From assembly GCF_014650595.1 (NCBI RefSeq), contig NZ_BMVG01000031.1, positions 1-64,000 of the forward strand: 64,000 nt of DNA, in the 5' to 3' direction. The stretch is from Streptomyces alanosinicus. GTDB lineage: Bacteria > Actinomycetota > Actinomycetes > Streptomycetales > Streptomycetaceae. The stretch's first letter is position 1. The number at the start of each line of letters is the position of its first letter. The notes below the pieces were generated by a model. The model was not told where the DNA came from. It ran no database searches and saw only the letters and a program-made list of their open reading frames with translations. A program made the translations under genes and the position numbers. Positions 1 to 64,000 of the stretch are shown piece after piece.

Positions 1-59
1 CCTGCCCAGCCGAAGAACTGATCCACCCACCCCAGCAAGAGCCATCAGAAACGCCCTAG

Positions 60-203
60 TCCTTCGGCCAGGTCTCCAACGCCTTCATCCGCGTCGTCAA
101 CCAGGCCGACGGCCAGGAGCTGTCGCGCTACGAGTGGAGTGAGGACGCCTCCACCGAGACCGCCGTGATCTTCGGCGAGCTGTACCAGTACCAGGGCGAG
201 TGA
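60..203 (+). pseudogene. TerD-family C-terminal remnant
   Basis: A 47-codon stretch encodes the C-terminal strand region of a TerD-type (tellurium resistance / stress, calcium-binding) domain: it contains [12 protein letters not shown], then [16 protein letters not shown]. An in-frame TAG sits directly before it (57-59) and no start codon is present, so it cannot be a gene. It ends at TGA (201-203) exactly where the family normally has Trp (the usual text is GEWKFR; here GE, stop, KFR), so a TGG-to-TGA change is likely, and the sequence downstream no longer resembles TerD. This is a decayed fragment, missing roughly the first two thirds of the domain. Confidence 0.8.
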
Positions 204-464
204 AAGTTCCGCCCATCTACCTGCATGGGTGCTGCGCGCACCGGAGTACCGGACCCGATGCATGGCCAGGCTCACATCTCCACTAACCGGCCTGGTCAGA
301 CCGGGGTTGCGAGCCTAACCCCCACACCAGTCAATCTGGCGCCGCCCTGTCCAAACGGCTCCGCCGCCACGGAAGGGATGGGAAGTGTTTGCGCTCTCCC
401 CCACCATCAACAGCCCGCACCCGGGGCTTGTCCCGGGTGCCCGACCCCTGAGGGGGAACCGCGC

Positions 465-623
465 ATGTCCACGATCGCCCTACTGGTGATCCTGCTCCTG
501 GCCGTCGTCGGTGCGATGCTCGCGGCTGGCCTCGCCTACGTGGTCCGCCGTGACCCGTCCTGGGGCCAGCCGCTGACGGTCGCCTTCGGCGCCGTGGTGG
601 TCCTGGCGACTTGGTCGGAGTGA
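465..623 (+). CDS. Small membrane protein, unknown function
   Basis: A 52-residue protein with a long hydrophobic N-terminal segment (about residues 3-27), a short charged loop (VVRRDPSW) and a second hydrophobic stretch (about residues 34-49), so probably two membrane helices. The ATG at 465 is preceded by AGGGGGAACC, a usable ribosome binding site. In-frame sequence continues upstream of the ATG without a stop but does not look coding. Small proteins of this build are frequent near actinomycete mobile elements, and a recombinase-like gene follows; no function can be assigned. Confidence 0.55.
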   Translation: MSTIALLVILLLAVVGAMLAAGLAYVVRRDPSWGQPLTVAFGAVVVLATWSE

Positions 624-853
624 TCGTCACCCGGCGGTGAGCCGTGGCCACCGTGGCCGTGGTCTGGGAGCCGGTGCGGCCCCTGGCCACGGCCCAACAG
701 CCGAACGTCACTCGTCGCTTCGTGCAACCCGGCCTCACCCCGAGAACCGGTTAGGCCACCTGGCAGAGCAGCCCTGACGCAAAGACGGTCCCGCTCGTTA
801 CCCGTGTTCTTCCCCTGGGCACGAGGGTGCCCGCGATCCCCGATGAGGAACCG

Positions 854-1930
854 ATGGTTGTAAGCGCCGAGCGCCGCGTCAAGCGATATCTGCAATGGTG
901 CGATGAAGCGGGACTCGATCCCTTGCTGGCGTCATCGCTGTTGTTGTTTCTGCAAGATCTCGCCGACCGGCGCCGCCTGAGCAGCACGCTGGAGAGCTAC
1001 AACGGCACGCTGGCCGGATGGCTACGCGAACAGGGGCATCCCCTGGCGGCTGCTGACCGGCACGCCGTACGGCAGATCAAAGCCCGGCTTGCGGCGGCGG
1101 AGGAACTCGAAGACGACTCGGTACCGATGAGAGCTACCCAGGTGACCGAAGTTGACGTGGCGCGGATGGCGGCGGCCTGCGATCGCGACACCGACCGCGG
1201 GCGCCGCGACGTCCTCGTCCTGCTGCTGTACCGATACGCCGCTTCCGCTCTCGCGGTCTCCCACCCGCTGCAACTCGACGACGTGCACGATGTCGTACTA
1301 CGGACGGCAGGCACCCAGACACTTCCTTCTCCCGGGTCCATGACCGCTCTCGAAGTCCGCTGCCGCTCGCTGCGGCCCCACGCCCCCGACCAGGTACTGC
1401 GCCTGCCCGCCCATGCCAACCCGCAATTGTGCCCGGTCAGAGCCTGGCAGGAGTGGATGTCCACGCTGCGCGCGGCCGGCGTGGCCGGCGTCGGCCCCCT
1501 GTTCCGGCGGATCGACCGGCACGGAACCGTAGCCGGCCATCGGCCCGTGGCCGGCCGCCAGCCCAAAGACCCTGCACAACGCGCCGGAATCAGCCTGCAG
1601 ACCATCGGCAACATCCTGCGCGACCTGGCCACCGCAGCGGGCCTGAGCCCCCGTCTTCACGCCGACGAACGGCTCGTGCTGAGCACCGTGGCCGGACAGG
1701 CCGCCCTGGCCGCCGCCCCGCCCGAGGAGCAGATTCGCGTCGATGCCGCGAGACAAGTACAGCGCCGCCGACTGCGCCGCTCACGTCCCCGGTACACACC
1801 CCTCAGCATGCCGGTGAGCGCGTCGTCTCCGGCCTCAGGGATTCCGGCAGATCTACTGCTGCTGTACAGCCGGTACCTTGTCCGTCCTTCAGACGTCCTG
1901 GCCGAGGTGGACACCTCTGCCCGATCATGA
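854..1930 (+). CDS. Tyrosine-recombinase-like protein, catalytic residues apparently lost
   Basis: 358 residues with the two-domain layout of a phage/integron-type integrase: an N-terminal helical core-binding domain (about residues 10-75, including RRVKRYLQW and SSTLESYNGTLAGWL) and a C-terminal domain with LCPVRAWQEWM and LQTIGNILRDLATAAGL, both typical of actinobacterial integrases. The first catalytic Arg region, normally a G-x-R-x-S/G-E pattern after RDxxLLLL, reads ASALAVSHPLQ, and the H-x-x-R box is reduced to LHADERLVLS. No clear C-terminal Tyr box is seen; YSRYL near the end is not in a normal context. ATG 854 is chosen because GAGGA precedes it; GTG 827 is an alternative. Probably catalytically dead, either decaying or co-opted for DNA binding. 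Its last base lies 6 nt past the convergent gene's stop. Confidence 0.6.
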   Translation: MVVSAERRVKRYLQWCDEAGLDPLLASSLLLFLQDLADRRRLSSTLESYNGTLAGWLREQGHPLAAADRHAVRQIKARLAAAEELEDDSVPMRATQVTEVDVARMAAACDRDTDRGRRDVLVLLLYRYAASALAVSHPLQLDDVHDVVLRTAGTQTLPSPGSMTALEVRCRSLRPHAPDQVLRLPAHANPQLCPVRAWQEWMSTLRAAGVAGVGPLFRRIDRHGTVAGHRPVAGRQPKDPAQRAGISLQTIGNILRDLATAAGLSPRLHADERLVLSTVAGQAALAAAPPEEQIRVDAARQVQRRRLRRSRPRYTPLSMPVSASSPASGIPADLLLLYSRYLVRPSDVLAEVDTSARS

Positions 1931-2539
1931 GCGCCTTGAGACAAAGATCCAGACGAATGCCGAGCCGTATGGCCACCGGGCCACGCCTCCGTCCTGCTCC
2001 AGGTGCGCCCAGGTGCGCGATGGCAACGAATCCCCCACCTCCAGAGGGATCTCCATCGGATCCAGCCACGTCCGGGTGTAGACGGGCACCGGGTAGGGGC
2101 TCCGGCACCCTACGCTGGTGAATGAGCAGCCAGTGGACTGCCTAGCCACCGCCGGTGTCTCCCACCGCATCAGACCGTCGCACCGTCCGCTCTTCTGATC
2201 CGGGTCGACCTCGGCACAATACGGCTGTGGCAGCCGCCCGAGCGCGCGGCCGTTGAGTGCGCGGTCGGCATCCGCAGCCGGGGCCTGGCCAAGCGCCACT
2301 GCGGCCACAGCAGCCCGCCCGCTCGCCACCGCCGCGTGGACCATGAGGAAAGAGGCGTGCTGCTCGGCCCGCCATCGCGACGGCAGAGTTCTGTGCTGCT
2401 GACCGATCGCGTCCCCGTAGGAGCCGAACCTACCCGACAGGTGTGCCGATCTGGCCTGCACCAGGGCCACAGCGGTCTCCCTGGTCGCCAGCAGGTCCAC
2501 CAGCTGCCGTTCGGCAACGGCCTGGTGCAGCGAAGCCAT
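1925..2539 (-). CDS. Hypothetical protein
   Basis: 204 residues. A strong ribosome binding site (GGAGGAGAGGC) lies just before the ATG on the minus strand and codon third positions are mostly G/C, so the first two thirds look truly coding. The N-terminal half is Ala-rich and probably helical (residues 1-95, with AVAERQLVDLLATRETAVAL). The C-terminal third (from about residue 125) is less regular and contains PVPVYTRTWLDPMEIPLEVGD. No motif I can name. It converges on the recombinase-like gene with a 6-nt overlap. Confidence 0.5.
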   Translation of the reverse strand: MASLHQAVAERQLVDLLATRETAVALVQARSAHLSGRFGSYGDAIGQQHRTLPSRWRAEQHASFLMVHAAVASGRAAVAAVALGQAPAADADRALNGRALGRLPQPYCAEVDPDQKSGRCDGLMRWETPAVARQSTGCSFTSVGCRSPYPVPVYTRTWLDPMEIPLEVGDSLPSRTWAHLEQDGGVARWPYGSAFVWIFVSRRS

Positions 2540-2990
2540 GCCTCTCCTCCGCTTCCTGAGGAGCCGTCAGCCCCCACAGCACCACAGCACCACAGCAAGC
2601 GGACCTGTCGGGCCGGAGCTCAATACATGTGCTGCTGAGTTGCCCCATTCGCAGGAGCGATCACGGTGACTGGCTCTGAGCCTGGCCCCGTTCCGCGACC
2701 GCGGCTCGTGAGGCTCACGGCCAGGTGACGGGTGCCGTCGGTAGAAGGGTCGCCGCCCTGCGGACGGTTCCACCGTCACCTCCGGGCCCGTGGCGCAGCT
2801 GCTGCGCGGCGCGGAGGCTCGTTTCCGCCTCTCCGACATCGAGGCCCTTCTTGGCGCCTGCCTGACAGTGACTGGCGCCATCCCCTCGCACTCCGCTCGT
2901 GGATCGGGTCTCGCCCGGGTGAAGGCATTGTCAGTGCCCCCACTTAGCCTCACATCCAAACAAATGCCACATAACCCCAGAAAGGTTCAA
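2540..2990. other. Intergenic region upstream of the Wadjet operon
   Basis: About 450 bp between the divergent unknown gene and jetA. It holds a short imperfect CAGCACCA repeat (about 2577-2600). An open frame runs through 2790-2990 into jetA, but its composition there is poor and the good ribosome binding site lies only before 2991, so I treat it as the promoter/5' UTR region. I cannot place a convincing -35/-10 pair. Confidence 0.4.
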
Positions 2991-4553
2991 ATGCCCCATA
3001 TCGTTCCCTTCAGTGGTTCCGGCGACGACAACTGGATCGTCGAGGGGTGGGCCAGGACGAAACTGAAGGCACAGGACCCGACCCGGGCGTTCGGGTACGT
3101 CATGAGCACGGTCCGCGAGGAGTACGCGGCGATCATGGACGTGCTGGACCAGGCCGTTGACCACCTGACGCCCGCACAGATCTCGGTGCAGCTCGCAGCG
3201 GGAGGAGTCGACCTTCACCCCGTGGTGGTCGCGCAGCGGCTTCGCGCTCTGCGGGATACCTTTCTGGCGGTCTCGGGCCAGCCGGACAACGACATCGAGC
3301 GCTGGCAGGAGCTGAACGGCGCACGGTGGCGGTACACCGCGACGGCGCAGGGGCGGCAGGTGCAGCGGCTGTGGACGCTGCTGGCGGCGGAAGGGCTGGT
3401 CCAGCGGGAGATTCCGTTGGACGGGCTGGCCCGGATGCGTGAAGCGCTCGCAGCTCTGCAGGAGGAGGATGTGACGCCCGAGGATCTGGTGAAGCTGGCG
3501 GGGCAGGCTTTCGTGGAGCACGACCAGCTGGATGCGTCGCTGGTGGGGCAGGCGGACATGCTGGCCCAGCTGGCCGACCGCTTCGACCTGGACGCGGATG
3601 GCACGGCCGAGCTCAAGCAGCTCATCGTCGAGTACGCGACCCATGTGGTCGTTCATCTCGACCAGGGGGTGGTGGCCGTCCACACACAGCTAGTGCGGTT
3701 GCGGCCTCGGTTCACCGAATTGGCGGCGGCGTGCCGTGCACAGTCCCGGGCGGGTGCCCTGGTCGCGCGAGGGGTGCTTGCTCCTTCGCGCGGGGCGCAA
3801 GAGGGGGACTGGGAACAGTTGCTGAGCTGGTTCGCGCCGTCTTCGGGCAGGTGTGCGCGATTCGGGTTGCAGCTGGTGCGGGCGATCCCGATGATGCACG
3901 CGAATCTGCGGCGGCAACAGAGTGTGGCGGGGCCGGGGACGTTGCGGGCGAAGGCGCTGTCCCTGGCGGCGGCGTGCCGTGATGCGCGGCGGGGTGAGGC
4001 GGTGTTCCGGGCGTCGCTGGCGGACCGGCCGTGGGTGAAGCTGCATACGTGTGCGGAGGGGGAAGGCGGCGGCGAGGTCGTCTCCTGGCATGCGGGGCCG
4101 CGGGTTTCCGCACTGGCGATGCTGCGCGCGAGCGGGCAGAGCGGTCCAAGAGGCACGGTGACGCCGCGGCGGGACCGTGCGGAGGCGGCGCGGGAGGTGG
4201 CACGGGAGCGGGAGCGGGTCGAGGCGGAGCAGCGGGAGGCTGTGGCCGAGGCACTCGCGGGTGTGTTCCCGCTGTCGGATCGTGCGTGCCGGGTGGCTCT
4301 GCGAGCGGTGATGGCGGCTGCTCGGGGCGTGGAGGTGGGCGGCGTCCGTGCCGGGCAGGTGGGCGGGGTGGGCTGCGTACTGACGGCGGTGGAGGGGGCG
4401 CTGGGGCGTGTGGACGGGGTGGGGTGGTCGGTGCTGGTCCCGGGGCGGCAGGTCGCCTTCCATCCGGAGGCTGTCACGGGGGCGGCGCGTGCTGCGGAGC
4501 TGCGTGGCGCGCGGTCGGACGTGGCGGCGGTGCGCGTGGAGGTGCTGGCATGA
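2991..4553 (+). CDS. jetA: Wadjet-type JetA (TIGR02677 / DUF2397)
   Basis: 520 residues; recognised as the TIGR02677/DUF2397 component from its length, from the N-terminal text (WARTKLKAQDPTRAFGYV, then REEYAAIMDVLDQ) and above all from its place as first of four co-translated genes whose partners are clear. In Wadjet systems JetA is the kleisin-like subunit joining the SMC-like JetC to the small accessory subunit; the complex senses plasmid size by loop extrusion. ATG 2991 is preceded by AGAAAGG with 5-6 nt spacing, better than ATG 2964. A charged helical segment lies near residues 395-425 (RDRAEAAREVARERERVEAE). The stop overlaps the jetB start as ATGA. Confidence 0.85.
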   Translation: MPHIVPFSGSGDDNWIVEGWARTKLKAQDPTRAFGYVMSTVREEYAAIMDVLDQAVDHLTPAQISVQLAAGGVDLHPVVVAQRLRALRDTFLAVSGQPDNDIERWQELNGARWRYTATAQGRQVQRLWTLLAAEGLVQREIPLDGLARMREALAALQEEDVTPEDLVKLAGQAFVEHDQLDASLVGQADMLAQLADRFDLDADGTAELKQLIVEYATHVVVHLDQGVVAVHTQLVRLRPRFTELAAACRAQSRAGALVARGVLAPSRGAQEGDWEQLLSWFAPSSGRCARFGLQLVRAIPMMHANLRRQQSVAGPGTLRAKALSLAAACRDARRGEAVFRASLADRPWVKLHTCAEGEGGGEVVSWHAGPRVSALAMLRASGQSGPRGTVTPRRDRAEAAREVARERERVEAEQREAVAEALAGVFPLSDRACRVALRAVMAAARGVEVGGVRAGQVGGVGCVLTAVEGALGRVDGVGWSVLVPGRQVAFHPEAVTGAARAAELRGARSDVAAVRVEVLA

Positions 4554-5788
4554 GCCTGTCCGGAGGCTGGGGGCAAGGGGAGGACGAGGAAGAGGTCGTC
4601 TGGCAGCTGGCCCGGGTGTTGAAGACGCGGGCGTGGCTGGTCGGCGGGCGGGATGACGCGGTCATCGAGGCGGTGTACCGGCATCGCAGTGCGCTGCGCG
4701 AGGTACTGGCGGCGGTGGGGTGTGTGCTGGTGGTGGAGCCGGATCTGGTGCGGGTGTACAACCCCGCTCCCCCGCTGTCGGCGCGACTGCCCGAGGGGGA
4801 CTCCCCCAAGGGGGTGTGGTTCTGGCTCACGGTCAGTGCGCTGGAGTCGTTGCCGGTGAAGGTCAGGCTGGGCCAGGTCGCAGCGGCGGCGCGGGCGGCC
4901 GCAGCCGAGATCGAGCTGTCGGTGACGCAGTCGCGCGCGGAGCTGGCGGCGCTCGCGGCCGGCCTTCGGCGGCTGTGCGCGTGCGGTGTGCTGGAGGAGC
5001 TGGAGGGCCGCGTCGAGGCGCTGCTGGACGGCGAGGACGACCCTCCGGTACTGCTCAGGGTCCATCACACCCGGCTTCTGTGCGTATTGCCCAGGGATGT
5101 GCCCGTTGACGAGTGGGGGCAGTGGGCCATCGACCCGGCCGAGGACCCCGCAGGGTGGCTGGCGGGGCTGGTCCGGCCCGTCGACGCCGGTATCAGGGTG
5201 TGCGCGATGCTCGTCGATCAGGCCGTGGTGCACGCCTGTGATCTGGGAGAGGACGAGCTGCAGTGGCTCAGTGACAAGGTCGCCACGGACGGTGCGGCCG
5301 TCGCCCGGTCCTTCGGGCTGGCGCTGGAGCACCGGCTGGAGGGGGCGGCGTTCGTGATGCCGCAGGAGACATACGAGGAGCAGGTGATGGGGCCGTTCCG
5401 GTTTCCCGGCCGCAGCCGCAGCAGTGCGGGAACGGTGAGGCATGCCGCGCTGCTGCTCATCGACGTGCTGAGCGCCGAGGGTGAGCGGGGCGGGACGGGA
5501 GCACCGGGGCCGGGTTGGTGCGGTGCGCCGAAGAGCTGGGTGGTAGGCCGGCTGGGCGAGATGGCCGGGCGACATGCGTGGTGGAGCAAGGACCTGCGGA
5601 GCGATCTGCCGCGTCTGGCCGAAGATGTGCGTCAGGTGCTGGAGCCCGAGGCGGATCTGCTGCGGGTGGTGGGCGGCTACGAGGACTGGTGGTGGCTGTC
5701 GCCCGCTGGGGCACGGTGGACGGTTCTGCCCGAGGAACAACCGGTGCCCGCAGTGCCCGGTACAGGGGTGAGGGAGGCTGGGCGGTGA
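4550..5788 (+). CDS. jetB: Wadjet-type JetB (TIGR02678 / DUF2398)
   Basis: 412 residues, matching the TIGR02678/DUF2398 partner in size and place. In Wadjet complexes this subunit is a winged-helix, MukE-like accessory protein that binds the kleisin subunit. Recognisable text includes VWQLARVLKTRAWLVGG near the start and the wHTH-like RHAALLLIDVL near residue 300; the C-terminus has WWWLSPAGARW. Its ATG overlaps the jetA stop (ATGA) and its stop overlaps the jetC GTG (GTGA), so translation is coupled across the operon and subunit stoichiometry is probably fixed. Confidence 0.85.
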   Translation: MSLSGGWGQGEDEEEVVWQLARVLKTRAWLVGGRDDAVIEAVYRHRSALREVLAAVGCVLVVEPDLVRVYNPAPPLSARLPEGDSPKGVWFWLTVSALESLPVKVRLGQVAAAARAAAAEIELSVTQSRAELAALAAGLRRLCACGVLEELEGRVEALLDGEDDPPVLLRVHHTRLLCVLPRDVPVDEWGQWAIDPAEDPAGWLAGLVRPVDAGIRVCAMLVDQAVVHACDLGEDELQWLSDKVATDGAAVARSFGLALEHRLEGAAFVMPQETYEEQVMGPFRFPGRSRSSAGTVRHAALLLIDVLSAEGERGGTGAPGPGWCGAPKSWVVGRLGEMAGRHAWWSKDLRSDLPRLAEDVRQVLEPEADLLRVVGGYEDWWWLSPAGARWTVLPEEQPVPAVPGTGVREAGR

Positions 5789-8700
5789 ATCCGGTGGACG
5801 GGATCGAACGCTGGTGGCGGCGCTGGCATCTGATCGGAGCCGGCGTGGACAACGTCTGGTACTACACGCGGGAGGTGCTCACCTGCCCGTCCGGGCGGTG
5901 GCTGGCACGTGGTCCCAACGGCACCGGGAAGACGACGCTGCTGGAGGGACTGTGCCCCTATCTGTTGAACCCCGCACACCACCATCTGAGTTCGGCGGCG
6001 GGGCGGTCCACGAGTCTGGTGTCGCTGATGAAGGGCGGCAGCAGCGGCAGGCGGCGCTTCGGGTACATGTGGATCAGTTTCGGCCCGCCCGGCGATCCGG
6101 CCAGCGGGGATGCGGACGCAGGAGAGCAGCACTACGGGCTGCGCCTGGAGTATGCCCAGAGCAGCAACAGCGTGGAGACGGCTGGCTTCCGGCTGCCGGT
6201 CGTCCCGGGGCACGACGGCAGCGACCTGTCCACGATGAGCCTCGACGACTTCCGCGCCTGGGCCGAAGCCCAGGGCGGTGAGGTCTTCGGGTCCACCGAG
6301 GCCTACGTAGCGGATCTCGCTCAGCGGGTCTTCGGCTGCGGCCCAGCGGCGCTCAGGCGGATCGCCCGGCAGATCAGGAAAGTCCGCAACCCCGGCCTGC
6401 TGACCGGGCTGTCGCCGGCCGACGCCGCCGCCGAGCTGCGCAAGGCACTGCCCACCGTGAGCCCGGAGGTGGTGAAGGCGACCCAGGAGGCGCTCGCCGC
6501 GGCGGAGACGACCCGCCGGCGCTTTGAGCGTGACGCGAAATCCGCCCAGCTTCTCGAAGACCTGGCCGCTGCCTGGTCCCACGCCGCCGCCCGGGTCGGC
6601 GCACAAGCCGTCGACGCCGCCCTTACCTGCGCCGCCGCGCTGGCCGAAGACCGGGCAGAGGCGGGCCGGGCGCGCATGAACGATCAGGCACGCGCGCGGG
6701 ACCTCGACGGATTGCGGGCGTCGATCGAGGAACTGACGGCCGCGGAACGGCAGACCGCCGAGCTGGCCAAGGCCCTGGCCAGCGATGCCGCCTCCAGCGA
6801 CGTGGCTCAAGCCCGCGGCGAGGTCGCACGGTCGGGTTCGGCGCACGAGAAGGACTGCGAGATCCTCACAGTGCGCACGGAGGCGGCGGTGCGCACCGCC
6901 GGTGACGTGCAGGACGCGGTGGGCGCCGTGTCGGAGCTGACGGACCGGGTGGCGCGTTCCTGCCGCGCGGCGCTGGTGCCGGTGCCGGTCGCCGTTGCGG
7001 TGAGCGTGCGGCTCGACGAGCAGGCGCCTTTGCGTATTGGGGAGCGCGGCTTCGAACAGGCCCCGCGTGTGGACGTGGCGGTCGACGAGTCGGCTGCCGG
7101 GCAGTCGGTGGAGCAGCTGCAGCAGGTCTGCGCGCGGCTGGAGCGGCGCGGTGAGGACGCAGCAGCGGTCGCGCTGGCCTACAGGGACGTCGAAGTGGCG
7201 CAGGAGGAGAGCGTTCAGGCCCGCCAGCTGGCCGATGCCGCCGCCGGGACGGCGCAGGAGGCCGCTGCTCGCCACCAGGCGACCCTGGAGCACGCCCAGG
7301 AGCGGGTCGTGGCCCTGTCGGACCGCGTGCAGGGGTGGGCGCGGGAGGTCCGCGGTCGGTGCCGCACCCCGCACTTGGATGCCGGGGGGATCGCGGGACA
7401 GGCTCATGGGTGGGGTGATGGACGGGAGTGTTCCGGCGTGGTTCACGACGCCGGTCGGCTCGCCCGGAAGGTGGCGCTGGAGGCTGATACCAGCAGCCGG
7501 CAGGCGCGCACGCGTGCCGAGCGCCACGCCGGCCAGGCCGAGCAGGCGCAGAAGGCCGCCGTTGAAGCGGCCGAGCGGGCGTGGCGTCTGGGTTCGGGGG
7601 AGCTGCTGCCGCTGCCGGCTCCCTCCTGGCACGAGGGGGTCGATGAGGAGCGGGCGTTCGCGTGTGCCGTGGAATGGACCTCGCCGGACGCCGGGAGCGG
7701 TGCGCTGCGCGATGTGGCCGAGGCGGTGATGGCGGCGGCGGGTCTGCTGTCGGCCGAGGTGACCGAGCTTGGGGCGGACGGGCACGGCCGCTGGCTGGTG
7801 CATCCGCACGGCCCGGCGCTGCCCGAGCAGCAGTCGATGGCTGCCGTCCTACGGGCGGTTCCCGGACATCCGCTGCAGGAAGTGACGGCCCGCGTCCTTC
7901 AGCGAATCGCATATCTGCCCAGCGCCGTCGGGGCGGAGGCAGACCACATCGCGGCGGGGCTCGTCGTGGGCGCGGACGGCACGTTCCGTGCTGGTGTGAT
8001 GACCGGGCGGCTCCCGGTGAACGCCGGGCAGGTACCTCAGGCCTCGCACATCGGCGCCGCCGTCCGGCAGGCGGCCGCCCTGCGCGCCGCGGCAGAGGCT
8101 CAAGGCGAGTGTGACCACTGGCAGCAGCAGGCCATGCGGCATGCGCGGGCGGCACACCGGATGACCCTGTTCGCTGACACCGTCCAGGAACTAGCCTCCC
8201 GGTTCCCCCACGATGCCGTGGCCGACGCAGACCGGGCGGAGACCACCCGGGCCGAGGCATCACGGGCCGCGCACACAGCCGACGCCCATGCCGCACAGCA
8301 GGACCGCATCGCCCAGGACAAAGAGAGTTCTCACCGCGCGGCGCTGAGCCGGTGGCGCAATTCGGCCGTGGCGCTGGGACTACCCGACACCATCCTCGCG
8401 GTGGAACACGAGGCACAGGACGCGCAGCGGCGCGCTGCGGCCGTGCGCGCTGCCGCCGACGATCTGCAGGGCATCGGCCGCCTCCTCAAGAAGGTCCAGG
8501 ACGCGGCCGGGCAGGCAGAGGCCGCGTCACAGCAAGTAGCTCAGGCGGTACGGGCGGCCCAGGCCAGTTACGCAGAAGTCCTCGCCGCCCACGCCGCAAT
8601 GGAGGCCTGCCGGCAGCGCAGCGGGATGGACGAGCTCGCGCTGACGGAAGCGGCCGAAGCCGCCCACAAGGCCCACAACGACACTCAAGAGCGGCTGGCG

Positions 8701-9945
8701 GAGGCCCGCTCCCGGATGGAGAGCGTCGCAAGCCGGGCAGGAGACGCACGGCGGGCCGCGGACGAAGCGGAGCGCCGGGTGGAGCGAGCAGTGCCTGCGG
8801 CACAGAGCCTGCTGGACCGCGTACGCGGGCTCATGGACTTCGAGGCACTGCGGGAACTGCTCGACTGCCCACCCGAAGAGCCGGCCGACGACAACGACGC
8901 CAGCGGGTGGCTCACCGAGCTGCGCGGCCGACTGCAGGCCGTGCCGGCCCCGGGCACGCCGCTGGAGGACTGCGCCGCGGCGGTGCGCGCACATCTGGCC
9001 AGCGAGGACGACGACTGGCAGCTCGGCCACGGGCAGGCCCCCGACGGGCTTCCCACCCACGAGCTGACGCTGACCGGACACAAGGCGATGTCGCCGCCGG
9101 CGGCCGCGCAACACGCTGCCGCCCGTCTCCAAGCGGCTCAGGCCGCCTACGACAGCGCAGAGGACCAGGCTCTGCAGCAGTTCGTCCTCGGTCGCATCCC
9201 GACCGCCATCAGCACCGCATGGGTCGATCTCCACACCTGGGTCAAGGACATCAACTCCCAGATGAAGCTCGCCAGAGCATCCTCTGGTCTCCTCGTCCAG
9301 CTCAAAGTCCGCCTCGCTCCCGACCTGACGCCCTCGCGTGCGCTCATCCACCAGCTCACCTGCGAGATCGGCGATGCTGACCGCACACCCGAGCAGCAGC
9401 ACAGCGTCGGCCAGGAACTGCTGGCCGTCATGCGCCACAGCGAGGAAGGCGGAGCTGCCGACCGGGCCACGCGGCTGGCTGAGGCCATCGACATCCGCAA
9501 CTGGGTCACCGTGCAGTACATGATCGTCCGCGAAGACGGCACGGAAGAGCAGTGGGGCAAGCCACAGACGACGGTCTCCGGCGGCGAGAGCAGGCTGATC
9601 GTGCTGGCCCCTATGCTTGCCGCGCTGGCGGCGGAGTACCGCGATCTGCCCGCCCACGCTCTGCGCCTGTGCGCGCTGGACGAAGTACCCGGTGAGGTCG
9701 ACGAGGCCGGACGGGACGGCATCGCCAAGTACACCGCCAGTCTCGACCTGGACCTGATGTGCACCAGCCACCACTGGGACGGCTCCCCCGGCGCCTGGGA
9801 CGGCATCGACATCCACGACCTGGCCAAGTCCTCCACCGGCGTCATCATCGCCGAACCCATGCACCTCTACAGCCGCCAGATGCTCACCGCCACGGGGCAC
9901 CTCCCCGCCCAGAACACCGGCCGGACGATGGAGGTGACCGAGTGA
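5785..9945 (+). CDS. jetC: Wadjet-type JetC, SMC/SbcC-like ATPase (TIGR02680)
   Basis: 1386 residues, the motor ATPase of the system. Walker A is GPNGTGKT at residues 43-50; the ABC signature SGGES is near 1265 and Walker B LCALDE follows near 1296-1300, so the ATPase head is split between the termini as in SMC proteins. Between them lie two long Ala/Glu/Arg-rich coiled-coil tracts (about 340-480 and 520-720, then again about 820-1100) around a central hinge-like region (about 730-820). The GTG start overlaps the jetB stop. The length is normal for TIGR02680 and the frame is intact. It is expected to extrude DNA loops and to license cleavage of small circular DNA by JetD. Confidence 0.92.
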   Translation: MNPVDGIERWWRRWHLIGAGVDNVWYYTREVLTCPSGRWLARGPNGTGKTTLLEGLCPYLLNPAHHHLSSAAGRSTSLVSLMKGGSSGRRRFGYMWISFGPPGDPASGDADAGEQHYGLRLEYAQSSNSVETAGFRLPVVPGHDGSDLSTMSLDDFRAWAEAQGGEVFGSTEAYVADLAQRVFGCGPAALRRIARQIRKVRNPGLLTGLSPADAAAELRKALPTVSPEVVKATQEALAAAETTRRRFERDAKSAQLLEDLAAAWSHAAARVGAQAVDAALTCAAALAEDRAEAGRARMNDQARARDLDGLRASIEELTAAERQTAELAKALASDAASSDVAQARGEVARSGSAHEKDCEILTVRTEAAVRTAGDVQDAVGAVSELTDRVARSCRAALVPVPVAVAVSVRLDEQAPLRIGERGFEQAPRVDVAVDESAAGQSVEQLQQVCARLERRGEDAAAVALAYRDVEVAQEESVQARQLADAAAGTAQEAAARHQATLEHAQERVVALSDRVQGWAREVRGRCRTPHLDAGGIAGQAHGWGDGRECSGVVHDAGRLARKVALEADTSSRQARTRAERHAGQAEQAQKAAVEAAERAWRLGSGELLPLPAPSWHEGVDEERAFACAVEWTSPDAGSGALRDVAEAVMAAAGLLSAEVTELGADGHGRWLVHPHGPALPEQQSMAAVLRAVPGHPLQEVTARVLQRIAYLPSAVGAEADHIAAGLVVGADGTFRAGVMTGRLPVNAGQVPQASHIGAAVRQAAALRAAAEAQGECDHWQQQAMRHARAAHRMTLFADTVQELASRFPHDAVADADRAETTRAEASRAAHTADAHAAQQDRIAQDKESSHRAALSRWRNSAVALGLPDTILAVEHEAQDAQRRAAAVRAAADDLQGIGRLLKKVQDAAGQAEAASQQVAQAVRAAQASYAEVLAAHAAMEACRQRSGMDELALTEAAEAAHKAHNDTQERLAEARSRMESVASRAGDARRAADEAERRVERAVPAAQSLLDRVRGLMDFEALRELLDCPPEEPADDNDASGWLTELRGRLQAVPAPGTPLEDCAAAVRAHLASEDDDWQLGHGQAPDGLPTHELTLTGHKAMSPPAAAQHAAARLQAAQAAYDSAEDQALQQFVLGRIPTAISTAWVDLHTWVKDINSQMKLARASSGLLVQLKVRLAPDLTPSRALIHQLTCEIGDADRTPEQQHSVGQELLAVMRHSEEGGAADRATRLAEAIDIRNWVTVQYMIVREDGTEEQWGKPQTTVSGGESRLIVLAPMLAALAAEYRDLPAHALRLCALDEVPGEVDEAGRDGIAKYTASLDLDLMCTSHHWDGSPGAWDGIDIHDLAKSSTGVIIAEPMHLYSRQMLTATGHLPAQNTGRTMEVTE

Positions 9946-11297
9946 GCACCGCACCAGCCGACTGCTCCCGGGGCTGGTGCCCGGACGGGGCTTGCCACGG
10001 CGCCCGGCTGGACTCCCTGCTCACCCCCGAAGCACGGTGGCTGTGGGAACAACTCGCCGCCAGGGCCGACAAACGCGGCGAGCGGTCCATGACCGGCGGC
10101 ACCACCGTGATCACAGCACCCGAGGGCGCCGGGCAGCGAGCAGCAGTGCTCGGTCTGATCGGCACCCGGATCCTGGCGCCCGGGGAGCGGTGCAGGATCC
10201 GGCTGGAGGAGCTGACGCTTCGTCTGCGACGGCACGGTGCCCGGCTCACCCCGGGAGCCGTCGCCGCCCACGCGGTCGGTCGGCCGCTCGGCTCGGCTGT
10301 TGCCGAGCGGGCCCGCCAGACAGCCCGCGCAGGCGGGCTGCGGCTGCTTCGGGCGCGCCTTGGCGCGGCCCTGCCCGGCCAGGCCCCGGTGCGGCCGTCG
10401 GACGAGGGCTGGGAGGAACTGCACCACACCGGCCGTGTGGCCCGGATCCTGCAGCATCCCGCGCCCGAGGAGTTGCTGAGGAGGGGAGCCGAAGTGTTGC
10501 GGCTGCTGCCGGTGCGCGGCTGTGTCGACCGCCGCGTGTTGGCCCACCGGGTAACCGGCGACCCCCACGGGCTGGACGCGGGCAGCGATCTGGCCGGGCT
10601 CGTCCTGGCCGAAGCCGCGCTCGCCGGGGTGACCGCCCCCGGCATGCCCCTGCGGGCGGCCTGGAGCCGGCTGCGGGTGGCTCTCGACGCCCTCAGCGGA
10701 GGACTCCTCAGCGTCGGCGTCCATCCCAAGGGCTGGACCCTGCCCGCCCGGCATCCCTGCATCCTGCCCCCCTACACCTTGGCGGAGGCCACCTGGCCCG
10801 GACCGGACCGCGAGGAGGACTCCTGGGTGTTCGTCACCGAGAACCCTTCGATCACCGCTGCGGCTCTCGCCCTGCCGGCCAACGTCCCAGTGCGGCTGCT
10901 GTGCACCGCCGGGACTGTCTCGGCCGTCGAAGTCGACGCTCTCGCCCGCCTCGCGGACAGCGGCTGGCGCATCGCCGTACGCGCAGACTTCGACGCAGCG
11001 GGTCTCGCCCTCGTACGGACGGTCCTGGCCGCGGTGCCCCAAGCCGAGGCATGGCACATGACCGCCGACTACTACACCGCCAGCCTGCACCCCTCACCTT
11101 TCGAGCCAGTCGCCCTGGCCCCCGACCGTCTCGGCGACACCCCCTGGGATCCATCGCTCGCCGCCAGCATGCGCGCGTGCGGCCAGGCCGCCTACGAAGA
11201 AGGCCTCATCGATGAGCTCCTCACCGATCTTCACGAGGGCCGCCCGTCTGCTGGCGCACCGGCTCACGGCCACCCAAGGGCGAACAGGCGCCTGTGA
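9942..11297 (+). CDS. jetD: Wadjet-type JetD nuclease (TIGR02679 / DUF2399)
   Basis: 451 residues. The C-terminal half has a Toprim-like metal site: FVTENPS (about residue 304, Glu) followed by RADFDAAGL (Asp-x-Asp, about residue 350), the arrangement by which JetD proteins nick or cut DNA. The N-terminal region (MSTAPADCSRGWC to about 240) is helical and probably mediates DNA or complex binding. GTG 9942 overlaps the jetC stop (GTGA). This subunit is the effector that cleaves plasmid DNA once the JetABC motor stalls on a small circle. With JetA-C present and intact, the operon looks functional; the gene set matches the TIGR02677-TIGR02680 branch, which I believe is Wadjet type III. Confidence 0.88.
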   Translation: MSTAPADCSRGWCPDGACHGARLDSLLTPEARWLWEQLAARADKRGERSMTGGTTVITAPEGAGQRAAVLGLIGTRILAPGERCRIRLEELTLRLRRHGARLTPGAVAAHAVGRPLGSAVAERARQTARAGGLRLLRARLGAALPGQAPVRPSDEGWEELHHTGRVARILQHPAPEELLRRGAEVLRLLPVRGCVDRRVLAHRVTGDPHGLDAGSDLAGLVLAEAALAGVTAPGMPLRAAWSRLRVALDALSGGLLSVGVHPKGWTLPARHPCILPPYTLAEATWPGPDREEDSWVFVTENPSITAAALALPANVPVRLLCTAGTVSAVEVDALARLADSGWRIAVRADFDAAGLALVRTVLAAVPQAEAWHMTADYYTASLHPSPFEPVALAPDRLGDTPWDPSLAASMRACGQAAYEEGLIDELLTDLHEGRPSAGAPAHGHPRANRRL

Positions 11298-11548
11298 TGG
11301 CAGCAGACGACCTGCCTGCTGCCGATGAGCCCATGACCATCGCGGCGTGCCTGGGCCGCTGGCCGACCGCCCCGATGCGCACGGAACTCATCCACGGCGT
11401 GCTGCTGTTCACCGGCGACTTCGATCAGCGCGATGCCATCACCGCGCAACGGACCTACCCCGGCCGCCGGGTCCTGGTGAACGCCGACGGCAACCTGGAG
11501 ATCCACCCCGCCGGCCCCGGGCTGCCACGCTCGCTTCTCGACCGGTAG
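11294..11548 (+). CDS. Small protein translationally coupled to jetD
   Basis: 84 residues. The GTG at 11294 overlaps the jetD stop (GTGA), the same coupling used between all four jet genes, so it belongs to the operon. The sequence is compact and hydrophilic: RTELIHGVLLFTGDFDQRDA, then YPGRRVLVNADG and EIHPAG. The I-H-G-V-L-L-F pattern faintly recalls the N-terminal strand of Uma2-like (DUF820) nuclease-fold proteins, but the rest of that fold and its catalytic residues are absent. It is not one of the four standard Wadjet subunits. Possible roles are an accessory or regulatory subunit, or only a hitch-hiking gene. Confidence 0.6.
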   Translation: MMAADDLPAADEPMTIAACLGRWPTAPMRTELIHGVLLFTGDFDQRDAITAQRTYPGRRVLVNADGNLEIHPAGPGLPRSLLDR

Positions 11549-11557
11549 CAAACGTCG

Positions 11558-12460
11558 CTACACCGCCCAGGCCAGGTGATGCAGGCGCCGCAGCAAGGCC
11601 CGGCATTTGTCGACCGCGTCATAGCGGCCGCCGAGGCGCTGGCGACGGTAGTGCGAACCATCAACTGACCACAGTCCTTCGGCCACTGCGGCCGGTCCCA
11701 TCGCGTCCTCCCAGCGGCTTCGGCCCAGCCAGGCCCGCACCAAAGAGACGTCGGCGTGGTGGCGCAGCAGTTCCCGGGCCAGGACACCGCAGTCGAAGCG
11801 GGCGTTGTAGGCGACGCAGCGCCGCCCCGCCACCACACCAGTCAGCTCCGGCAGCAGGTCGGCGAAACGGGGAGCGTGAGCAACCTGGGAGCAGGTGATT
11901 CCGTGCAGTTCGCTGGCCGCCGCCGTGATCGGCTCGCGTGGGTCGAGCACCTCATTCACCAGCGTTCGGCCCCTGCCGTCCAGTGCCGCGATCTGCACCG
12001 CCCAGGCCTGTGCGCCCAGACCGGCAGTCTGGACATCGATCACCAGCAGCGCCGGATCAGCCAGCACCGTGCGCGCCCAGCGAGCCACCTGCTGCCGCTG
12101 ACGAAACCAGGAAGACGGCCGGCGCAGCACCCTCACCGCATCATCCAGACTGGGGCACTGCTCCGCCACGGACTGCACGTGCCACAGCCCGTCGTCGTCC
12201 GGACGGGCGTGCACCGTGCCGAGGTACCGCTCGTGTTGATAGACCGCCCAGGTCGGCCGCTCGGTATCGCTAGGCCTCACCAGGCTCACCGGCAGCCCGT
12301 CGACCAGACGGCCGAACGCATCCCCCCACTCCCCCGCCAGCGCGGCGCACGCTTGGCGGCACCGCCCGCCATCGGCGCGGCAAAGGCCAGCCTCCAGGCA
12401 CCGCCGCCCCGAGTACTCCATACATCGATCATGCAAATGCGTCGTTCCGCAGTCCTCCAT
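11558..12460 (-). CDS. DnaQ-like 3'-5' exonuclease domain protein with altered active site
   Basis: 300 residues. The C-terminal half (about 136-295) is an RNase T/DnaQ-type DEDDh exonuclease domain: LLVIDVQTAGLGAQ for Exo I, AYNARFDCGVL for Exo II, and GGRYDAVDKCRALL for Exo III. The usual D-x-E of Exo I is D-V-Q (CAG for GAG, residue 144). In Exo III the expected H-x4-D reads Y-x4-K (residues 280 and 285), so two or three of the five metal-site residues appear replaced. The N-terminal part has many Cys and may bind metal (residues 3-38). The start is uncertain; Met14 is an alternative. It converges on the Wadjet operon with a 9-bp gap. Likely inactive as a nuclease, or a binding protein. 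Confidence 0.7.
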   Translation of the reverse strand: MEDCGTTHLHDRCMEYSGRRCLEAGLCRADGGRCRQACAALAGEWGDAFGRLVDGLPVSLVRPSDTERPTWAVYQHERYLGTVHARPDDDGLWHVQSVAEQCPSLDDAVRVLRRPSSWFRQRQQVARWARTVLADPALLVIDVQTAGLGAQAWAVQIAALDGRGRTLVNEVLDPREPITAAASELHGITCSQVAHAPRFADLLPELTGVVAGRRCVAYNARFDCGVLARELLRHHADVSLVRAWLGRSRWEDAMGPAAVAEGLWSVDGSHYRRQRLGGRYDAVDKCRALLRRLHHLAWAV

Positions 12461-12484
12461 ACACCGCGCGACACGCCGGAAGGC

Positions 12485-12758
12485 TCATCCCCCAAGTCGC
12501 TCCCGCCCTAGCCCTACCGGCTCGGACATCGGTCCCAGCAGCACGACCAGCCCCCCCTTCCCCGGCGTGCTCGGTGAGCACGGGCAGAGGCAGCAGCGGG
12601 GGGCCGCCCGCGCCCGCGGTGAGCGCGGCAGACACCAGTGGCCCGACCGGAACGTAGGTGAGCGGGTAGCGGCTGACGGACGTCTCCCCGTCCGCGGCCT
12701 GCCACACCTCGGCGGTCGGCGAGACGTCGTCGTAGTCGTCACCGTGGCGGGTGCGCAT
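12485..12758 (-). pseudogene. Frameshifted hypothetical gene
   Basis: Reading from ATG 12758 (minus) gives a well-biased frame with MRTRHGDDYDDVSP and WQAADGE. At a run of seven C on the plus strand (near 12554-12562) the coding signal moves to another frame, giving GLVVLLGPMSEPVGLGRERL and a stop at 12485. The two parts together would make about 90 residues. Upstream of the ATG the same frame remains open for some codons (DRATF), so the true N-terminus may also be missing. The homopolymer suggests either a recent slip or a sequencing error. Function unknown. Confidence 0.45.
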
Positions 12759-13011
12759 GAACGTGGCCCGATCATGTCGACAGCGTCTCGGTGATGTCGC
12801 AAACGGCGGTGCGCCGCTGCAGGCCGATACCGGCCCTGCGCGACGACATGGCCCCCGGCGACGTCCGGGAACCGCCCGGCCACCTCACGCTTCATCCCTC
12901 GGCCAGAGAATGAGAGCCGGGTCACAGCCGTAGCGTCCAATCGTGGACAACGGCGTGCACCTCCCGTGGTCATGATCAGATCCTCACCCGCGACCAGGAG
13001 GGGCTACCGCT

Positions 13012-13494
13012 GTGCCGGTCCTGCGCCAGATCACCACATGCACCGCGCCGTCGACCATCGTTGTCGAACGCCGCACCCGAGCACGGGACCGGCCGGTGGA
13101 CTACCGGCTCGAGGTCTGCCACCGCCACCGGTGGCTGGCGAACAGCTGGACCGGGCGGCGCGGACCCGAAGGCGCCGGCGGCCGGTGCGGCACCGTCACG
13201 GACTACCGGCCTTTCGCCGCGATCGTGCAGTCCCATGCCGACCTGTGGCTCAAGGCGTTAACCACGAACGGTCCCGAGGACCACGACGGCGACCTCGCAG
13301 CCGCGCTCCGCGCGGGATTCGAGTGGCTGACCACGTACCGGGAGCCGACCGGCGTGGCGATGGCACTGGAACACGCGGCCCGGGTCGCCGAGGCGACCGC
13401 GGCCGGCACCCTGCAGCCGGCCGAGGGCCAGGTGCAGGTCCTGGCCGTGCTCAGCTTGGCGGAGACGCTCGACGCCAGCTCACGGGGAGCATGA
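13012..13494 (+). CDS. Hypothetical protein
   Basis: 160 residues from GTG 13012, chosen because of a strong upstream AGGAGGGG. The codon pattern is typical of the neighbourhood. The first 60 residues are basic with HRHRWLANSWTG; the rest is helical and acidic, with DYRPFAAIVQSHADLWLKAL and VQVLAVLSLAETLDASS. No known motif, signal peptide or membrane segment. Confidence 0.6.
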   Translation: MPVLRQITTCTAPSTIVVERRTRARDRPVDYRLEVCHRHRWLANSWTGRRGPEGAGGRCGTVTDYRPFAAIVQSHADLWLKALTTNGPEDHDGDLAAALRAGFEWLTTYREPTGVAMALEHAARVAEATAAGTLQPAEGQVQVLAVLSLAETLDASSRGA

Positions 13495-13680
13495 GCCAGC
13501 GCCCTACGACGGCAAGGACCCCCTCAGGTTCCGTCGGGGCACCGCCCGGGCTCGGTACTCACCGGGCGCAGCAGCGGGGCTTCATGGAGGCGGGCCGACG
13601 GGAGTCGTCGCGGCGGGTCGTAAGGTCGAAGCCGACCGGCCCGACACAAGGAGGCCGGGCTGTGCGCGTAGGAGTCTCGG

Positions 13681-14377
13681 TTGTCCGCCCTCAGCGTTGC
13701 CCTGACCGCCGCCGTCGGAGCCCTGACCGGTGCCGCAGCACGCCCGCTGGTCTTCGCACGCTCGGTCCCGGCGCCCGCGTCCGCACGCAGCCACTGCCCG
13801 CACTGCAACAGCTCCATCCTCCGAGGCCGGCTGCCCGTACTGCCCGTCTCCGGACGCTGCCCGGCGTGCACACAGGCGATCGGGCCGCACACCCTCGCAC
13901 CGGAGGCGGCCGCCGCCGCCGCGTTCGCCGCGGTCGCAGCGGGCGGGGCGAACGGCTGGTTCGCCGCCGCCCAGTACTGGGTCGCTGATCGACCTCGCTG
14001 TGCAACGGCTCCCCAACGTGCTCACCCTCCCCGCCGGCGGCGGGACGCTGATCCTGCTCACCGCGGCCGCGCTGGCGGGCGAGCCCGGAAGCCTGGGCCG
14101 CGCCGCGGCCGCCGCGGCCGTGCTCACCGCCGTCTTCCTCCTCATGGCGTTCACTGGCGCCATGGGTCTGGGAGACGTCAAGCTCGCACCGGCCATCGGA
14201 GCGCTCCTGGGCTGGAGCAGCTGGACGGCCCTGTTCTGGGGAGCAGGCGCGGGCTTCGTCGTCGGCGCGGTGTCGGAGGTGGCGCGGATGGCAGTCGGCC
14301 GCGCCCGCCGCACGCACGTCTCCTTCGGCCCCTACATGGTCATCGGGGCCCTCGTCGTCTCCGTCACCGCGGCATGA
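13681..14377 (+). pseudogene. Prepilin peptidase (A24 family), frameshifted
   Basis: The first part, from TTG 13681 (preceded by AGGAG), has the cytoplasmic four-Cys zinc motif of type IV/Tad prepilin peptidases: HCPHCN, then CPACTQAIGP. Near 13980 coding shifts by one base: frame 1 ends in AAQYWV and the other frame resumes with SLIDLAVQRLPNVLT. The second part carries both aspartates of the aspartic protease, the D of LIDLAVQRLPN and the G-x-G-D of MGLGDVKLAP, and several hydrophobic helices. A few residues normally present between the two parts seem missing, so a small deletion is more likely than a single-base error. If broken, pilin processing would depend on another copy. Confidence 0.75.
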
Positions 14378-14436
14378 CCGTCGCCTTGGATTGCCGGAAA
14401 CCTCGCTTCCTGTAATTCGTCTTCCTGCGTACCGTT

Positions 14437-14489
14437 TTCCGGAACGTCCCATACCTGACCACGCCGTTCCGGAATCCCGTTTCACGGAA
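14437..14489. promoter_or_regulatory. Repeated TTCCGGAA palindromes upstream of the SH3b gene
   Basis: Two perfect TTCCGGAA palindromes (14437-14444 and 14467-14474) are exactly 30 bp apart, about three helical turns, followed by a weaker TTCACGGAA (14481-14489). They lie in the 288-bp gap before the secreted SH3b gene. The same-face spacing is what a dimeric regulator binding cooperatively would need. No regulator can be assigned. Confidence 0.4.
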
Positions 14490-14665
14490 TAAACCGAGCC
14501 TGGTCAACTCCCCTGCGCAGACAGAAGATCGAATCCGGAACGAAGACGAACCTGTCGCGTTCCTGACTTTCTTCGCCGCCTTCACCACACCGCATCACTG
14601 GTGAAGAAGCCTTGCGCAGGCCCGCGCGAGCGAATTCTGGCCGACGACCCCAGGAAGAGCCGCAC

Positions 14666-15016
14666 ATGAACACCCTCACCCGCCGCGTCGCGACCGTGGC
14701 ATCCACCGGCGCGCTGCTCGTCGGCGGCGCCATCGCCACCGCCTCCACCGCCAGCGCCGCAGGCACGGTCGGCGGCAGCGCCTGCACGAGCAAGGCCCAG
14801 ATCCACTCGTGGGTCGAGACCGCCTCGGCACTCAAGATCCGCACCGGCCCGGGCGCCGGATACAGCGCCACCGGCCAGCTCCCGAAGATGACCGGCGTCT
14901 GGTGGTCCTGCAACAAGGGCTCATGGGCCTACGTCAAGGTCGAGCGCGGAGCGCACAAGGGCGAGTGGGGCTGGGTGGCCAACCAGTACCTCGCGGTGCC
15001 CATGCAGACCGACTGA
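14666..15016 (+). CDS. Secreted SH3b-domain protein
   Basis: 116 residues. A Sec signal peptide covers residues 1-31 or so (MNTLTRRVATVAS, a hydrophobic core, then ATASTASA before the cut). The mature part is a single bacterial SH3 (SH3b) domain: ALKIRTGPGAGYSATGQL, then GVWWSCNKGSWAYVKV and GEWGWVANQYL. The two Cys of the mature chain could form a disulphide. Such short SH3b proteins are exported and probably bind cell-wall peptides. ATG 14666 follows CAGGAAGAGCC; the in-frame upstream region is non-coding. A strong hairpin follows at 15162. Confidence 0.85.
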   Translation: MNTLTRRVATVASTGALLVGGAIATASTASAAGTVGGSACTSKAQIHSWVETASALKIRTGPGAGYSATGQLPKMTGVWWSCNKGSWAYVKVERGAHKGEWGWVANQYLAVPMQTD

Positions 15017-15161
15017 CGAGGCTGCCCACAAAGGCACTGGGTCTGGGCGACCGCTCACGTCGCGCCCACGTCCTGTCGACGGAGCGCAGCGTCACAGGAA
15101 ACCTCACCCAGTCCCGGCCTCCAACGCCTGAGCCGTCACCCTGTACAGGCTCAGGACGACG

Positions 15162-15200
15162 CGACGGCGGCCCGGCCCCCTGGGACCCGGGCCGCCGTCG
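15162..15200 (+). terminator. Strong hairpin downstream of the SH3b gene
   Basis: A perfect 14-bp stem (CGACGGCGGCCCGG at 15162-15175 pairing with 15187-15200) with an 11-nt loop. There is no T-run, as is usual for Streptomyces terminators. It lies about 145 bp after the SH3b stop and before the acetyltransferase. Confidence 0.65.
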
Positions 15201-15246
15201 GCGTACCCGGCCCCGCCCCGCCGCATCCCGCCACACACCGCTCCGG

Positions 15247-15292
15247 CACCCAGCACCCAGCACCCAGCACCCAGCACCCAGCACCCAGCACC
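15247..15292. repeat. CACCCAG heptamer tandem repeat
   Basis: Six perfect copies of CACCCAG (15247-15288) followed by a partial CACC. It sits about 95 bp upstream of the acetyltransferase start, in the non-coding gap after the SH3b terminator. No function is evident; copy number is probably variable by slippage. Confidence 0.9.
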
Positions 15293-15388
15293 GATAGGGT
15301 TGCACCTGCCAGGCAGCAGACGTCTATGGTTCAGACCAGGACACCAGACTGCCGACCGCTCACTGACGAGCGCACAGGAGCGGACCGC

Positions 15389-16072
15389 ATGCTCGTAATG
15401 CGCCCAGCCACGCCGGAGGACCAACCCGGCCTCGCCGCCATGATCCAGGCCCGCTCCGACTGGATGAAAGCCAAGCAGCTCCCGAGCTGGCACAGCTGGG
15501 GACTGCACGTCCGCGAGCTGGCCAGCAACTGCACGCGGCACCCGAGCGAGATGTGGGTTCTTGCCGAGGAGGGTGAACGGATCCTCGGCTGCACCACGAT
15601 CCTTAGGACCGCGGCGCCCTGGGCCTGGACCACAGGCGAAGCTGCGGACACCGCCTTCTACCTCAACGGCACCGTCACCGACCCCGCCGAACGCCACCGC
15701 AAACTCGGCACGCTCATCGCCGACTGGGCCGTCGACCGCGTTGCCCGCGAAGACATCAGCCGCGTCCGCCGCGACTGCAGCTCCCCAGCCCTCGCCTCGT
15801 ACTACCAACAGCAGCACTTCCAGCTCGTTCGCAAGTTGTCTCCCTCCGAAGGCCAGCCCACGTACGCCTTGGAACGCAAGGCAGAGCGCATTCCCGAGGT
15901 CGCCAACTGCCTGGTCTCCGGCAATTCGAGTCCAGGACCCGTCGGAAGGCCGAGGACGCCGGTGCCCGGGAATACGAGATCGAATGTCGCGGAAGCCACA
16001 CCCTCCGAGGACATACCAATCCAGTCCGCGCCGGGCAGGGACTGGGACCGGACTGGGTTGGCTGTCGACTGA
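15389..16072 (+). CDS. GNAT-family N-acetyltransferase
   Basis: 227 residues. LVMRPATPEDQPGLAAMI is the usual GNAT opening (strand 1/helix 1), MWVLAEEGERILGCTTI the beta 2-3 region, and the acetyl-CoA loop is represented by RHRKLGTLIADWAVD (R-x-x-x-G-x pattern, about residues 104-118). SYYQQQHFQLVRKL is the conserved C-terminal strand/helix. The GNAT fold ends by about residue 165; the last 60 residues (from ERIPEVAN) are Pro/Gly/Ser-rich and not part of the family, so the original 3' end may have been replaced by a rearrangement, as the neighbouring DNA holds a truncated gene. ATG 15389 follows ACAGGAGCGG. Substrate unknown. Confidence 0.75.
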   Translation: MLVMRPATPEDQPGLAAMIQARSDWMKAKQLPSWHSWGLHVRELASNCTRHPSEMWVLAEEGERILGCTTILRTAAPWAWTTGEAADTAFYLNGTVTDPAERHRKLGTLIADWAVDRVAREDISRVRRDCSSPALASYYQQQHFQLVRKLSPSEGQPTYALERKAERIPEVANCLVSGNSSPGPVGRPRTPVPGNTRSNVAEATPSEDIPIQSAPGRDWDRTGLAVD

Positions 16073-16151
16073 CAGCGGGACGGTGAATACGCATCCGAAG
16101 CAGCCCAGTTGGGTACGGTCTGGCCGGAGGGCGTTCCCATTCGACCACTGT

Positions 16152-16499
16152 TCACGCCACAGCCTGCCACCGCCATGGACGTGGCCCTTGCAGGCCCCCT
16201 ACGCACTCAAGGCGATAGCGAGCCTGGGCAAGCATGTCTGGATCTTGGCCCGCAATCTGGAGGGCAAAGGTCACGAGGCGCAGCTCCCGGATGCCACGAA
16301 GGGTGGGATAGCCTGGCCACTTCCTGACGTCGTAGCCGTACAACTCGCAATAGGCCGCATACTGCTCATCCGACACCGTGCCGAAGGTGTCATAAGCGAC
16401 AGCGGTCGATGTCAGGTCCCACTCGGGCGGTCCGAGCGACGTGCGTTCGAAGTCCATGAGGAGCGTCGCCTCGTCAGTCACGGCGCAGTTGCCATGCGT
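16152..16499 (-). pseudogene. Phosphotransferase (APH-like) C-terminal remnant
   Basis: The minus strand encodes the C-terminal part of an aminoglycoside-phosphotransferase-type kinase fold: GNCAVTDEATLLMDFE corresponds to the end of the catalytic loop (the GN) and the metal-binding DFE, followed by LGPPEWDLTSTAV and CELYGYDVRKW. Upstream of residue THGN the homology stops; the N-lobe and the first part of the catalytic HGD motif are missing and replaced by unrelated sequence and a hairpin. The reading frame is otherwise open. A truncated, non-functional gene. Confidence 0.75.
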
Positions 16500-16576
16500 C
16501 TCCGTGGATGGCCGCTGTAGGGAGTCCAGGGGGAACCGCACACAGATGTGTGCGGCGGATGCGTGGGGAACCATGA

Positions 16577-16613
16577 GACGGGTCGGCCCCAGTCGCCTTG
16601 GGGCCGACCCGTC
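16577..16613. terminator. Bidirectional hairpin
   Basis: A perfect 14-bp stem (GACGGGTCGGCCCC at 16577-16590 pairing with 16600-16613), 9-nt loop. It lies 22 bp after the DUF397 stop on the minus strand and probably ends that operon. Confidence 0.75.
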
Positions 16614-16634
16614 GACCATTGCCTCAGCCAGAGG

Positions 16635-16868
16635 TCAGAGGTCGAGCAGGAAGTCGAAGTCGTTGTCCTTCGCGCCCATCAGCCAGGCTTTGGCCTCGTC
16701 CGTCGTGAAGACGTGCGGAAGCCGGGCAGGGTTCTGGGAATCGCCGACCAGGACGTAGCCGTTCTGCACGCCGACCCGGATGCAGTTTCCACCGCCTCCG
16801 CTGTACTTGGAGACTGTCCACTCGACGTTGTCGAGGTCGAAAGAGGACGGGTCGGGCTTCGCTGTCAC
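16635..16868 (-). CDS. DUF397 protein
   Basis: 77 residues of the DUF397 family, the small partner normally encoded next to XRE-DUF5753 regulators in actinomycetes. Recognisable text: WTVSKYSGGGGNCIRVG, then GYVLVGDSQNP and FTTDEAKAWL. The GTG start (16866-16868) overlaps the stop of the upstream regulator by 4 nt (GTGA), so translation is coupled. Family members act with their regulator as a two-gene system likened to toxin-antitoxin pairs or developmental switches (whiJ-like); which role applies here is not visible. Confidence 0.9.
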   Translation of the reverse strand: MTAKPDPSSFDLDNVEWTVSKYSGGGGNCIRVGVQNGYVLVGDSQNPARLPHVFTTDEAKAWLMGAKDNDFDFLLDL

Positions 16869-17767
16869 TGTTGCAGCTCCTTGATCATCTTCTTGAGGCG
16901 TACGCGCGACTCGGTGGGCTCCAATGCCCGCTCCCACAGATTCGTGAAAGCCTCGGTGTAGCGCTGCACATCCGCCTCTCCGTCGTAGTACACCGAGCTG
17001 ACCATGGTTTCCGCCCACACAACCGCGCGGGCGGCTTCTGGGAAGCGCATAACAACGAACGGCCCCGCCTTCCCCGGATGGAGTCCGACCGTGTCCGGGA
17101 GAATCCGGATCTCCTGGCTCGTCTTCTCGGATTCCTCAATGAGCCGCTCCAACTGCACCTGCATTACTGCTGGGTCGCCGACGTCGAGGTGGAGCGCCTC
17201 CTCGTCGATGAGGGCTCGGAAGTCCTGTAGCGCCCAGTCGGCGACCTTCCGCTGCCGGTCCACACGAACATCGGCGAGCGCCTTCACCTCGGCGAGACGG
17301 AGCTCGGGGCGCATGCCAGCAATTACGGCTCGGGCGTATTCCGGAGTCTGGAACAGTCCCGGGATGAGTGCTCGCTCGTAGTTGAGGATGGCGGTGGCTC
17401 TCCGCTCCATCTTCAGGAAGCCCTCGAACTGCATCGGTCCGAGCAGTGCGGCGTTGCGTCGCCACAGTGCTGGTCGCGGCCGTCCGGCCGGAGTGGTGTC
17501 GGCGCTGAGAAGCTGGAGGATCTCGGCACGTTCGGTGGAGTCGGCGTCATAGCAGTCGAGGAGAGCCTCGGCGAGGTCACGGGAGACGCGACGTCGTTGG
17601 CCTTGCTCGAGCCTGCTCAGCCCGCTCGTGTCGATCCTGATGCCACGGTCTCGTAGCACGCCGGCCACGTGGCTTTGCGTCAGGTCGCGGCGTTTCCGCA
17701 ACTCCTCAAGACGGGCGCCTACTTCGCTGAGAGTCAGCGACCAAGGCACCTGGTTCACTTCCGGCAT
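16865..17767 (-). CDS. XRE-family regulator with DUF5753 domain
   Basis: 300 residues. An N-terminal helix-turn-helix (about residues 10-75: LGARLEELRKRRDLTQSHVAGVL-like text, then TSGLSRLEQGQRR) is followed by the DUF5753 domain (about 110-280) with IPGLFQTPEYARA, LIDEEALHL and FPEAARAVVWAE. This is the usual partner of DUF397, which follows with a 4-nt overlap. Met at 17767 (MPEVNQVPW) is chosen; an upstream in-frame start would add 12 residues. Two palindromes about 45-80 bp upstream (17814-17845) are good candidates for an autoregulatory operator. Confidence 0.9.
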   Translation of the reverse strand: MPEVNQVPWSLTLSEVGARLEELRKRRDLTQSHVAGVLRDRGIRIDTSGLSRLEQGQRRRVSRDLAEALLDCYDADSTERAEILQLLSADTTPAGRPRPALWRRNAALLGPMQFEGFLKMERRATAILNYERALIPGLFQTPEYARAVIAGMRPELRLAEVKALADVRVDRQRKVADWALQDFRALIDEEALHLDVGDPAVMQVQLERLIEESEKTSQEIRILPDTVGLHPGKAGPFVVMRFPEAARAVVWAETMVSSVYYDGEADVQRYTEAFTNLWERALEPTESRVRLKKMIKELQQ

Positions 17768-17813
17768 GGTGGCCAGTGTGACGGTTCGTCGGGACCGATA
17801 CAACCAATCCGCC

Positions 17814-17845
17814 GAGCAATTTGCTCAGTCATGTTGCTAACAACA
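17814..17845. promoter_or_regulatory. Twin palindromes upstream of the XRE gene
   Basis: GAGCAA-T-TTGCTC (17814-17826) is a perfect 13-bp palindrome; TGTTG-ctaa-CAACA (17832-17845) follows 5 bp later. They share a TTGCT core and lie in the short divergent region between the XRE gene and the regulator at 17955. Candidate operator for the XRE protein. Confidence 0.5.
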
Positions 17846-17954
17846 CACCCGGAGGAGCATCCTGGCCGGGATCACGAAGTGTGCAGCCTGCGTCGCCCCG
17901 CGTGGTGGCCTTCTGCTGCTCTGCTGCCCATACTCACCCAGGGAGGGCCGCGCG

Positions 17955-19445
17955 ATGCGCCGGACGCTGTTCAGCCTCCTGCTCCAGGAGCGCCAGCTTC
18001 TCCGCTGGGAAGCGTTCTGCGTCCACTTTGCGGCGTCGACAAGGGAGTTGGCTCATGAGTCGGGAAACCGCCGCCTGGCCTCTGTGACTGTAGGACGCAC
18101 AACCTTCGACCGCTGGTCATCCGGAACGTGGTTCGGCCGGCCCCGAGGCGAGGCGGCACAGGTCCTTGAGCGCATGTTCGGGCACACAGTCGATGTGCTA
18201 TTCAGCCCGGCGGACGGCTCTGACTCTATTGCGAAGCCGATCACTGAAGCCGCCGAACGGATCGCTTCGCGGTGGACCACCTCGCGTCTCCTTCTTCCTG
18301 CCGACGCCCTGGTAGGAACTTGGGAGCTGTCTGGCCGGCAGAATCTGGACGGCACCAGCGCCGCGGTGCACTTCCTTCCTGTCGCTCGATGCGGTGATGA
18401 CACGGGTGCCTGGGACATGAACGCGGATGGACTCCACGAACTCGAGCGGTTCTTACGGCCGGCGCGCCGGGGCTTCCTCGTGGGAGTTGAGAACAGGGAC
18501 AACGACCCGCAGTTCTACGTCCGCGACGCTGGCCCAGCACGTAGGGCGGCAAGCTCAGGCATGTCTACGGCGGGGATGACGATCCCCTCGGCTTACCTCC
18601 TGGATGACCTCACCTACGGCATCCTTTGGTCCCTCACGCAGCTCGATGACGGGTTGCTGGCCGACGACCAGGCACTTGATGCGGAGCAGCGCCTCCTCAG
18701 CACCTACCTTGCCCTGCCGAGATCGGCACCCAGCAGAATGTTCGTGGACCTGACCTCGGTCGGCACGAGCTGGGTGGGTTCGGCGTTCTGTGCCCAGCAC
18801 ATTCAGCATCAGCTCGCCGACGCCACCACGGTGCCGACCTTCTGGACCCGGGAACAGAGCGGAGAGGAAGCTGCGCCGTGGCTGTTCTTCCAGCATAAGA
18901 TCGAGTACCTGCGAGCGCTGAATCGCTTCCACAGCACGGCATCGCCGACCACCCGTGTGTTCTGCCTCCCGAACGCCACCGTGACTCGTTCCGAGCGGTA
19001 CGAACGAATCCTCCTGCTCCTGGCCATCGCCCTGATGGAGCACTTCGGCATCCGCGTGCGGGTGATACCGAAGCCGGAGTACTCGGACGTGGACGGCGTG
19101 GCCCTGGTGCCCGGCCAAAGGGCCGTCGTTGCGAACTGGGTGCGAGTCCACGGTGAGGTGCTGTGGGCCGCCAGTACCACTACCAGCCGCGGGGATCTGC
19201 GCACGTACGCCGAGGTGTTCGGCGACGCTCAAGATGAAGATCTCTTGGTGGGCACCGACACGGAAGGGCGGCTGCGGTCGCTCGCGGACTATCTCGACAT
19301 CGACTGGGCATGGCTGACCTCGCGCTGCCGCTCCCTGGGCGAGCACGGCGTGGCCGACCTGGTCCGGCCCCGAAGCAGACTGCTCACCGTCGAGGCAGTC
19401 GACGAGGCCCTCGCCTTCCTCGGCGCACTCGCACCAGACCGCTGA
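17955..19445 (+). CDS. Putative HTH regulator, first gene of an asparaginase operon
   Basis: 496 residues. The N-terminal 90 residues (WEAFCVHFAASTREL, then ASVTVGRTTFDRWSSG and VLERMFGHTVDVLFSP) closely parallel the N-terminus of the TPR regulator at 21022, and the FDRW motif with following basic residues looks like a DNA-binding helix. The rest (about 100-490) has no fold I recognise; it includes FVDLTSVGTSWVGSAF and RVRVIPKPEYSDVDGVAL and ends with a helical SRCRSLGEHGVADLV segment. It could sense a ligand or be an enzyme-like sensor. ATG 17955 follows GGGAGGG. The asparaginase gene starts 45 bp downstream, so the two are probably co-transcribed. Confidence 0.6.
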   Translation: MRRTLFSLLLQERQLLRWEAFCVHFAASTRELAHESGNRRLASVTVGRTTFDRWSSGTWFGRPRGEAAQVLERMFGHTVDVLFSPADGSDSIAKPITEAAERIASRWTTSRLLLPADALVGTWELSGRQNLDGTSAAVHFLPVARCGDDTGAWDMNADGLHELERFLRPARRGFLVGVENRDNDPQFYVRDAGPARRAASSGMSTAGMTIPSAYLLDDLTYGILWSLTQLDDGLLADDQALDAEQRLLSTYLALPRSAPSRMFVDLTSVGTSWVGSAFCAQHIQHQLADATTVPTFWTREQSGEEAAPWLFFQHKIEYLRALNRFHSTASPTTRVFCLPNATVTRSERYERILLLLAIALMEHFGIRVRVIPKPEYSDVDGVALVPGQRAVVANWVRVHGEVLWAASTTTSRGDLRTYAEVFGDAQDEDLLVGTDTEGRLRSLADYLDIDWAWLTSRCRSLGEHGVADLVRPRSRLLTVEAVDEALAFLGALAPDR

Positions 19446-19490
19446 ACCCGCTTCCTTGCCTCGGCATCCACACTCTCCGAAAGGCCCTCT

Positions 19491-20495
19491 GTGAACTCCG
19501 CTGACCCCACCTTGAACCGCAAACTCCTGGTGCTGACCCTGGGTGGAACGATCGCCATGACGCACACTGGCGCAAGCGTCAGCGGCGTCGTGCCGAACCT
19601 GACGGGGGCCGATCTCGTGGCCGCCGTGCCGGGCCTTCGGGAGGTCGCGGAGATCGTCGTTGAGGACTTCCGGCAGATGCCCGGCGCCTCGCTGACGATC
19701 AACGACATCGTCAGCCTCGTTCAGCGGCTCGCCCAGGCCGACCACGAGGGCTTCCACGGCGTCGTCGTCACTCAGGGCACCGACACCCTTGAGGAAACCG
19801 CGTACCTGACCGACCTCTACTACCAGGGCTCCGCTCCCGTGGTGTTCACCGGGGCCATGCGAACGGCGGCTGCGGCTGGGGCTGACGGCCCGGCAAATCT
19901 CCTGGCCTCAGCACAAACGGCCGTCGCCAGCGAGGTGCGGGGGATGGGAGTGCTCGTCGTCCTGAGCGATGAGATCCACGCCGCGCGTCATGTCCGCAAG
20001 ATGCACACCACGAGCACCGGCGCGTTCGCCTCACCTCAGACCGGGCCCGTCGGATACGTGGAGGAGGGGAATCCGCACGTCCGAGGCATCCTCGCACCGG
20101 TCCCGCCCGTCCCCCGGCCCAGTTCTCAGCTGCCCCGCGTGGAGCTCGTCACCGCCACGCTGGGCAGCGACGGCCTCCTTCTCGACGGGCTTGAGGACAA
20201 GCTCGACGGACTGGTGATCGCCGCTTTTGGCGTGGGCCACGTCCCGGAGAGCTGGTGTGCCCGCCTTGAGGCGCTGGCCGACAGGATGCCGGTCGTTCTC
20301 GCCTCTCGCATCGGGGCGGGCCCGATCCTGAACAGCACCTATGCCTTTCCCGGCTCGGAGAGCGATCTGCGGAGCCGCGGACTCATCGGTGCTGGCACGC
20401 TCGATCCGTACAAGGCACGCCTGCTCCTCGGCGCACTCCTCGCCGCGGGCTCGTCCCGCTCCGAGATCGCGAAGGCCTTCCGCGAGCGTCACTGA
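19491..20495 (+). CDS. L-asparaginase
   Basis: 334 residues. Hydrolyses L-asparagine to aspartate and ammonia. Both catalytic triads of the bacterial asparaginase family are visible: LTLGGTIAMT (residues 13-22, nucleophilic Thr) and VVVTQGTDTLEETAY (about 85-99, second Thr-Asp), with GAMRTAAAAGADGPANL following. No signal peptide, so cytoplasmic, closer to type I. The length is normal. GTG 19491 is preceded by GAAAGG. It lies in a run with a regulator, a PPC-domain protein and nucleotide/RNA-handling enzymes; co-expression with them is suggested by spacing. Confidence 0.9.
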   Translation: MNSADPTLNRKLLVLTLGGTIAMTHTGASVSGVVPNLTGADLVAAVPGLREVAEIVVEDFRQMPGASLTINDIVSLVQRLAQADHEGFHGVVVTQGTDTLEETAYLTDLYYQGSAPVVFTGAMRTAAAAGADGPANLLASAQTAVASEVRGMGVLVVLSDEIHAARHVRKMHTTSTGAFASPQTGPVGYVEEGNPHVRGILAPVPPVPRPSSQLPRVELVTATLGSDGLLLDGLEDKLDGLVIAAFGVGHVPESWCARLEALADRMPVVLASRIGAGPILNSTYAFPGSESDLRSRGLIGAGTLDPYKARLLLGALLAAGSSRSEIAKAFRERH

Positions 20496-20526
20496 TCCGC
20501 CCGACCAGACAAGGACCGACCACACC

Positions 20527-21006
20527 ATGCGTTCCACCCTCATCAACACCGGCAGAACCTTCATGCTCGCGCTCGACCACGGCGAGGACTTCTTCACGGG
20601 CCTCACCGCGTTCTGCTCGGAACAGGGCATCCGCGCAGGCTTCATCCCGTCCTTCGTCGGCGGGTTCAGCACAGCCCGGCTGGTTGGATCCTGCACGCCT
20701 CTGGCCAACCCCGAAGCCCCGCTTTGGGAAGAAATCACGGTGGAGACACTCGAAGCGCTCGGGGGCGGAACGCTCGCGTGGGACACCGAAGAAGAGCACC
20801 TTGCTCCCCACATCCATGTCGCCGCCGGCCTCAAGGGCGACTCCGCTCACGGACGGGTCTCTCACCTGCTGGACGCGACCGTGCAGTTCATCTGCGAGAT
20901 TCCCATCATCGAGGTGCTCGGAAGCGAGAACAGGCCTGGACTGACGCGCCGTCGAGCCGCGGAACTGTACGACGTCCCGCTTCTCGGCTTCGGCACCGGC
21001 CTCTGA
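20527..21006 (+). CDS. PPC/DUF296 domain protein
   Basis: 159 residues forming a single PPC (DUF296) domain, the trimeric beta-fold found alone in bacteria and with AT-hooks in plants. LALDHGEDFFTGLTAFC is the first helix; HLAPHIHVAAGLKGDS carries the conserved His pair (H-x-H) and a further His follows at HGRVSH, a likely metal site. The gene starts 31 bp after the asparaginase stop. Function in bacteria is not established; the metal site suggests a small-molecule role. Confidence 0.85.
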   Translation: MRSTLINTGRTFMLALDHGEDFFTGLTAFCSEQGIRAGFIPSFVGGFSTARLVGSCTPLANPEAPLWEEITVETLEALGGGTLAWDTEEEHLAPHIHVAAGLKGDSAHGRVSHLLDATVQFICEIPIIEVLGSENRPGLTRRRAAELYDVPLLGFGTGL

Positions 21007-21021
21007 GTCTCGGAGGCAGTG

Positions 21022-22281
21022 ATGCGCGGAACGGCTCGACGATTCCACCAGGTGGTCACTGGCCGCAACCTGGGCATCTACGAGACGTTCTGTCTCCACT
21101 ACAAGCAAGCCGCCAAGGAAGTGGCACGGCTGGACAGCAACCCCGCTCTTGCCTCTGCATTCGTCTCCCGGTCTGCCTTCGACCGATGGATGATCGGAGA
21201 CATCAAGGGCCTCCCCCGACGGCATACCTGCAGAGTGCTGGAACACCTTCTCGGCGAGCCGGCGGAGAAGCTGTTCGGCCCACCACTGCCATCCACCAGT
21301 CAGCGGAGCGATGCTCAGATCGCGTCCGCTGCCGAAAGCAGGCCCTCGGGGCCCGAGACCGAGTCTCCGCACCTCGCCGCCATGGCGTCCTTCCGGCTTG
21401 CAGACCGCCAGCTCGGGGGCGGTCACGTCTACAGGTCCGTAGTGCAATACCTCCACACCGCCGTCGCCCCCGGTCTCTTCGGCGCAGAGAACCAACCGGG
21501 CGGCGGCGAAGACGCGTTCCGTGCGGCAGCCGTGCTGACGGAGATGGCGGCATGGATGGCCCATGACGCAGGGCGGGACGATCGCGCCAGCGCACTGCGC
21601 CTGGGCCAGAGCCTGACGGACGTCTCTGTCTCGGCCAACGTCCTGGCCGGCATGAGCCACCTGGCCCTTCAGAACGGTCAGGCCAGCGAGGCAGCCGATC
21701 TGGCCCGTCAAGGCCTGAGCCGGATCGCCAGCGCAGCGCCGGTGCCGGTTCTTTCCTCCCGTCTTCACGCCATGGAAGCCCGCGCGCTCGCGCAGCTCGG
21801 CGAGGCGCCCGGGACGCAGCGCGCTCTTGAGAAGGCGCGTGAAACCCTGGCCCTCGCACGCGGGACGACGACTCCGGACTGGGTGGCTCCCTTCGATGAC
21901 GCCGCCCTCGCAAGCGAGTCCGCGTTGGCGCTGCTGGACGCCAACGTGCTCAAGGGTGCCTCGGAGGAGGCCGAGAGGGCGCTAGCACTGCGCGACGCGA
22001 GCCGAGCACGAAGCCGGGCGTTCGGACAGGTCACACTGGCCCGGATTTTCCTGGCACAAGGACAGGTCGACGCAGCGTGCGCTGTAGCGGGTGACCTCCT
22101 GGACGCCTGCCAGCCGGTCGGCTCCCTTCGGCTCAGCGTCCAGCTCGACGGCCTGCAAGGGGATTTCGTGACGCACCGCGGCCACCCCGCTGTGCGTGAG
22201 CTGCTGTCGCGTATGACCGCTGTTGCCCAGCACCGTAGATTGCTGCTCGGCAGTCTCGCCCTCCCGGAAGGCCCGCAGTGA
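21022..22281 (+). CDS. TPR-containing regulator
   Basis: 419 residues. The N-terminal 90 residues repeat the layout of the regulator at 17955 (FCLHYKQAAKEVA, LASAFVSRSAFDRW, VLEHLLGEPAEKLFGP). From about 115 on there are helical repeats of TPR type (AAVLTEMAAWMAHDAGR, HLALQNGQASEAADLARQGL, RALALRDASRARSR), as in many Streptomyces regulators. ATG 21022 has GGAGG at 5-nt spacing; a GTG immediately upstream is too close to it. The stop overlaps the Nudix start (GTGA). Confidence 0.7.
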   Translation: MRGTARRFHQVVTGRNLGIYETFCLHYKQAAKEVARLDSNPALASAFVSRSAFDRWMIGDIKGLPRRHTCRVLEHLLGEPAEKLFGPPLPSTSQRSDAQIASAAESRPSGPETESPHLAAMASFRLADRQLGGGHVYRSVVQYLHTAVAPGLFGAENQPGGGEDAFRAAAVLTEMAAWMAHDAGRDDRASALRLGQSLTDVSVSANVLAGMSHLALQNGQASEAADLARQGLSRIASAAPVPVLSSRLHAMEARALAQLGEAPGTQRALEKARETLALARGTTTPDWVAPFDDAALASESALALLDANVLKGASEEAERALALRDASRARSRAFGQVTLARIFLAQGQVDAACAVAGDLLDACQPVGSLRLSVQLDGLQGDFVTHRGHPAVRELLSRMTAVAQHRRLLLGSLALPEGPQ

Positions 22282-22793
22282 CCGTTGCACCCAGGCCAGG
22301 CGAACCTGGCCGTGACGCGTACCTCGCCGAGGGCAACGCGAAGCAGGCCCGGAAGCGGGTGGCCGCCGACGCCCTGATCCGCGACAGGCAAGATCGCCTG
22401 CTTCTGGTGAACCCCACCTACAAGGAAGGATGGGACCTTCCCGGCGGGATGGCGGAGGAGAACGAACCGCCCGAGCACGCCGTACGTCGCGAGCTTGCGG
22501 AAGAGCTCGGCCTAGCCGTCGGTGATCTGCGCTTTCTTTGCGTGGACTGGGTGGCACCGCATGGTCCGTGGGACGATCTCCTGGGATTCGTGTTCGACGC
22601 TGGCGTCCTGGAACCGGAGCAGATCGCGCAGCTGTCACCACAGGACGAGGAGATCTCGGAGCATCGGTTTTTCGAGCGCGGCGAGGCACTGCGGCAGCTC
22701 CCCGAGCGACAGCGCGCTCGCACCGTCCAGGCGCTGCTAGCCCTGGATGACGGGTCCCCGCGCTACCTTCAGAACGGAGGTCCTCGATGCTGA
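22278..22793 (+). CDS. Nudix hydrolase
   Basis: 171 residues with a perfect Nudix box, G-x5-E-x7-REL-x-EELGL, at about residues 56-78 (GGMAEENEPPEHAVRRELAE). It hydrolyses nucleoside-diphosphate-linked substrates with Mg or Mn bound by the REXXEE glutamates; the substrate is unknown. The N-terminal ARKRVAADALI and DRLLLV strands complete the fold. The GTG start overlaps the previous stop by 4 nt and its stop lies inside the next gene's first codons (ATGCTGA). Confidence 0.92.
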   Translation: MTVAPRPGEPGRDAYLAEGNAKQARKRVAADALIRDRQDRLLLVNPTYKEGWDLPGGMAEENEPPEHAVRRELAEELGLAVGDLRFLCVDWVAPHGPWDDLLGFVFDAGVLEPEQIAQLSPQDEEISEHRFFERGEALRQLPERQRARTVQALLALDDGSPRYLQNGGPRC

Positions 22794-23518
22794 GCGACCG
22801 CCACCCGCTGCGAGACGTTCTGACGAGGGACGACCGATCCTTCCCGCCTGCTCCTCCGAGTGACCTGGACGATCCTGTCCTGATCGTCGAACACGACTGG
22901 GCCGCCTTCGCCGCTCTGAACGCGATGACTGATCACTGGGACCGCCCAGGATGGACGCAGGGCCAACGGCACTTCTATTGGCTGATCACGGACTTCGGAT
23001 CGCCGGTCCTGGAAGCCCATGCCGCCCAGTGCCAGCAGCAGATCGAGCATCTCGGCATGGACCTCGTGCCAACGGACGGGATGCACATCACCGTAGTGAA
23101 GGTCGGCTCCGCGGCGCAGATGCGACCGGACGTGTTGGACCGGCTCTGCCGTGAGGCGTGGCAGCTGCCTGTCGCGCCTTTCCCTCTCCTGGCCCATCCC
23201 GTGGCTGGCTCCCGAGGAGCCGTGCGCTTCACTCTGACCCCGTGGACGCCACTGGTAGCTCTCCACCTCACCCTGACGGACGTGAGCCGGCGCGTCGGAG
23301 TGCCGGGCGGAGCACCGTCCTCGGGTTACCGACCCCACCTCGGACTCGCGTACAACCCCTGCCGCCGCCCGGCCGCACCCGTGGTTAATGCCGTCAGCGA
23401 GCTACGAAAGCTACCGCCTGTTCCGTTGCAGGTGAGTGCGGTCGACCTGGTCGAGCTCCGGCGAGAAAGGTCCGCCTACCGCTGGGAGACGATCGTGACC
23501 GTGCCCCTGGCCGGCTGA
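22787..23518 (+). CDS. 2H phosphoesterase / 2'-5' RNA ligase-like protein
   Basis: 243 residues. The first 2H motif is intact (MHITVVKV, H-x-T, about residue 103); the second reads YRPHLGLAYN (about residue 184), where H-x-T/S has become H-L-G. Conserved surroundings (FYWLITD, VDLVELRRE) support the LigT/2H fold. Such enzymes open cyclic 2',3'-phosphates or act on 2'-5' linkages. The Ser/Thr-to-Gly change may alter activity. RBS ACGGAGG, 7-nt overlap with the Nudix gene; last gene of the run, convergent with the aldo-keto reductase 16 bp away. Confidence 0.75.
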   Translation: MLSDRHPLRDVLTRDDRSFPPAPPSDLDDPVLIVEHDWAAFAALNAMTDHWDRPGWTQGQRHFYWLITDFGSPVLEAHAAQCQQQIEHLGMDLVPTDGMHITVVKVGSAAQMRPDVLDRLCREAWQLPVAPFPLLAHPVAGSRGAVRFTLTPWTPLVALHLTLTDVSRRVGVPGGAPSSGYRPHLGLAYNPCRRPAAPVVNAVSELRKLPPVPLQVSAVDLVELRRERSAYRWETIVTVPLAG

Positions 23519-23534
23519 ACGGCCCGTTCCTCGA

Positions 23535-24566
23535 TCACACGTTCACCCCGGCAACGGGGACGCCACCTGCTCGATCCTGCAGGCCGATCCGTATGCGAGT
23601 AAAAACTTCCTGAACCTCGGCGAGCTCCTCGTCCGACAACGGGCCGGCGAGACAGCTGAAGTACTGCTCCACCTGCCGTTCATCACCCACGCCCACGACC
23701 ACAACAGCGTGCGAGGCCGCTTGGAGGGTGAAGCGCAGTGCCAGCCGCACCAAGGAGCTTGGTGCCCCTCCGAATCGGAGGGACAACTCCGCCAAGCCCC
23801 GGTCGATCACCATGGCGGCCGCATCCGCATCGGCGAGCGCCCGACCTTCCAGGGCGGCGAGCGCTCTGGCCGGACAACCGCCGACCAGCGCACCGTGGGC
23901 CAGGGGGGAGGCAACCACGAGGCCGACGCCGTGCCGCGCGGTGAAGGCACCAAGGTCCTCTCCGTCTTCCAGAATCGCGAGGGGGAGAAGCCCGCTGGCC
24001 TGCGTCCAGACCACGTCCGGCCTGATCCGGTCAAATAGTTCACGGAAACGCCGTATGTGCCGCGCGGAGTCGCGGGAATCGGGGCCGCGAAGACCGACGG
24101 CCCTGATCTGACGAAGGTCTCGCATCGCCTGCAGTTGCTCGATAACCGGATCGAGGTGCTGATCCCCCAATCCGAAGTCATAGGAATCAAGTGTGTAGAC
24201 GGCCAGAGCGTCCAGGTAGAGATTCTCCAGCGTCTGTTCGAGCTGGTGCCGCAGTCGGCAGCCGGCGTACGGGTGCGATGCTGAACCGCGCACGTGCCCG
24301 ACCTTGCCGGCGACCTGCACCGTGTGGCCCGGGAATTCCCGGAGCACCTTGCCGATCAACCTCTCCGCGTGCCCACTGCCGTAAAAGTCAGCGGTGTCGA
24401 CAAGGTCGACGCCCGACTCCACAGCCCGCCGTAGCCCGTCAAGCAACCGCCCGTCGTTGATGCATCTGGAGGACGGACCCCAACGTGAGGTTCCGCTGCT
24501 GATGCCCAGTGGCCGGAAGACAAGGTCACCGCACAAGGAACGCGGGACAAGATCATGCGGAGTCAT
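23535..24566 (-). CDS. Aldo-keto reductase family protein
   Basis: 343 residues with the AKR barrel: FRPLGISSGTSRWG at the N-terminus, then GVDLVDTADFYGSGHAERL carrying the catalytic Asp and Tyr (about residues 60-68), VAGKVGH with the Lys (about 88-90). The fourth catalytic residue, a His usually in a LHxPD strand, is not obvious: the strand reads AVYTLDSYD. C-terminal VVVVGVGDERQVEQ corresponds to the NADP-binding end. The ATG overlaps the stop of the upstream ATPase gene (ATGA). Probably NADPH-dependent; substrate unknown. Confidence 0.8.
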   Translation of the reverse strand: MTPHDLVPRSLCGDLVFRPLGISSGTSRWGPSSRCINDGRLLDGLRRAVESGVDLVDTADFYGSGHAERLIGKVLREFPGHTVQVAGKVGHVRGSASHPYAGCRLRHQLEQTLENLYLDALAVYTLDSYDFGLGDQHLDPVIEQLQAMRDLRQIRAVGLRGPDSRDSARHIRRFRELFDRIRPDVVWTQASGLLPLAILEDGEDLGAFTARHGVGLVVASPLAHGALVGGCPARALAALEGRALADADAAAMVIDRGLAELSLRFGGAPSSLVRLALRFTLQAASHAVVVVGVGDERQVEQYFSCLAGPLSDEELAEVQEVFTRIRIGLQDRAGGVPVAGVNV

Positions 24567-25033
24567 CGAGCAGCGCCGACCTCTCGGTGCAGGAAGACTG
24601 CGACAACACGCTTCCCGTGGTCCTCCGGCTGCACCTCCCACGCGCTGGACAGCACGTCAACCAGAAAGAGGCCCCTGCCGCCCTCGTCGAACTCATCGGC
24701 CAACTGCAGCGAGCCCGGGACGGCCTCGACGTCCGCGCCGCTGTCGCTGACTTGCACGGTCGCCCCCCAGACGTACAGATCAAGGGAGATGCCGATCGCG
24801 GCCTTGGCGTGTTGAACGGCGTTTCCTACAAGCTCATCAGCCACCAGGACAACATCATCCACCCAGCTCTGGCCGGCCTTTCCCGCAAGGACGTCACGGA
24901 CCAAGCGCCGGGCAGCCTGCTGCGGGGCTGCGAGGCCGCTGATGTCACAGGCGACGTGCGTCAGCGGGGCACCGTCCAGGCCGCCATGACCGCACGCTGA
25001 TTCGGTGGTGATGGGGTCGAGCACGGGGATCAC
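24563..25033 (-). CDS. Anti-sigma-factor-like ATP-binding protein (HATPase_c)
   Basis: 156 residues, the RsbW/SpoIIAB-like ATPase family very common in Streptomyces. The N-box is DDVVLVADELVGNAVQHA (about residues 70-87), followed by VQVSDSGADVEA (G1 box) and GGRGLFLVDVLSSAW (G2). Such proteins bind an alternative sigma factor or act on an anti-anti-sigma protein. GTG at 25033 is chosen because GAGGAGG precedes it; an upstream open frame has poor composition. It is translationally coupled to the downstream aldo-keto reductase. Confidence 0.85.
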   Translation of the reverse strand: MIPVLDPITTESACGHGGLDGAPLTHVACDISGLAAPQQAARRLVRDVLAGKAGQSWVDDVVLVADELVGNAVQHAKAAIGISLDLYVWGATVQVSDSGADVEAVPGSLQLADEFDEGGRGLFLVDVLSSAWEVQPEDHGKRVVAVFLHREVGAAR

Positions 25034-25720
25034 CCTCGCCTCCTCGCTGCATTTCGAGACGCCCAGGGGCGCGGACTTACAAGTCCTGCTAACACCGTGG
25101 ACCATTCGGCAGAGCCATTGGTAGCGAAAGAGATCCCCACTTCTTCCCACTTGCCCGAGCGACTCTCTCCCTTTCGAGGCGCACCTGGTCGGCCCGCGGT
25201 GCCACATGCGTACAGCGAGACGGTTCATCGTGGAGATTTTCGAGCTGCGACGCCTCAGTAGCGATCGTCATCCCGCAGAGACTCGGATACGTGAGAAGGG
25301 CGCGGCCGACTTGCCGAGAAGACCTCACGGCGCTCTGAACAGGAGAAACGAAGGGCCCTTCGTGTTCCCGCGAACGGCGGCGCCTCGCCTGAGCAGAGAC
25401 CAGGACTTGTACCGCTACCCATGACTTCAGTCAAGCAATTTCGACGAAGTGGGGAGAAGTGGGAACCCCGGACAGCTTCCCGCCGTCGGGCGTCGCTCAC
25501 GTGAACCACGACTGCCCCGACCGTCCCATTTCATCGCGAATATCCGTTCTTTGAAGGGGTGGCGCGGAGAAATTTCGGAATCTCTGGGGGCCCTGAAGTG
25601 GGGAGAAGTGGGGGCCGTTTTTGCTACCGAAACGCACCGCCGAAAGGCAACGTTATTCGCAGCCTCTACGCCTTCAGCCACTGCCCATGACCGCAGAGCC
25701 GTTTCTTCCGAGGACCCGCC
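25034..25720. other. Long intergenic region
   Basis: About 690 bp between divergent transcription units. It is less GC-rich than its surroundings and contains no convincing gene. It holds two copies of an 18-bp direct repeat (25446, 25595) and a TGACT-tc-AGTCA dyad (25422-25433). Probably the promoter/regulatory region of the flanking units; a small RNA cannot be excluded. Confidence 0.5.
25446..25612. repeat. Two-copy 18-bp direct repeat
   Basis: GAAGTGGGGAGAAGTGGG occurs at 25446-25463 and identically at 25595-25612, 149 bp apart. Each copy is itself a double GAAGTGGG. They lie in the promoter-side gap before the DUF5999 and conservon genes. Confidence 0.85.
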
Positions 25721-25919
25721 ATGTGTCAGCACCGACCCCACTGCCCCTCCGCAGAAGCCCAGGACCGCGATGCCGCCGTAGTGCTTGCTGCTCACCCGGC
25801 GCAGGGAAGGTCTGCTGTGCAACGGCGTCGTCCGCTTCGACACCGGCGAAATCCTCCCGGACGGACGCGTGATCAACCCCTTCCGGCTGGCCGGCTCCGC
25901 GGTTGGAGCCGGCGCATGA
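25721..25919 (+). pseudogene. DUF5999 protein, frameshifted
   Basis: A small Cys-rich DUF5999 protein of Streptomyces: it opens with MCQHRPHCPSAEAQDRDAA and AAHPAQG, and after a one-base phase change near 25808-25812 continues LLCNGVVRFDTGEILPDG to the stop at 25917-25919. Together about 65 residues, the normal size. The break sits at GGGAAGGTCTGCTG. Either a recent frameshift or a sequence error. Its stop overlaps the start of the next gene (ATGA). Confidence 0.7.
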
Positions 25920-26581
25920 GTAGGGCGAGGCCCCGTGCGGCGTCAGTGTGCCCATCGGCGACCGGCCGCACCCGCTACGCCGACAAGCGCCCCGAAGACC
26001 GCGATGACATCGACGGATTCCCGTGGGAACAAGGAGACCTTGTGAGGGCCTCCGCAGACCCGGCCTCGGACACATCCCCTGCGGTATCCCCGGTACTGAG
26101 CACAATCGTGTCAGCTCCGCGTTCGTGGTGGTGGCCGCGCATGGCGGGCAAGCGGCCCGGCGTCGATATCGCAGCGGTCATCACCAAGGCTGAGCGCGAC
26201 GTCTACCTCGTGCTTGGCGACGACCTGCCGCTTCCGTCGCGGCAAGCCGATGTCGACCAGCTCCTGACCCGGCTCGCCAGCCATGTTGAGGGCCTCGGCA
26301 GGGCGAGCGAGGCGGGCTCGATGTCCGGCACGAAAGTCGCTGCGGCGCGACGGTTGAGCAGTGTTCCCGGGCCCGCTGGCCTCATGGAATCGCGGATCCG
26401 GTTGGTGATGGCCGCAGAAGCCGTGCAGGAACTGCTGGCCAGGGTTCGTGCCGAATCCGCCTTCCCGTCCGCAGCAGCACAGCCGCGCAGGCGCCGCCAC
26501 TGGCAGATGTTCGGCCGACGACTCCCCCTTCCACCCGCCCTAGCCTGCCGGGCCCGTGTTCTTGAGGAATCCCATGTCTGA
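25916..26581 (+). CDS. Hypothetical protein, possibly a composite gene
   Basis: 221 residues. Residues 20-45 contain TRYADKRPEDRDDIDGFPWEQ, a clear relative of VAYADEQPEDRDIDGVLWER in the fusion protein at 32045; the rest of that protein's zinc-finger domain is missing here. From about residue 75 the sequence looks like a Streptomyces helical family (possibly DUF6415) with AVITKAERDVYLVLGDDLPLPSR and AEAVQELLARV. This suggests a fusion of a decayed fragment with an intact downstream gene, in which case the true start may be internal. Its end overlaps cvnA by 8 nt. Confidence 0.5.
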   Translation: MSRARPRAASVCPSATGRTRYADKRPEDRDDIDGFPWEQGDLVRASADPASDTSPAVSPVLSTIVSAPRSWWWPRMAGKRPGVDIAAVITKAERDVYLVLGDDLPLPSRQADVDQLLTRLASHVEGLGRASEAGSMSGTKVAAARRLSSVPGPAGLMESRIRLVMAAEAVQELLARVRAESAFPSAAAQPRRRRHWQMFGRRLPLPPALACRARVLEESHV

Positions 26582-28082
26582 CCACCGCCGCCCCAATCAA
26601 CTCCGGCGCCGCACCGCCCGCTCAGCACCGCTGAGCAGGAATTCGCTACGCGGGCTGGTCCTAGGTCCGATGCTGGCGACGGGTGTCTCGGCGGGCGGTG
26701 CCTGGGCAGTGCACAACGCGGCGTTCGCCCCCCTCGCCGTGGCCGTGCCCGTCGCTGGTGCCGCCTGGATCGGGTTCACCTGGTTCGGGGTTCGTCGCGC
26801 GGATGCCACATTCGAGGGCGCTGACGCGCACCTGGAGAGCCTGGTCACCGGCGTCGAGGAGCTGCGTGCCGCGATCAGCGGGGCACTGGAGCGGGTAGAG
26901 GGTGGAGCCCTCAGCAGTCCGTCGGCGGTCCCACCGGAGTTCATCGGGTCGCTCAGCGCCGACCCCGCGCTGGCCGTGGAGCAGCTGCTGTTCCACGCCC
27001 GTGCCGAGGTGGAACAGGCTATCGACCGTGCAGGGCAGCTCCATCAGCGAAGCGCGCTCGGCGAGCGCGCGCAGACAGATTTGTTGCGGACCATCGCCCA
27101 GCGGCAGAACGCGCTGGTGGGCCGAGCTCTGGCAGCCCTCGACAAGGCGGAGAACAGGGTTGAGGACCCTGACATCCTCAATGACTTCTTCGGCATCGAC
27201 CATCTGGTGACCCAGCTGCGGCGGTTCACGGAGAACATCGCGGTACTGGGCGGGCAGAGTCTGGCTGGCCGTCCCCGTGATCCTCTGCCGGTGTCCACCG
27301 CGCTGCGCCAGGCCGTCGAGGAGATCGAACGGTACGACCGGGTGGGGGTCGGCCTGGCCCCGGACAGGCTGTCCTTCCCTGGACACGTGGGTCCCAGCGT
27401 GGTCCACCTGCTGGCCGAGTTGCTGGAGAACGCCACCCAGTTTTCCGATTCCCGGACGAAGGTGCAGCTGACCGCGACGGTGGAGCAAGGCGGCCTGGTG
27501 ATTGCGGTCCGCGACCAGGGCATGTCCATGACTCCCGCGCTGGTGTGCCAGCTGAACGAGCAGTTGGCCGCGCCGCAGACCGTGGACGTCTATTCGCACC
27601 TGAAAGCGGGCCGCATCGGTTTGGTGGTCACCGGCCAGCTTGCCCAGCGCTGCGGCATCCGGGTCCAGTTGCAGGCGAACACCGACGGCCCCGGGGTGAC
27701 CGCCTTCGCGCTCATCCCCAACGCGGTCCTCATGACCTCGCCCGTGGCCACGGTCCACAGCGTGCCCGCGTCGCCGGCAGAGCCAGTGCAATACCAGGTG
27801 CTCCCCGAGCTCTCGGTCCACCAAGGCCGTTCTGGCCTGTCCCAGCCTTCGGGCGCTGTGCACCCGATAGCGACGGAAGCACCTGCCGTGCGCCAACATG
27901 CCACCGAAGCCCCGACCGAGGGGCGAGCTCCCCTGCCCCGCCGCCCTGCCACGCCCGCCGCTGGCCAGACCTCTGCTCCACCCCAGTCTGCGCCGGCGAG
28001 CAAAGGCCCCACGCCCGGCCTCATGGCGCAGTACCGCGCGGGTGCCCACCACGCGGCGGGCCATCGCTCGGCCGGCGAGTGA
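26574..28082 (+). CDS. cvnA: Conservon sensor kinase-like protein CvnA
   Basis: 502 residues. An N-terminal membrane segment pair (about residues 28-75) is followed by a helical linker and an HATPase_c domain (about 210-395): LLAELLENATQFSD is the N-box and VRDQGMSM the G1 region. The last 110 residues are Pro/Ala-rich and disordered. CvnA proteins are histidine-kinase-like sensors that lack a clear phospho-acceptor and work with CvnB-D as a membrane-bound G-protein-like signalling set. ATG 26574 is the Met before SDHRRPN. First gene of cvnA-B-C-D. Confidence 0.9.
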   Translation: MSDHRRPNQLRRRTARSAPLSRNSLRGLVLGPMLATGVSAGGAWAVHNAAFAPLAVAVPVAGAAWIGFTWFGVRRADATFEGADAHLESLVTGVEELRAAISGALERVEGGALSSPSAVPPEFIGSLSADPALAVEQLLFHARAEVEQAIDRAGQLHQRSALGERAQTDLLRTIAQRQNALVGRALAALDKAENRVEDPDILNDFFGIDHLVTQLRRFTENIAVLGGQSLAGRPRDPLPVSTALRQAVEEIERYDRVGVGLAPDRLSFPGHVGPSVVHLLAELLENATQFSDSRTKVQLTATVEQGGLVIAVRDQGMSMTPALVCQLNEQLAAPQTVDVYSHLKAGRIGLVVTGQLAQRCGIRVQLQANTDGPGVTAFALIPNAVLMTSPVATVHSVPASPAEPVQYQVLPELSVHQGRSGLSQPSGAVHPIATEAPAVRQHATEAPTEGRAPLPRRPATPAAGQTSAPPQSAPASKGPTPGLMAQYRAGAHHAAGHRSAGE

Positions 28083-28114
28083 CGCCCCCTTTTCCCCTTC
28101 CCTGGAGAATTTTC

Positions 28115-28573
28115 ATGTCACAGCACACCACCTCGTTGAGCGCCCTGGGTCAGATGCTGGCGGACTTCGTCGACCGCGTCCCCGGAGTCGCCGCGTCTGT
28201 CCTCGTCACGTCCGACGGCCTGGTCAACGAATACGCCGGGCTCTCGGAAACGGACGCGGACACGCTTGCTGCGGGAGTCAGCGGGCTCGCGTCCCTGTCG
28301 AGCGGAGTGTTCGTGGACGCGCCGGGCCAGGTGCAGCAGACCGCCATCGAACACGACTCCGGCACGCTGTTCATCATGCGGGCGGACGGCCCGAAGCAGG
28401 TCCCCAACATGGTCGGTGCGCTGCTGGCCGTGCTCACCAGCTCGACGGCCGACGTGGGCGTTGTCGGATACGAGATGCACCAGTGGATCGACAGGATGCG
28501 CGAGCACTTGCTCAACCCTGTCCGCAGCGCATCGCTCAACCCTGCCCCCAGCGCACCGCAGCTGGTCCAGTGA
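28115..28573 (+). CDS. cvnB: Roadblock/LC7 protein CvnB
   Basis: 152 residues, a roadblock/LC7 domain: LADFVDRVPGVAASVLVTSDGLV, then ADTLAAGVSGLASL and GTLFIMRADG. In conservons this subunit is thought to act as a regulator of the CvnD GTPase, in the way MglB acts on MglA. ATG 28115 follows CTGGAGAATTTTC. A degenerate 8-residue repeat (VRSASLNP, APSAPQLVQ) ends the protein. 33 bp after cvnA. Confidence 0.92.
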   Translation: MSQHTTSLSALGQMLADFVDRVPGVAASVLVTSDGLVNEYAGLSETDADTLAAGVSGLASLSSGVFVDAPGQVQQTAIEHDSGTLFIMRADGPKQVPNMVGALLAVLTSSTADVGVVGYEMHQWIDRMREHLLNPVRSASLNPAPSAPQLVQ

Positions 28574-28574
28574 C

Positions 28575-28940
28575 GTGGTCGGCCCCTATAGCGACGCTGT
28601 CATCGGGGCGGGAGGTGCACGGCTTCGCCCTTACGCGCTTACGGGCGGACGCACCCGCTCTGACTACCCGCTGCAGCTGGACACGCTGCTGGCTGCTCAC
28701 CCCGTTCCCGCGGACATCGATCTCGGCCCGGAGGGCGAGCGGATCCGCCTGCTGTGCGCGACTCCCCAGCCCGTCGCCGAACTCGCGTTCCACCTGGGGC
28801 AGCCCGTTCAGGTGGCCAAGATCCTCGCCTCCGACCTGCTCCACGTCCAAGCCCTGGTCATCGCCGAACACCACGACGCCAGCCATCGTCCCGACCGAGA
28901 ACTCCTGGAGGCTGTCCTTGTCGGCCTACACAACCTGTGA
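28575..28940 (+). CDS. cvnC: DUF742 protein CvnC
   Basis: 121 residues, the DUF742 component: LRPYALTGGRTRSDYPLQLDTLL near the N-terminus, then AELAFHLGQPVQVAKILASDL, a winged-helix-like segment. GTG 28575 begins one base after the cvnB stop codon (TGA 28571-28573). DUF742 proteins are the third partner of conservons and may bind DNA or the GTPase. It overlaps cvnD by 23 nt in another frame. Confidence 0.88.
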   Translation: MVGPYSDAVIGAGGARLRPYALTGGRTRSDYPLQLDTLLAAHPVPADIDLGPEGERIRLLCATPQPVAELAFHLGQPVQVAKILASDLLHVQALVIAEHHDASHRPDRELLEAVLVGLHNL

Positions 28941-29529
28941 GGCTGCTCCCCCGCGCCTGCGGAAGATCAAGATTGTTATCGCCGGGGGCTTCGGCACGGG
29001 CAAGACGACCCTGGTCGGCGCAGTCAGCGAGGTCCGGCCGCTCCTCACGGAAGCGGCGATGACCCAGGCCAGCGAGGGCGTCGACGCCTTGGTGGGCGTG
29101 GAGTCCAAGAAGACAACCACCGTGGCCATGGACTTCGGGAGGATCACCCTCCACCCGGAAATCATTCTGATGCTGTTCGGCACTCCAGGGCAGGACCGCT
29201 TCAACAACATCTGGGACGACCTCTCCCGTGGCGCAGCCGGCGCGGTGGTGCTGGTCGACACCCGTCGCCTGGAAGACGCCTTCGACGCTGTGGCCTACTT
29301 CGAGGCACAGCAACTGCCCTTCCTCATCGCGGTGAACCAGTTCGACCGAGCTCCGCGCTACCTGCTGGACGAGGTCCGCGAAGCCCTGCGACTTGACGCC
29401 AGCGTTCCGGTCGTCGCGTGTGACGCCCGCGACCGCCGGTCCGTCCTCGAGGTCCTCAAAGACGTCGTTCGCCATGCCCTGTACCGCCTGCCCGCGTCCC
29501 CGCACACCGTCCTCGGAGCCCGCACATGA
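28918..29529 (+). CDS. cvnD: Ras-like GTPase CvnD
   Basis: 203 residues. P-loop GGFGTGKTTLVG (about residues 24-35), switch I region with conserved Thr (KKTTTVAMDFG), G3 LFGTPGQDRF, and N-x-F-D (VNQFDRA) in place of NKxD for base binding. TTG 28918 is chosen because GGAGG lies exactly 6 nt upstream, inside cvnC; no ATG or GTG fits. It is the small GTPase of the conservon, probably membrane associated by complex formation. Confidence 0.9.
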   Translation: MSAYTTCEAAPPRLRKIKIVIAGGFGTGKTTLVGAVSEVRPLLTEAAMTQASEGVDALVGVESKKTTTVAMDFGRITLHPEIILMLFGTPGQDRFNNIWDDLSRGAAGAVVLVDTRRLEDAFDAVAYFEAQQLPFLIAVNQFDRAPRYLLDEVREALRLDASVPVVACDARDRRSVLEVLKDVVRHALYRLPASPHTVLGART

Positions 29530-30065
29530 TCCCTGCCCCCCGAACCCCTGCCGCTGAAGCCCGCTTTCAGCTGCTACAGCATCTCGGCCTGGACCGCATA
29601 GACCCGCAGCTGGATGAGCTGGCAACCGCGCTGGCGGCCGAGGCCGGCGCTCCGTACGCCATCGTCAACGCGTTCAACCCGGTCACCGGCCGACAGGAAT
29701 TCGTCGGCCTCTCCGCCCACCCGGGCGGCGATCTTCCGCAGGTGGAGCGGTCGATGGCCCCCGACTGGGGGTACTGCCCCGAAGTTGCCCACCGCACCAA
29801 GGCCCTCGTCCTGCCGAATGTCTGTGCCAAGCCCCGCTTCGCGGTGAACCCAGTCGTAGACCAACTCGGCATCCGCACCTACGCCGGAGCTCCCCTCATC
29901 CACGACCCCGACGGAACCGGCGGCGACGTCTTCGGGACCGTGTGCTTCATCGGGCTCGAGGCGATGGACCAGTCCACCGGCCAGGCATCCCTCGCCCTGA
30001 TCAAGCAGTACCGCGACCGCGTTCTGCAACTCGTCTACGACGGTGCCGGCATCCGTCTTTCGTAG
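29526..30065 (+). CDS. GAF-domain protein
   Basis: 179 residues covering one GAF domain (about residues 20-170): ELATALAAEAGAPYAIVNAF, then WGYCPEVAHRTKALVLPNV and RTYAGAPLIHD. ATG overlaps the cvnD stop (ATGA), so it is part of the conservon operon. GAF proteins bind small ligands or haem; here it may be an output or sensor element. Known conservons often carry a P450 in this place; none is present. Confidence 0.85.
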   Translation: MIPAPRTPAAEARFQLLQHLGLDRIDPQLDELATALAAEAGAPYAIVNAFNPVTGRQEFVGLSAHPGGDLPQVERSMAPDWGYCPEVAHRTKALVLPNVCAKPRFAVNPVVDQLGIRTYAGAPLIHDPDGTGGDVFGTVCFIGLEAMDQSTGQASLALIKQYRDRVLQLVYDGAGIRLS

Positions 30066-30119
30066 TCACCGCTTCGCCGACGACACCCGACCCTGGGTGT
30101 CCCAATGGAGGGGAATCCC

Positions 30120-31367
30120 GTGTCCGAGTCGTTCCTGACCGAGAGCCACCGGCAGCTCCGTCACGAAGTACGCGCGTTCGCCGAGACCGTCGTCGCGCCA
30201 CGCGTCGCGGACATGGAAGCCAGCCACCGCATCGAGCACGAGCTGGCAGGTCAGATCGCCCGGCGCGGCTGGGTCGGCGCCACGATCGGAACGGAGTACG
30301 GCGGGATGGCAGTCGGTCACCTCGCCAAGACCCTCATCATCGCGGAACTCTCCCGCATCAGCGCCTCGATGGGCGCGATGGTGCAGGCCTCCCAGCTCGG
30401 CACAGCCAAGATCATGCACTTCGGGACCGACGAGCAGAAGGCCACCTGGCTGCCCCGGATCGCCGCCGGAACGTGCCTGCCCACGATCGCGGTCACCGAG
30501 GAAGTCTCCGGCAGCCACGTACTCGGCATGCAGATGACCGCCGAACGTGACGGCGACGACTACCTCCTCAACGGCGCCAAGGTCTACGTCGGCAACTCCC
30601 ACATCGGCCACCTTCACGGCGTCGTCGCCCGCACCGGCACCGGTTCCCGAGGGCTGACCGCCTTCCTCGTCGAATCCGGCAGGCCCGGCCTGACCGTCTC
30701 ACCACACCAGGACACCCTCGGCCTGCACGGGTTCTCCTTCGGAGAGCTGATCTTCGACAACTGCCGCATTCCCGCCACCAACCGGCTCGGCGCCGAGGGC
30801 GACGGCAAAGACGTCGCCTACTCCTCGAGCATCCTGTACGGCCGCCCCAACCTCACGGCCGTGGCCCTCGGTCTACACGAGGCCATCTTGGAGACCACCA
30901 CGGCGTTCTGCCGCGAGCGCATCCGCTACGGCAAGCCTCTGCACGCCCTGCCGACGGTCCAACGCAAGATCGGCCAGATCCAATCGCGGCTGATGACGGC
31001 CCGGCTCACCGCCTACCACGCGGCCAGCCTCCTTGATGGCGTTCTGCACAACGGCACCGAGTTGCGGGACGACCCCCCGTCCTGCGACGCCGAGCTGATG
31101 AACGCCAAGTTCGTCAATGTGGAGTTCCTCCTGGACTCCGCCCGCACTGCTATGGAAATCCACGCAGCCGCAGGCCTGCAGACCGACCGCCCCATGGAGC
31201 GCTATCTGCGCGACGCGCACCACATCTACGCGCCCGCCGGCACCTCCGACATCCAACTGCTGCGACTGGCCGAGACAGCCCTGGGCACCTCCAAGGGCCA
31301 GTACTCCCACCGCTTCGCCGGACCGGAGCACGCCACCCGCCACGCCACAACGGCCATTCCCGCCTAA
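30120..31367 (+). CDS. Acyl-CoA dehydrogenase-like protein, catalytic Glu apparently missing
   Basis: 415 residues with all three acyl-CoA dehydrogenase parts: the N-terminal helical domain (LRHEVRAFAETVVAPR), the beta domain (AVTEEVSGSHVLGMQMTA; LLNGAKVYVGN) and the C-terminal helices (RIRYGKPLHALPTVQRKI). The base position of the medium-chain class (YEGT) reads YAPAGT, and the helix-G position used by isovaleryl-type enzymes (LER) reads YGR, so neither usual Glu is present. FAD-binding segments remain. It could act on a carrier-bound or unusual substrate, or catalyse another flavin reaction. GTG 30120 has GGAGGGG at 6 nt. It follows the conservon by 54 bp. Confidence 0.8.
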   Translation: MSESFLTESHRQLRHEVRAFAETVVAPRVADMEASHRIEHELAGQIARRGWVGATIGTEYGGMAVGHLAKTLIIAELSRISASMGAMVQASQLGTAKIMHFGTDEQKATWLPRIAAGTCLPTIAVTEEVSGSHVLGMQMTAERDGDDYLLNGAKVYVGNSHIGHLHGVVARTGTGSRGLTAFLVESGRPGLTVSPHQDTLGLHGFSFGELIFDNCRIPATNRLGAEGDGKDVAYSSSILYGRPNLTAVALGLHEAILETTTAFCRERIRYGKPLHALPTVQRKIGQIQSRLMTARLTAYHAASLLDGVLHNGTELRDDPPSCDAELMNAKFVNVEFLLDSARTAMEIHAAAGLQTDRPMERYLRDAHHIYAPAGTSDIQLLRLAETALGTSKGQYSHRFAGPEHATRHATTAIPA

Positions 31368-31423
31368 ACCGGGCGCCGAACGCGCAGGCCGCTCCACCTC
31401 CCCCTTCCTTGGAGATTCCCCCG

Positions 31424-31597
31424 ATGCCCACGCACACCGCCACCCCCAGCTGTTCCGTCAGCCTGTTCAACGAGCGGGTCCAGGTCGACTGCCACAACAC
31501 CGTACGGAGCTACTCCTGCGTACCGGCCGCTGTGGGAGTCGCCCCGTATGAGAAGACCTCCACGGTGTACTCCAAAGCCGCGAGGAGGCCGAGTTGA
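31424..31597 (+). CDS. Small hypothetical protein
   Basis: 57 residues with three Cys (PSCSVSL, DCHNT, SYSCVP) and no membrane segment. TTGGAG precedes ATG 31424 and its stop overlaps the TTG of the next gene (TTGA), so it is likely translated. No family recognised. Confidence 0.5.
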   Translation: MPTHTATPSCSVSLFNERVQVDCHNTVRSYSCVPAAVGVAPYEKTSTVYSKAARRPS

Positions 31598-32028
31598 GCA
31601 CCCGTCTGTCCCGCAGTGTGCGCCCGGACTCGGAGCTTGCGGACCTGCTGCTTCTGCACTGCGCAGGGATCCTGCCCGTCGGCCCCGGCTTCGAGGTCGT
31701 CCTCATCGACGAGGACTTGGCCCACCAGGCCGTCGCTCTGCTCGATCGGATGGAGCTGTCCGTCGACCCGGTCGGCGCGGTCAGCGCCGTCGAGGGCCGA
31801 TGGGCGTTCTTCGTCCCCGAGGAATCGGACATCCCCGTGTGGCCGGCCCGCACCCAGTACTTCAGTTGTGGCACCACCCTCCCGCTCCCGCCAATCCCCG
31901 GCACCACCCCGGCGCTCATCAATTCCACGCGATGGATCCGCTGGCAGCCCTTCGGTCGCGTCATCACTGCCCCGCTGCTCCTCCAGCTCGCTGTGAACGC
32001 CGTAGCCCCGCGCGCCCTCGCGTCCTGA
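31594..32028 (+). CDS. Hypothetical protein
   Basis: 144 residues. TTG 31594 follows a strong AGGAGG and overlaps the previous stop. The protein has a central DLAHQAVALLDRMEL helix and a C-terminal Pro-rich then hydrophobic region (PLPPIPGTT, GRVITAPLLLQLA). Its middle recalls the small accessory domain of Streptomyces primase/polymerase-type proteins, but too weakly to name. It lies between the small Cys protein and the HAD fusion in one transcription direction. Confidence 0.55.
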   Translation: MSTRLSRSVRPDSELADLLLLHCAGILPVGPGFEVVLIDEDLAHQAVALLDRMELSVDPVGAVSAVEGRWAFFVPEESDIPVWPARTQYFSCGTTLPLPPIPGTTPALINSTRWIRWQPFGRVITAPLLLQLAVNAVAPRALAS

Positions 32029-32044
32029 ACCCCGGAGACCTCCC

Positions 32045-33487
32045 GTGAGACCCCTCGCTCTCCCACCCGCCGCGGCCCCGGCTGCCGTGAGCGCTCTTAT
32101 TGCGCCCGGGAACCAGCTCTACGTCGCTCCCTTCGCGGACGAAGGTCCGTGCGACGTCACCGTGCTCTTCGACGACAGCGGCCACGTCGCGTACGCCGAC
32201 GAGCAGCCCGAGGACCGCGACATCGACGGCGTCCTGTGGGAGCGGTGGGGCGGAACGCCATCCGGCCCCAGGCAGTGGGCCCTGCACCACCCGGCGCGGC
32301 AGCGTGAGGTCATGGACCAAAGGCCGCTGTGCGCCGTCTGCAGCGCTGAGCCGGACTGCAACGAGCACGGGGTGCTATGGCTGCTCAACGCGGACGCCGC
32401 CTTGCAGAAGTCGCTGACCTTCCCCCGGGATATCGTCACCGCGACGCCGGCCGTGTGCCTCAAGGACGCCCGCCGCGCCCTGCGCGCCTGCCACGTTCTG
32501 CAGCAGGGATTCATCGCGCTGCGCGTGCGCGAGGCCGAACTTGTCGGGGTCCGCGGCACCGTCTACTCGCCAACGAATCCGCCACAGGTCGACCAGGACG
32601 TGCGGTTCGACGACGACGCCATCCATCGCGTCATCGCCCGTCAGCTTCTGCGGGAGCTGCGCGGCGCCGTCCTTGACAAAGTCACCCTGGCCGACTGCAC
32701 CTTGCGGCACCGCAGGAGCTCGGCGGAGCCGACGGCAGCCGCCGCGAGCGTGACAACGATGACACGCACTGGGCCTGCGACAAGCCCGCGTCCCGCACGG
32801 AAGATCGCGCTGTTCGATCTAGACGACACCCTCACCGACCACACGGCCGCGTTCGCCCGCTGGGCCGCCGAGTACTCCCGGAGCACGGGCATCCCTCTGC
32901 CCTGGCTCCTGGAGGCGGAGCAGCGGCACGCCGGGGCACGGCATCACTTCTTCGAAGAGATCAAAAGCGACTTCGGGATCCGTACGTCCATCGCCACCCT
33001 GCACGCCGAGTACCGGCGCCGGTCCGCCGATCTCGTTCCGCACCGCCCGGAGGTCTGCACCGCCCTGGAGGAGCTGGTGGACGATGGGTGGGCGCTGGGT
33101 GTGGTGACCAACGGATCGCCGGACGCGCAGCGCATCAAGCTCGACATGGCCCGGCTCACGCCGTACTTCGACTCCGTCGTCGTCTCCGGCGAGTACGGCG
33201 TACGCAAACCGGACCCGGCCTTGTTCCGTGTGGCGCTGGACGAACTCCATGCCGACGAAAGCACCTGGGCGGCCATGGTCGGTGACCGCCTGGACACGGA
33301 CATCCAGGGAGGTGTGCGGGCGGGGCTGCACACCGTGTGGATCGCGGCGGGGCGCACTCACTGTCCCGAAGGCTCCGTGCCCACCCTTGCCGTGGACACC
33401 ACCGTCGAGGCCTGCGACTGGCTGCGGTCCCAACCCCAGGTCCCCACCGCCCTCGTCCCGACAGGTCCCACGGCGGTACGCCCATGA
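32045..33487 (+). CDS. Zinc-finger-like domain fused to a HAD hydrolase
   Basis: 480 residues. The N-terminal domain (1-230) is unknown; it carries a C-x2-C-x5-C-x2-H zinc-knuckle-like motif (CAVCSAEPDCNEHG, about residues 98-111) after YADEQPEDRDIDG. The C-terminal domain (about 255-470) is a complete HAD-superfamily phosphatase: FDLDDTLTD (DxDxT), VVTNGSP (motif II), VRKPDP (motif III Lys) and MVGDRLDTDIQG (motif IV). A Pro/Ala-rich linker (about 231-253) joins them. No stop or frameshift separates the parts, so a real fusion seems likely. GTG 32045 follows CCGGAGACCTCCC. Confidence 0.8.
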   Translation: MRPLALPPAAAPAAVSALIAPGNQLYVAPFADEGPCDVTVLFDDSGHVAYADEQPEDRDIDGVLWERWGGTPSGPRQWALHHPARQREVMDQRPLCAVCSAEPDCNEHGVLWLLNADAALQKSLTFPRDIVTATPAVCLKDARRALRACHVLQQGFIALRVREAELVGVRGTVYSPTNPPQVDQDVRFDDDAIHRVIARQLLRELRGAVLDKVTLADCTLRHRRSSAEPTAAAASVTTMTRTGPATSPRPARKIALFDLDDTLTDHTAAFARWAAEYSRSTGIPLPWLLEAEQRHAGARHHFFEEIKSDFGIRTSIATLHAEYRRRSADLVPHRPEVCTALEELVDDGWALGVVTNGSPDAQRIKLDMARLTPYFDSVVVSGEYGVRKPDPALFRVALDELHADESTWAAMVGDRLDTDIQGGVRAGLHTVWIAAGRTHCPEGSVPTLAVDTTVEACDWLRSQPQVPTALVPTGPTAVRP

Positions 33488-34392
33488 CCACCGGCAGACT
33501 CGTCTTCCCGCCGTGTGCACCGCAGTGCGCCATTCCCTCCCTGCCTCGCGTCCTGGTCGGCGCGCTGATGCGCCGCTACCGCACGCGCGCCGGGCTGAGC
33601 GACCAGCAGGCCGCGGACATCGTCAAGGCGTCGGCCAGCAGGATTCGCGCCCTGGAGCTGGCCCGGGCTCCGATGTCCGCCGCGATCGCGGGCGCCCTGC
33701 TGGGCGCCTACGGAGCACCCGACCGCGAGGTGCAGGAGGCACGTGCACTCCTGACACATCCGGGCCATCAGCACCATCTCGACGGTTTCGCCCCGTCCGG
33801 AGCATGGGTGGACGCGCTCCAGGCCAGCGCCCGGGCCGCCCTCGTCTACAGCGCCGGTCCCCTCCCGGCGTCCCTCCTGCCTCTGCCGGACCCACCGGCC
33901 TCCGCCAACCCTGGCCGGCGACAGGCGTCCTCCCATGGGTGCCGGACGCTACTGCTGCTGCACCAGAGCGTGCTGGACCGGATACCCGACGGACTGTCCC
34001 TGCTCGTCCGCTTGGCCGAGAAGGGGGCGATCACCATGCGTCTCGTACCGGAATCACTGGCTGAACCCGTCGCGCTGCTCACCGAGTACACGTGCACGGC
34101 ATGGGGCTGGGACGGAAGCAACACCCAGCGGCTGCGCCGTCAGGTCTACGTCACTCACCATCCCCGCCAGGCGCAGAGCGGCGTAGACAACGGTCGGGCG
34201 GCGATAGGCCAGCGCCAGCTGCTGGAGGACGCCGTCCGCAGGGCGATGCCCTCCCAGTGGAGCCTGGCCCAGCTGCAACAAGCCGTTGTCCAGCAACAGT
34301 CATCCGCCGAGGCCGCCGGTAGCCGCGCCACCCGGCAGGCGGCCACGGTTCATGCCGCGACACAGGACTCCGGGGCAAGGAGGCCGGCATGA
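33484..34392 (+). CDS. XRE-type regulator
   Basis: 302 residues. A helix-turn-helix lies at about residues 25-75 (LMRRYRTRAGLSDQQAADIV, then ASRIRALELARAPMS). The remainder resembles the DUF5753 ligand/partner domain of Streptomyces XRE regulators, with LVRLAEKGAITMRLVPESL and AEPVALLTEYTCTAWGW, and ends in a Gln/Ala-rich tail. ATG 33484 overlaps the previous gene (ATGA), and its stop overlaps the methyltransferase start. Confidence 0.75.
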   Translation: MTTGRLVFPPCAPQCAIPSLPRVLVGALMRRYRTRAGLSDQQAADIVKASASRIRALELARAPMSAAIAGALLGAYGAPDREVQEARALLTHPGHQHHLDGFAPSGAWVDALQASARAALVYSAGPLPASLLPLPDPPASANPGRRQASSHGCRTLLLLHQSVLDRIPDGLSLLVRLAEKGAITMRLVPESLAEPVALLTEYTCTAWGWDGSNTQRLRRQVYVTHHPRQAQSGVDNGRAAIGQRQLLEDAVRRAMPSQWSLAQLQQAVVQQQSSAEAAGSRATRQAATVHAATQDSGARRPA

Positions 34393-35273
34393 ACCCCCGC
34401 GTACCCGCTGTCTCGGCGGCCCGGATCCACACTGCTCTCCTGGGCGGCGCCGTCTTCGCGGTGGACCGCAACGTGGCCGCCCAGGTAGCCAGAGCAGTCA
34501 CCTGGTGGCCGCAGGCCGCTCGCACTCTGCATCAGCACGGACGACGCACGGCGGCCCACCTCGTCGCGCGAGGCTTCGACCAGATTCTCGACCTGGGCTG
34601 CGGCCTGCCCTCCCCCACTGGCCCGCAAGTCCACGAGATCGCCGCCGCTCGGCACCCGGGCCCGGCCGGCGCCCGCACGGTCTACGTCGACCGCGACCTC
34701 CACGCGCACGCTGCCCGCCGCATCGGGCTGGTCTGCCGGCCCGGCTCGGACAGCTCGGACGCGGTCCTCGCCGATATCACCGCAACCGAGGCGCTGCTGG
34801 CCCATCCCGCGGTTCAAGGGCTCGACTGGCGGCGCCCCATCGCTGTCCTCCTGCACGACGTACTGCCATGGCTGCCCAACGACGCGGCCAGCCACCTGAT
34901 GGCCGTACTCCGGCACGGGCTCCCGCCCGGCAGCGTCATCTCCTCCACCCACCTCCTCTCCACGCCTCACCCCTACGCCACCGCCCCGCTGGTACTGCAC
35001 CACCGGAAGGCGGGGATCGGGCTGTGGCCCCGGCACATGCCGGACGTCACCGCACTGACCGGCACGTGGCCCACCTACATCCACTCCGGCCCCGGGCGGC
35101 TGCCGGTGTGCGCGCTCCTCACCCGCGCTCCCGGCCCCGGCCGATTCACACGTCCTGCCTTCTGGTCCGCCCCCACCACCAGCGGCAGCGCACGCCACCC
35201 CAGTCAGACCTCGTCTCATCGTTCTTCGCCCGCCGCCGACGCAGTGAAGGTGACCCATGGCATCGCCTGCTGA
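34389..35273 (+). CDS. SAV2177-type SAM-dependent methyltransferase (DUF574)
   Basis: 294 residues. The SAV2177/DUF574 family of actinomycete methyltransferases: VDRNVAAQVARAV, then the SAM-binding ILDLGCGLPSPTG (about residues 66-78) and YVDRDLHAHAARR, and VLLHDVLPWLPN. Substrates of this family are largely unknown. ATG overlaps the regulator's stop. The last 40 residues are Ser/Thr-rich and probably disordered; the next gene begins inside them. Confidence 0.85.
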   Translation: MNPRVPAVSAARIHTALLGGAVFAVDRNVAAQVARAVTWWPQAARTLHQHGRRTAAHLVARGFDQILDLGCGLPSPTGPQVHEIAAARHPGPAGARTVYVDRDLHAHAARRIGLVCRPGSDSSDAVLADITATEALLAHPAVQGLDWRRPIAVLLHDVLPWLPNDAASHLMAVLRHGLPPGSVISSTHLLSTPHPYATAPLVLHHRKAGIGLWPRHMPDVTALTGTWPTYIHSGPGRLPVCALLTRAPGPGRFTRPAFWSAPTTSGSARHPSQTSSHRSSPAADAVKVTHGIAC

Positions 35274-35853
35274 CACAACACCGCAAACAGCTGACCGCCC
35301 CTTCGTCTTGCCGACCATCACAACGAAGGCGAAGCGTGCCGACGAGGTACGCGTCCTGCGCCCGTCCGTCTCCTATCTGCCGGCACGGCCCAGCGCCTTG
35401 CACACGAGCAGCAGACCGCCTCTGCACACCGCCGGAGGATTTCTACGCGAGGAGGCGAACACCGCCCAGTTGCTCGCCCTGCGTGAGGCATTCCTCAACC
35501 GCGCCGTGCAGCGCCTCGCTGCAACTGGTACACCCGTGCGGGTCGGCCGGTACACCCTGGTCAAGCCGGGCCAGGATCCCGCCGGCCGACTGGCCGAGAC
35601 CCAAGCCGTGGTCCACCGCCTCAGCTGGCAGGCCCCCATCACGACGTACGACAGCACCGGCATGGCCGACCCCGCGATCCGCCCGCAGATGGCCCGGCTG
35701 TACGCGGCGATCTGCCGCGGCGAGATCCACGGCATCGTCGCGGTGTCCCGGGTCGATATCAGCACCTTTCCATGTGTCTATGCCGACACCCTCACCGCAA
35801 TCCAGGCGCGCGGAGGCTTCCTCGCCCTGGTCCGGAATGAGATCGCCATCTGA
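35257..35853 (+). CDS. Hypothetical protein with faint resolvase-like C-terminus
   Basis: 198 residues; ATG 35257 lies within the end of the methyltransferase gene (17-nt overlap) with GAAGGTGA before it. The C-terminal third, with ARLYAAICRGEIHGIVAVSRVD followed by ADTLTAIQARGG, has the pattern of the helix-strand-helix unit of serine resolvases (R-G-E-x-x-G-I-V-x-x-x-x-D), but the catalytic Ser region is absent. The N-terminal 60 residues look disordered. Function unknown. Confidence 0.5.
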   Translation: MASPADTTPQTADRPFVLPTITTKAKRADEVRVLRPSVSYLPARPSALHTSSRPPLHTAGGFLREEANTAQLLALREAFLNRAVQRLAATGTPVRVGRYTLVKPGQDPAGRLAETQAVVHRLSWQAPITTYDSTGMADPAIRPQMARLYAAICRGEIHGIVAVSRVDISTFPCVYADTLTAIQARGGFLALVRNEIAI

Positions 35854-35874
35854 CACCGCCCTCGGGGGCTCCTC

Positions 35875-36042
35875 ATGGACACGACCGGCTCCGTGCCTCG
35901 GCCCGCGGATAGCTCCACCGACCCGCCTACCGGCGAGACGGCCGGCGACATGGATCGGGCGGGCGCGTCCTGCAGCGCCCTGGTAGCCCCGCGACACCGC
36001 ACGAAGGTCTTCGTCCAACCGGTCCGAGACCGGCATGCGTGA
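35875..36042 (+). CDS. Possible small protein
   Basis: 55 codons from ATG 35875 with GGGGGCTCC before it; sequence rich in Pro, Ser and Asp (ADSSTDPPTGETAGD). Composition fits coding only loosely. A separate 14-codon frame (36035-36079, MRELTVTQIPGAGA) ends on the start of the next gene (ATGA) and could be a short upstream coupling peptide. Confidence 0.25.
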   Translation: MDTTGSVPRPADSSTDPPTGETAGDMDRAGASCSALVAPRHRTKVFVQPVRDRHA

Positions 36043-36075
36043 GCTGACGGTGACCCAGATCCCGGGGGCAGGCGC

Positions 36076-37395
36076 ATGAGCGGGTCGGCGTCGGTGCGCG
36101 GCGCCTCGCAGAGGAACAGGGACCTCGAGCGGATCGTGCTGGATGGGCTCAAGTGGTCGATGTCGGGTTTCGCCAAGAGGATCCGCGAGCATTGCGCGGC
36201 CACCGGCCATCCCCGGTCCGTAAGCACAAGCACGGTGTCGCGTTGGTTCGCGGGGGCGCAGCCGGGTCCGGAACTGGCGGCTGCGGCGTGCTACGTCCTG
36301 ACCCGGGCGTGCAAGCGTCAGGTGACCCCTGAGAGCCTGGGATGGTCGTCCGAGGACACGGATGTCGCCGAGCAGGCGCTCCAATACGGCGACCTGAGAC
36401 ACGCTGTGCGGATGCTGCGGCGGCTTTGGCAGATGGACGCCGTGCCCAGGAGTGCGGCGGTGCGGAGGATGCCGTTCGCCTCGACGCCCTCTGCGGTCGA
36501 GGCGCTGGTCATGCTTCCCGACACGGAGATCACCGGGCGCGGACAGCGGCGGGTGACTGTGGCGGACATCGAGCTCTTGGACGCGCATACCGACCTGTAC
36601 GGCAGGACGGACGCCCGGCACGGAGGGGGGCAGTTCCGCTCCGTGTTCGCCGCCTTCCTCGCCGCCCACGCCGTTCCGCTGCTCGAAGGGGGTTTCAACG
36701 CCGGGCGTGCCCGGCTGCTGTACGGCAGCGTCGCCGACGCGGTGCTCGCGCTGGCGAGCATGGCTTACGACGACCAGCTGCCGGGCCTGGCTCAACGCTA
36801 CGACCTGCAGGCGATGCGGCTGGCGCAGGCGATCGGGGATCGCGGCCGGCTGGCACGCGGATGCATTCACCAGGCCCGGCTGGCGGCGGTACGGGGCGAC
36901 GGCCGGGAGGTGCTGACCCATGCCCGCAGCGCGGTGGTCGCGGCGACTGGCGCACCGGCGCTCGTGCGGGCCTACGTTGCGGTGACGGAGGCGAGGGCGT
37001 GGGCCTACAACGGTGACGGCGCGCGGTGCCGGGCGGCGGTGGAGCGGGCGCGTGCCGCGTTCGACCGGGCCGGGCGTGGGTCGGACCCGAGGTGGCTGGC
37101 GTGGCTGGACCGCCCGGAGCTGGAAGGGCAGGCCGCGTGGGCGCTGGCGATGGCCGGGCTGGCCGAGGAGGGTACGGAGGCTTTGAAGGTGGCGATGGGG
37201 CTGCCGCCGGAGCGTACGCGCGACAGTGTGGAGCTGTTGATCACCGGTGCGGAACTGGCGCGGCTGCGTGGTGACCGGGCGGAGTGGGAGGAGTCGCTGG
37301 CGAAGGCGAAGACGGCTGCTCAGCACCTCAAGAGTCGGCGCTTGGCGCGGCGCCTGGCCGACGCCGCCGAGGGGGGCCCGCTCCACGCCTTCTGA
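36076..37395 (+). CDS. HTH/TPR-type transcriptional regulator
   Basis: 439 residues. An N-terminal DNA-binding region (about 15-85: MSGFAKRIREHCAATG, then STSTVSRWFAGAQPGPELA) followed by about 330 residues of helical repeats of TPR type (LALASMAYDDQLPGLAQRYDL, ARLAAVRGDGREVL, AWALAMAGLAEEGTEAL). Similar proteins regulate secondary metabolism and development in Streptomyces. It lies beside the repeat-peptide cluster and converges on it; a bidirectional terminator separates them. Confidence 0.75.
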   Translation: MSGSASVRGASQRNRDLERIVLDGLKWSMSGFAKRIREHCAATGHPRSVSTSTVSRWFAGAQPGPELAAAACYVLTRACKRQVTPESLGWSSEDTDVAEQALQYGDLRHAVRMLRRLWQMDAVPRSAAVRRMPFASTPSAVEALVMLPDTEITGRGQRRVTVADIELLDAHTDLYGRTDARHGGGQFRSVFAAFLAAHAVPLLEGGFNAGRARLLYGSVADAVLALASMAYDDQLPGLAQRYDLQAMRLAQAIGDRGRLARGCIHQARLAAVRGDGREVLTHARSAVVAATGAPALVRAYVAVTEARAWAYNGDGARCRAAVERARAAFDRAGRGSDPRWLAWLDRPELEGQAAWALAMAGLAEEGTEALKVAMGLPPERTRDSVELLITGAELARLRGDRAEWEESLAKAKTAAQHLKSRRLARRLADAAEGGPLHAF

Positions 37396-37397
37396 CC

Positions 37398-37437
37398 TGA
37401 TCGGCCCGACCCGGGAGTGAACTGGTCGGGCCGATCA
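37398..37437. terminator. Bidirectional terminator
   Basis: A perfect 14-bp stem (TGATCGGCCCGACC at 37398-37411 pairing with 37424-37437) and a 12-nt loop, between the convergent regulator (stop 37395) and nitroreductase (stop 37448). Confidence 0.85.
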
Positions 37438-37447
37438 CGGAGCGGGG

Positions 37448-38038
37448 TCAGAGGGCGGTGTCGCCGAGCCAGCTGAGCTTGGACCGGACGTCGGCAGCGG
37501 CACGCGACCGGGGTGCCTCGCCGGGGACGGGGGTGCCGACGTTCAGGTAGCCGAGCAGTTGCTCTGCGTCGCCGACGCCGAGGTGCTTGCGGACCTGCGG
37601 CGCATCCGGGTAGGGCCCGCCGTACCAGACACCGCCCCAGCCGCGGGCGTCGAGGAGCAGCAGCAGGGTGGTGGCCATCGCGGACGTCGCGGCCAGTTGC
37701 TCCCAGCGCGGGATGGCCGGAAGGTCGCGGGGCTGGAAGACGAGGGCGAGCATCAGCGGGGCACGCAGGTGTTTGGCGGCGGTCCTCTTGGCCAGGTCGG
37801 CGGTGGGCGCGGCCTCGGCCGCAGCTTCGCCGAGCCGGACGCGGGCGTTGCCGCAGATCGCGATCAGACGCCAGGGGCGCAGCTGGCCGTGGTCGGGTGC
37901 GGTGGCCGCGGCTGCCAGTAGGTCGAGGAGTTCGTCTGGGCCAGGAGCTGGCGCGGTGAGGCGGACGGTACTGCGCCGGGAGCGTATCGCCGTCTCGGCG
38001 TCGCCCGCGGCGGCCCGTGCGGCAGGGACGGTGGTCAT
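37448..38038 (-). CDS. Nitroreductase-family flavoprotein
   Basis: 196 residues, FMN-dependent nitroreductase fold: SRRSTVRLTAPAPGPDELLDLL with the phosphate-binding RRS at residues 21-23, APDHGQLRPWRLIAI, and the glycine-rich GWGGVWYGGPYPD. Reaction unknown; family members reduce nitro groups, dehalogenate or dehydrogenate peptide-derived rings. ATG overlaps the antiporter stop (ATGA). It is the last gene of the minus-strand run that starts with the repeat peptide, so it may belong to that pathway. Confidence 0.85.
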   Translation of the reverse strand: MTTVPAARAAAGDAETAIRSRRSTVRLTAPAPGPDELLDLLAAAATAPDHGQLRPWRLIAICGNARVRLGEAAAEAAPTADLAKRTAAKHLRAPLMLALVFQPRDLPAIPRWEQLAATSAMATTLLLLLDARGWGGVWYGGPYPDAPQVRKHLGVGDAEQLLGYLNVGTPVPGEAPRSRAAADVRSKLSWLGDTAL

Positions 38039-39315
38039 CGGGTCGCTCCCGGTGTGTTGGGCAGCGCGGTGACCGGCACCCCGGCGGGGGACGGGGCATT
38101 GAGGTCGGGGGCGTTGCGGGTGAGGCGGTCGAGCAGGGGCGCGGTGGCGGCGGTGGTCACGACGGCCATGACGACCATGATCGTGAACAGGTTTGCGGAG
38201 ATGACTCCGAGCTGGAGGCCGATGCCGAGGACGACGATCTCGGTGATCCCGCGGCAGTTCATCAGGGTGCCCAGCAATGCGGACCACCGCCAGTCGCAGC
38301 CGGCGAGCCTGGCTGCTCCGGCGGCGCCGACCCACTTGCCCATCACGGCGACGGCCAGGACGAGTGCGGCCCACCCCCATTGGCCGGCGGGGAGGGCGGC
38401 GAGGTCGGTGTGCAGACCGGTGTCGACGAAGAAGAGCGGCAGCAGCACCGGGACGACCACCGCCTGGAGGCGAGCAGCGCTGCGTTCGACGGTCGGCACC
38501 CCGCGCGGCACGGTCGCGCCGACCAGGAACGCGCCGATCGCGGGGTGGACGCCGATCCGGTCGGTGGCGCACGCGGCCAGGAGCAGCTCGGTGACCAGCA
38601 GCACCGTCACCAGGTCGTCGGAGGTGCGGGCGGCGCGCTCCAGCGTCCGCTTCACGACGGGGCGCGCCGCGGCTAACGCGGCGGTGAGGGCGGCGGTCAG
38701 GGCAAGGGCGGTGAGCGCATCCATCGGGGAGCCGGCCGTGGCCAGGGAGGTGACCGCTATAAGCAGGCACCAGGCGAGGGCGTCGTCGGTGGCCGCGCAC
38801 GCGAGCGCGAAGGTGCCCAGGCGGGTGGTAGCCAGGCCCCGGTCGGTGAGGATCCGCGCGAGGACAGGGAAGGCGGTGATGGACAGAGCGGTGCCGGCGA
38901 ACAGCACGAACGGCAGTTGCTCCACGCCGGGAGGCGCGAGGGCCGGGTACATCGCGAGCGCGAGGGCGGCGCCGAGCGCGAGGGGCAGCAGGATGCTGCC
39001 AGCGGCTACGGAGGCGACGGCGCGGCGGGTGGCGCGCAAGGCGCCCAGGTCGAGATTGAGGCCGATTAGGAAGAGGAAGACGAGCAGGGCGAGGTTGCCG
39101 AGCACGGAGGTGTAGGGCAGGACGGCGGGCGGCAGCAGGAAGTGCTGGACGCCGGGGGCGAGCCAGCCGAGGAGGGAGGGGCCGAGGAGGATGCCGACGG
39201 CCATCTCGCCGATGACGGGCGGCTGGCCGAGGCGGCGGGCGGCCCAGCCGCCGGCCTGGCAGGCCAGCACCACGGCGGGAACGGCGACGAGGACGAGTGA
39301 GAGAGGACTGGACAA
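38035..39315 (-). CDS. Cation:proton antiporter (CPA2 family)
   Basis: 426 residues with about 12 membrane helices. GEMAVGILLGPSLLGWL and LLVFLFLIGLNLD are typical of Na+/H+ exchanger domains, and ATDDALAWCLL has the conserved Asp pair of the CPA2 ion site. No C-terminal TrkA domain. The TTG start has GGAGG at 9 nt. In the context of the peptide cluster it could balance ions or export a cationic product; this is inference, since no ABC exporter is present. Confidence 0.88.
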   Translation of the reverse strand: MSSPLSLVLVAVPAVVLACQAGGWAARRLGQPPVIGEMAVGILLGPSLLGWLAPGVQHFLLPPAVLPYTSVLGNLALLVFLFLIGLNLDLGALRATRRAVASVAAGSILLPLALGAALALAMYPALAPPGVEQLPFVLFAGTALSITAFPVLARILTDRGLATTRLGTFALACAATDDALAWCLLIAVTSLATAGSPMDALTALALTAALTAALAAARPVVKRTLERAARTSDDLVTVLLVTELLLAACATDRIGVHPAIGAFLVGATVPRGVPTVERSAARLQAVVVPVLLPLFFVDTGLHTDLAALPAGQWGWAALVLAVAVMGKWVGAAGAARLAGCDWRWSALLGTLMNCRGITEIVVLGIGLQLGVISANLFTIMVVMAVVTTAATAPLLDRLTRNAPDLNAPSPAGVPVTALPNTPGATR

Positions 39316-39438
39316 CGCAGGGATCCTCCGGGGGCGGCGGCGAGGGGGCCGGCGGTGCGTGAGCGGCCCGGCAGCCCGGAGTGGGCGAGCCCGAGTGGGC
39401 GAGTCGGGAGCGGGCAGCTTCGAGAAGGCGAGCGGAGG

Positions 39439-40311
39439 TCAGGTGCGCAGCAGGGGCAGGGTGGTGCAGCGCAGGGAGCCGGGGATGCGGGTGACCTCGC
39501 AGTAGTCGACGGTTAGGACCTCGAGTCCGCGGGCGGCCAGGGCGGCGGCGATGCGGTCGCTTCCGGCGGCGACCACGATCGTGGCGGGGGCGATGGCCAG
39601 GACGTTGACCTGGACCGCGAGGGCTTCGGTGTCGGTGACCGGGAGGATGTCGTCGAAGTGGGCGTCGAACCAGCGGTTCTGGTCGGCGGTGAACACCTCG
39701 CGGTGGATGAGGGCGGTGCTCGGCGCGACCACGGCGAGGTGGTCGTCGAGGTGCACGATCCCCTTGACCGCGAAGTGCACGGGGATGACCTCGCGGTCGA
39801 CGCGGTGCCGGACGAGGGCCTCCTGGAGGGCTGCCGCACCGTCGGGGCTGGTCTCCTCGCTCAGGCCGACGAGGACGCGTCCTGTGTCGGGGAGCAGGAC
39901 GTCACCGCCCTCGATCGTGCCGCGCTCCAGGTCGACGGGCCGCAGTCCGAGCGCGGGGTCGGTGAGGGCGTCGGTCTCGGGAAGGCGGTGCGCTGAGTTC
40001 AGGCGAGCCCGGACCAGGATGTGGTCGACGACGAAGGCGATGTCGCGGGGGTAGTGCTGGGCGGAGCAGCCCGGCGCCGCGGGGAGCAGGACTACCTCGG
40101 TGGCGCGATCGCGCAACAGGCCGATCAGCTGGTCCTGTTGCGCGCGGACGGCGGCGGGATCGTAGAAGGTCCAGGTGCTGGTGGCTTGCTGGCGGGCGAG
40201 GACGGGGTGAACGCCGGGGCCGGTCAGGGGGCGGGTGAAGTCGCCAGCGTGACGCATGGCGACGCGGCGCAGGGTTCCGTACTCGGTGGCGACATGGGTG
40301 GCGGTGGGCAC
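39439..40311 (-). CDS. Arginine deiminase / DDAH-like guanidine hydrolase
   Basis: 290 residues of the guanidine-modifying superfamily (ADI, DDAH, amidinotransferases). The conserved substrate Glu-Gly-Gly-Asp is seen in TIEGGDVLLPD (about residues 133-143), the catalytic His in GIVHLDDHLAVV (about 188-199), and the nucleophilic Cys in SLRCTTLPL (about residue 282). YPRDIAFVVD also matches DDAH/ADI enzymes. The expected reaction is hydrolysis of a guanidino group, giving citrulline or ornithine-type products. GTG 40311 follows CGGAGGACCC. One of two guanidine enzymes in this cluster. Confidence 0.85.
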   Translation of the reverse strand: MPTATHVATEYGTLRRVAMRHAGDFTRPLTGPGVHPVLARQQATSTWTFYDPAAVRAQQDQLIGLLRDRATEVVLLPAAPGCSAQHYPRDIAFVVDHILVRARLNSAHRLPETDALTDPALGLRPVDLERGTIEGGDVLLPDTGRVLVGLSEETSPDGAAALQEALVRHRVDREVIPVHFAVKGIVHLDDHLAVVAPSTALIHREVFTADQNRWFDAHFDDILPVTDTEALAVQVNVLAIAPATIVVAAGSDRIAAALAARGLEVLTVDYCEVTRIPGSLRCTTLPLLRT

Positions 40312-40437
40312 GGGTCCTCCGGGGCGGTCGGTGCGGGCGCTGGTGGTGCGGGGTGGAGGCGGCCCCAGCACAGCCCGGCGACAGGGTCCTGCGGGGGCGC
40401 ACGCTGTCAGGTGCGCCTGCCCCCGCAGGGGCCGGGG

Positions 40438-40872
40438 TCAGCCAGCCGCCGCGTGCCGGTTGTCGTACTGGGCGAGCCAGGGGGCGGCCTCGGCGAGCCG
40501 ATTCAGGTTGGTGGGTACCAGGGCCAGGTCGGTGGCGCAGTGGTCGAGGGCGGTGGCGAGGATGCCGATGACCATGCCGTCACCGTAGTCGCGGGCGGCG
40601 ATGTGGCTGCCGCAGGCGCCGCAGAAGCCGCGAGCGGTCTTGCCGGGGTGGGTGTCGAACCAGGTCGGCTCGGCACCGGTCCACTTCAGCCCTGCCATCG
40701 CGAAGCCGAGCCACCACTGGAACGGCGCGCCGGAGCGCTTCGAGCAGTCCTTGCAGGCGCAGATGTGCGGGTCGTCCACCGGGCCGGTGACGGTGAAGCG
40801 GATCTTCCCGCACAGGCAGCCGCCGGAGCGGACCTCGGGGCCGGAGCCGGTGGCGGCGACAGTCTCGGACAC
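40438..40872 (-). CDS. GFA/CENP-V-fold zinc protein
   Basis: 144 residues with the Mss4-like GFA fold: GGCLCGKIRFTV, CACKDCSKRSGAPF and FCGACGSHI provide the Cys sets for two zinc ions. The family is named for a glutathione-dependent formaldehyde-activating role, but members bind diverse small thiols and ligands. GTG 40872 shares one base with the stop of the preceding diiron gene (TAGTG), tight coupling that ties it to the peptide pathway. A role in handling formaldehyde released by an N-demethylating or oxidising step is an idea, not a demonstration. Confidence 0.85.
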   Translation of the reverse strand: MSETVAATGSGPEVRSGGCLCGKIRFTVTGPVDDPHICACKDCSKRSGAPFQWWLGFAMAGLKWTGAEPTWFDTHPGKTARGFCGACGSHIAARDYGDGMVIGILATALDHCATDLALVPTNLNRLAEAAPWLAQYDNRHAAAG

Positions 40873-41735
40873 TAGTTCAATTCCCTTGCGCGATAGGCTA
40901 GTTGGGTCCACCAGTGTGCCATCGCGTTGAAGATCTGAAGGAAGCCCTCAGAGGCCTGCGGCAGGTCGAGGTGGAAGAGCTCACTCTGACGAATGAACCG
41001 GGCCAGGCCCTCGATGTGCGCCTCTTCCACGCTCATGCCGCCGACCTGCGCGGCCTCGTGGCCTTCGTCGAGGTGGAGCCGGTAGTAGTAGTCCAGGTTC
41101 TTCAGCTCCGCGCCACTGGCCTGGATGGTCAGCTCGCCGTAACGGTCGGTGATCTCCCTCAGGATCTCCGTCTCAGCGACGGCGACGCCCTCGGTGGCGT
41201 AGTAGCCGCCGGCGATGAGTCCTGTCATGTGGGAGTTCACGAGGACCTGGTGCTGGAGGACCAGCTTGGCGGTCTCGTCGGCGGGGACGTGGCCGTTGAC
41301 GAGCAGGCCGAGGTCGGCGAGCAGCGCGCGGGTGTAGAGGATGTAGTGGGCGGGGACCTTGCCGGGCTCGCCGCCCTCCTCCAGGAAGTTGCGGTCGAAC
41401 TCGTGCCCGAGGGCGGGGCAGGAGCCGTAGACCTGCTGGGCGGCGAGGCGCAGGAACTGGGCATTGTGTCGGGCGAAGACGGCGAGCTCGGCGATGTACA
41501 TGCGGGCCTGGGCCACGGTGAGAGCGCCGGGGTCGACCAGGGCGCGGATCTGCCGGTATACCGTGTCGATCATGGGCTTCAGGTGCTTGTCGACGAGGTC
41601 GTCACCGCTGTTGCGGGTGCCCTGGAGGGTGGCGTGGATGTAGCTGCGGGTCTCCGGGTTCGCTCGCAGATACGCCTCGACGAGGCTGGTGCCGCTGAGG
41701 CTGTCGAGCGTGGGGGCGGGTGCGGTGGTGGTCAC
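40872..41735 (-). CDS. Haem-oxygenase-like diiron oxygenase family protein
   Basis: 287 residues of the iron-containing redox enzyme (CADD/TenA-like HDO) family. Likely iron ligands are the Glu and His of AELAVFARHNAQF (about residues 88-96), the Glu of YYATEGVAVAE (about 200) and the H-x-D-E-x-H group of YYRLHLDEGHE (about 235-243). HDO enzymes cleave or oxidise amino-acid and fatty-acid side chains (for example making azetidines, nitroso groups or alkenes). GTG 41735 overlaps the stop of the cupin gene (GTGA). Confidence 0.82.
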   Translation of the reverse strand: MTTTAPAPTLDSLSGTSLVEAYLRANPETRSYIHATLQGTRNSGDDLVDKHLKPMIDTVYRQIRALVDPGALTVAQARMYIAELAVFARHNAQFLRLAAQQVYGSCPALGHEFDRNFLEEGGEPGKVPAHYILYTRALLADLGLLVNGHVPADETAKLVLQHQVLVNSHMTGLIAGGYYATEGVAVAETEILREITDRYGELTIQASGAELKNLDYYYRLHLDEGHEAAQVGGMSVEEAHIEGLARFIRQSELFHLDLPQASEGFLQIFNAMAHWWTQLAYRARELN

Positions 41736-43018
41736 TCGGTCTCCTCGGGCGCAGTGGTGACGGTCAGGCCGCCGGTGGCGCCGAGCGTGCGGATCGCGGC
41801 GATCACCTTCGGGTCGTCGGGAAGGGTGGTCGGGCCGTCGTTTAGGCGCTCGACCAGGCCGGGGGTGAGGACGGCGGGGTCGGCCGCCGTCTCGCAGCTG
41901 CGGAGGAACGCCTGCTTGCCGGTGACCATCAGCCGGTAGGGGGCGCGGACCGCGACGCTCGTGCCGGGCGCGAGGTCGGTGACCGCGAACGCGGCGGCAG
42001 CCTCGTCGCGGGCGAGGTCGTGGTCGGCCTGCTGCCAGCCGCCGTTGCTGAGGACGGTGTACCAGCGCTGGTGGGCGTGCTGCTGTGCGGCGCCCGGCGC
42101 CTGCTGGGCGGCGGTGGTGAACGCGGCGGCGGTCACCGTGCTCAGGCGGCCGGCGAGCTCGCCGGGGCCGGCGGTCAGCGGCTGCATCGGGGACGGCCTG
42201 CCGGCGTCGGTGTCCGGCTCGCTGGCCAGCAGGGCACCGAGCAGGTCCGGTGCGATCCAGGCCCGGGCGATCGCGGCGTCGGGGAGGGTGTAGAGGCAGA
42301 TGGCGACGGAGACGGAGAACTCGCTCTGCCGGCCGACGTGGAAGACCCGCTCGGGCAGGAACAGCGCGTCGCCGGGCTCCAGGGCGAAGTGCTCGCCGTG
42401 CTCCAGGAGCCACGTGTAGTCGCCGTACAGCGGGTCGCTGCCTCCGGTGAGCTTGCGGTACTCCTCGGCCGGCCAGCAGTAGAAGTCCTTGGTGCCGGGC
42501 CCGTAGTGGGTGAGGAACGCGTTCTCGTAGCCCTCGTGGCAGCCAAAGGCGGTCCCGCTGTAGTTGCCGACGAAGGCGACCAGCTCGGCGCCGCCGGCCG
42601 GGAGGCCCCAGCCGTCGATCAGCGCGCCGACGAACTCGCCCAGGCCCGCGGCCAGCGGCTCGCTGACGCTCTCCAGTGTGTTGAGGACCAGGCTGAACCG
42701 CTCGGCGCCGACCTGCTCCTGCATCCACGCAGGAAAGCCGCCGCCCTCGTGCCAGCCGTCGGCGGCCAGCACCTTGTCCACCAGGTCGGGGCGGTGCTCC
42801 TCGCCCACGTACACCCTGGCGTTCGCGGTGATCTCCACCCCGGTGGCGTGGGCACGGCGGATCGCGGCGAAGCCGTCCAGGACGGCGGCCGTGTTCGCCG
42901 CCGAGGCGGGGACGACGCCCTTGAACAGGTACGGGCGCCTCATGCCGGCGGTCTTCTCGGGCAGGATGTCGGTCCAGAACGCGCGGGGCGGAGGCCACGC
43001 TCCGGTGCTGCTGCTCAT
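41732..43018 (-). CDS. Cupin/JmjC-like (ROXA-type) oxygenase
   Basis: 428 residues. The central part (about residues 165-260) has the double-stranded beta-helix of JmjC-like proteins: NYSGTAFGCHEGYENAF with a likely first His and acidic ligand, THYGPGTKDFYCW, then ALEPGDALFLPERVFHVG with the distal His (FHVG). A C-terminal wHTH-like dimerisation/accessory region (about 290-420) follows, as in ribosomal oxygenases. ROXA-type enzymes hydroxylate Arg or His side chains in proteins, which makes a peptide Arg or Lys a reasonable substrate here. It lies between the amidinotransferase and the HDO gene in one operon. Confidence 0.8.
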   Translation of the reverse strand: MSSSTGAWPPPRAFWTDILPEKTAGMRRPYLFKGVVPASAANTAAVLDGFAAIRRAHATGVEITANARVYVGEEHRPDLVDKVLAADGWHEGGGFPAWMQEQVGAERFSLVLNTLESVSEPLAAGLGEFVGALIDGWGLPAGGAELVAFVGNYSGTAFGCHEGYENAFLTHYGPGTKDFYCWPAEEYRKLTGGSDPLYGDYTWLLEHGEHFALEPGDALFLPERVFHVGRQSEFSVSVAICLYTLPDAAIARAWIAPDLLGALLASEPDTDAGRPSPMQPLTAGPGELAGRLSTVTAAAFTTAAQQAPGAAQQHAHQRWYTVLSNGGWQQADHDLARDEAAAAFAVTDLAPGTSVAVRAPYRLMVTGKQAFLRSCETAADPAVLTPGLVERLNDGPTTLPDDPKVIAAIRTLGATGGLTVTTAPEETE

Positions 43019-43091
43019 GGCCGGGTACTCCTTGGGGTTCGGGCCGCGCAGGTGGCGGCCGGACGGGCTTGTTGGGGTGCGGGCCTGGCGT

Positions 43092-44225
43092 TCAGGTCGC
43101 GAGGTAGTCCTCGAGACCGCCGTCGCGGACGGTGTCGAGGGTGAAACAGTGGTGCCCGCCGCCGAACAGGCGCCGGTGCCGGTGCCGGACAGGGACGACG
43201 GTGAAGCCTCGCTGCTCCAGCAGCTCGATCAGCTCCGGGTAGAGCGAGTTGACGACCACCGTGTTCTCGTCGATCGACAGGACGTTGATATCGATGTACC
43301 GGGACGCGGTGGGGATCACGAACCCGAGCGCGTCGTAGTCCTGCTCGGCCACAGCGCTCGGCGGCGGGTAGATCGCCTCCCAGCCGCGCATTGCCTCCGG
43401 CAGGAACTGCAGGTACTGCGGGGATCGCAGCAGCATCAGGCCCGGGCGCAGCGGCACGACGATGGAGTCGACGTGGTTGTCGGCGATCCCCGGCAGCCGG
43501 TGCAGGCGCAGGTCAGGGAAGTTGCGGGCCAGCCACCGGTAGGCCAGCTGGTGGTTGCGGTTGGCGACGTTGCACAGCACGTCGCGGCCCAAGCGGATGC
43601 ACTGCGCGCCGTCGAAGACCATCTCCAGGCCCAGGCCGTCGATCGGCAGGGCGGCCTCGTCGGCCATCGCCGCAGTGACGTCGATGCCCTGTCGGTCGAA
43701 GTAGGCGGTGTCGAGGGAGCCGGCGGCGAGAGCGGGGCGCGGCATGGACAGCCAGTTCGCGCCCTGCTCGAAGTAGCGGGTGAAGTGGGGCTTGAGGTGG
43801 TCGTTCTCGAAGATCCGGCCGCGGATGTGTGGGGCGGTCTCCACGATCGTCTCCCCGAGGATGATCGCGTTGTCGCGGACGTTCAGCGGTGGTGTCGCTC
43901 CGCTGCTCCACCAGGGGGAGGACACCTCGGCGTCCTTGCCCGGAGATGCGGGGCGCAGCACGCGCACCCCGCAGCCGGCCAAGGCGTCGGCGAAGCCGGC
44001 GACGTCCTCGTTCAGCTCGTCGACGATCTGCTGCGGGATCGGCATCTGCCGCTGTCCGTCGGCCAGGTGGGGGGCGACGTTCTCGAAGTAGAACAGCCGC
44101 CAGGTCGGGTCGGCGTCGTGCGCGGTGTAGTGGTCGGCGCGGCCGACGACGACCTCGCGCAACCGGGTGAAGTCGTCGAAGCTGTGCACGCTTGCGGTGG
44201 GCAGGTCGAGCTGGGGATGGGTCAT
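43092..44225 (-). CDS. Amidinotransferase (glycine amidinotransferase-like)
   Basis: 377 residues of the Arg:X amidinotransferase family (AGAT, StrB1, AmtA). The opening SFDDFTRLREVVVGRA is typical; the Asp is in MVFDGAQCIRLGRD, the His in DNHVDSIVVPL and the nucleophilic Cys in GGGHHCFTLDT (about residue 360). It moves an amidino group from arginine to a primary amine. A Lys side chain of the repeat peptide is one candidate acceptor (to homoarginine), or Arg of the peptide could be the donor. ATG 44225 follows GAGGAGG. Confidence 0.88.
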   Translation of the reverse strand: MTHPQLDLPTASVHSFDDFTRLREVVVGRADHYTAHDADPTWRLFYFENVAPHLADGQRQMPIPQQIVDELNEDVAGFADALAGCGVRVLRPASPGKDAEVSSPWWSSGATPPLNVRDNAIILGETIVETAPHIRGRIFENDHLKPHFTRYFEQGANWLSMPRPALAAGSLDTAYFDRQGIDVTAAMADEAALPIDGLGLEMVFDGAQCIRLGRDVLCNVANRNHQLAYRWLARNFPDLRLHRLPGIADNHVDSIVVPLRPGLMLLRSPQYLQFLPEAMRGWEAIYPPPSAVAEQDYDALGFVIPTASRYIDINVLSIDENTVVVNSLYPELIELLEQRGFTVVPVRHRHRRLFGGGHHCFTLDTVRDGGLEDYLAT

Positions 44226-44334
44226 GGTTGGCCGCCTCCTCGGCGGCGGGTGCCGGCACGGCCCGGACGGGCAAGGGGGTGCCGCCCGGGCGGCACTGGG
44301 GCGGTCCGGGCGTGGACAGGATGAAGGGGATCGG

Positions 44335-45414
44335 TCAGACGGCCGCGTGTTCGGCGGCCACGGCCGCGGGGGGTGCGGGCTTGGAGACGAGGCGGGCGAT
44401 GACGTCCTCGATCACGCACGGCACCTCGGGGGTGGAACGGCGGCGGAAGAAATAGCCGGAGCACCACGGCACCTCGTCCCAGCGCTCCAGGCACTCGGAG
44501 AGGAGGGCGGTGGCCTCGGGCAGGCGCCGCCAGGGGATCTTGGGGCACCAGTGGTGCACCGGGTGGAACATGTCGTCGAGGTGGCCGCCGAGCAGGTGCC
44601 GGGTGAGCCAGTGCGAGGACCAGCCGCGGGTCTGCAGCAACACGTCGTCGCGGTTCTCGATCAGCCCGGCGTGGTTGCCGAGGTCGGTGATCCAGGTGAC
44701 CGCTGGCCGCACGAACACCAGCGGGACCAGCCAGTACAGCAGCAGGTCGCGGAGGACGCCGAAGGACCAGCACGTGACGGCGACGCCCGCCCACAGCACC
44801 GCGCGGGCGGCTGGCGCCCACCGGCTCTCCCTCGGGCCGCGGGTCAGCAGCACCCGCAGCGCCGACGTCGGCAGCCGCCACAGCGCGGCCCTGACAAGCA
44901 CCCGCAGCACAAACCCGGTCCGGCTCATCGGCACCCGAACGGTGTGAAGGCGCCCGGCCTGGTACGACTGGAACATCGGATCGGCTCCGGTGCCCAGCTG
45001 CGCGTGGTGCACCCCGTGGGTGACCCGGTAGGGCCGAAGCCCCTCGCCGAGCATGCCGGTCAGCAGGTACCCCACCAGGCGGTTGCCGCGCGCGGTGGCC
45101 AGCAGTTTCGCGTGGACGCACTCGTGCGCCAGGTTCGACAGGTGCCGCTGGCGCACCCCGATGTACAGCACCGCGAGCAGCGGCCCGACGAGGTGCCCGG
45201 CCAGCGCGCCGACGAGCGCCGCCACGACGATCGCGCCGACATCGCACGCGACGTCCCGCAGGCCGACACTCGGAGCGCCGCACAAGCCCTCCAGCTTGCC
45301 GATCAGCTCCGGCCCCAGCGCCTGCCGGACCGGACCGGACGCGCCGGTCGAGTGCCGGGTGCGCCTCGGTGTCTTCTCGCGCCGGCGTACCGACCACCGG
45401 CTGGGCCTGCCCAT
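44335..45414 (-). CDS. Fatty-acid-desaturase-family membrane protein
   Basis: 359 residues with the three His boxes of membrane diiron desaturases/hydroxylases: HECVH (about residue 98), HGVHH (about 134) and HPVHH (about 287), between paired membrane helices (about 55-95, 195-240). Start Met at 45414 is chosen because GGAGGAG precedes it; upstream in-frame Met codons lack ribosome binding sites and would run into the palindrome at 45467. First enzyme gene after the repeat peptide. In this setting it may oxidise a peptide or amino-acid side chain rather than a lipid. Confidence 0.85.
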   Translation of the reverse strand: MGRPSRWSVRRREKTPRRTRHSTGASGPVRQALGPELIGKLEGLCGAPSVGLRDVACDVGAIVVAALVGALAGHLVGPLLAVLYIGVRQRHLSNLAHECVHAKLLATARGNRLVGYLLTGMLGEGLRPYRVTHGVHHAQLGTGADPMFQSYQAGRLHTVRVPMSRTGFVLRVLVRAALWRLPTSALRVLLTRGPRESRWAPAARAVLWAGVAVTCWSFGVLRDLLLYWLVPLVFVRPAVTWITDLGNHAGLIENRDDVLLQTRGWSSHWLTRHLLGGHLDDMFHPVHHWCPKIPWRRLPEATALLSECLERWDEVPWCSGYFFRRRSTPEVPCVIEDVIARLVSKPAPPAAVAAEHAAV

Positions 45415-45466
45415 CTGCTCTCCTCCGGACATCACTGGACTGGAACCGGACATTGGCCTTTCGTGA

Positions 45467-45508
45467 GCTGCTGCCGGTGGGCGGGGCGCCCCGCTCACCG
45501 GCAGCAGC
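45467..45508 (-). promoter_or_regulatory. Strong palindrome after the repeat-peptide gene
   Basis: A 42-bp near-perfect palindrome: 13-bp outer stem (GCTGCTGCCGGTG at 45467-45479 pairing with 45496-45508), one mismatch, then an inner GCGGGG/CCCCGC stem. It begins 26 nt after the peptide stop in the direction of transcription and lies before the desaturase start. Likely a partial terminator or RNA-stabilising hairpin that keeps peptide expression above that of the enzymes. Confidence 0.7.
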
Positions 45509-45534
45509 ACGTCAGCCGATGAGGACGATCGGGG

Positions 45535-45669
45535 TCAGGCGGTGGCGCCGGGGCGCATGCCGAGCTTGACGCCCGGGCGCATGCCGAGCTTGACGGCGAC
45601 CGCGCCGGGGCGCATGCCGAGCTTGACGCCCTCGCCCGGGCGCATTCCGAGCTTCAGCTTCTGGTCCAT
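45535..45669 (-). CDS. Repeat peptide with four KLGMRPG units, candidate RiPP precursor
   Basis: 44 residues: MDQKL, then KLGMRPG four times (residues 6-12, 16-22, 27-33, 35-41) separated by EGV, AVAV and V, ending ATA. The units are identical in protein but differ at silent positions (GGA/GGC, CCG/CCC), so the amino-acid sequence appears to be under selection. GAGAGGAG lies 6 nt before the ATG. There is almost no leader, unlike most RiPP precursors. It heads the minus-strand cluster of two guanidine-modifying enzymes, several iron oxygenases and a nitroreductase. I know no named family with this repeat. Each unit holds one Lys, one Arg and one Met; it could be cut into four similar products. 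Confidence 0.85.
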   Translation of the reverse strand: MDQKLKLGMRPGEGVKLGMRPGAVAVKLGMRPGVKLGMRPGATA

Positions 45670-46105
45670 GTGTTCTCCTCTCGGCCGCGGGCATGCTGCG
45701 GCCGCGCGTGGTGAATCGGATGGTCGAGCCAGAGATGAGCGCGGCTCGAAGGAGCCGGCCAGGCGCTGCGCCGAGGGCGCTGGTGAAGCTGTCGCGCCGA
45801 GTGGCCGTGCCATCACGTTAGGGCCGTGCCAAGGGCAGCAGCAACGGGTTGTGACGTTGCGCCAGGTGCGCCGGGGCGTTGCGCATCCGTTGCGTCCATA
45901 CTGCCTCTGGCCTGGGGAAACGCTCATGCGGGCCGCTGGAATGCCGCCACTCGCCGAGCGCCAGCCCGCTCGGCCGGTGCGCGCGGCCTTCTGCGCTGCG
46001 TCGGCGTGCGGCTACCTTGAGGCGCTCCGAGGAGGGCGCGCCGCCCAAGCCGTACTCCGGTTCGCAAACTTCCTTTTTCCTTGCCTGAGTTGAGAGGAGG
46101 CACGC
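45670..46105. promoter_or_regulatory. Divergent control region of the repeat-peptide cluster
   Basis: 436 bp between the peptide gene (minus) and the synthetase-like gene (plus). It holds three GTTGCG copies (45856-45861, 45878-45884, 45889-45894), the second extended to GTTGCGC, in 40 bp, plus a related GGTTGTGAC just before. These are candidate regulator sites serving both directions. Nothing else recognisable; no good consensus promoter is evident. Confidence 0.5.
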
Positions 46106-46999
46106 ATGTCCGCGCTGTCCGGTCCCATCCGTGCCAAAGCCCACGTGCTGCACGGCCTGCGGACCCTGCTGCACGTGGAGGGCTTCACTGAGCTCGTCAC
46201 CCCCGTCGCCCGCCGCTCCGACCTCGGGCCCGGCCGCCGCGCACCCGCCGGCCTCCACGAAGGCCGGTACCTGCGCGCGATGATCGGCCCGGCGCTGCGC
46301 GTCAACGTGAGCACCGACCTCCCACGGGTGTACGAGATCGGCCCGTGCTTTCGACCCGAGCCCCCGGACGCCCTCCACGCTGGCGAATTCACGATGCTCG
46401 ACTTGTACGCGGCGCACCTCGGCTTCGAGGACCTGATCGACCTCGCCTGGCGCCTGGTCGGGCCGCACCTGCCCTCCTACGCCCCCGAGCGGCTCTCGAT
46501 CGCCGACCACGTCCACGACGAGTTCGGCATCGACCTGCGCACCGAGTCCATCGGCGGCCTGCACTCGCGCATGGCCGTCCGGATCGGCTCCGACGCGGGC
46601 GAGCCGTTCCGCGACGTCCTCGGCCGCTACATCGCCCTCGAACTCGAGGCTGGCACCGTGGGCCGCGCGGTGTTCCTGACCGACTACCCGACCGGCGGCG
46701 ACGAGCCATGCGCCCGCCTGGCCGCCGGCACCACCGCCGTCCTGGAACGGTTCGAGCTGATCGTCGACGGCATCGAACTCGTCCACGGATACACCGACGA
46801 AACGGACCGGAATGCCTTCACCGAACGCGCGAAGGCCGTCGGTCTCTACGACGACGAGCAGCAGCTCGCCCAGGAAGCCGTCGAGGCCGGGGCCGTACCT
46901 GCTGACACCGCGGGCCTCGGCATCGGCATCGAGCGGCTGTGCGCCGCCTCCGCCGGGCTGCGCGACATCACGCCATTCCTCCAGTCCCCCCAGTTCTGA
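46106..46999 (+). CDS. Free-standing class II aminoacyl-tRNA-synthetase-like protein (EpmA/PoxA type)
   Basis: 297 residues corresponding to the catalytic core of LysRS-like class II synthetases without the anticodon-binding domain. Motif 2 is YEIGPCFRPEPP followed by HAGEFTMLDLY (about residues 75-98), and motif 3 is GLGIGIERLC (about 272-281). The closest functional relative by size and layout is EpmA/PoxA, which attaches beta-lysine to a Lys of elongation factor P at a KPG turn. The peptide in this cluster has repeated RPG turns and Lys residues, so aminoacylation of the peptide is a fair hypothesis. RBS GAGAGGAGG. Divergent from the peptide gene and followed 26 bp later by the TauD-like gene. 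Confidence 0.88.
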   Translation: MSALSGPIRAKAHVLHGLRTLLHVEGFTELVTPVARRSDLGPGRRAPAGLHEGRYLRAMIGPALRVNVSTDLPRVYEIGPCFRPEPPDALHAGEFTMLDLYAAHLGFEDLIDLAWRLVGPHLPSYAPERLSIADHVHDEFGIDLRTESIGGLHSRMAVRIGSDAGEPFRDVLGRYIALELEAGTVGRAVFLTDYPTGGDEPCARLAAGTTAVLERFELIVDGIELVHGYTDETDRNAFTERAKAVGLYDDEQQLAQEAVEAGAVPADTAGLGIGIERLCAASAGLRDITPFLQSPQF

Positions 47000-47025
47000 C
47001 GCACGGCTCCCACCCCGGAGGCACG

Positions 47026-47868
47026 ATGGACCTTGCGATCATCCCGCTGCCCGGCGGATTCGGCGCCCGCGTCGAGACCGACCTCGCCCGCACGACCGGC
47101 TCCGCCGCAGCACGCGTTCTCACCGATGCCCTGCACCACCACCGCGTGCTGGTCCTGCCCGGCCAGCACCTCAACCACACCGACCTGGTCGCCGCCGCCT
47201 CCCTGTTCGGCGCCGTCGACACCGCCACCGACCGCCGCTACACGGTCCCCGGCTTCCCCGGCCTCACCATCGTCTCCAACATCCACCAGGACGGCACACC
47301 GATCGGCATCTACGACGGCGACCAGGAGGAGGAGTGGCACGCCGACAACTCCTTCAAGCCTCGGCTGACCGCCGCCACCCTGCTGTACTCGGTCATCACC
47401 CCAGGCGCGGGCGGCGAGACCCGCTTCGCCGACGCCACCCGCGCCTACGCCGGCCTTCCTCCGGCGATGCGCCAGCGGACCGCGGAGATGCGCGCGGTGC
47501 ACTCCGCCGAGCATCTGGGCACCTTACAGAGCCAGGCCAGCGGCGGGCAGTCGTCGGTGGCGGCCGGAAGTCTCGCCGGCCACCCGGAGGTCGAGCACCC
47601 GCTCGTCCTGACGCACCCTGTCACCGGCGCCCGTTCGCTGCTGCTCGGTTCCATGGTGATCCGCGGCATCACCGGCCTGTCCCAACAGGACAGCCGTGGC
47701 ATGCTCGACGAACTGCTGCGGCACACGACCAGCGAGCGATACGTCTACAGCCACTGCTGGAGACAGGGCGACCTGGTCGTATGGGACAACCTCGCCACAC
47801 TCCACACCGCCTCCCCGTGCGACAGCTCCCGCAACCGCCGGCTGCTGTACCGCGCCGTCGTCCGATAG
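47026..47868 (+). CDS. TauD/TfdA-like 2-oxoglutarate/Fe(II) dioxygenase
   Basis: 280 residues. The metal site is H-A-D in EEEWHADNSF (about residues 104-113) with the distal His in ATLHTASPCD (about 258-267) and the 2-oxoglutarate-binding Arg in RNRRLLYR (about 270-277). Reaction would be C-H hydroxylation or desaturation. ATG 47026 follows CGGAGG, 26 bp after the synthetase-like gene, so the two are co-transcribed. It adds a further oxygenase class to the peptide cluster. Confidence 0.88.
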   Translation: MDLAIIPLPGGFGARVETDLARTTGSAAARVLTDALHHHRVLVLPGQHLNHTDLVAAASLFGAVDTATDRRYTVPGFPGLTIVSNIHQDGTPIGIYDGDQEEEWHADNSFKPRLTAATLLYSVITPGAGGETRFADATRAYAGLPPAMRQRTAEMRAVHSAEHLGTLQSQASGGQSSVAAGSLAGHPEVEHPLVLTHPVTGARSLLLGSMVIRGITGLSQQDSRGMLDELLRHTTSERYVYSHCWRQGDLVVWDNLATLHTASPCDSSRNRRLLYRAVVR

Positions 47869-47950
47869 CCGAAGACCTCGCGTCACACCGCCGGATGACC
47901 TGCGGTCGGAACGCGAAGGCCGCCCCCGTAACCGCCCTTAGGTTTTGCCC

Positions 47951-49180
47951 ATGACCGTAAAGGTTCCTCTGAAAGAGTCCGCACTCAACGCCGAGCGCAT
48001 CGCTCGTATCGGCCGCGAAGTCCACAGTGTTTGCCCCGAGTTCGATGCCGACGGCTTCGCCCGGTCGGTCATGGCCGACCTTCCCGGGCTGGAGCTGAAG
48101 GACCGGATCACCCGCACCAGCGAGGGCCTGCACGCCTACCTTCCGGTCACCGGCCCGGAGGCGCTCGAGGTCCTGCTGCGCTCGCTGCCGCCGACTCCCG
48201 AAGCGGCCGGCGTGACCACCGACTTCGGCCTGCACATCTACTCGCCCCACTCCGACTACGTCTCCCGCTACCTGCGCACAGCCGAGCACCTGGACCAGGC
48301 CCTGGCCGCTCTCGCGCGCCTGACCCGGTACTTCTCGGCCGAGGTCGCAGCGAGGCACTTTCTGGCCAGCTTCCCCGACGAGACGATGAAGGCCGTCCAG
48401 ACGTGGTCTCGCGACGAGGACCATCGGGTCCGCCGACTGGCGAGCGAAGCAACCCGTCCCCGCCTGCCCTGGGCCCCACGAATCGCCCTGCCCACCGGTG
48501 CGGCGCTGCCCGTCCTTGACCAGCTCTACACCGACACCAGTTCCTATGTGCGCACCTCGGTCGCCAACCATCTCCATGACCTCTCCACGGACCAGCCCGA
48601 ACTGGTGCTCGCCACCCTTCAGCGGTGGAAGGAGTCGGGCCGCGCCACCGGCCAGCACATGACGTTCATCGCCCGGGAGGCTCTGCGTAGCAGGCTGAAG
48701 AAGGGCTGGCCGGAGGCCTACGCGTTCCTTGGGTACGCGCACGATGCGCCGGTTGAGCTGACGCCCCTGACCATGGAGCGCAACCAGCTGTCCGACGGCG
48801 ACACCCTCAGCTTCTCCGCCGCTCTCACGAGCACCGCCCCGGGGCCGGTGCACGTGATGTTCGTGATCTCCACAACGACGCAAACCGGAAGGCCGCGCGA
48901 GAAGGCGTACTTCCTTCATCGCGGCACAACCGAGCCGGGCCGGGAACTGCACCTCGCCAAGAATCACGTGCTGCGCTCCACCGCTACGTGGAAGGTGTCT
49001 CCGGGCCCTACTCCATTGCCCTCCAGGTCAACGGTCGCCGCTTCCCTCCCGTCACCTTCACGGTCCTCAACGCCTGATTCCCACTCCGGCCGCTTCCTGA
49101 TCTCAAACCCCTGCCGCAGGACCGTCGCCGACATCCGCCGTGGGGTCGGTCAGCCCTGTCCGCTATCCCCACCTGACTGA
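47951..49180 (+). CDS. HEAT-repeat AlkD-like DNA alkylation repair protein, 3' frameshift
   Basis: As read, 409 residues. The N-terminal two thirds are an AlkD-type HEAT-like fold (SVMADLPGLELKDRITR, AARHFLASFPDETMKAV with WSRDEDHRVRRLASEATRP, the family's typical W-x-R-D/E helix; DTSSYVRTSVANHLHD). A C-terminal beta domain follows (LTPLTMERNQLSDGDTL). Near 49003 the natural frame changes: the alternative frame reads SGPYSIALQVNGRRFPPVTF to TGA at 49075-49077, whereas the annotated frame runs on into a Ser/Pro-rich tail to 49180. The last 30 residues are thus probably wrong or mutated; the HEAT part is intact. ATG 47951. Confidence 0.7.
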   Translation: MTVKVPLKESALNAERIARIGREVHSVCPEFDADGFARSVMADLPGLELKDRITRTSEGLHAYLPVTGPEALEVLLRSLPPTPEAAGVTTDFGLHIYSPHSDYVSRYLRTAEHLDQALAALARLTRYFSAEVAARHFLASFPDETMKAVQTWSRDEDHRVRRLASEATRPRLPWAPRIALPTGAALPVLDQLYTDTSSYVRTSVANHLHDLSTDQPELVLATLQRWKESGRATGQHMTFIAREALRSRLKKGWPEAYAFLGYAHDAPVELTPLTMERNQLSDGDTLSFSAALTSTAPGPVHVMFVISTTTQTGRPREKAYFLHRGTTEPGRELHLAKNHVLRSTATWKVSPGPTPLPSRSTVAASLPSPSRSSTPDSHSGRFLISNPCRRTVADIRRGVGQPCPLSPPD

Positions 49181-49301
49181 TCGGCCCGCTGCCGCTGTCG
49201 GGACGAGCCGCAGGTCATATCGCACGACCGGCTGATCAGCCGGCAGCGAGGACTCATCGGTCACCGCACGACTCACGACAACAAACGGGAGAAGCACGCA
49301 C

Positions 49302-50210
49302 ATGGCCAGTACCAGCAGCCCGATCGACCTCACCATCGTCGCTTGGAACCTGCTACTCGGAGGCGTCGACAAGAAGACCGAGGAGCGCCGGCTCCAGCAG
49401 TTGGAGTTTCTCGCATCCATCCAAGACCTCGACGTGTTCTGGGCGATGGAGGCCACCGGCTGGCACGAGGACAACGACCGCCGCTTCCGGGAACTCGCCG
49501 ACGCCACGGGCCTGACCGCCCTCCCCTACGTGACCTCCCACGTCGGAGACGGGCGTAACCACAGCTGCTTGTACTTCCGCGCCGACAAGCTCCACCTGAT
49601 CCCACCGGCTACCGAACTCGCGCGGGGCGCCTTCCACCACGGCGTTACCCGAGCGGTCTTCGACGTCGACGGCATCCGCCTGCTCCTGCTCGGTGCGCAC
49701 CTGGCGTACGCCGACGGCGAGACACGGCTGAGAGAGGCCCACCATCTCGCCGACTACGGGCAGCAGTTCGGCGACTGGCCCGAGGACGCCGTGCTGCTCA
49801 TGGATGCCAATGGACCTGACGACAATGATCCCGAGCCGGAGGATCCAGAAGGCTGGGCGCAGATACCGCGGAACCTTTGGCACCGTTATCGGGAAATTCT
49901 CCCGGACGGCTCGTTCGGGAGCTGGGACCGGCGGGCTCGCAGGCTGCTGCTGAACTCCGGCTGGCGCGATCCCCAGGCCAGCATCCCGATTCAGCGGGAG
50001 CCCACCGTTGGTTACTGGTACGACAACGAGCCAGTACCTCTCCGCCTCGACCAAGCGCTCGTTACCGGTCAACGCATCGAAGTGGTCGACTACCGCACGC
50101 TCAATCCCGAGGTTCCGGACCTGACCAGGCTCTCCGACCATCTGCCGACCCAGCTCGGCGTCCGCCTGCACCGTCGTCCGATCAGCCCAGTGGCCAAGGG
50201 CGCAGCGTGA
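49302..50210 (+). CDS. Endonuclease/exonuclease/phosphatase-family protein
   Basis: 302 residues with the EEP fold: IVAWNLLLGG (Asn of motif I), WAMEATG (metal Glu), LLGAHLAYADGETR (His), LLMDANGPDDND (D-x-N) and RLSDHLPTQLGVRL (C-terminal S-D-H). All six catalytic positions appear present. It cleaves phosphodiester or phosphomonoester bonds; DNA, RNA or lipid substrates cannot be told apart. No signal peptide. Stands alone between intergenic gaps of about 100-200 bp. Confidence 0.88.
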   Translation: MASTSSPIDLTIVAWNLLLGGVDKKTEERRLQQLEFLASIQDLDVFWAMEATGWHEDNDRRFRELADATGLTALPYVTSHVGDGRNHSCLYFRADKLHLIPPATELARGAFHHGVTRAVFDVDGIRLLLLGAHLAYADGETRLREAHHLADYGQQFGDWPEDAVLLMDANGPDDNDPEPEDPEGWAQIPRNLWHRYREILPDGSFGSWDRRARRLLLNSGWRDPQASIPIQREPTVGYWYDNEPVPLRLDQALVTGQRIEVVDYRTLNPEVPDLTRLSDHLPTQLGVRLHRRPISPVAKGAA

Positions 50211-50394
50211 ACCGAATGCCTGGCGGCTACCCCGCTGCAGACGGGGCCAACGGAAGCCCGACGTTCATCGCCATCACCGGCACGACCATCGGCATGAGAG
50301 CCGAGACCCCGCTGATCAGGCCCTGCACCTGCCGGCCGCCTTCGAGACCCTCACCTCTCCCCCTATCCGCTCGACCGAAAGGACCCTGTCCGAC

Positions 50395-50814
50395 ATGACC
50401 AGCCCCACTCTGCGTGCCGTCGTGGTCGGCGAAAGCCTCAAGGCAGGTTCACTCCCTACGGCCTCCGCCGGCATGGAGGACCGCCGCTACCGGAGCCGGC
50501 TGGGCGACCAGACTGAGATCGAGATCATCGAGCTGACCGTGCCGGTGGAGCAGGCTGCGGCATTGGCGCTGGAGCTGTCCGCCGTGCTGAAGCCGCGGTT
50601 CTTCTACGCGCACCTGTGCGTGCGCGTCTGGGACCGCGACGTGCGCGAGAGCGGATATCCGCCGATGACCGTCTACCCGGCGGCAACGCCCGACGACCAG
50701 CTGCCGCCCGGCGACGTGCTCGACAAGCCCAGCGCACGGCTTGTCCTCCAGTGGCCGGAACGGACCCCCGCCGGCGCACTGAGCCTCTCGACCGCAGGGG
50801 GACAGCGTGCCTGA
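50395..50814 (+). CDS. Hypothetical protein
   Basis: 139 residues: VVVGESLKAGSL near the start, then IEIIELTVPVEQAAALALEL and RFFYAHLCVRVWDRDV. Mixed alpha/beta composition, no known motif. AAAGGA lies 13 nt before ATG 50395. It overlaps the PIG-L gene by 8 nt, so the two are co-translated and probably linked in function. Confidence 0.6.
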   Translation: MTSPTLRAVVVGESLKAGSLPTASAGMEDRRYRSRLGDQTEIEIIELTVPVEQAAALALELSAVLKPRFFYAHLCVRVWDRDVRESGYPPMTVYPAATPDDQLPPGDVLDKPSARLVLQWPERTPAGALSLSTAGGQRA

Positions 50815-51613
50815 CTCCGACGAGTTGATCCCCGAGACGGCGGCGTCCTCCACGATGCCGTCCCTGCTCGGCGTGTTCGCCCACCCCGACGACGAGAGCC
50901 TCCTCGCCGGCGGTGTCCTCGCCCAGCACGCCGCCGCGCACGCGCGCACCGCCGTCGTCACCATGACGTGGGCGCCCGACAGCCCGCGGGCTCCCGAACT
51001 CGCCGACGCCTTGCGGGCGCTCGGCGCGGGCGCCCCTCGCATGCTCGGATACGGCGATGCCCGCAACCCGCAGGCGGCTCCCGGCCGTCCCCGGCTCGTC
51101 GACGCACCGCTCGACGAGGTGGTCGCCGCCCTGGTCCAGCAGATCCGCTCGTTCCGCCCCGACATCGTGGTCACACACGACGCCCTGGGCCAGCTGACCG
51201 GTCACCCGGACCACCGCCGCACCCACCAGGCCGCTCTCCTCGCCGCTCAGGATGCGGGCCTCCCGCACCTTCACCCTGAAGCAGGTGAGCCCTGGCAACC
51301 TCGCGTCGTGTACTGCGCCACGCACCCCGAGTCCGGTGTCGGCGAACTCGGGCCGCTTCTGGAGGCCGTCGGCAAAGCCGTGCTCGCGGTGCCGGACGCG
51401 TACGCCACCACCACGGTCGACGTCACCCCCTGGGTCGACGTGAAGTGGGCGGCGATCCTCGCGCACCGCGGCGAAGTCGCACGCGAGCGGCCCCTGCCCG
51501 GCATCCTCGCCCGCCTTCCCGAAGCCGACCGCAACCGGATCATCCAGATCGAGCACTTCACCCGCCTCACCCCCGGCCCCGCAAAGGGCGACCCAGTCCA
51601 GCTGACCCACTGA
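50807..51613 (+). CDS. PIG-L/LmbE-family deacetylase
   Basis: 268 residues with the zinc motif AHPDDESLLAGG (about residues 25-36) and the second ligand in GHPDHRRTH (about 129-137), the pair typical of N-acetyl-sugar deacetylases such as MshB/Mca and antibiotic deacetylases. Also VVTHDALGQLTG before the second site. Probably removes an acetyl group from an N-acetylglucosamine conjugate; the substrate is not visible. GTG 50807, overlapping the upstream gene. Confidence 0.9.
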   Translation: MPDSDELIPETAASSTMPSLLGVFAHPDDESLLAGGVLAQHAAAHARTAVVTMTWAPDSPRAPELADALRALGAGAPRMLGYGDARNPQAAPGRPRLVDAPLDEVVAALVQQIRSFRPDIVVTHDALGQLTGHPDHRRTHQAALLAAQDAGLPHLHPEAGEPWQPRVVYCATHPESGVGELGPLLEAVGKAVLAVPDAYATTTVDVTPWVDVKWAAILAHRGEVARERPLPGILARLPEADRNRIIQIEHFTRLTPGPAKGDPVQLTH

Positions 51614-51680
51614 CACCTCGGCCCCGTGCCGACCGCCCTTTCACCGCGCCCACGAGCAAGCACCTACCCATCGGAGAGCG

Positions 51681-52610
51681 ATGACTACGACTTCTGCCCC
51701 CGACGAACGCCTCAGTGTGGCCAGGACATTGCGGCTGGCGGTCGCGCAGAGCACGGTGCCGGAGGATCCCACTGATCGAGGAGCACTGCGGGCGGCCGGG
51801 CAAGAGATCCGGGCCCTGATGGTCGAGGCCGCCGAGGCTGGTGCGCGGTTGGTGCAGTTCCCCGAGGGGGCGATCACCTACCCGAGCAAGCACGTAATGG
51901 CGGCGGGCCCGGCCGGCGAGCTGGTGCCGGCTGATTGGAGCCGTGCCGCGTGGGATGTGATGCGCGAGGAAGCGGAGTCGATCACCGCGCTGGCGGGAAA
52001 GCTCCGCTTGTGGACGGTGTTCGGATCGATCCACCCGCTCACACCGCCGAACCGACCGCACAACAGCCTCTACGTCGTCTCCGACCACGGCCAGCTGGTC
52101 GCACGGTACGACAAGAGGTTCCTGTCACACACCGAGGTGTCCTACTTGTACTCCCCAGGACACCAGCCGCTCGTCATCGAGGTGGACGGCATTCGGTTCG
52201 GCTTCGCGCTGTGCATCGAGGCCAACTTCCCGGAGGTGTTCGCCGAGTACGAGCGCTTGGACGTCGACTGCGTCCTGCTGTCGGTGATGGTCGACGACGC
52301 GCCCCGTGCCCGTGTCGCCCAGGCGTACGGGACGCTCTACAACTACTGGCTCGGCTACTCCATCCCGGCCCAGTTCAGCGCTACGGTGCCGTCCGGGGTC
52401 GTGGCGCCCGGCGGAAGGTGGCTGGCGCGCTGTCCCGCGAACGGACAACCTGCCCTCGCGATCGCGGACATCGACCTCGACTCGCAGGACGAAGACATCG
52501 ACATGGCCGTTCGCTGCGCCCGCCCGTGGCGGCGCACTGCTCGATCTGGACTCTACGAGGAGCGGACCCCCGTCGGGGATCCGCGCAGCGATGCACGCAC
52601 AGCGTTCTGA
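51681..52610 (+). CDS. Carbon-nitrogen hydrolase (nitrilase superfamily)
   Basis: 309 residues with the Glu-Lys-Cys triad: LVQFPEGAITYPS (Glu, about residue 60), ARYDKRFLS (Lys, about 144) and FALCIEANFPEV (Cys, about 177). An amidase or carbamoylase-type hydrolase acting on non-peptide C-N bonds. CATCGGAGAGCG lies before ATG 51681. 67 bp after the PIG-L gene and perhaps in the same unit. Confidence 0.9.
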   Translation: MTTTSAPDERLSVARTLRLAVAQSTVPEDPTDRGALRAAGQEIRALMVEAAEAGARLVQFPEGAITYPSKHVMAAGPAGELVPADWSRAAWDVMREEAESITALAGKLRLWTVFGSIHPLTPPNRPHNSLYVVSDHGQLVARYDKRFLSHTEVSYLYSPGHQPLVIEVDGIRFGFALCIEANFPEVFAEYERLDVDCVLLSVMVDDAPRARVAQAYGTLYNYWLGYSIPAQFSATVPSGVVAPGGRWLARCPANGQPALAIADIDLDSQDEDIDMAVRCARPWRRTARSGLYEERTPVGDPRSDARTAF

Positions 52611-52799
52611 GACCGCCCTACGGCCAGATTCCCTCGGCATTCCCACGGCTCCTCACCCACCCGTCACCGAACTCGCCGGCCCTGCTGGTTCCGAGTCAGT
52701 AGTCAGGGCGAGGGTCTGAGGGGTGTCGTCGGTGGTGGCGGCAAGCAGGTCGTGTTGCCCGCCAGGGCGGGCGGTGAGGGCTGGCCTCGCGCCGTCGGT

Positions 52800-53642
52800 T
52801 CATCGGTCGCGGTTTTGCTGCCGGAGGAACTCCCGGGCTCCGCGGAGGCGGGTCGCCAGGTATTCCTGGGTGACGCGGCTGTCGAGGCGGACGCGGAGTC
52901 CGCCAGGGAGGCCGCTGTCGGCGCGACGGCCGGTCGGCAACAGCGATGCGTCGAGGCCGTCCCGCTGCGCAATGAGGGTGCCGAGTTCGTGGCGAGTGAC
53001 GGCGTCCGGGCCGGCGAGGTGAAAGACGCCAGCCGCATCGGACAAGGTGAGCTCCCACAGTGCGGCGGCCAGATCACCGACATGGACTGGGCAACGGACA
53101 TCGTCACTGAACAGGGCCCCGTCCCGCGTGCCGGCGACCAGGGCGTGCACCATGCGTTCGTGCTCGGACCGGCGACCATCGCCGATGATCAGCGAGGTCC
53201 GAGCGACGACGGCGCCGACGTCCAGGAGCCGCACGGCGGTCTCGGCCGCCGCCTTTGCCGCCCCGTACGGCGTTACCGGGTCGGGTAGACACGTCTCGTC
53301 GTACAGGTCGTGGCGGCGGCCGGAGAAAACGGCGTCACTCGAGACGTGGACCAGGCGGATGCCCCGTTGAGCCGCGGCTTGGGCCAGTCGCATCCCGCCC
53401 TCGGCCGTGACTGCCCACTCGGATCCGCCACTGCTCGCGTTGACGACCGCCGTTGGGCTGACCGCGTCCAGGACTCCCCGCAGACTCGCAGGATTGCGCA
53501 GGTCAAGGCGGTGCCACGTCAATCCGGCGATCTCGCCGGGGTGTGAGTGGAAGGTGGCGGCCGTCTCCAGGCCCGCTGCACGTCCCTGGCGGGCCAGCTC
53601 AGCGCCCAGGAACCCGCTGCCGCCCACGATCAGTACCGTCAT
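52800..53642 (-). CDS. RmlD/NAD-dependent epimerase-like reductase
   Basis: 280 residues, an extended short-chain dehydrogenase of RmlD type: MTVLIVGGSGFLGAELARQG gives the G-x2-G-x2-G nucleotide site at residues 7-13; LVHVSSDAVFSG and PYGAAKAAAE carry the S/D and Y-x3-K catalytic residues (Tyr about 126, Lys about 130). Such enzymes reduce nucleotide-4-ketosugars or related substrates; substrate unknown. No sugar cluster is near. Confidence 0.85.
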   Translation of the reverse strand: MTVLIVGGSGFLGAELARQGRAAGLETAATFHSHPGEIAGLTWHRLDLRNPASLRGVLDAVSPTAVVNASSGGSEWAVTAEGGMRLAQAAAQRGIRLVHVSSDAVFSGRRHDLYDETCLPDPVTPYGAAKAAAETAVRLLDVGAVVARTSLIIGDGRRSEHERMVHALVAGTRDGALFSDDVRCPVHVGDLAAALWELTLSDAAGVFHLAGPDAVTRHELGTLIAQRDGLDASLLPTGRRADSGLPGGLRVRLDSRVTQEYLATRLRGAREFLRQQNRDR

Positions 53643-53793
53643 GCCTTCCACGCTAGGACAGCAAGGTCCGTGCTGAAGCCGAACCGTCTGAAGCGCAGCG
53701 TTGGAGACACGCCCAGCCGGTCGGTGCGGAATCCCTGTGGGCATCGTCTGCGCAGTCCGGCGCGGGGCCGCACGTGCAGTCCTGGTGGCGGGG

Positions 53794-54215
53794 TCATCCG
53801 CACACCGCCTCGAGGGATCCGTCGTCCGGCCAGGTCGGGCGGTACGGGTCGTCGATGATCCACCCCCGCCATGCGGTGTCGCGGAGCTCGCCCGTGCTCT
53901 CGTCGACCACGCCCTCGGGCACCAGCCGCAGCCGCGGCCGGGCGGACCGGCGACGCTCGACGGCGTGTTGCGTCCGTGCGGTGAGCCGCTCCCGGTACCG
54001 GCGCCGCTGGTCTCCGTGCCGTTTGCGGCGCCGTTCCCCCAGGCCGGCGGTGCCGCGGGCGAGGGCGACGTCACGCGGCGGCGCACCGTGGTGCGGTGCA
54101 GGCCTGTCGCCGCGGCCAGGTGCACGACGTCGGCGCCGTCGAGCAGGTCGAGGGCGGCGAGGATCCGCGCCCCAGAGGTGCCGTGGGCGCAGTGGCGACA
54201 GGCGTCGGTACTCAT
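53794..54215 (-). pseudogene. HTH protein gene, frameshifted
   Basis: From ATG 54215 the frame reads MSTDACRHCAHGTSGARIL and then ADVVHLAAATGLHRTTVRRR, a clear helix-turn-helix. At about 54073 coding moves to another frame, which continues VALARGTAGLGERRRKRHG, then VPEGVVDESTGELRDTAWRG and stops at 53794. Joined, the two make about 140 residues. A one-base indel near 54073 is the simplest explanation. Either a recent mutation or a sequence error; the regulator would be non-functional as written. Confidence 0.6.
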
Positions 54216-54502
54216 CACGGCGCCCAGCGCGCGGGTGCTCATGACAGTCAGGAGCACCGCCTCGTGACACAGACAGACAAGGTCGACCCGGTACTGCGGC
54301 ATGAACCTGCCGACGATCCGATGGGGACTATGGCTTTCCGTAATCTGACGGACCGAGCGTGGGAGTCGTACAGCATCGCGCTGCACTACCACACGTCCCT
54401 GGGGCTGTCTGACGGATCCTGTCACTCTCTAACCGGACACTCCCTAGTGGGCAGCGTGGGCCGTCATCAGGTCATGTGGCCTGGACGGCTTGGCCGCGTC
54501 GG

Positions 54503-54740
54503 ATGGACAGCACCAGTGCCTCCTTCACCGCCGCCTACGGTGCCAAGGCTCAGGCAGGCAAGTGGACCCACCTCGTCGGCGTCTACGACGCTGACGCCGG
54601 CCAGCTCCTGCTCTACGTCAACGGCCGTCTGTCCGCCACCAAGGCCTACACCGGGACCGCCTGGAACGCCGCGGGACCCGTCTAGTTCGGCCGTCGGACC
54701 CTCTCCGACGACGAGGGCCGAACCTACACCTTCCATCACG
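54503..54740 (+). pseudogene. LamG/concanavalin-like domain remnant
   Basis: A fragment of the laminin-G-like domain common in large secreted Streptomyces proteins: SFTAAYGAKAQAGKWTHLVGVYDADAG with LYVNGRLSATKAY, each split by no stops, then GPV followed by an in-frame TAG where the family has Gln, and FGRR in the same frame beyond. No start codon or signal peptide; both ends of the domain are missing. Confidence 0.7.
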
Positions 54741-54978
54741 TGTGGCTGAGCGGCTGGGCCATGGTCCGGATCCACACCGGATACGGCCGCGACACCAGCG
54801 CCGACCTGCATCAGGGCCGACGCCGCGAGGTGCGGGATGACCACGGTGACACCGCGACCCTGCGCAACGCCTGCGGCCGCTTCGTCGACGCAGGTGACGC
54901 CGGTGCACGGGCTGGTGTGAATGCGTGCAGGGTGTCTGCTCCGCAGGCCGCGGGGGAGACACCCTGCGTCATGGCGGT

Positions 54979-55248
54979 CTACTTGAACCAGTAGCGGACG
55001 CCGTGGTGGTGGGAGCAGGTGCCCTGTGAGTGCGACGAGTACGACACGCTCGCGTCGTAGCACTTCGCGGTCTCGTACTTGTCCCTGGGCTTTTGACGGT
55101 GCGTCCAGCCGCACACACCAGTGGTGTGGCGGATGCAGTGGTGAGCGGTGTTGGTCGACGGCAGGGTCGCCGCGGACGCGGCCGGTGCACTGAAGAAGAC
55201 ACCGGCCACGGCGACAGCCACCGCTGAGACAGCAAGACGAGCGCGCAA
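54979..55248 (-). CDS. Secreted DUF3761 protein
   Basis: 89 residues. A Sec signal peptide covers about residues 1-27 (LAVSAVAVAVAGVFFSAPAASA). The mature part has four Cys and the DUF3761 C-terminal pattern C-x-D-x-S-x-S-x-S-x-H-x-Q-G-T-C-S-H-H (KCYDASVSYSSHSQGTCSHH), ending GVRYWFK. Function of the family is unknown; the His/Cys cluster suggests metal binding or disulphides. TTG 55248 follows AGGGGGG with a normal spacer; no ATG or GTG fits. Confidence 0.8.
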   Translation of the reverse strand: MRARLAVSAVAVAVAGVFFSAPAASAATLPSTNTAHHCIRHTTGVCGWTHRQKPRDKYETAKCYDASVSYSSHSQGTCSHHHGVRYWFK

Positions 55249-55710
55249 AGGAACCCCCCTTTGAGTTCGAGCAAGTGCAGGGGGACTCTATATGGATTTC
55301 AACCGCTTACGTGCGGTTTCGAGATAGCGGACGCAGCGGAGGACCGCGGAGTCTGTCTGACGCCGACCAGGGCTATCACCACTCGGCTCCTCCGCGAGCA
55401 GGACAGCCCGATCGCTAGGCGTGGACCCGGAGGACTGGCGGACGCTCAGTTCGGTGAGTACGGCACGCTGCACGACGCCAGGCAACCACCTGATGTGACT
55501 GCGGTCTTCACCTGTGGTCGTGGCGCTTGCCCGCCTGGCAGCCGGCGGCGATGCGGCCGGCTTCGATGTCGGATTCGACGCGGCGGACGAGCAATGCTCG
55601 TGACCTGTGGATCGGCCTCGGGTTGGACGCGGAGGGCGTACCTTCCCGAGTGATCGACTTCTGGTCATCGAGCAGGCCGACGTTGCACCGTCGGTCGGGA
55701 AGGCACGCCC
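55249..55710. other. Gap between the DUF3761 gene and the IS256 transposase
   Basis: About 460 bp. It should contain the left end of the IS256-family element, but I could not identify terminal inverted repeats with confidence. No gene seen. Confidence 0.4.
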
Positions 55711-56742
55711 GTGCTGAGCGTAGTGAATGCCGATGGAACGACCGAGGCTGGCTCCCTGATCGACGACATCGTCCGCGAGGGCGCGAGGCGGATGCTGGCC
55801 GCCGCGCTGGAGGCCGAAGTCGACGCCTATATAGCCGAGTTGACCGACAAGCGTGATGAGCGCGGGCATCGTCTGGTGGTCCGAAACGGCTATCACCAGC
55901 CTCGGAAGGTCACGACCGCGGCCGGGTCGGTCGAGGTGAAAGCCCCGCGGGTGAACGACAAGCGCGTCGACGAGACGACGGGTGAGCGCAAGCGATTCTC
56001 CTCGGCGATCCTGCCGCCATGGTGCCGCAAGTCCCCGAAGATCAGTGAGGTGCTGCCGCTGCTCTACCTCCACGGCCTGTCGTCCGGCGATTTCGTAGCC
56101 GCACTGGAGCAGTTTCTGGGCAGCTCCGCCGGGCTCTCACCAGCGACCGTGACACGGCTGACGGCCCAGTGGCAGGCGGACCACACCGCGTTCGGCGAGC
56201 GTGATCTGTCGGGCAGCGACTACGTCTACGTGTGGGCTGACGGCATCCACCTGCGCATACGCTTGCGGGAGGCGAAGTCGTGCGTCCTGGTGCTGATGGG
56301 GGTGCGCGCGGACGGCACCAAAGAGCTGATCGCCATGGCCGACGGCTACCGCGAATCCGCCGACTCCTGGGCCGACTTGCTGCGGGACTGCGCACGCCGG
56401 GGCATGCGTGCTCCCGTCCTCGCGGTCGGCGACGGCGCCCTGGGCTTTTGGAAGTCCCTGGCCGAAGTGTTCCCCGAAGCCCGCCATCAGAGGTGCTGGG
56501 TTCACAAGACCGCCAACGTTGCAAACGCCCTGCCGAAATCTGCGCAGCCCGGCGCGAAGAAGGCCCTGCAGGAGATCTACAACGCCGAGGACCGCGACCA
56601 CGCGCTCAATGCCATCACGGCGTTCGAGACGGCATACGGTGCGAAGTTCCCCAAGGCCGTCAAGAAGGTCACCGACGGCGTGGACGAGCTGCTGGCGTTC
56701 TACGGCTTCCCCGCCGAGCACTGGATTCACCTGCGGACCACG
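55711..56742 (+). pseudogene. IS256-family transposase, 5' part (split by IS110)
   Basis: 344 codons of a mutator-type (IS256) transposase: RRMLAAALEAEVDAYI, GYHQPRKV, then WADGIHLRIRL with the first catalytic Asp and AVGDGALGFWKSLAEVFP with the second (about residue 240), and HQRCWVHKTANV. The protein ends at HLRTT, just before the family's N-P-I-E-S-T-F motif, where an IS110-family element is inserted. The rest is found at 58249-58470. GTG 55711 follows GGGAAGG. Read onward into the insertion it would give a chimeric, inactive protein. Confidence 0.9.
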
Positions 56743-56770
56743 GATGAAATCGGCAAGCCCTGCGGCGGGT

Positions 56771-57988
56771 TTACGTGGAGTTCTTCGATGCAGTGGCGGG
56801 GCCGCGCGGCTGCCAGTGAGCCGTCATCACCGCGTAGGCGCGCTCCTGTTGCTCGACGATCTCTCGCTCATGGCGGCGCAGGGCCTTGTCGTTGTACTCG
56901 TAACCCAGGCCGCGGCGGGCGACGCGGCGCTCGGCGCCGGCCTGCAGTTGCAGCTTGCGCCGTTTGAAGGCCACCAGGCTGGGCCGGGCGAAGGCATAGT
57001 CCTCGCCCTTGGTGACCAAGTGCCAGCACAAGGTGGTCATTTTCCGGGCGGTGGCGACGATCGCGACCTGGATACCGCGCCGCGCCTTGATGCGCTGGTA
57101 GAACGCGCGCAGAGGCCCCGGGGAGCGGGATGCCACCCACGCTGCCTCCACCAGCATGCCCCTGACTTGGGACCGGCCGGTCTTGGTGATCCGGCCGGTG
57201 GCGGCCGGCAGCCCGCCGGACTGGCGCACGCGAGGATTGAGCCCGAAGTAAGCGACCAGCTTGTCGGCGGAGCGGAAGCGCGCGAAGTCGCCGACGGCCG
57301 CGGTGACGGACAGAGCGACGTTGACGTCGACACCGGGGATCGTCATCAGCCGGCGGATGTCGGGGTCGTCCAGGGCCTCGACGGCGACCCGTCGGTCCAG
57401 CTCGGCCAGTTCCGTGCCGTGGAAGTCCAGCTGCCGCAGCAGCGCATCGACCGCCTCGCGTTCGTCGTCCGGCAGCGGCAGGCGCTGCAGCCAGGCACGG
57501 CCACGAGTGCCGAAGGCGTCGCTGACCGGCGGCCTGGGCATCAGGTTACGGTGCAGGATCGACTGGACCTGGTTCTTGATCCGGGTGCGCTGGCGGACCA
57601 CGTGCATACGCCGCGCGATCAGCCGCCGCCGGCGGCTCGTGCGCTCGTCGGGCAGCCACACCGGCGGCAGGAAGTCCGCAGCCAGGAGCTGGGCGAGGAT
57701 CCGTGCATCGACCTTGTCGGTCTTGACCTTGGCCTCCGCGATCGCCCTGGTCTTGTGCGGGTTCGACACCACGACCCGCGCCACCTTGGGACGCAGCAAC
57801 AGCGCAATCGCCTCGGAGTTGCCGGTGGCCTCCAGGGCCACCTCGTCGTCCTTTCGCAACGTCGCGGCCCAGGCCCGCAGTTCCTCAGGGCGGCAGCCGA
57901 TCTGCCCGGCATCCCGAAGGAGGCCGTCCTCGACAATCGCTATCTGGGCGAAGTCGCGGTGGATGTCCATTCCGATTTTGCGGCCCAT
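56771..57988 (-). CDS. IS110-family transposase
   Basis: 405 residues with the RuvC-like DEDD domain: IGMDIHRDFAQIAI (Asp), VALEATG (Glu), TDKVDARILAQLL (Asp pair), and the C-terminal domain containing the Ser region TKTGRSQVRGMLVEAAW (about residues 280-295). IPGVDVNVALSVTAAVGDFARF is the typical IS110 HhH-like signature. No stops or frameshifts. It acts as a bridge-RNA-guided recombinase in characterised relatives. Confidence 0.95.
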   Translation of the reverse strand: MGRKIGMDIHRDFAQIAIVEDGLLRDAGQIGCRPEELRAWAATLRKDDEVALEATGNSEAIALLLRPKVARVVVSNPHKTRAIAEAKVKTDKVDARILAQLLAADFLPPVWLPDERTSRRRRLIARRMHVVRQRTRIKNQVQSILHRNLMPRPPVSDAFGTRGRAWLQRLPLPDDEREAVDALLRQLDFHGTELAELDRRVAVEALDDPDIRRLMTIPGVDVNVALSVTAAVGDFARFRSADKLVAYFGLNPRVRQSGGLPAATGRITKTGRSQVRGMLVEAAWVASRSPGPLRAFYQRIKARRGIQVAIVATARKMTTLCWHLVTKGEDYAFARPSLVAFKRRKLQLQAGAERRVARRGLGYEYNDKALRRHEREIVEQQERAYAVMTAHWQPRGPATASKNST

Positions 57989-58245
57989 GGCCGCCTCCCT
58001 CTGATCCTTCCGTGCTGGGGACCAGCTGGGCGAAACGACACCTACGGATCCGCGCTCGCAGCGCATCCTGGCAGGTCGCAGGGGCGGCCAACTACTAACT
58101 CGGGCGCACAGCCCATCGTTCAACACCGGCCTGCCCATGCTGAATCCCCGGATGCCCCTGGCCCGGACGGTCGCACCGTACGGCGAGAACCACGTCCCGT
58201 CACTACCGGTACCAGAACGGGCCTCCACCGATGTTCATACCGGGT
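57989..58245 (-). ncRNA. Candidate bridge RNA region of the IS110 element
   Basis: The 257-nt non-coding end 5' of the transposase. In IS110-group elements this end encodes the bridge RNA whose two loops match the target and the donor. I have not resolved loops or ends here; the claim rests on location. The target, in the IS256 gene around CTGCGGACCACGAACCCGAT, gives a defined test. Confidence 0.5.
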
Positions 58246-58248
58246 ACG

Positions 58249-58470
58249 AACCCGATCGAGTCGACCTTCGCCACCGTCCGCCTGCGAACGAAGGTCACCC
58301 GGGGCGCCGGCAGCGCGGCCGCCGCACTGGCCATGGTCTTCAAGCTCGTCGAGTCCGCCCAGCAGCGGTGGCGGGCCGTGAACGCACCCCACCTCGTCGC
58401 CCTCGTCCGCGCTGGAGCCCGCTTCGAACGCGGCCGCCTTGTCGAACGGCCCAAGGCAGTGGCGGCCTAG
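58249..58470 (+). pseudogene. IS256-family transposase, 3' part
   Basis: 73 codons in the same frame as 55711-56742: NPIESTFATVRLRTKV carries the catalytic Glu, then LVESAQQRWRAVNAPHL and the stop at 58468-58470. Joined at ACG (56742/58249) the two parts give 417 codons, the normal length of the family. The stop overlaps the end of the metallo-beta-lactamase gene, so no right-end repeat of IS256 is visible. Confidence 0.9.
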
Positions 58471-59237
58471 CCAATCGAGAAGGTGGCACCGGGTGAGGCA
58501 TAGTCGACGGGACCGTCGAACCGGGCCGAGGCGCGCACCACCGCCTGCTGCGGGGTGAGGAATCGGCCGACGTGGGTGACGATCAACCGGCCTGCCCGGG
58601 CCGCGCTGGCCGTGTCGCCGGTGTCTTCGGGCGTGTGGTGCACCTGTTCGCCCTCGGCCGGCGCCTGGGCGCTTTCGGCCTCACACAGAAGTACATCGCA
58701 TCCCTCGGCCAACTCCGTGAGGTTCGCGCACGGTGCTGTGTCCCCGGAGTAGACCAGCGATCGGCCCTCGGCCTCGATACGCACGGCGAAGGCCGGAATG
58801 CCATGCGCCACTGCCCGGCTGGTCAACGTGAGCGCGCCGACACACGCCTGATGCCCGTCATCCAGCTCATGGACGGCGAAAGCGGACTCGACCGGGCTGC
58901 GCGTCGAGGTGTTGGTCAGGAAGTGGGCCAGCCGGTCAGCGATACCCGGCGGCCCGTACAGGGGGATGGGCGCGGCAAGCTGAATATCCGCGAAGAGCGC
59001 CGCGTAATAGGCAGTGAGCAGGTCCGCGCTGTGATCGGCATGCAGGTGCGAGATCCATATCGCGTCCACCTCTTCGAGCCGGACATGCCGCTGCAGCTGC
59101 GCCAGCGTCCCGCTGCCCGCATCCACCCAGACCCGAGTGCCGCCGCTGGACACCAGGTAGCCGGAGCACGGGTTGTCCACGGTCGCGTAGGGCGTGGCAC
59201 ACCCCAGGACGGTGAGGCGGAGAAGATCGCTACTCAT
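58467..59237 (-). CDS. Metallo-beta-lactamase-fold hydrolase
   Basis: 256 residues. The zinc motif is SHLHADHSADL (about residues 63-73), with further ligands in VYSGDTAPC (about 163-171) and VTHVGRFL (about 221); CATPYATVDNPCSGYLV at the N-terminus is typical of RNase Z-like members. Reaction unknown. Its stop overlaps the IS256 remnant's stop by 3 nt, so the insertion sequence sits directly against the gene's end without damaging the reading frame. Confidence 0.85.
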   Translation of the reverse strand: MSSDLLRLTVLGCATPYATVDNPCSGYLVSSGGTRVWVDAGSGTLAQLQRHVRLEEVDAIWISHLHADHSADLLTAYYAALFADIQLAAPIPLYGPPGIADRLAHFLTNTSTRSPVESAFAVHELDDGHQACVGALTLTSRAVAHGIPAFAVRIEAEGRSLVYSGDTAPCANLTELAEGCDVLLCEAESAQAPAEGEQVHHTPEDTGDTASAARAGRLIVTHVGRFLTPQQAVVRASARFDGPVDYASPGATFSIG

Positions 59238-59415
59238 CCGGGGAGTCTATAGAACGCTTGATCCACAGGTATTAACAATTTCTCGTGGTTGTGGGCACCC
59301 CGCGCATTTCACGAACGGCTGCTGCCCCACGGCTAGGAGCCGAGCCGCAGGGGACATGCGCGAACAGCAGAAGATCACCTGGCCGTGGGACCGACCGGCA
59401 GCGGCCCGGTGGCCG

Positions 59416-60093
59416 TCAGCTCAGACCGAGACTGCTCAGCGCGGTGGTCCAGTCACTGACGATGGCCTGCTGCGCCGCCTTCAAGGTGACCTTCCCGGAG
59501 CAGACCGCGGTGTGCAGCTTCGTCTCCACCGGGTCCTTGAGATTGTTCACGCCTGAACCCGGCTTGTGACCCGGGTCGGCCGGCTCCACCCACAAATTGC
59601 GGGCATCGTTCGGGTCACCGCCCAGCTGCAGCGAGATGAGGTGGTCGTACTCGGCGTCGCCGAGACTGCCCTTGTAGCCGTAGGAGGCGGCGTTCGCCTG
59701 CTTCTCCTTGCGGGTGATCGCCTCCGGCGGACGGATGTTCTTGGTGTAGCCGCCCTTGCGGCAGATCGTCGTCGACAGATTCGCCTGCGTCACCGCCGGA
59801 GAGATGGCACCGGGATTGCACTTCAGGTCCTCAAGAGGCTCACCCTTCTCCATGCGGTAGTGACAGCTGCCCGCGGGCGGCTGCTGCTGCACCGTGTAGG
59901 TCGACTGCGGCCCCGCACCCACCGGAATCGCCCCCACCGAACCCCCGGCCGGCGTCGTACCCGATGACCGGGAAGCAGACGCACCGTTCTTCCCACCCGC
60001 CCCTGCACCCGAATGCGTGCTGGAGGACGAACACCCCGCCACCACAAGACAGGACAACGCCACCAGCGGAACAACACGACGGGACAGACCCAT
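59416..60093 (-). CDS. Lipoprotein with HNH-like nuclease domain
   Basis: 225 residues. An N-terminal lipobox LSCLVVAGCSSSS gives Cys21 as lipidation site, followed by a Ser/Gly-rich linker to about residue 65. The C-terminal domain has EYDHLISLQLGGDPNDARNL (about 158-177), with the D-H pair of HNH/DUF1524-type nucleases and a downstream Asn. Expected to sit on the outer face of the membrane and cut nucleic acid. It is one of three exported HNH proteins within 4 kb. Confidence 0.82.
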   Translation of the reverse strand: MGLSRRVVPLVALSCLVVAGCSSSSTHSGAGAGGKNGASASRSSGTTPAGGSVGAIPVGAGPQSTYTVQQQPPAGSCHYRMEKGEPLEDLKCNPGAISPAVTQANLSTTICRKGGYTKNIRPPEAITRKEKQANAASYGYKGSLGDAEYDHLISLQLGGDPNDARNLWVEPADPGHKPGSGVNNLKDPVETKLHTAVCSGKVTLKAAQQAIVSDWTTALSSLGLS

Positions 60094-60406
60094 GACAACC
60101 CCTCACAGACAGACAGCAGCTGAGCAGATGCTCCCCCACTCCCCTATCGCCCTACTCCCCGGGGCCCAGGGCGCACAGACGCGCGAACCCTCACCCGGTC
60201 AAGCCCTCCAACGACAAGCCCACGTGCCACCGCCCGTGCAGAGTCGTCAACAGCCCCCTACCCTCAAGGCCAGCCCTCGTGCCCGCTACCGGTGAACCCG
60301 GCAAAGGGACATTCTCCCGTCGCACTCCAGCGAATCGGCCTCCCAGCGAACCGAGTCGTTCGGGCTTCTGCCTCAACGGACCCGGAGCGACGGCCTCGGC
60401 AGCTCG
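60094..60406. other. Intergenic region
   Basis: 313 bp between the HNH lipoprotein and the deaminase gene, both on the minus strand. It should hold the HNH gene's promoter and the deaminase terminator; I see no clear motif. Confidence 0.3.
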
Positions 60407-61009
60407 TCACGGTGCATCACCGGTCTCTCCGATGAGCCGCCTGTAGAGGGGGTCGGTGAGGTCCGGCCGCACGTTACACGCCACCACGGGATGTCCGGTC
60501 AGCCGCGAGCGCTGGGCGATGGCGGTGAAGGAGACATCGATCTGAGAGATCCCGTAGGAGATGAGCTTGGCGACCGAGGTGCCGTAGGCGACGCCCCGCA
60601 CCTTGGCCCACAGGAGCGCGCCCGCGCACATCGCGCACGGCTCGGCGGTGGTCACCACCACGTGCGAGGGGAGGTCCAGGCCGGCATCGGTGGCTTTGCG
60701 CAGCAGGTTGACCTCGGCGTGTGCCGTCGGGTCACCGGTATTGTCCGTGGTGTTGCAGGACCCGGCTACGACGGCCCCGCTGCCGGCATCGACCAGGACG
60801 GCCCCGAAGGGCCAGCGGGCCTGGCGGGCCCAGTCCACAGCGACAGGCATGGCGTGTTCCACCGCGTCCGTGAGATCGGCCGGCCAGTCCTCGCCCCGGT
60901 GCCCCTGTAGGGCGCTCGCGGGTGGAGCGAGCACGCCGAGCGCGGAGAGCGGTGCGGCTGCGACAGCTGTGCGCAAAAAGCGGCGGCGGGAAGAGTTCGA
61001 GGAGATCAT
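60407..61009 (-). CDS. Tat-exported cytidine/guanine-deaminase-like protein
   Basis: 200 residues. The N-terminus has a twin-arginine signal (SSRRRFLRTAVAAAPLSALG, then APPASA), so the protein is expected to be exported folded. The rest (about 40-195) is a CDA-fold deaminase: THAEVNLL (H-A-E, zinc His and catalytic Glu) and EPCAMCAGALLWAKV (P-C-x2-C, zinc). This matches guanine/tRNA-adenosine/dCMP-type deaminases. An extracellular deaminase beside extracellular nucleases suggests nucleobase salvage, or a modified DNA/RNA target; both are inference. Confidence 0.85.
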   Translation of the reverse strand: MISSNSSRRRFLRTAVAAAPLSALGVLAPPASALQGHRGEDWPADLTDAVEHAMPVAVDWARQARWPFGAVLVDAGSGAVVAGSCNTTDNTGDPTAHAEVNLLRKATDAGLDLPSHVVVTTAEPCAMCAGALLWAKVRGVAYGTSVAKLISYGISQIDVSFTAIAQRSRLTGHPVVACNVRPDLTDPLYRRLIGETGDAP

Positions 61010-61526
61010 TCCGCCTGTATAGCGGCCTGGTCGGCGGATGATCGGGCTTGTGCCTGGAATGGCTGAAGACCGCGCCCATCAGGGTGACTTGTATCGGGGA
61101 CCAGCGCCCGGAACGCCAGGGGCCCTCGCAGTCTGCTCCCGGCGCCTGCCCTTGCCCCTGTGCCGATCAATCCCGTCCTTGCAGGTCAGCGAGGACCTCA
61201 TGACCACGTTCGTTGTCCAGGGTGATGCCCGCTCAGCCAGGTCGGCTCGGAGTCGGGTGACCGGACTGTCACCGGCTCGTTGAACCGGACACTGCCATGT
61301 GCACACCGCGGGCTGGACCGCAACCGTCTTCCGGTCCAGCCCGCATGGCGCCGGCGCCGAAGACACGGTTCCCAGCAGGCACGCCACCACCGGCTTACGG
61401 GCAGGCATGGCAGCCGGGCAATGCGCAACCTCAGGTTCTACGGCCCGGATGGCTGGCCGGCCTGTGGCGTTCTCGTTCGGGTGACATCCCGCATGCGGGA
61501 GCGTTTCTCCTGGTCATGCCCTCCGC
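61010..61526. other. Intergenic region
   Basis: About 517 bp between divergently transcribed deaminase and HNH genes. Only short open frames of poor composition; no RNA gene or terminator recognised. Presumed promoter region for both. Confidence 0.35.
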
Positions 61527-62216
61527 ATGGTCAAGAATTCCTGGTGCCGCGCCGCCGTCACGATGGTTGCTGCCGCTACCGCTGTGCTGGTCCCGGCAGC
61601 AACCGGAGCCGCCGCACCCGCCGCTGCAAAGCCGTCCTCCGCAGCCCGACACCGGCTCCCGTTCACGCTGCCGGAGCCACCGTCCGTCGGCGTGGTCCGT
61701 GTCGAGCTGGCCGGGCTGAACGTGGAGGCGCCGCATTCGATGGCCGGCTACAGCCGGGCGAAGTTCCCGCACTGGATCAAGCAGTACGGGGAGTGCGACA
61801 CCCGCGAGGTCGTCCTCGCCCGCGACGGCCAGGACGTCACACAGGACGAGATGTGCCGGGCGATCTCGGGGACATGGTTCAGCGAGTACGACGCCGCGGT
61901 CTTCCACAACTCCGGTCAGCTCGACATCGACCACGTCGTCCCCCTGGCCAACGCCTGGCGCTCCGGCGCCGACACATGGACCACCCCCGAGCGCAGGCAG
62001 TTCGCCAACGACCTCGTCCACTCGCAGCTGATCGCGGTCTCCGCCCGCAGCAACCGGCAGAAGGGCGACCAGAGCCCCGACCAGTGGGCACCACCCCGCC
62101 ACGCCTACTGGTGCACCTACTCCCGCGCCTGGACGGACATCAAGCACCTCTACCACCTCAACGTCACCGAGGCGGAGAAGGCCAAGCTCACCGAGATGCT
62201 GGACACCTGCGAGTGA
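61527..62216 (+). CDS. Secreted HNH (DUF1524-type) endonuclease
   Basis: 229 residues. A signal peptide (about residues 1-34) ends near GAAAPAAAKP. The nuclease domain has GQLDIDHVVPLANAWRSGA (D-H of the beta-beta-alpha metal site, about residues 130-148) followed by an Asn in LIAVSARSNRQKGD and HAYWCTYSRAW. Cys residues are paired. Paralogous to the gene at 62644. Translation is coupled to the following gene by GTGA. Confidence 0.85.
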   Translation: MVKNSWCRAAVTMVAAATAVLVPAATGAAAPAAAKPSSAARHRLPFTLPEPPSVGVVRVELAGLNVEAPHSMAGYSRAKFPHWIKQYGECDTREVVLARDGQDVTQDEMCRAISGTWFSEYDAAVFHNSGQLDIDHVVPLANAWRSGADTWTTPERRQFANDLVHSQLIAVSARSNRQKGDQSPDQWAPPRHAYWCTYSRAWTDIKHLYHLNVTEAEKAKLTEMLDTCE

Positions 62217-62503
62217 GCAACCCTCAGCGGCCCGCGGTGACCGACCAGGTCACCGCCGGCCCCGGCGGGGCCATGACCGTCGAGGTCGGGGTCATCACCG
62301 GTGACCTCATGGTGAGGACCGCCGACACCGGTCAGGGCACGGCCACCATCAGTGTCCAGTACGCCGGAGCCGATGAGTGGTACGAACTGCAAGGCAGCCC
62401 CGTACCCCTCCCGGCAGACAGCCTCGCCACCGTCCACAGAGCGGTCGTCGAGGCCATCCGCGCGGGAGGCGCGACCTGCGTTCCCAGTCCGGGACGGACG
62501 TAA
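62213..62503 (+). CDS. Hypothetical protein coupled to the HNH gene
   Basis: 96 residues from GTG 62213, which overlaps the HNH stop (GTGA). It has no signal peptide; beta-rich composition: TVEVGVITGDLMVRTADTG, TISVQYAGADEWYELQG, then LATVHRAVVEAIRAGG. The coupling to a secreted nuclease suggests an immunity or accessory protein kept inside the cell, but no family is recognised. Confidence 0.65.
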   Translation: MSNPQRPAVTDQVTAGPGGAMTVEVGVITGDLMVRTADTGQGTATISVQYAGADEWYELQGSPVPLPADSLATVHRAVVEAIRAGGATCVPSPGRT

Positions 62504-62643
62504 CCCGGCCCCTCACAGCTTCCTCGCCGCGGCCGCCCGCCGGACATACCCACGGGCGGCTCCGGGACGAAGCGTCCGTCGCAGTGAGGTGCGCGGGGGC
62601 TCAACCACCCAGCAGCGCCTCGCTGATCGTGCGGTGCACCGTG

Positions 62644-63276
62644 TCAGTTCTTGCAGCCGTCCAGCATCGAGGACAGCGCCGACTTCTCCTTGTCCGTGGT
62701 CGTCAGCTTCCACACCGACTTCACGTGCGTGTAGTCCTCGGCATACGTACACCAGAACGCATGGTTCGTAGGCTTCCACTCGGCCGGCCCACTGTCGCCC
62801 TTCGCCGAGTTCGACGACCCCGACGCGATCAGCAGCTGCGGGTCCTTCAGGTCGTTGCCGAAGGCCTTGCGCTGATCCGCGGTCCAGGTGTCGGCGCCGG
62901 AGCGCCAGGCCTCGGCGAGGGGCACCATGTGGTCGATGGTGGCCTTGGCGACGTCGGTGACCGTGGTGTCGTCGTAGACGGAGTACCAGGAACCAGAGGC
63001 CGGCTGGCAACGATCGGGCTTGTCCTGGACGTTCTTGCCGTCCCGGGCCAGGACGTCCTGACGGGTGGTGCAGCCGTCCGACTGGGTCGCCCAGATGTCG
63101 AACTTGTCACGGGCGTAACCGTCCATCGAATGCGGCGCGCCCACCTTCAGCGCGGACAGCTCCGCGCGGGCAGTCGCCGACGACGGCGGCGCCGGAGGAT
63201 CAGCCAGAGCCGGAGCAGCACCGACGCCGATCAGGAGCAGGGCAGCGGTGGGCAAGCCGTAGAAAGCGCGGCGCAT
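62644..63276 (-). CDS. Secreted HNH (DUF1524-type) endonuclease, paralogue
   Basis: 210 residues. The signal peptide (about 1-25, YGLPTAALLLIGVGAAPALA) is followed by a domain closely similar to that of 61527: APHSMDGYARDKFD against APHSMAGYSRAKFP, KATIDHMVPLAEAWRSGADTW against DIDHVVPLANAWRSGADTW, and HAFWCTYAED against HAYWCTYSRA. Met at 63276 has GGAGAG upstream; the upstream in-frame text is not coding. Convergent with the 96-residue gene. The two nuclease genes probably arose by an inverted duplication. Confidence 0.85.
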   Translation of the reverse strand: MRRAFYGLPTAALLLIGVGAAPALADPPAPPSSATARAELSALKVGAPHSMDGYARDKFDIWATQSDGCTTRQDVLARDGKNVQDKPDRCQPASGSWYSVYDDTTVTDVAKATIDHMVPLAEAWRSGADTWTADQRKAFGNDLKDPQLLIASGSSNSAKGDSGPAEWKPTNHAFWCTYAEDYTHVKSVWKLTTTDKEKSALSSMLDGCKN

Positions 63277-63701
63277 GAACTCTCCAAAGATTGTGGGGGG
63301 GTTGGAGATGCGTGTATGAGGAAACCGCAACGGCAGTACGGTGCGCTACGCGCGTCGACCAGATACGAACAACTCCCCCACGCCACCTTCACCCTCAGAG
63401 CACGCCCCCAGGTCGAGCCTGCTGATCCAAGGAGGTGGGAGTCCATGCAGTCCAATGCCGGGATGCCGCCACTGCCCCGGCGGTCGGTCGCGGGTCGTCC
63501 GGCGCACCAGCCGCCGACGCCGAACTACCCCGTTCGCAGAGCATCCGGCCATCGGTTCAGTCCGGGAAGCGCAGCCAGGGTGCAGGTCCGATCACGGTGC
63601 GCACCAAAGCGTTCGAGGACAGCCGGTTCCAATGCCTGCCCCCATCGGGGGCGGGCACCGTGATGCACTGCCCAGATACCGTCACTGCAGTGGAGGTGCC
63701 G
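63277..63701. other. Intergenic region
   Basis: 425 bp. A strong AAGGAGG stands before ATG 63445 and a 72-codon frame (to 63663), but the peptide is Arg/Pro/Ser-rich and not convincing. The frame of the next gene is also open through most of this stretch. I leave it unassigned. Confidence 0.35.
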
Positions 63702-64000
63702 ATGAACGAGACCGTGCCGGACGAAGCGGCCGCCGCGCTGTGCGAGAACCTGGGGCACGTCCTGCAGGCGTGCGCGCTGATGTGCGTCATCGCTCCCGAC
63801 AGCGTCCAGGGCGAGACCGTCGTCCAGGCCGCCCTGCAGCACGCTCAGGCCGAACCGGTCATCGTCACCGGGACCGCGCCCGGCACTCTTCCCGCCCTCC
63901 TCGCCTCGCTGCACGACCAACTCGCCCCGACAGCGACCCGCCCACGGCAAGCGGCACAACTGCAGGACACGATCGAGGCAGAACTCGTGCGACGCCCCCG
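63702..64000 (+). CDS. Partial hypothetical protein, runs off the window
   Basis: At least 99 codons with excellent G/C third positions from ATG 63702, preceded by TGGAGGTGCCG: NETVPDEAAAALCENLGHVL, then MCVIAPDSVQGETVVQAAL and PALLASLHDQLAPTA. The C-terminus lies beyond 64000. The same frame is open upstream and ATG 63663 is an alternative start. Helical, no named family. Confidence 0.6.
   Translation, partial: MNETVPDEAAAALCENLGHVLQACALMCVIAPDSVQGETVVQAALQHAQAEPVIVTGTAPGTLPALLASLHDQLAPTATRPRQAAQLQDTIEAELVRRP

What the first reader, a model, noticed from the sequence alone, without database searches (positions are those of the whole stretch)
45535..45669. Leaderless repeat peptide with four KLGMRPG units: candidate precursor of an unfamiliar RiPP class
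The gene encodes 44 residues that are almost entirely four perfect KLGMRPG repeats; silent differences between copies point to selection on the peptide. It has its own strong ribosome binding site and heads a gene run of modifying-type enzymes. Unlike almost all RiPP precursors it has essentially no leader (MDQKL only), so recognition must be through the repeats themselves or a follower. I do not know a described family with this repeat.
Basis: partly seen in the sequence, partly recalled or inferred. Interest (0 to 1): 0.95.

Follow-up and report, generated by a model that had tools for sequence, protein, structure and literature searches.

The report
Conserved leaderless repeat-peptide gene cluster
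A tiny gene encodes a peptide made almost wholly of repeats of one short motif and travels with the same set of amino-acid-altering enzymes and a DNA-repair enzyme in several actinomycete lineages, so it is probably the raw material of an undescribed natural product that may attack DNA.

Summary
One was found by the JmjC enzyme alone, before its peptide was looked for. Across the 14 peptides, 69 of 69 Arg-Pro units have Gly at -2, 66 of 69 have Lys at -4, and every Arg lies in such a unit. Eleven have no leader. The enzymes: a GntB-like desaturase-fold protein, an amidinotransferase, a YcfD-fold oxygenase whose iron-ligand Asp is replaced by an invariant Gly, a DUF3865 heme-oxygenase-like protein, a GFA-fold protein, a DDAH-like hydrolase, an EpmA-like ligase with altered lysine-contact positions, and a TauD oxygenase. 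An AlkC DNA glycosylase belongs to the set, suggesting self-resistance to a DNA-alkylating product. The closest precedent is thiovarsolin, but no YcaO gene lies on this contig. Best reading: a new multicore RiPP class modified at Arg, possibly also Lys. No chemistry has been shown.

The parts
45535..45669 (-). repeat precursor peptide, 44 aa, four KLGMRPG units, almost no leader
   Evidence: translation; orthologs in 13 other species; unit statistics
45675..45679 (-). ribosome binding site AGGAG, 5 nt before the ATG
   Evidence: sequence; a purine-rich site is seen upstream of the orthologs whose upstream DNA was printed
44335..45510 (-). fatty-acid-desaturase-fold protein, best curated relative GntB (L-arginine gamma-hydroxylase of guanitoxin)
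   Evidence: PF00487 E 6.4e-26; NF041365 GntB E 1.8e-29, 103 bits, below cut-off 380; His boxes invariant 13 of 13
43092..44225 (-). amidinotransferase (StrB1/AGAT family)
   Evidence: phmmer to 1bwd E 1.3e-40; D205, H251, C360 invariant 13 of 13; no Pfam hit
41732..43018 (-). JmjC/ribosomal-oxygenase-fold protein with HxG in place of HxD
   Evidence: PF08007 below cut-off here but above it in Nocardia sp. CY41; Foldseek 4liv E 1.9e-10; VIA Z 13.1; alignment with E. coli RoxA; Gly163 in 13 of 13 and in G350
40872..41735 (-). DUF3865 heme-oxygenase-like oxidase (HDO); GTG start overlaps the JmjC TGA stop (GTGA)
   Evidence: PF12981 E 1.4e-11; 3b5o E 1.8e-10; E121, H131, E183, H222, D224, H227 invariant 13 of 13
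40438..40911 (-). GFA-fold zinc protein (formaldehyde-activating family)
   Evidence: PF04828 E 2.5e-17; seven Cys invariant 12 of 12
39439..40371 (-). DDAH/arginine-deiminase-like guanidine hydrolase
   Evidence: PF02274 E 1e-20; DDAH models E 3e-16, below their cut-offs; H207 and C302 invariant 12 of 12
38035..39315 (-). Na+/H+ exchanger-type membrane protein, possible exporter; not part of the core set
   Evidence: PF00999 E 2.3e-53; near the cluster in G069, G207, G034, G195, S. phaeofaciens, and at 36% in S. violens
46106..46999 (+). EpmA/LysRS-like stand-alone class II synthetase
   Evidence: PF00152 E 1.3e-23; genX/EpmA E 2.3e-21, below cut-off; alignments
47026..47868 (+). TauD-family Fe(II)/2OG oxygenase (several orthologs begin at about residue 30 of the long ORF)
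   Evidence: PF02668 E 2.4e-54; HxD and distal His kept in 11 of 12 extracted sequences, the 12th being an 18-aa extraction artefact
47945..49180 (+). AlkC alkylpurine DNA glycosylase, presumed self-resistance
   Evidence: phmmer to 5vi0 E 1.2e-53; in 13 of 14 clusters, the 14th (N. vaccinii) cut by a contig end; in one of the 13 (N. asiatica) it is split over two reading frames

Best explanation
The gene encodes a multicore precursor of a new RiPP class that has almost no leader. Each repeat, (L/V)-K-x-G-(M/V)-R-P-(G/D), is both recognition site and core, so one precursor gives four to eight equivalents. The cluster enzymes act mainly on the Arg of each unit and possibly on the Lys: oxidation by the GntB-like desaturase-fold protein, the YcfD-fold protein, the HDO and the TauD oxygenase, and guanidine chemistry by the amidinotransferase and the DDAH-like hydrolase. 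The EpmA-like ligase may acylate the Lys or load another amino acid. Ordinary peptidases would cut the copies apart, since I recognised no protease among the conserved genes. The product, or what is released from it, damages DNA bases by alkylation, and AlkC repairs the producer's own DNA. Shown: the repeat peptide, its conservation, its co-inheritance with the enzymes, and the family assignments. Inferred: that the peptide is the substrate, which residues change, the order of steps, and the DNA-alkylating nature of the product.
For: 14 of 14 cluster species carry the peptide, including G350, found by a JmjC profile before its peptide was looked for. 69 of 69 RP units keep G at -2, 66 of 69 keep K at -4, all 69 Arg are in RP units, and 66 of 69 Lys are in KxGxRP; none of the 13 peptides counted has Cys. 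Nocardia has a different gene order but the same set. Several enzymes belong to families that handle Arg or peptidyl Arg: GntB, YcfD, amidinotransferase, DDAH. AlkC is in 13 of 14 clusters; the 14th is cut by a contig end. Within 297 family genomes, AlkC matches of 54% identity or more occur only in the 7 cluster genomes and in 5 others, of which 4 are broken or partial. Thiovarsolin is a studied case of a repeat precursor whose Arg double bond depends on a heme-oxygenase-like protein.
Against: No expression or product data. No leader and no PqqD/RRE hit on this contig, so recognition is unexplained. AlkC could repair damage from a by-product rather than the product; in N. asiatica it is split over two frames, so it may be dispensable or the assembly may be wrong there; and one intact cluster-type AlkC (G177) sits without the other genes. 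Lys is nearly as conserved as Arg, so the target residue is open. Arg-handling families may act on free arginine rather than on the peptide. A tandem DNA pattern search by itself did not exceed its reversed control (10 against 13 of 297 genomes).
Confidence: 0.6

Rival explanations
1. Lys-directed version: the HxG JmjC protein halogenates (or hydroxylates) the core Lys, the HDO cuts its side chain as BesC does with 4-chlorolysine, and the GFA protein captures the released formaldehyde, leaving an unsaturated or chlorinated residue in each repeat.
For: HxD to HxG in 13 of 13 orthologs and in G350; JmjC and HDO genes are adjacent in all 14 clusters and overlap in the window; GFA is present in all 14 (only its start before the contig end in N. 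vaccinii) and follows the HDO except in Nocardia; BesC releases formaldehyde and ammonia from 4-Cl-Lys (review PMC13108848, passages read); Lys kept in 66 of 69 units.
Against: HxG need not mean halogenation: an FIH Asp-to-Gly variant keeps hydroxylase activity (recalled). The halogenases I recall have other folds, and the nearest fold here is YcfD, an arginine hydroxylase. Two units have Gln and one Thr at the Lys position. The HDO alpha-3 ligand spacing is atypical for a diiron site (my reading against recalled motifs).
Confidence: 0.25
2. Scaffold or carrier model: the repeats are not part of the product but hold amino acids while a small molecule is built; the EpmA-like ligase charges each Lys and the finished piece is released.
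For: A stand-alone EpmA-like ligase is in all 14 clusters with the positions of the LysRS lysine pocket changed: E278 to D, N424 to H, F426 to Y, E428 to D, and E240 to Gly or Ala depending on the alignment (LysRS residue roles recalled). One reactive Lys per unit suits a multi-site carrier.
Against: Arg-Pro units all have Gly at -2 but not all have Lys, and a Lys carrier does not explain why every Arg is in such a unit. In one cluster (G269) half the units have Gln instead of Lys.
Confidence: 0.2
3. SznF-like model: the HDO and the cupin-fold JmjC protein oxidise the guanidine of Arg to an N-nitroso or related group that becomes a DNA-alkylating agent.
For: SznF couples HDO hydroxylation of an arginine guanidine to a cupin rearrangement (PMC13108848, passages read). 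AlkC was described as a 3-methyladenine glycosylase (title of a reference seen), which fits small alkyl lesions.
Against: The cupin-fold partner here is YcfD-like and a separate protein, not a fused SznF-type cupin. I recognised no methyltransferase in the conserved set.
Confidence: 0.2
4. The peptide is an unmodified signal, bacteriocin or regulatory leader peptide, and the enzymes make something else.
For: Short gene with its own ribosome binding site, first in the enzyme run in the window and in the non-Nocardia clusters.
Against: Amino-acid conservation with silent codon change (227 silent against 86 changing); four to eight near-identical units; in Nocardia it sits inside the enzyme run, not at its head.
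Confidence: 0.05

Closest known systems
Thiovarsolins (VarA/VarY/VarT/VarO, Streptomyces varsoviensis; PMC6511847)
   Same: Repeat precursor with Arg in each core, a heme-oxygenase-like protein (VarO, on which the Arg side-chain double bond depends) and a conserved amidinotransferase (VarS); no dedicated protease (passages read).
   Different: Thiovarsolin needs YcaO and TfuA and has a predicted leader. Here there is no YcaO on the contig (TfuA not searched) and almost no leader, and the AlkC, GntB-like, JmjC, GFA, DDAH-like and EpmA-like genes are not among the seven var genes named in the passages. The core is KxGxRP, not APR.
Guanitoxin GntB (NF041365)
   Same: Best curated relative of the desaturase-fold protein, E 1.8e-29.
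   Different: 103 bits against a cut-off of 380, so not an equivalog; the Gnt substrate is L-arginine (model description), here presumed peptidyl.
YcfD/RoxA ribosomal protein L16 arginine 3-hydroxylase
   Same: Nearest fold by Foldseek (E 1.9e-10) and VIA (Z 13.1, rmsd 3.3 over 176 residues); acts on Arg in a protein (annotation).
   Different: The iron-ligand Asp127 aligns with an invariant Gly; about 15% identity.
BesD/BesC (4-chlorolysine pathway)
   Same: Pairing of an Fe/2OG protein lacking the Asp ligand (BesD HxG recalled) with an HDO; formaldehyde release would suit the GFA protein.
   Different: Free lysine in Bes; BesD has another fold (recalled); DUF3865 and BesC were not compared.
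DNA glycosylases as self-resistance (AlkZ, YtkR2, TxnU2/U4, LldU1/U5; PMC9040887, PMC8934636, PMC8626424)
   Same: A base-excision glycosylase inside a biosynthetic cluster as self-protection.
   Different: Those are of the AlkD or AlkZ/YcaQ type. In the passages of PMC9040887 and PMC8934636 that I read AlkC appears only as a comparison enzyme; of PMC8626424 I saw only the start of the abstract.
EpmA (EF-P lysine ligase)
   Same: Stand-alone class II catalytic core, motif 2 and motif 3 arginines kept.
   Different: Scores far below the EpmA cut-off (76.6 against 286.9 bits) and the lysine-contact positions differ.

Membership tests
RiPP | gene-encoded precursor conserved next to modifying enzymes | tested here: met
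   14 of 14 species
RiPP | constant core residues under purifying selection | tested here: met
   69 RP units, G 69/69, K 66/69; silent excess
RiPP | leader or RRE for enzyme recognition | tested here: not met
   no leader in 11 of 14; no PqqD hit on contig C31. Usual but not strictly defining.
RiPP | post-translational modification of the peptide | not testable with these tools
   needs mass spectrometry
Thiovarsolin-type thioamidated RiPP | YcaO enzyme in the cluster | tested here: not met
   YcaO only on contigs C54 and C5 of this genome, not on C31
Thiovarsolin-type thioamidated RiPP | TfuA protein in the cluster | not tested
   no search for TfuA was made
Thiovarsolin-type thioamidated RiPP | repeat cores with Arg | tested here: met
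Thiovarsolin-type thioamidated RiPP | heme-oxygenase-like VarO and amidinotransferase VarS orthologs | tested here: inconclusive
   same broad families present; VarO and VarS sequences not compared
YcfD/RoxA arginine hydroxylase | ribosomal-oxygenase fold | tested here: met
   (model mean pLDDT 65)
YcfD/RoxA arginine hydroxylase | HxD...H iron ligands | tested here: not met
   H161-E-G163...H227
Fe/2OG halogenase | Asp ligand replaced by Gly or Ala | tested here: met
   Gly163 in 13 of 13 and in G350
Fe/2OG halogenase | halogenating activity | not testable with these tools
   needs enzyme assay with chloride
Heme-oxygenase-like dimetal oxidase | HDO family membership | tested here: met
   PF12981 above cut-off; 3b5o, a CADD-like protein, E 1.8e-10
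Heme-oxygenase-like dimetal oxidase | full 3H/3C diiron ligand set | tested here: inconclusive
   E121, H131, E183, H222, D224, H227 invariant, but alpha-3 spacing HxDxxH is unusual; the model was too poor to check (pLDDT 49.5)
GntB arginine hydroxylase | NCBIfam equivalog cut-off | tested here: not met
   103 against 380 bits
EpmA | NCBIfam equivalog cut-off and lysine-contact residues | tested here: not met
   76.6 against 286.9 bits; contact positions changed (residue roles recalled)
AlkC DNA glycosylase | homology over nearly the full length | tested here: met
   5vi0 residues 11-347 of 369, E 1.2e-53
SznF | HDO fused to a cupin domain | tested here: not met
   separate genes; partner is YcfD-fold

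The most novel reading that the evidence does not exclude
A leaderless, multicore RiPP class whose product is a DNA-alkylating agent guarded by a dedicated AlkC glycosylase. One step would be carried out by a ribosomal-oxygenase-fold protein turned into a peptide halogenase (HxD to HxG), and another by an EpmA-like ligase that adds an amino acid to the core Lys. It would be a ribosomal route to a genotoxin.
Probability: 0.25. Interest if true: 0.95.

Novelty: new variant of a known kind. Interest (0 to 1): 0.8.

Why it matters
If confirmed, it adds a RiPP class in which recognition does not use a leader, it offers a set of peptide-active oxidases and guanidine enzymes for peptide engineering, and it links a ribosomal peptide pathway to DNA-glycosylase self-resistance. 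The HxG oxygenase makes it possible to test whether the YcfD fold has evolved halogenation. Because the gene is only 44 codons and matches no Pfam or NCBIfam model, standard genome mining can easily miss it; the repeat pattern and the enzyme set given here let others find it.

Tried and rejected
Chance repeat: rejected (0 tandem pairs in 40 mononucleotide shuffles; 0 of 30 control loci). Plus-strand reading at the given coordinates: rejected.

Amidinotransferase as a cluster marker: 84 of 297 family genomes matched, but of the sites examined only the 7 full-length ones at 71% identity or more (own genome included) have the cluster. I fetched stretches (20 kb as a rule) for 30 of the other match sites, all at 53% or less; none has the cluster or tandem units. 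A short 67% fragment in G293 is alone, without other cluster genes or the peptide within 20 kb. The remaining weaker match sites were not fetched.

Tandem DNA pattern as an independent finder: 10 of 297 genomes matched, 6 of them cluster genomes; the other 4 are at background level, because the reversed-pattern control hit 13 of 297 by my count of the table. G044, a cluster genome, was missed because of codon choice. So the pattern alone does not show co-occurrence; the evidence rests on the enzyme-led searches.

Thiovarsolin member: rejected for lack of YcaO on the contig. Structure of the HDO: model too poor to use (pLDDT 49.5). No RRE found on the contig by PqqD profile; the C-terminal domain of the JmjC protein is predicted fairly well (block pLDDT 78-93 for residues 341-420) and may be a winged helix like that of YcfD, but this was not tested as a peptide-binding element.

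Literature: motif strings gave 0 papers; leaderless with RiPP, arginine, precursor peptide and repeats gave 4, seen as a listing only; RiPP with heme oxygenase-like, arginine, precursor peptide and desaturase gave 0; DUF3865 gave 1, unrelated by its listing; RiPP with DNA glycosylase and related terms gave 2, one seen as a listing and one as passages; AlkC with biosynthetic terms gave 4; RiPP with amidinotransferase and related terms gave 5, of which I read passages of PMC6511847. A search on ficellomycin-type terms was too broad and was read as a listing only. Only open-licence papers are held, so absence here is not absence in print.

The class search found the JmjC protein in 3 of 296 genomes (own, G044, G350). 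The search of the 35 genomes of G350's family found the HDO only in G350.

Full report
Observation. Window 45535-45669, read on the minus strand, encodes MDQKLKLGMRPGEGVKLGMRPGAVAVKLGMRPGVKLGMRPGATA; the plus strand does not. A ribosome binding site AGGAG lies 5 nt before the ATG. The longest mechanical ORF there is longer (130 aa), but the translated sequence upstream of the ATG is much less alike between species than the repeats, while a purine-rich box is seen before the start in the orthologs printed, so the 44-aa start is the likely one. Tandem units are not expected by chance: 0 tandem hits in 40 mononucleotide shuffles of the window and 0 of 30 control loci totalling 573,947 bases.

Surroundings. 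On the minus strand after the peptide come a desaturase-fold protein (PF00487; best curated relative GntB), an amidinotransferase (1bwd, E 1.3e-40), a JmjC-type protein, a DUF3865 heme-oxygenase-like protein, a GFA-fold protein, a DDAH/arginine-deiminase-like protein and an Na+/H+ exchanger. On the plus strand, divergently, come an EpmA/LysRS-like synthetase, a TauD oxygenase and a protein that matches the crystal structure of AlkC DNA glycosylase over residues 8-354 at E 1.2e-53. The JmjC stop and the HDO start overlap (GTGA).

Co-occurrence. A search of 297 genomes of the family with the amidinotransferase gave 7 close full-length matches (own genome included; the other six at 71-86% identity). 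7 of 7 have the ten core genes, repeat peptide included. A scan of about 85,000 species genomes with an HDO alignment returned 9 loci, three of them records of genomes already seen; 9 of 9 have the repeat peptide with the desaturase, amidinotransferase, JmjC, HDO, GFA and synthetase genes. The scan relies on two exact peptide patterns, so it undercounts. A JmjC profile search of 296 genomes of the class found one more species, G350. Its peptide was looked for afterwards and was there, with five units and all other core genes. That makes 14 species: the window's, G069, Kitasatospora sp. MBT63, Peterkaempfera griseoplana, G195, Streptomyces sp. AA1529, G044, S. violens, S. phaeofaciens, Amycolatopsis saalfeldensis, Nocardia sp. 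CY41, N. vaccinii, N. asiatica and G350. In N. vaccinii the contig ends inside GFA, so TauD, AlkC and DDAH could not be seen. In Nocardia sp. CY41 and N. asiatica the order is JmjC-HDO-peptide-desaturase-amidinotransferase-synthetase-GFA-TauD-AlkC-DDAH, so conservation of the set is not only conservation of one piece of DNA. The lowest amidinotransferase identity among the 13 first species is 59%. A DNA pattern for tandem GMRP units, by contrast, gave 10 of 297 genomes against 13 of 297 for its reversed control: 6 of the 10 are cluster genomes, and the pattern alone proves nothing.

The peptide. The 14 peptides hold 4 to 8 units, 69 in all when seeded only on Arg-Pro. Gly at -2 is 69 of 69; position -4 is Lys 66, Gln 2, Thr 1; position -1 is Met 53, Val 14, Thr 1, Leu 1; the residue after Pro is Asp 43 or Gly 26. 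Every Arg (69 of 69) is in such a unit and 66 of 69 Lys are in KxGxRP. There is no Cys in the 13 peptides counted. Between units of the same peptide, codon differences were 227 silent and 86 amino-acid-changing over 13 peptides. The first unit begins at residue 5 or 6 in 11 of 14; the exceptions begin at 15, 25 and 25.

Enzymes and their sites. Invariant residues across the extracted orthologs (12 or 13 sequences per family) include the three His boxes of the desaturase fold; Asp205, His251 and Cys360 of the amidinotransferase (taken as the AGAT triad from memory); His207 and Cys302 of the DDAH-like protein; seven Cys of the GFA protein; and the motif 2 and motif 3 arginines of the synthetase. 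These proteins therefore look active. The JmjC protein is the odd one. Its predicted model (mean pLDDT 65) is closest to YcfD (Foldseek E 1.9e-10; VIA Z 13.1, rmsd 3.3 over 176 residues), and in an alignment with E. coli RoxA the ligand triplet H125-L-D127 lines up with H161-E-G163, and H187 with H227. Gly163 is in 13 of 13 and in G350. Loss of this Asp is the mark of Fe/2OG halogenases (recalled; the paper opened had no passage for these terms). It can also occur in enzymes that still hydroxylate (FIH variant, recalled). The synthetase keeps the adenylate-forming motifs, but the positions that contact lysine in LysRS differ (residue roles recalled): E278 becomes Asp, N424 His, F426 Tyr and E428 Asp, and E240 becomes Gly in the alignment or Ala in that. 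It may use another amino acid or another carboxylate.

AlkC. In the same 297 genomes, 49 have an AlkC relative, but matches with 54% identity or more are in the 7 cluster genomes and 5 others. Of those 5, G272 has an in-frame stop and a partial TauD beside it, G036 is split, G085 and G193 match only in part, and G177 is intact without the other genes. This looks like a resistance gene that stays for a while after a cluster decays. Against this, in N. asiatica, which has the rest of the cluster, AlkC is split over two reading frames, by decay or by an assembly error. The own genome has no second AlkC. AlkC was first described as a 3-methyladenine glycosylase (title of a reference seen), so the simplest inference is that the pathway makes something that alkylates DNA bases. 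This is an inference from gene content only.

Mechanism. Arg-Pro is the most constant part of the unit and several enzymes belong to families that act on Arg or its guanidine. In thiovarsolin biosynthesis a repeat precursor is cut into short peptides without a dedicated protease, the double bond in the Arg side chain depends on a heme-oxygenase-like protein, and an amidinotransferase is conserved, though not needed for the compounds seen (PMC6511847, passages read). The best-supported reading is therefore an Arg-centred multicore RiPP. The Lys-centred reading (HxG protein, then HDO fragmentation, then formaldehyde capture by the GFA protein, as in BesD/BesC; review PMC13108848, passages read), the SznF-like reading and the carrier reading stay open. 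They make different predictions for peptide mass shifts.

Known or new. There is no model for the peptide in Pfam or NCBIfam, and no paper in the held library contains the motif strings. No YcaO or PqqD gene lies on this contig. Thiovarsolin shares a repeat Arg core, an HDO and an amidinotransferase, but its thioamide-forming YcaO is missing here and most of this cluster is not among the var genes named. In the papers seen on glycosylase self-resistance, the families described are of the AlkD and AlkZ type (starts of abstracts, passages). I rate it a new variant of a known kind: a new RiPP class by anatomy, with its chemistry still to be shown.

Noticed in passing
L097 8967-10453 (G272): Cluster-type AlkC (76% identity) with one in-frame stop next to a partial TauD gene and no other cluster gene in 20 kb: a decayed remnant of the same cluster.
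   Followed up: partly
L099, L100, L101 (G036, G085, G193): Split or partial cluster-type AlkC matches without the other genes; L098 (G177) has an intact one alone.
   Followed up: partly
L075 15834-16896 (N. asiatica): AlkC of an otherwise complete cluster is split over two reading frames.
   Followed up: no
L114 9890-10045 (G293): A lone 52-aa amidinotransferase fragment, 69% identical to the cluster enzyme, with no other cluster gene within 20 kb: a possible relic.
   Followed up: yes
window 36076-37392 (+): 438-aa ORF conserved near the cluster in 8 of 12 other loci (not in Nocardia) with no Pfam match; could be a shadow ORF or an accessory gene.
   Followed up: partly
window 15246-15292: Perfect GCACCCA repeat, 6.7 copies of a 7-bp unit.
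   Followed up: no
window 55711-56967 (+): ORF that reads like an IS256-type transposase (recalled from its sequence, not searched); the cluster may lie in a mobile neighbourhood.
   Followed up: no
L042 and L043 (G191, G133): Two amidinotransferase genes within 7 kb of each other, about 46-51% identical to the cluster one: a different, apparently unrelated cluster type.
   Followed up: no
window 50807-52610 (+): PIG-L deacetylase and nitrilase-family genes downstream; the two queries found no partner in the cluster stretches fetched.
   Followed up: partly
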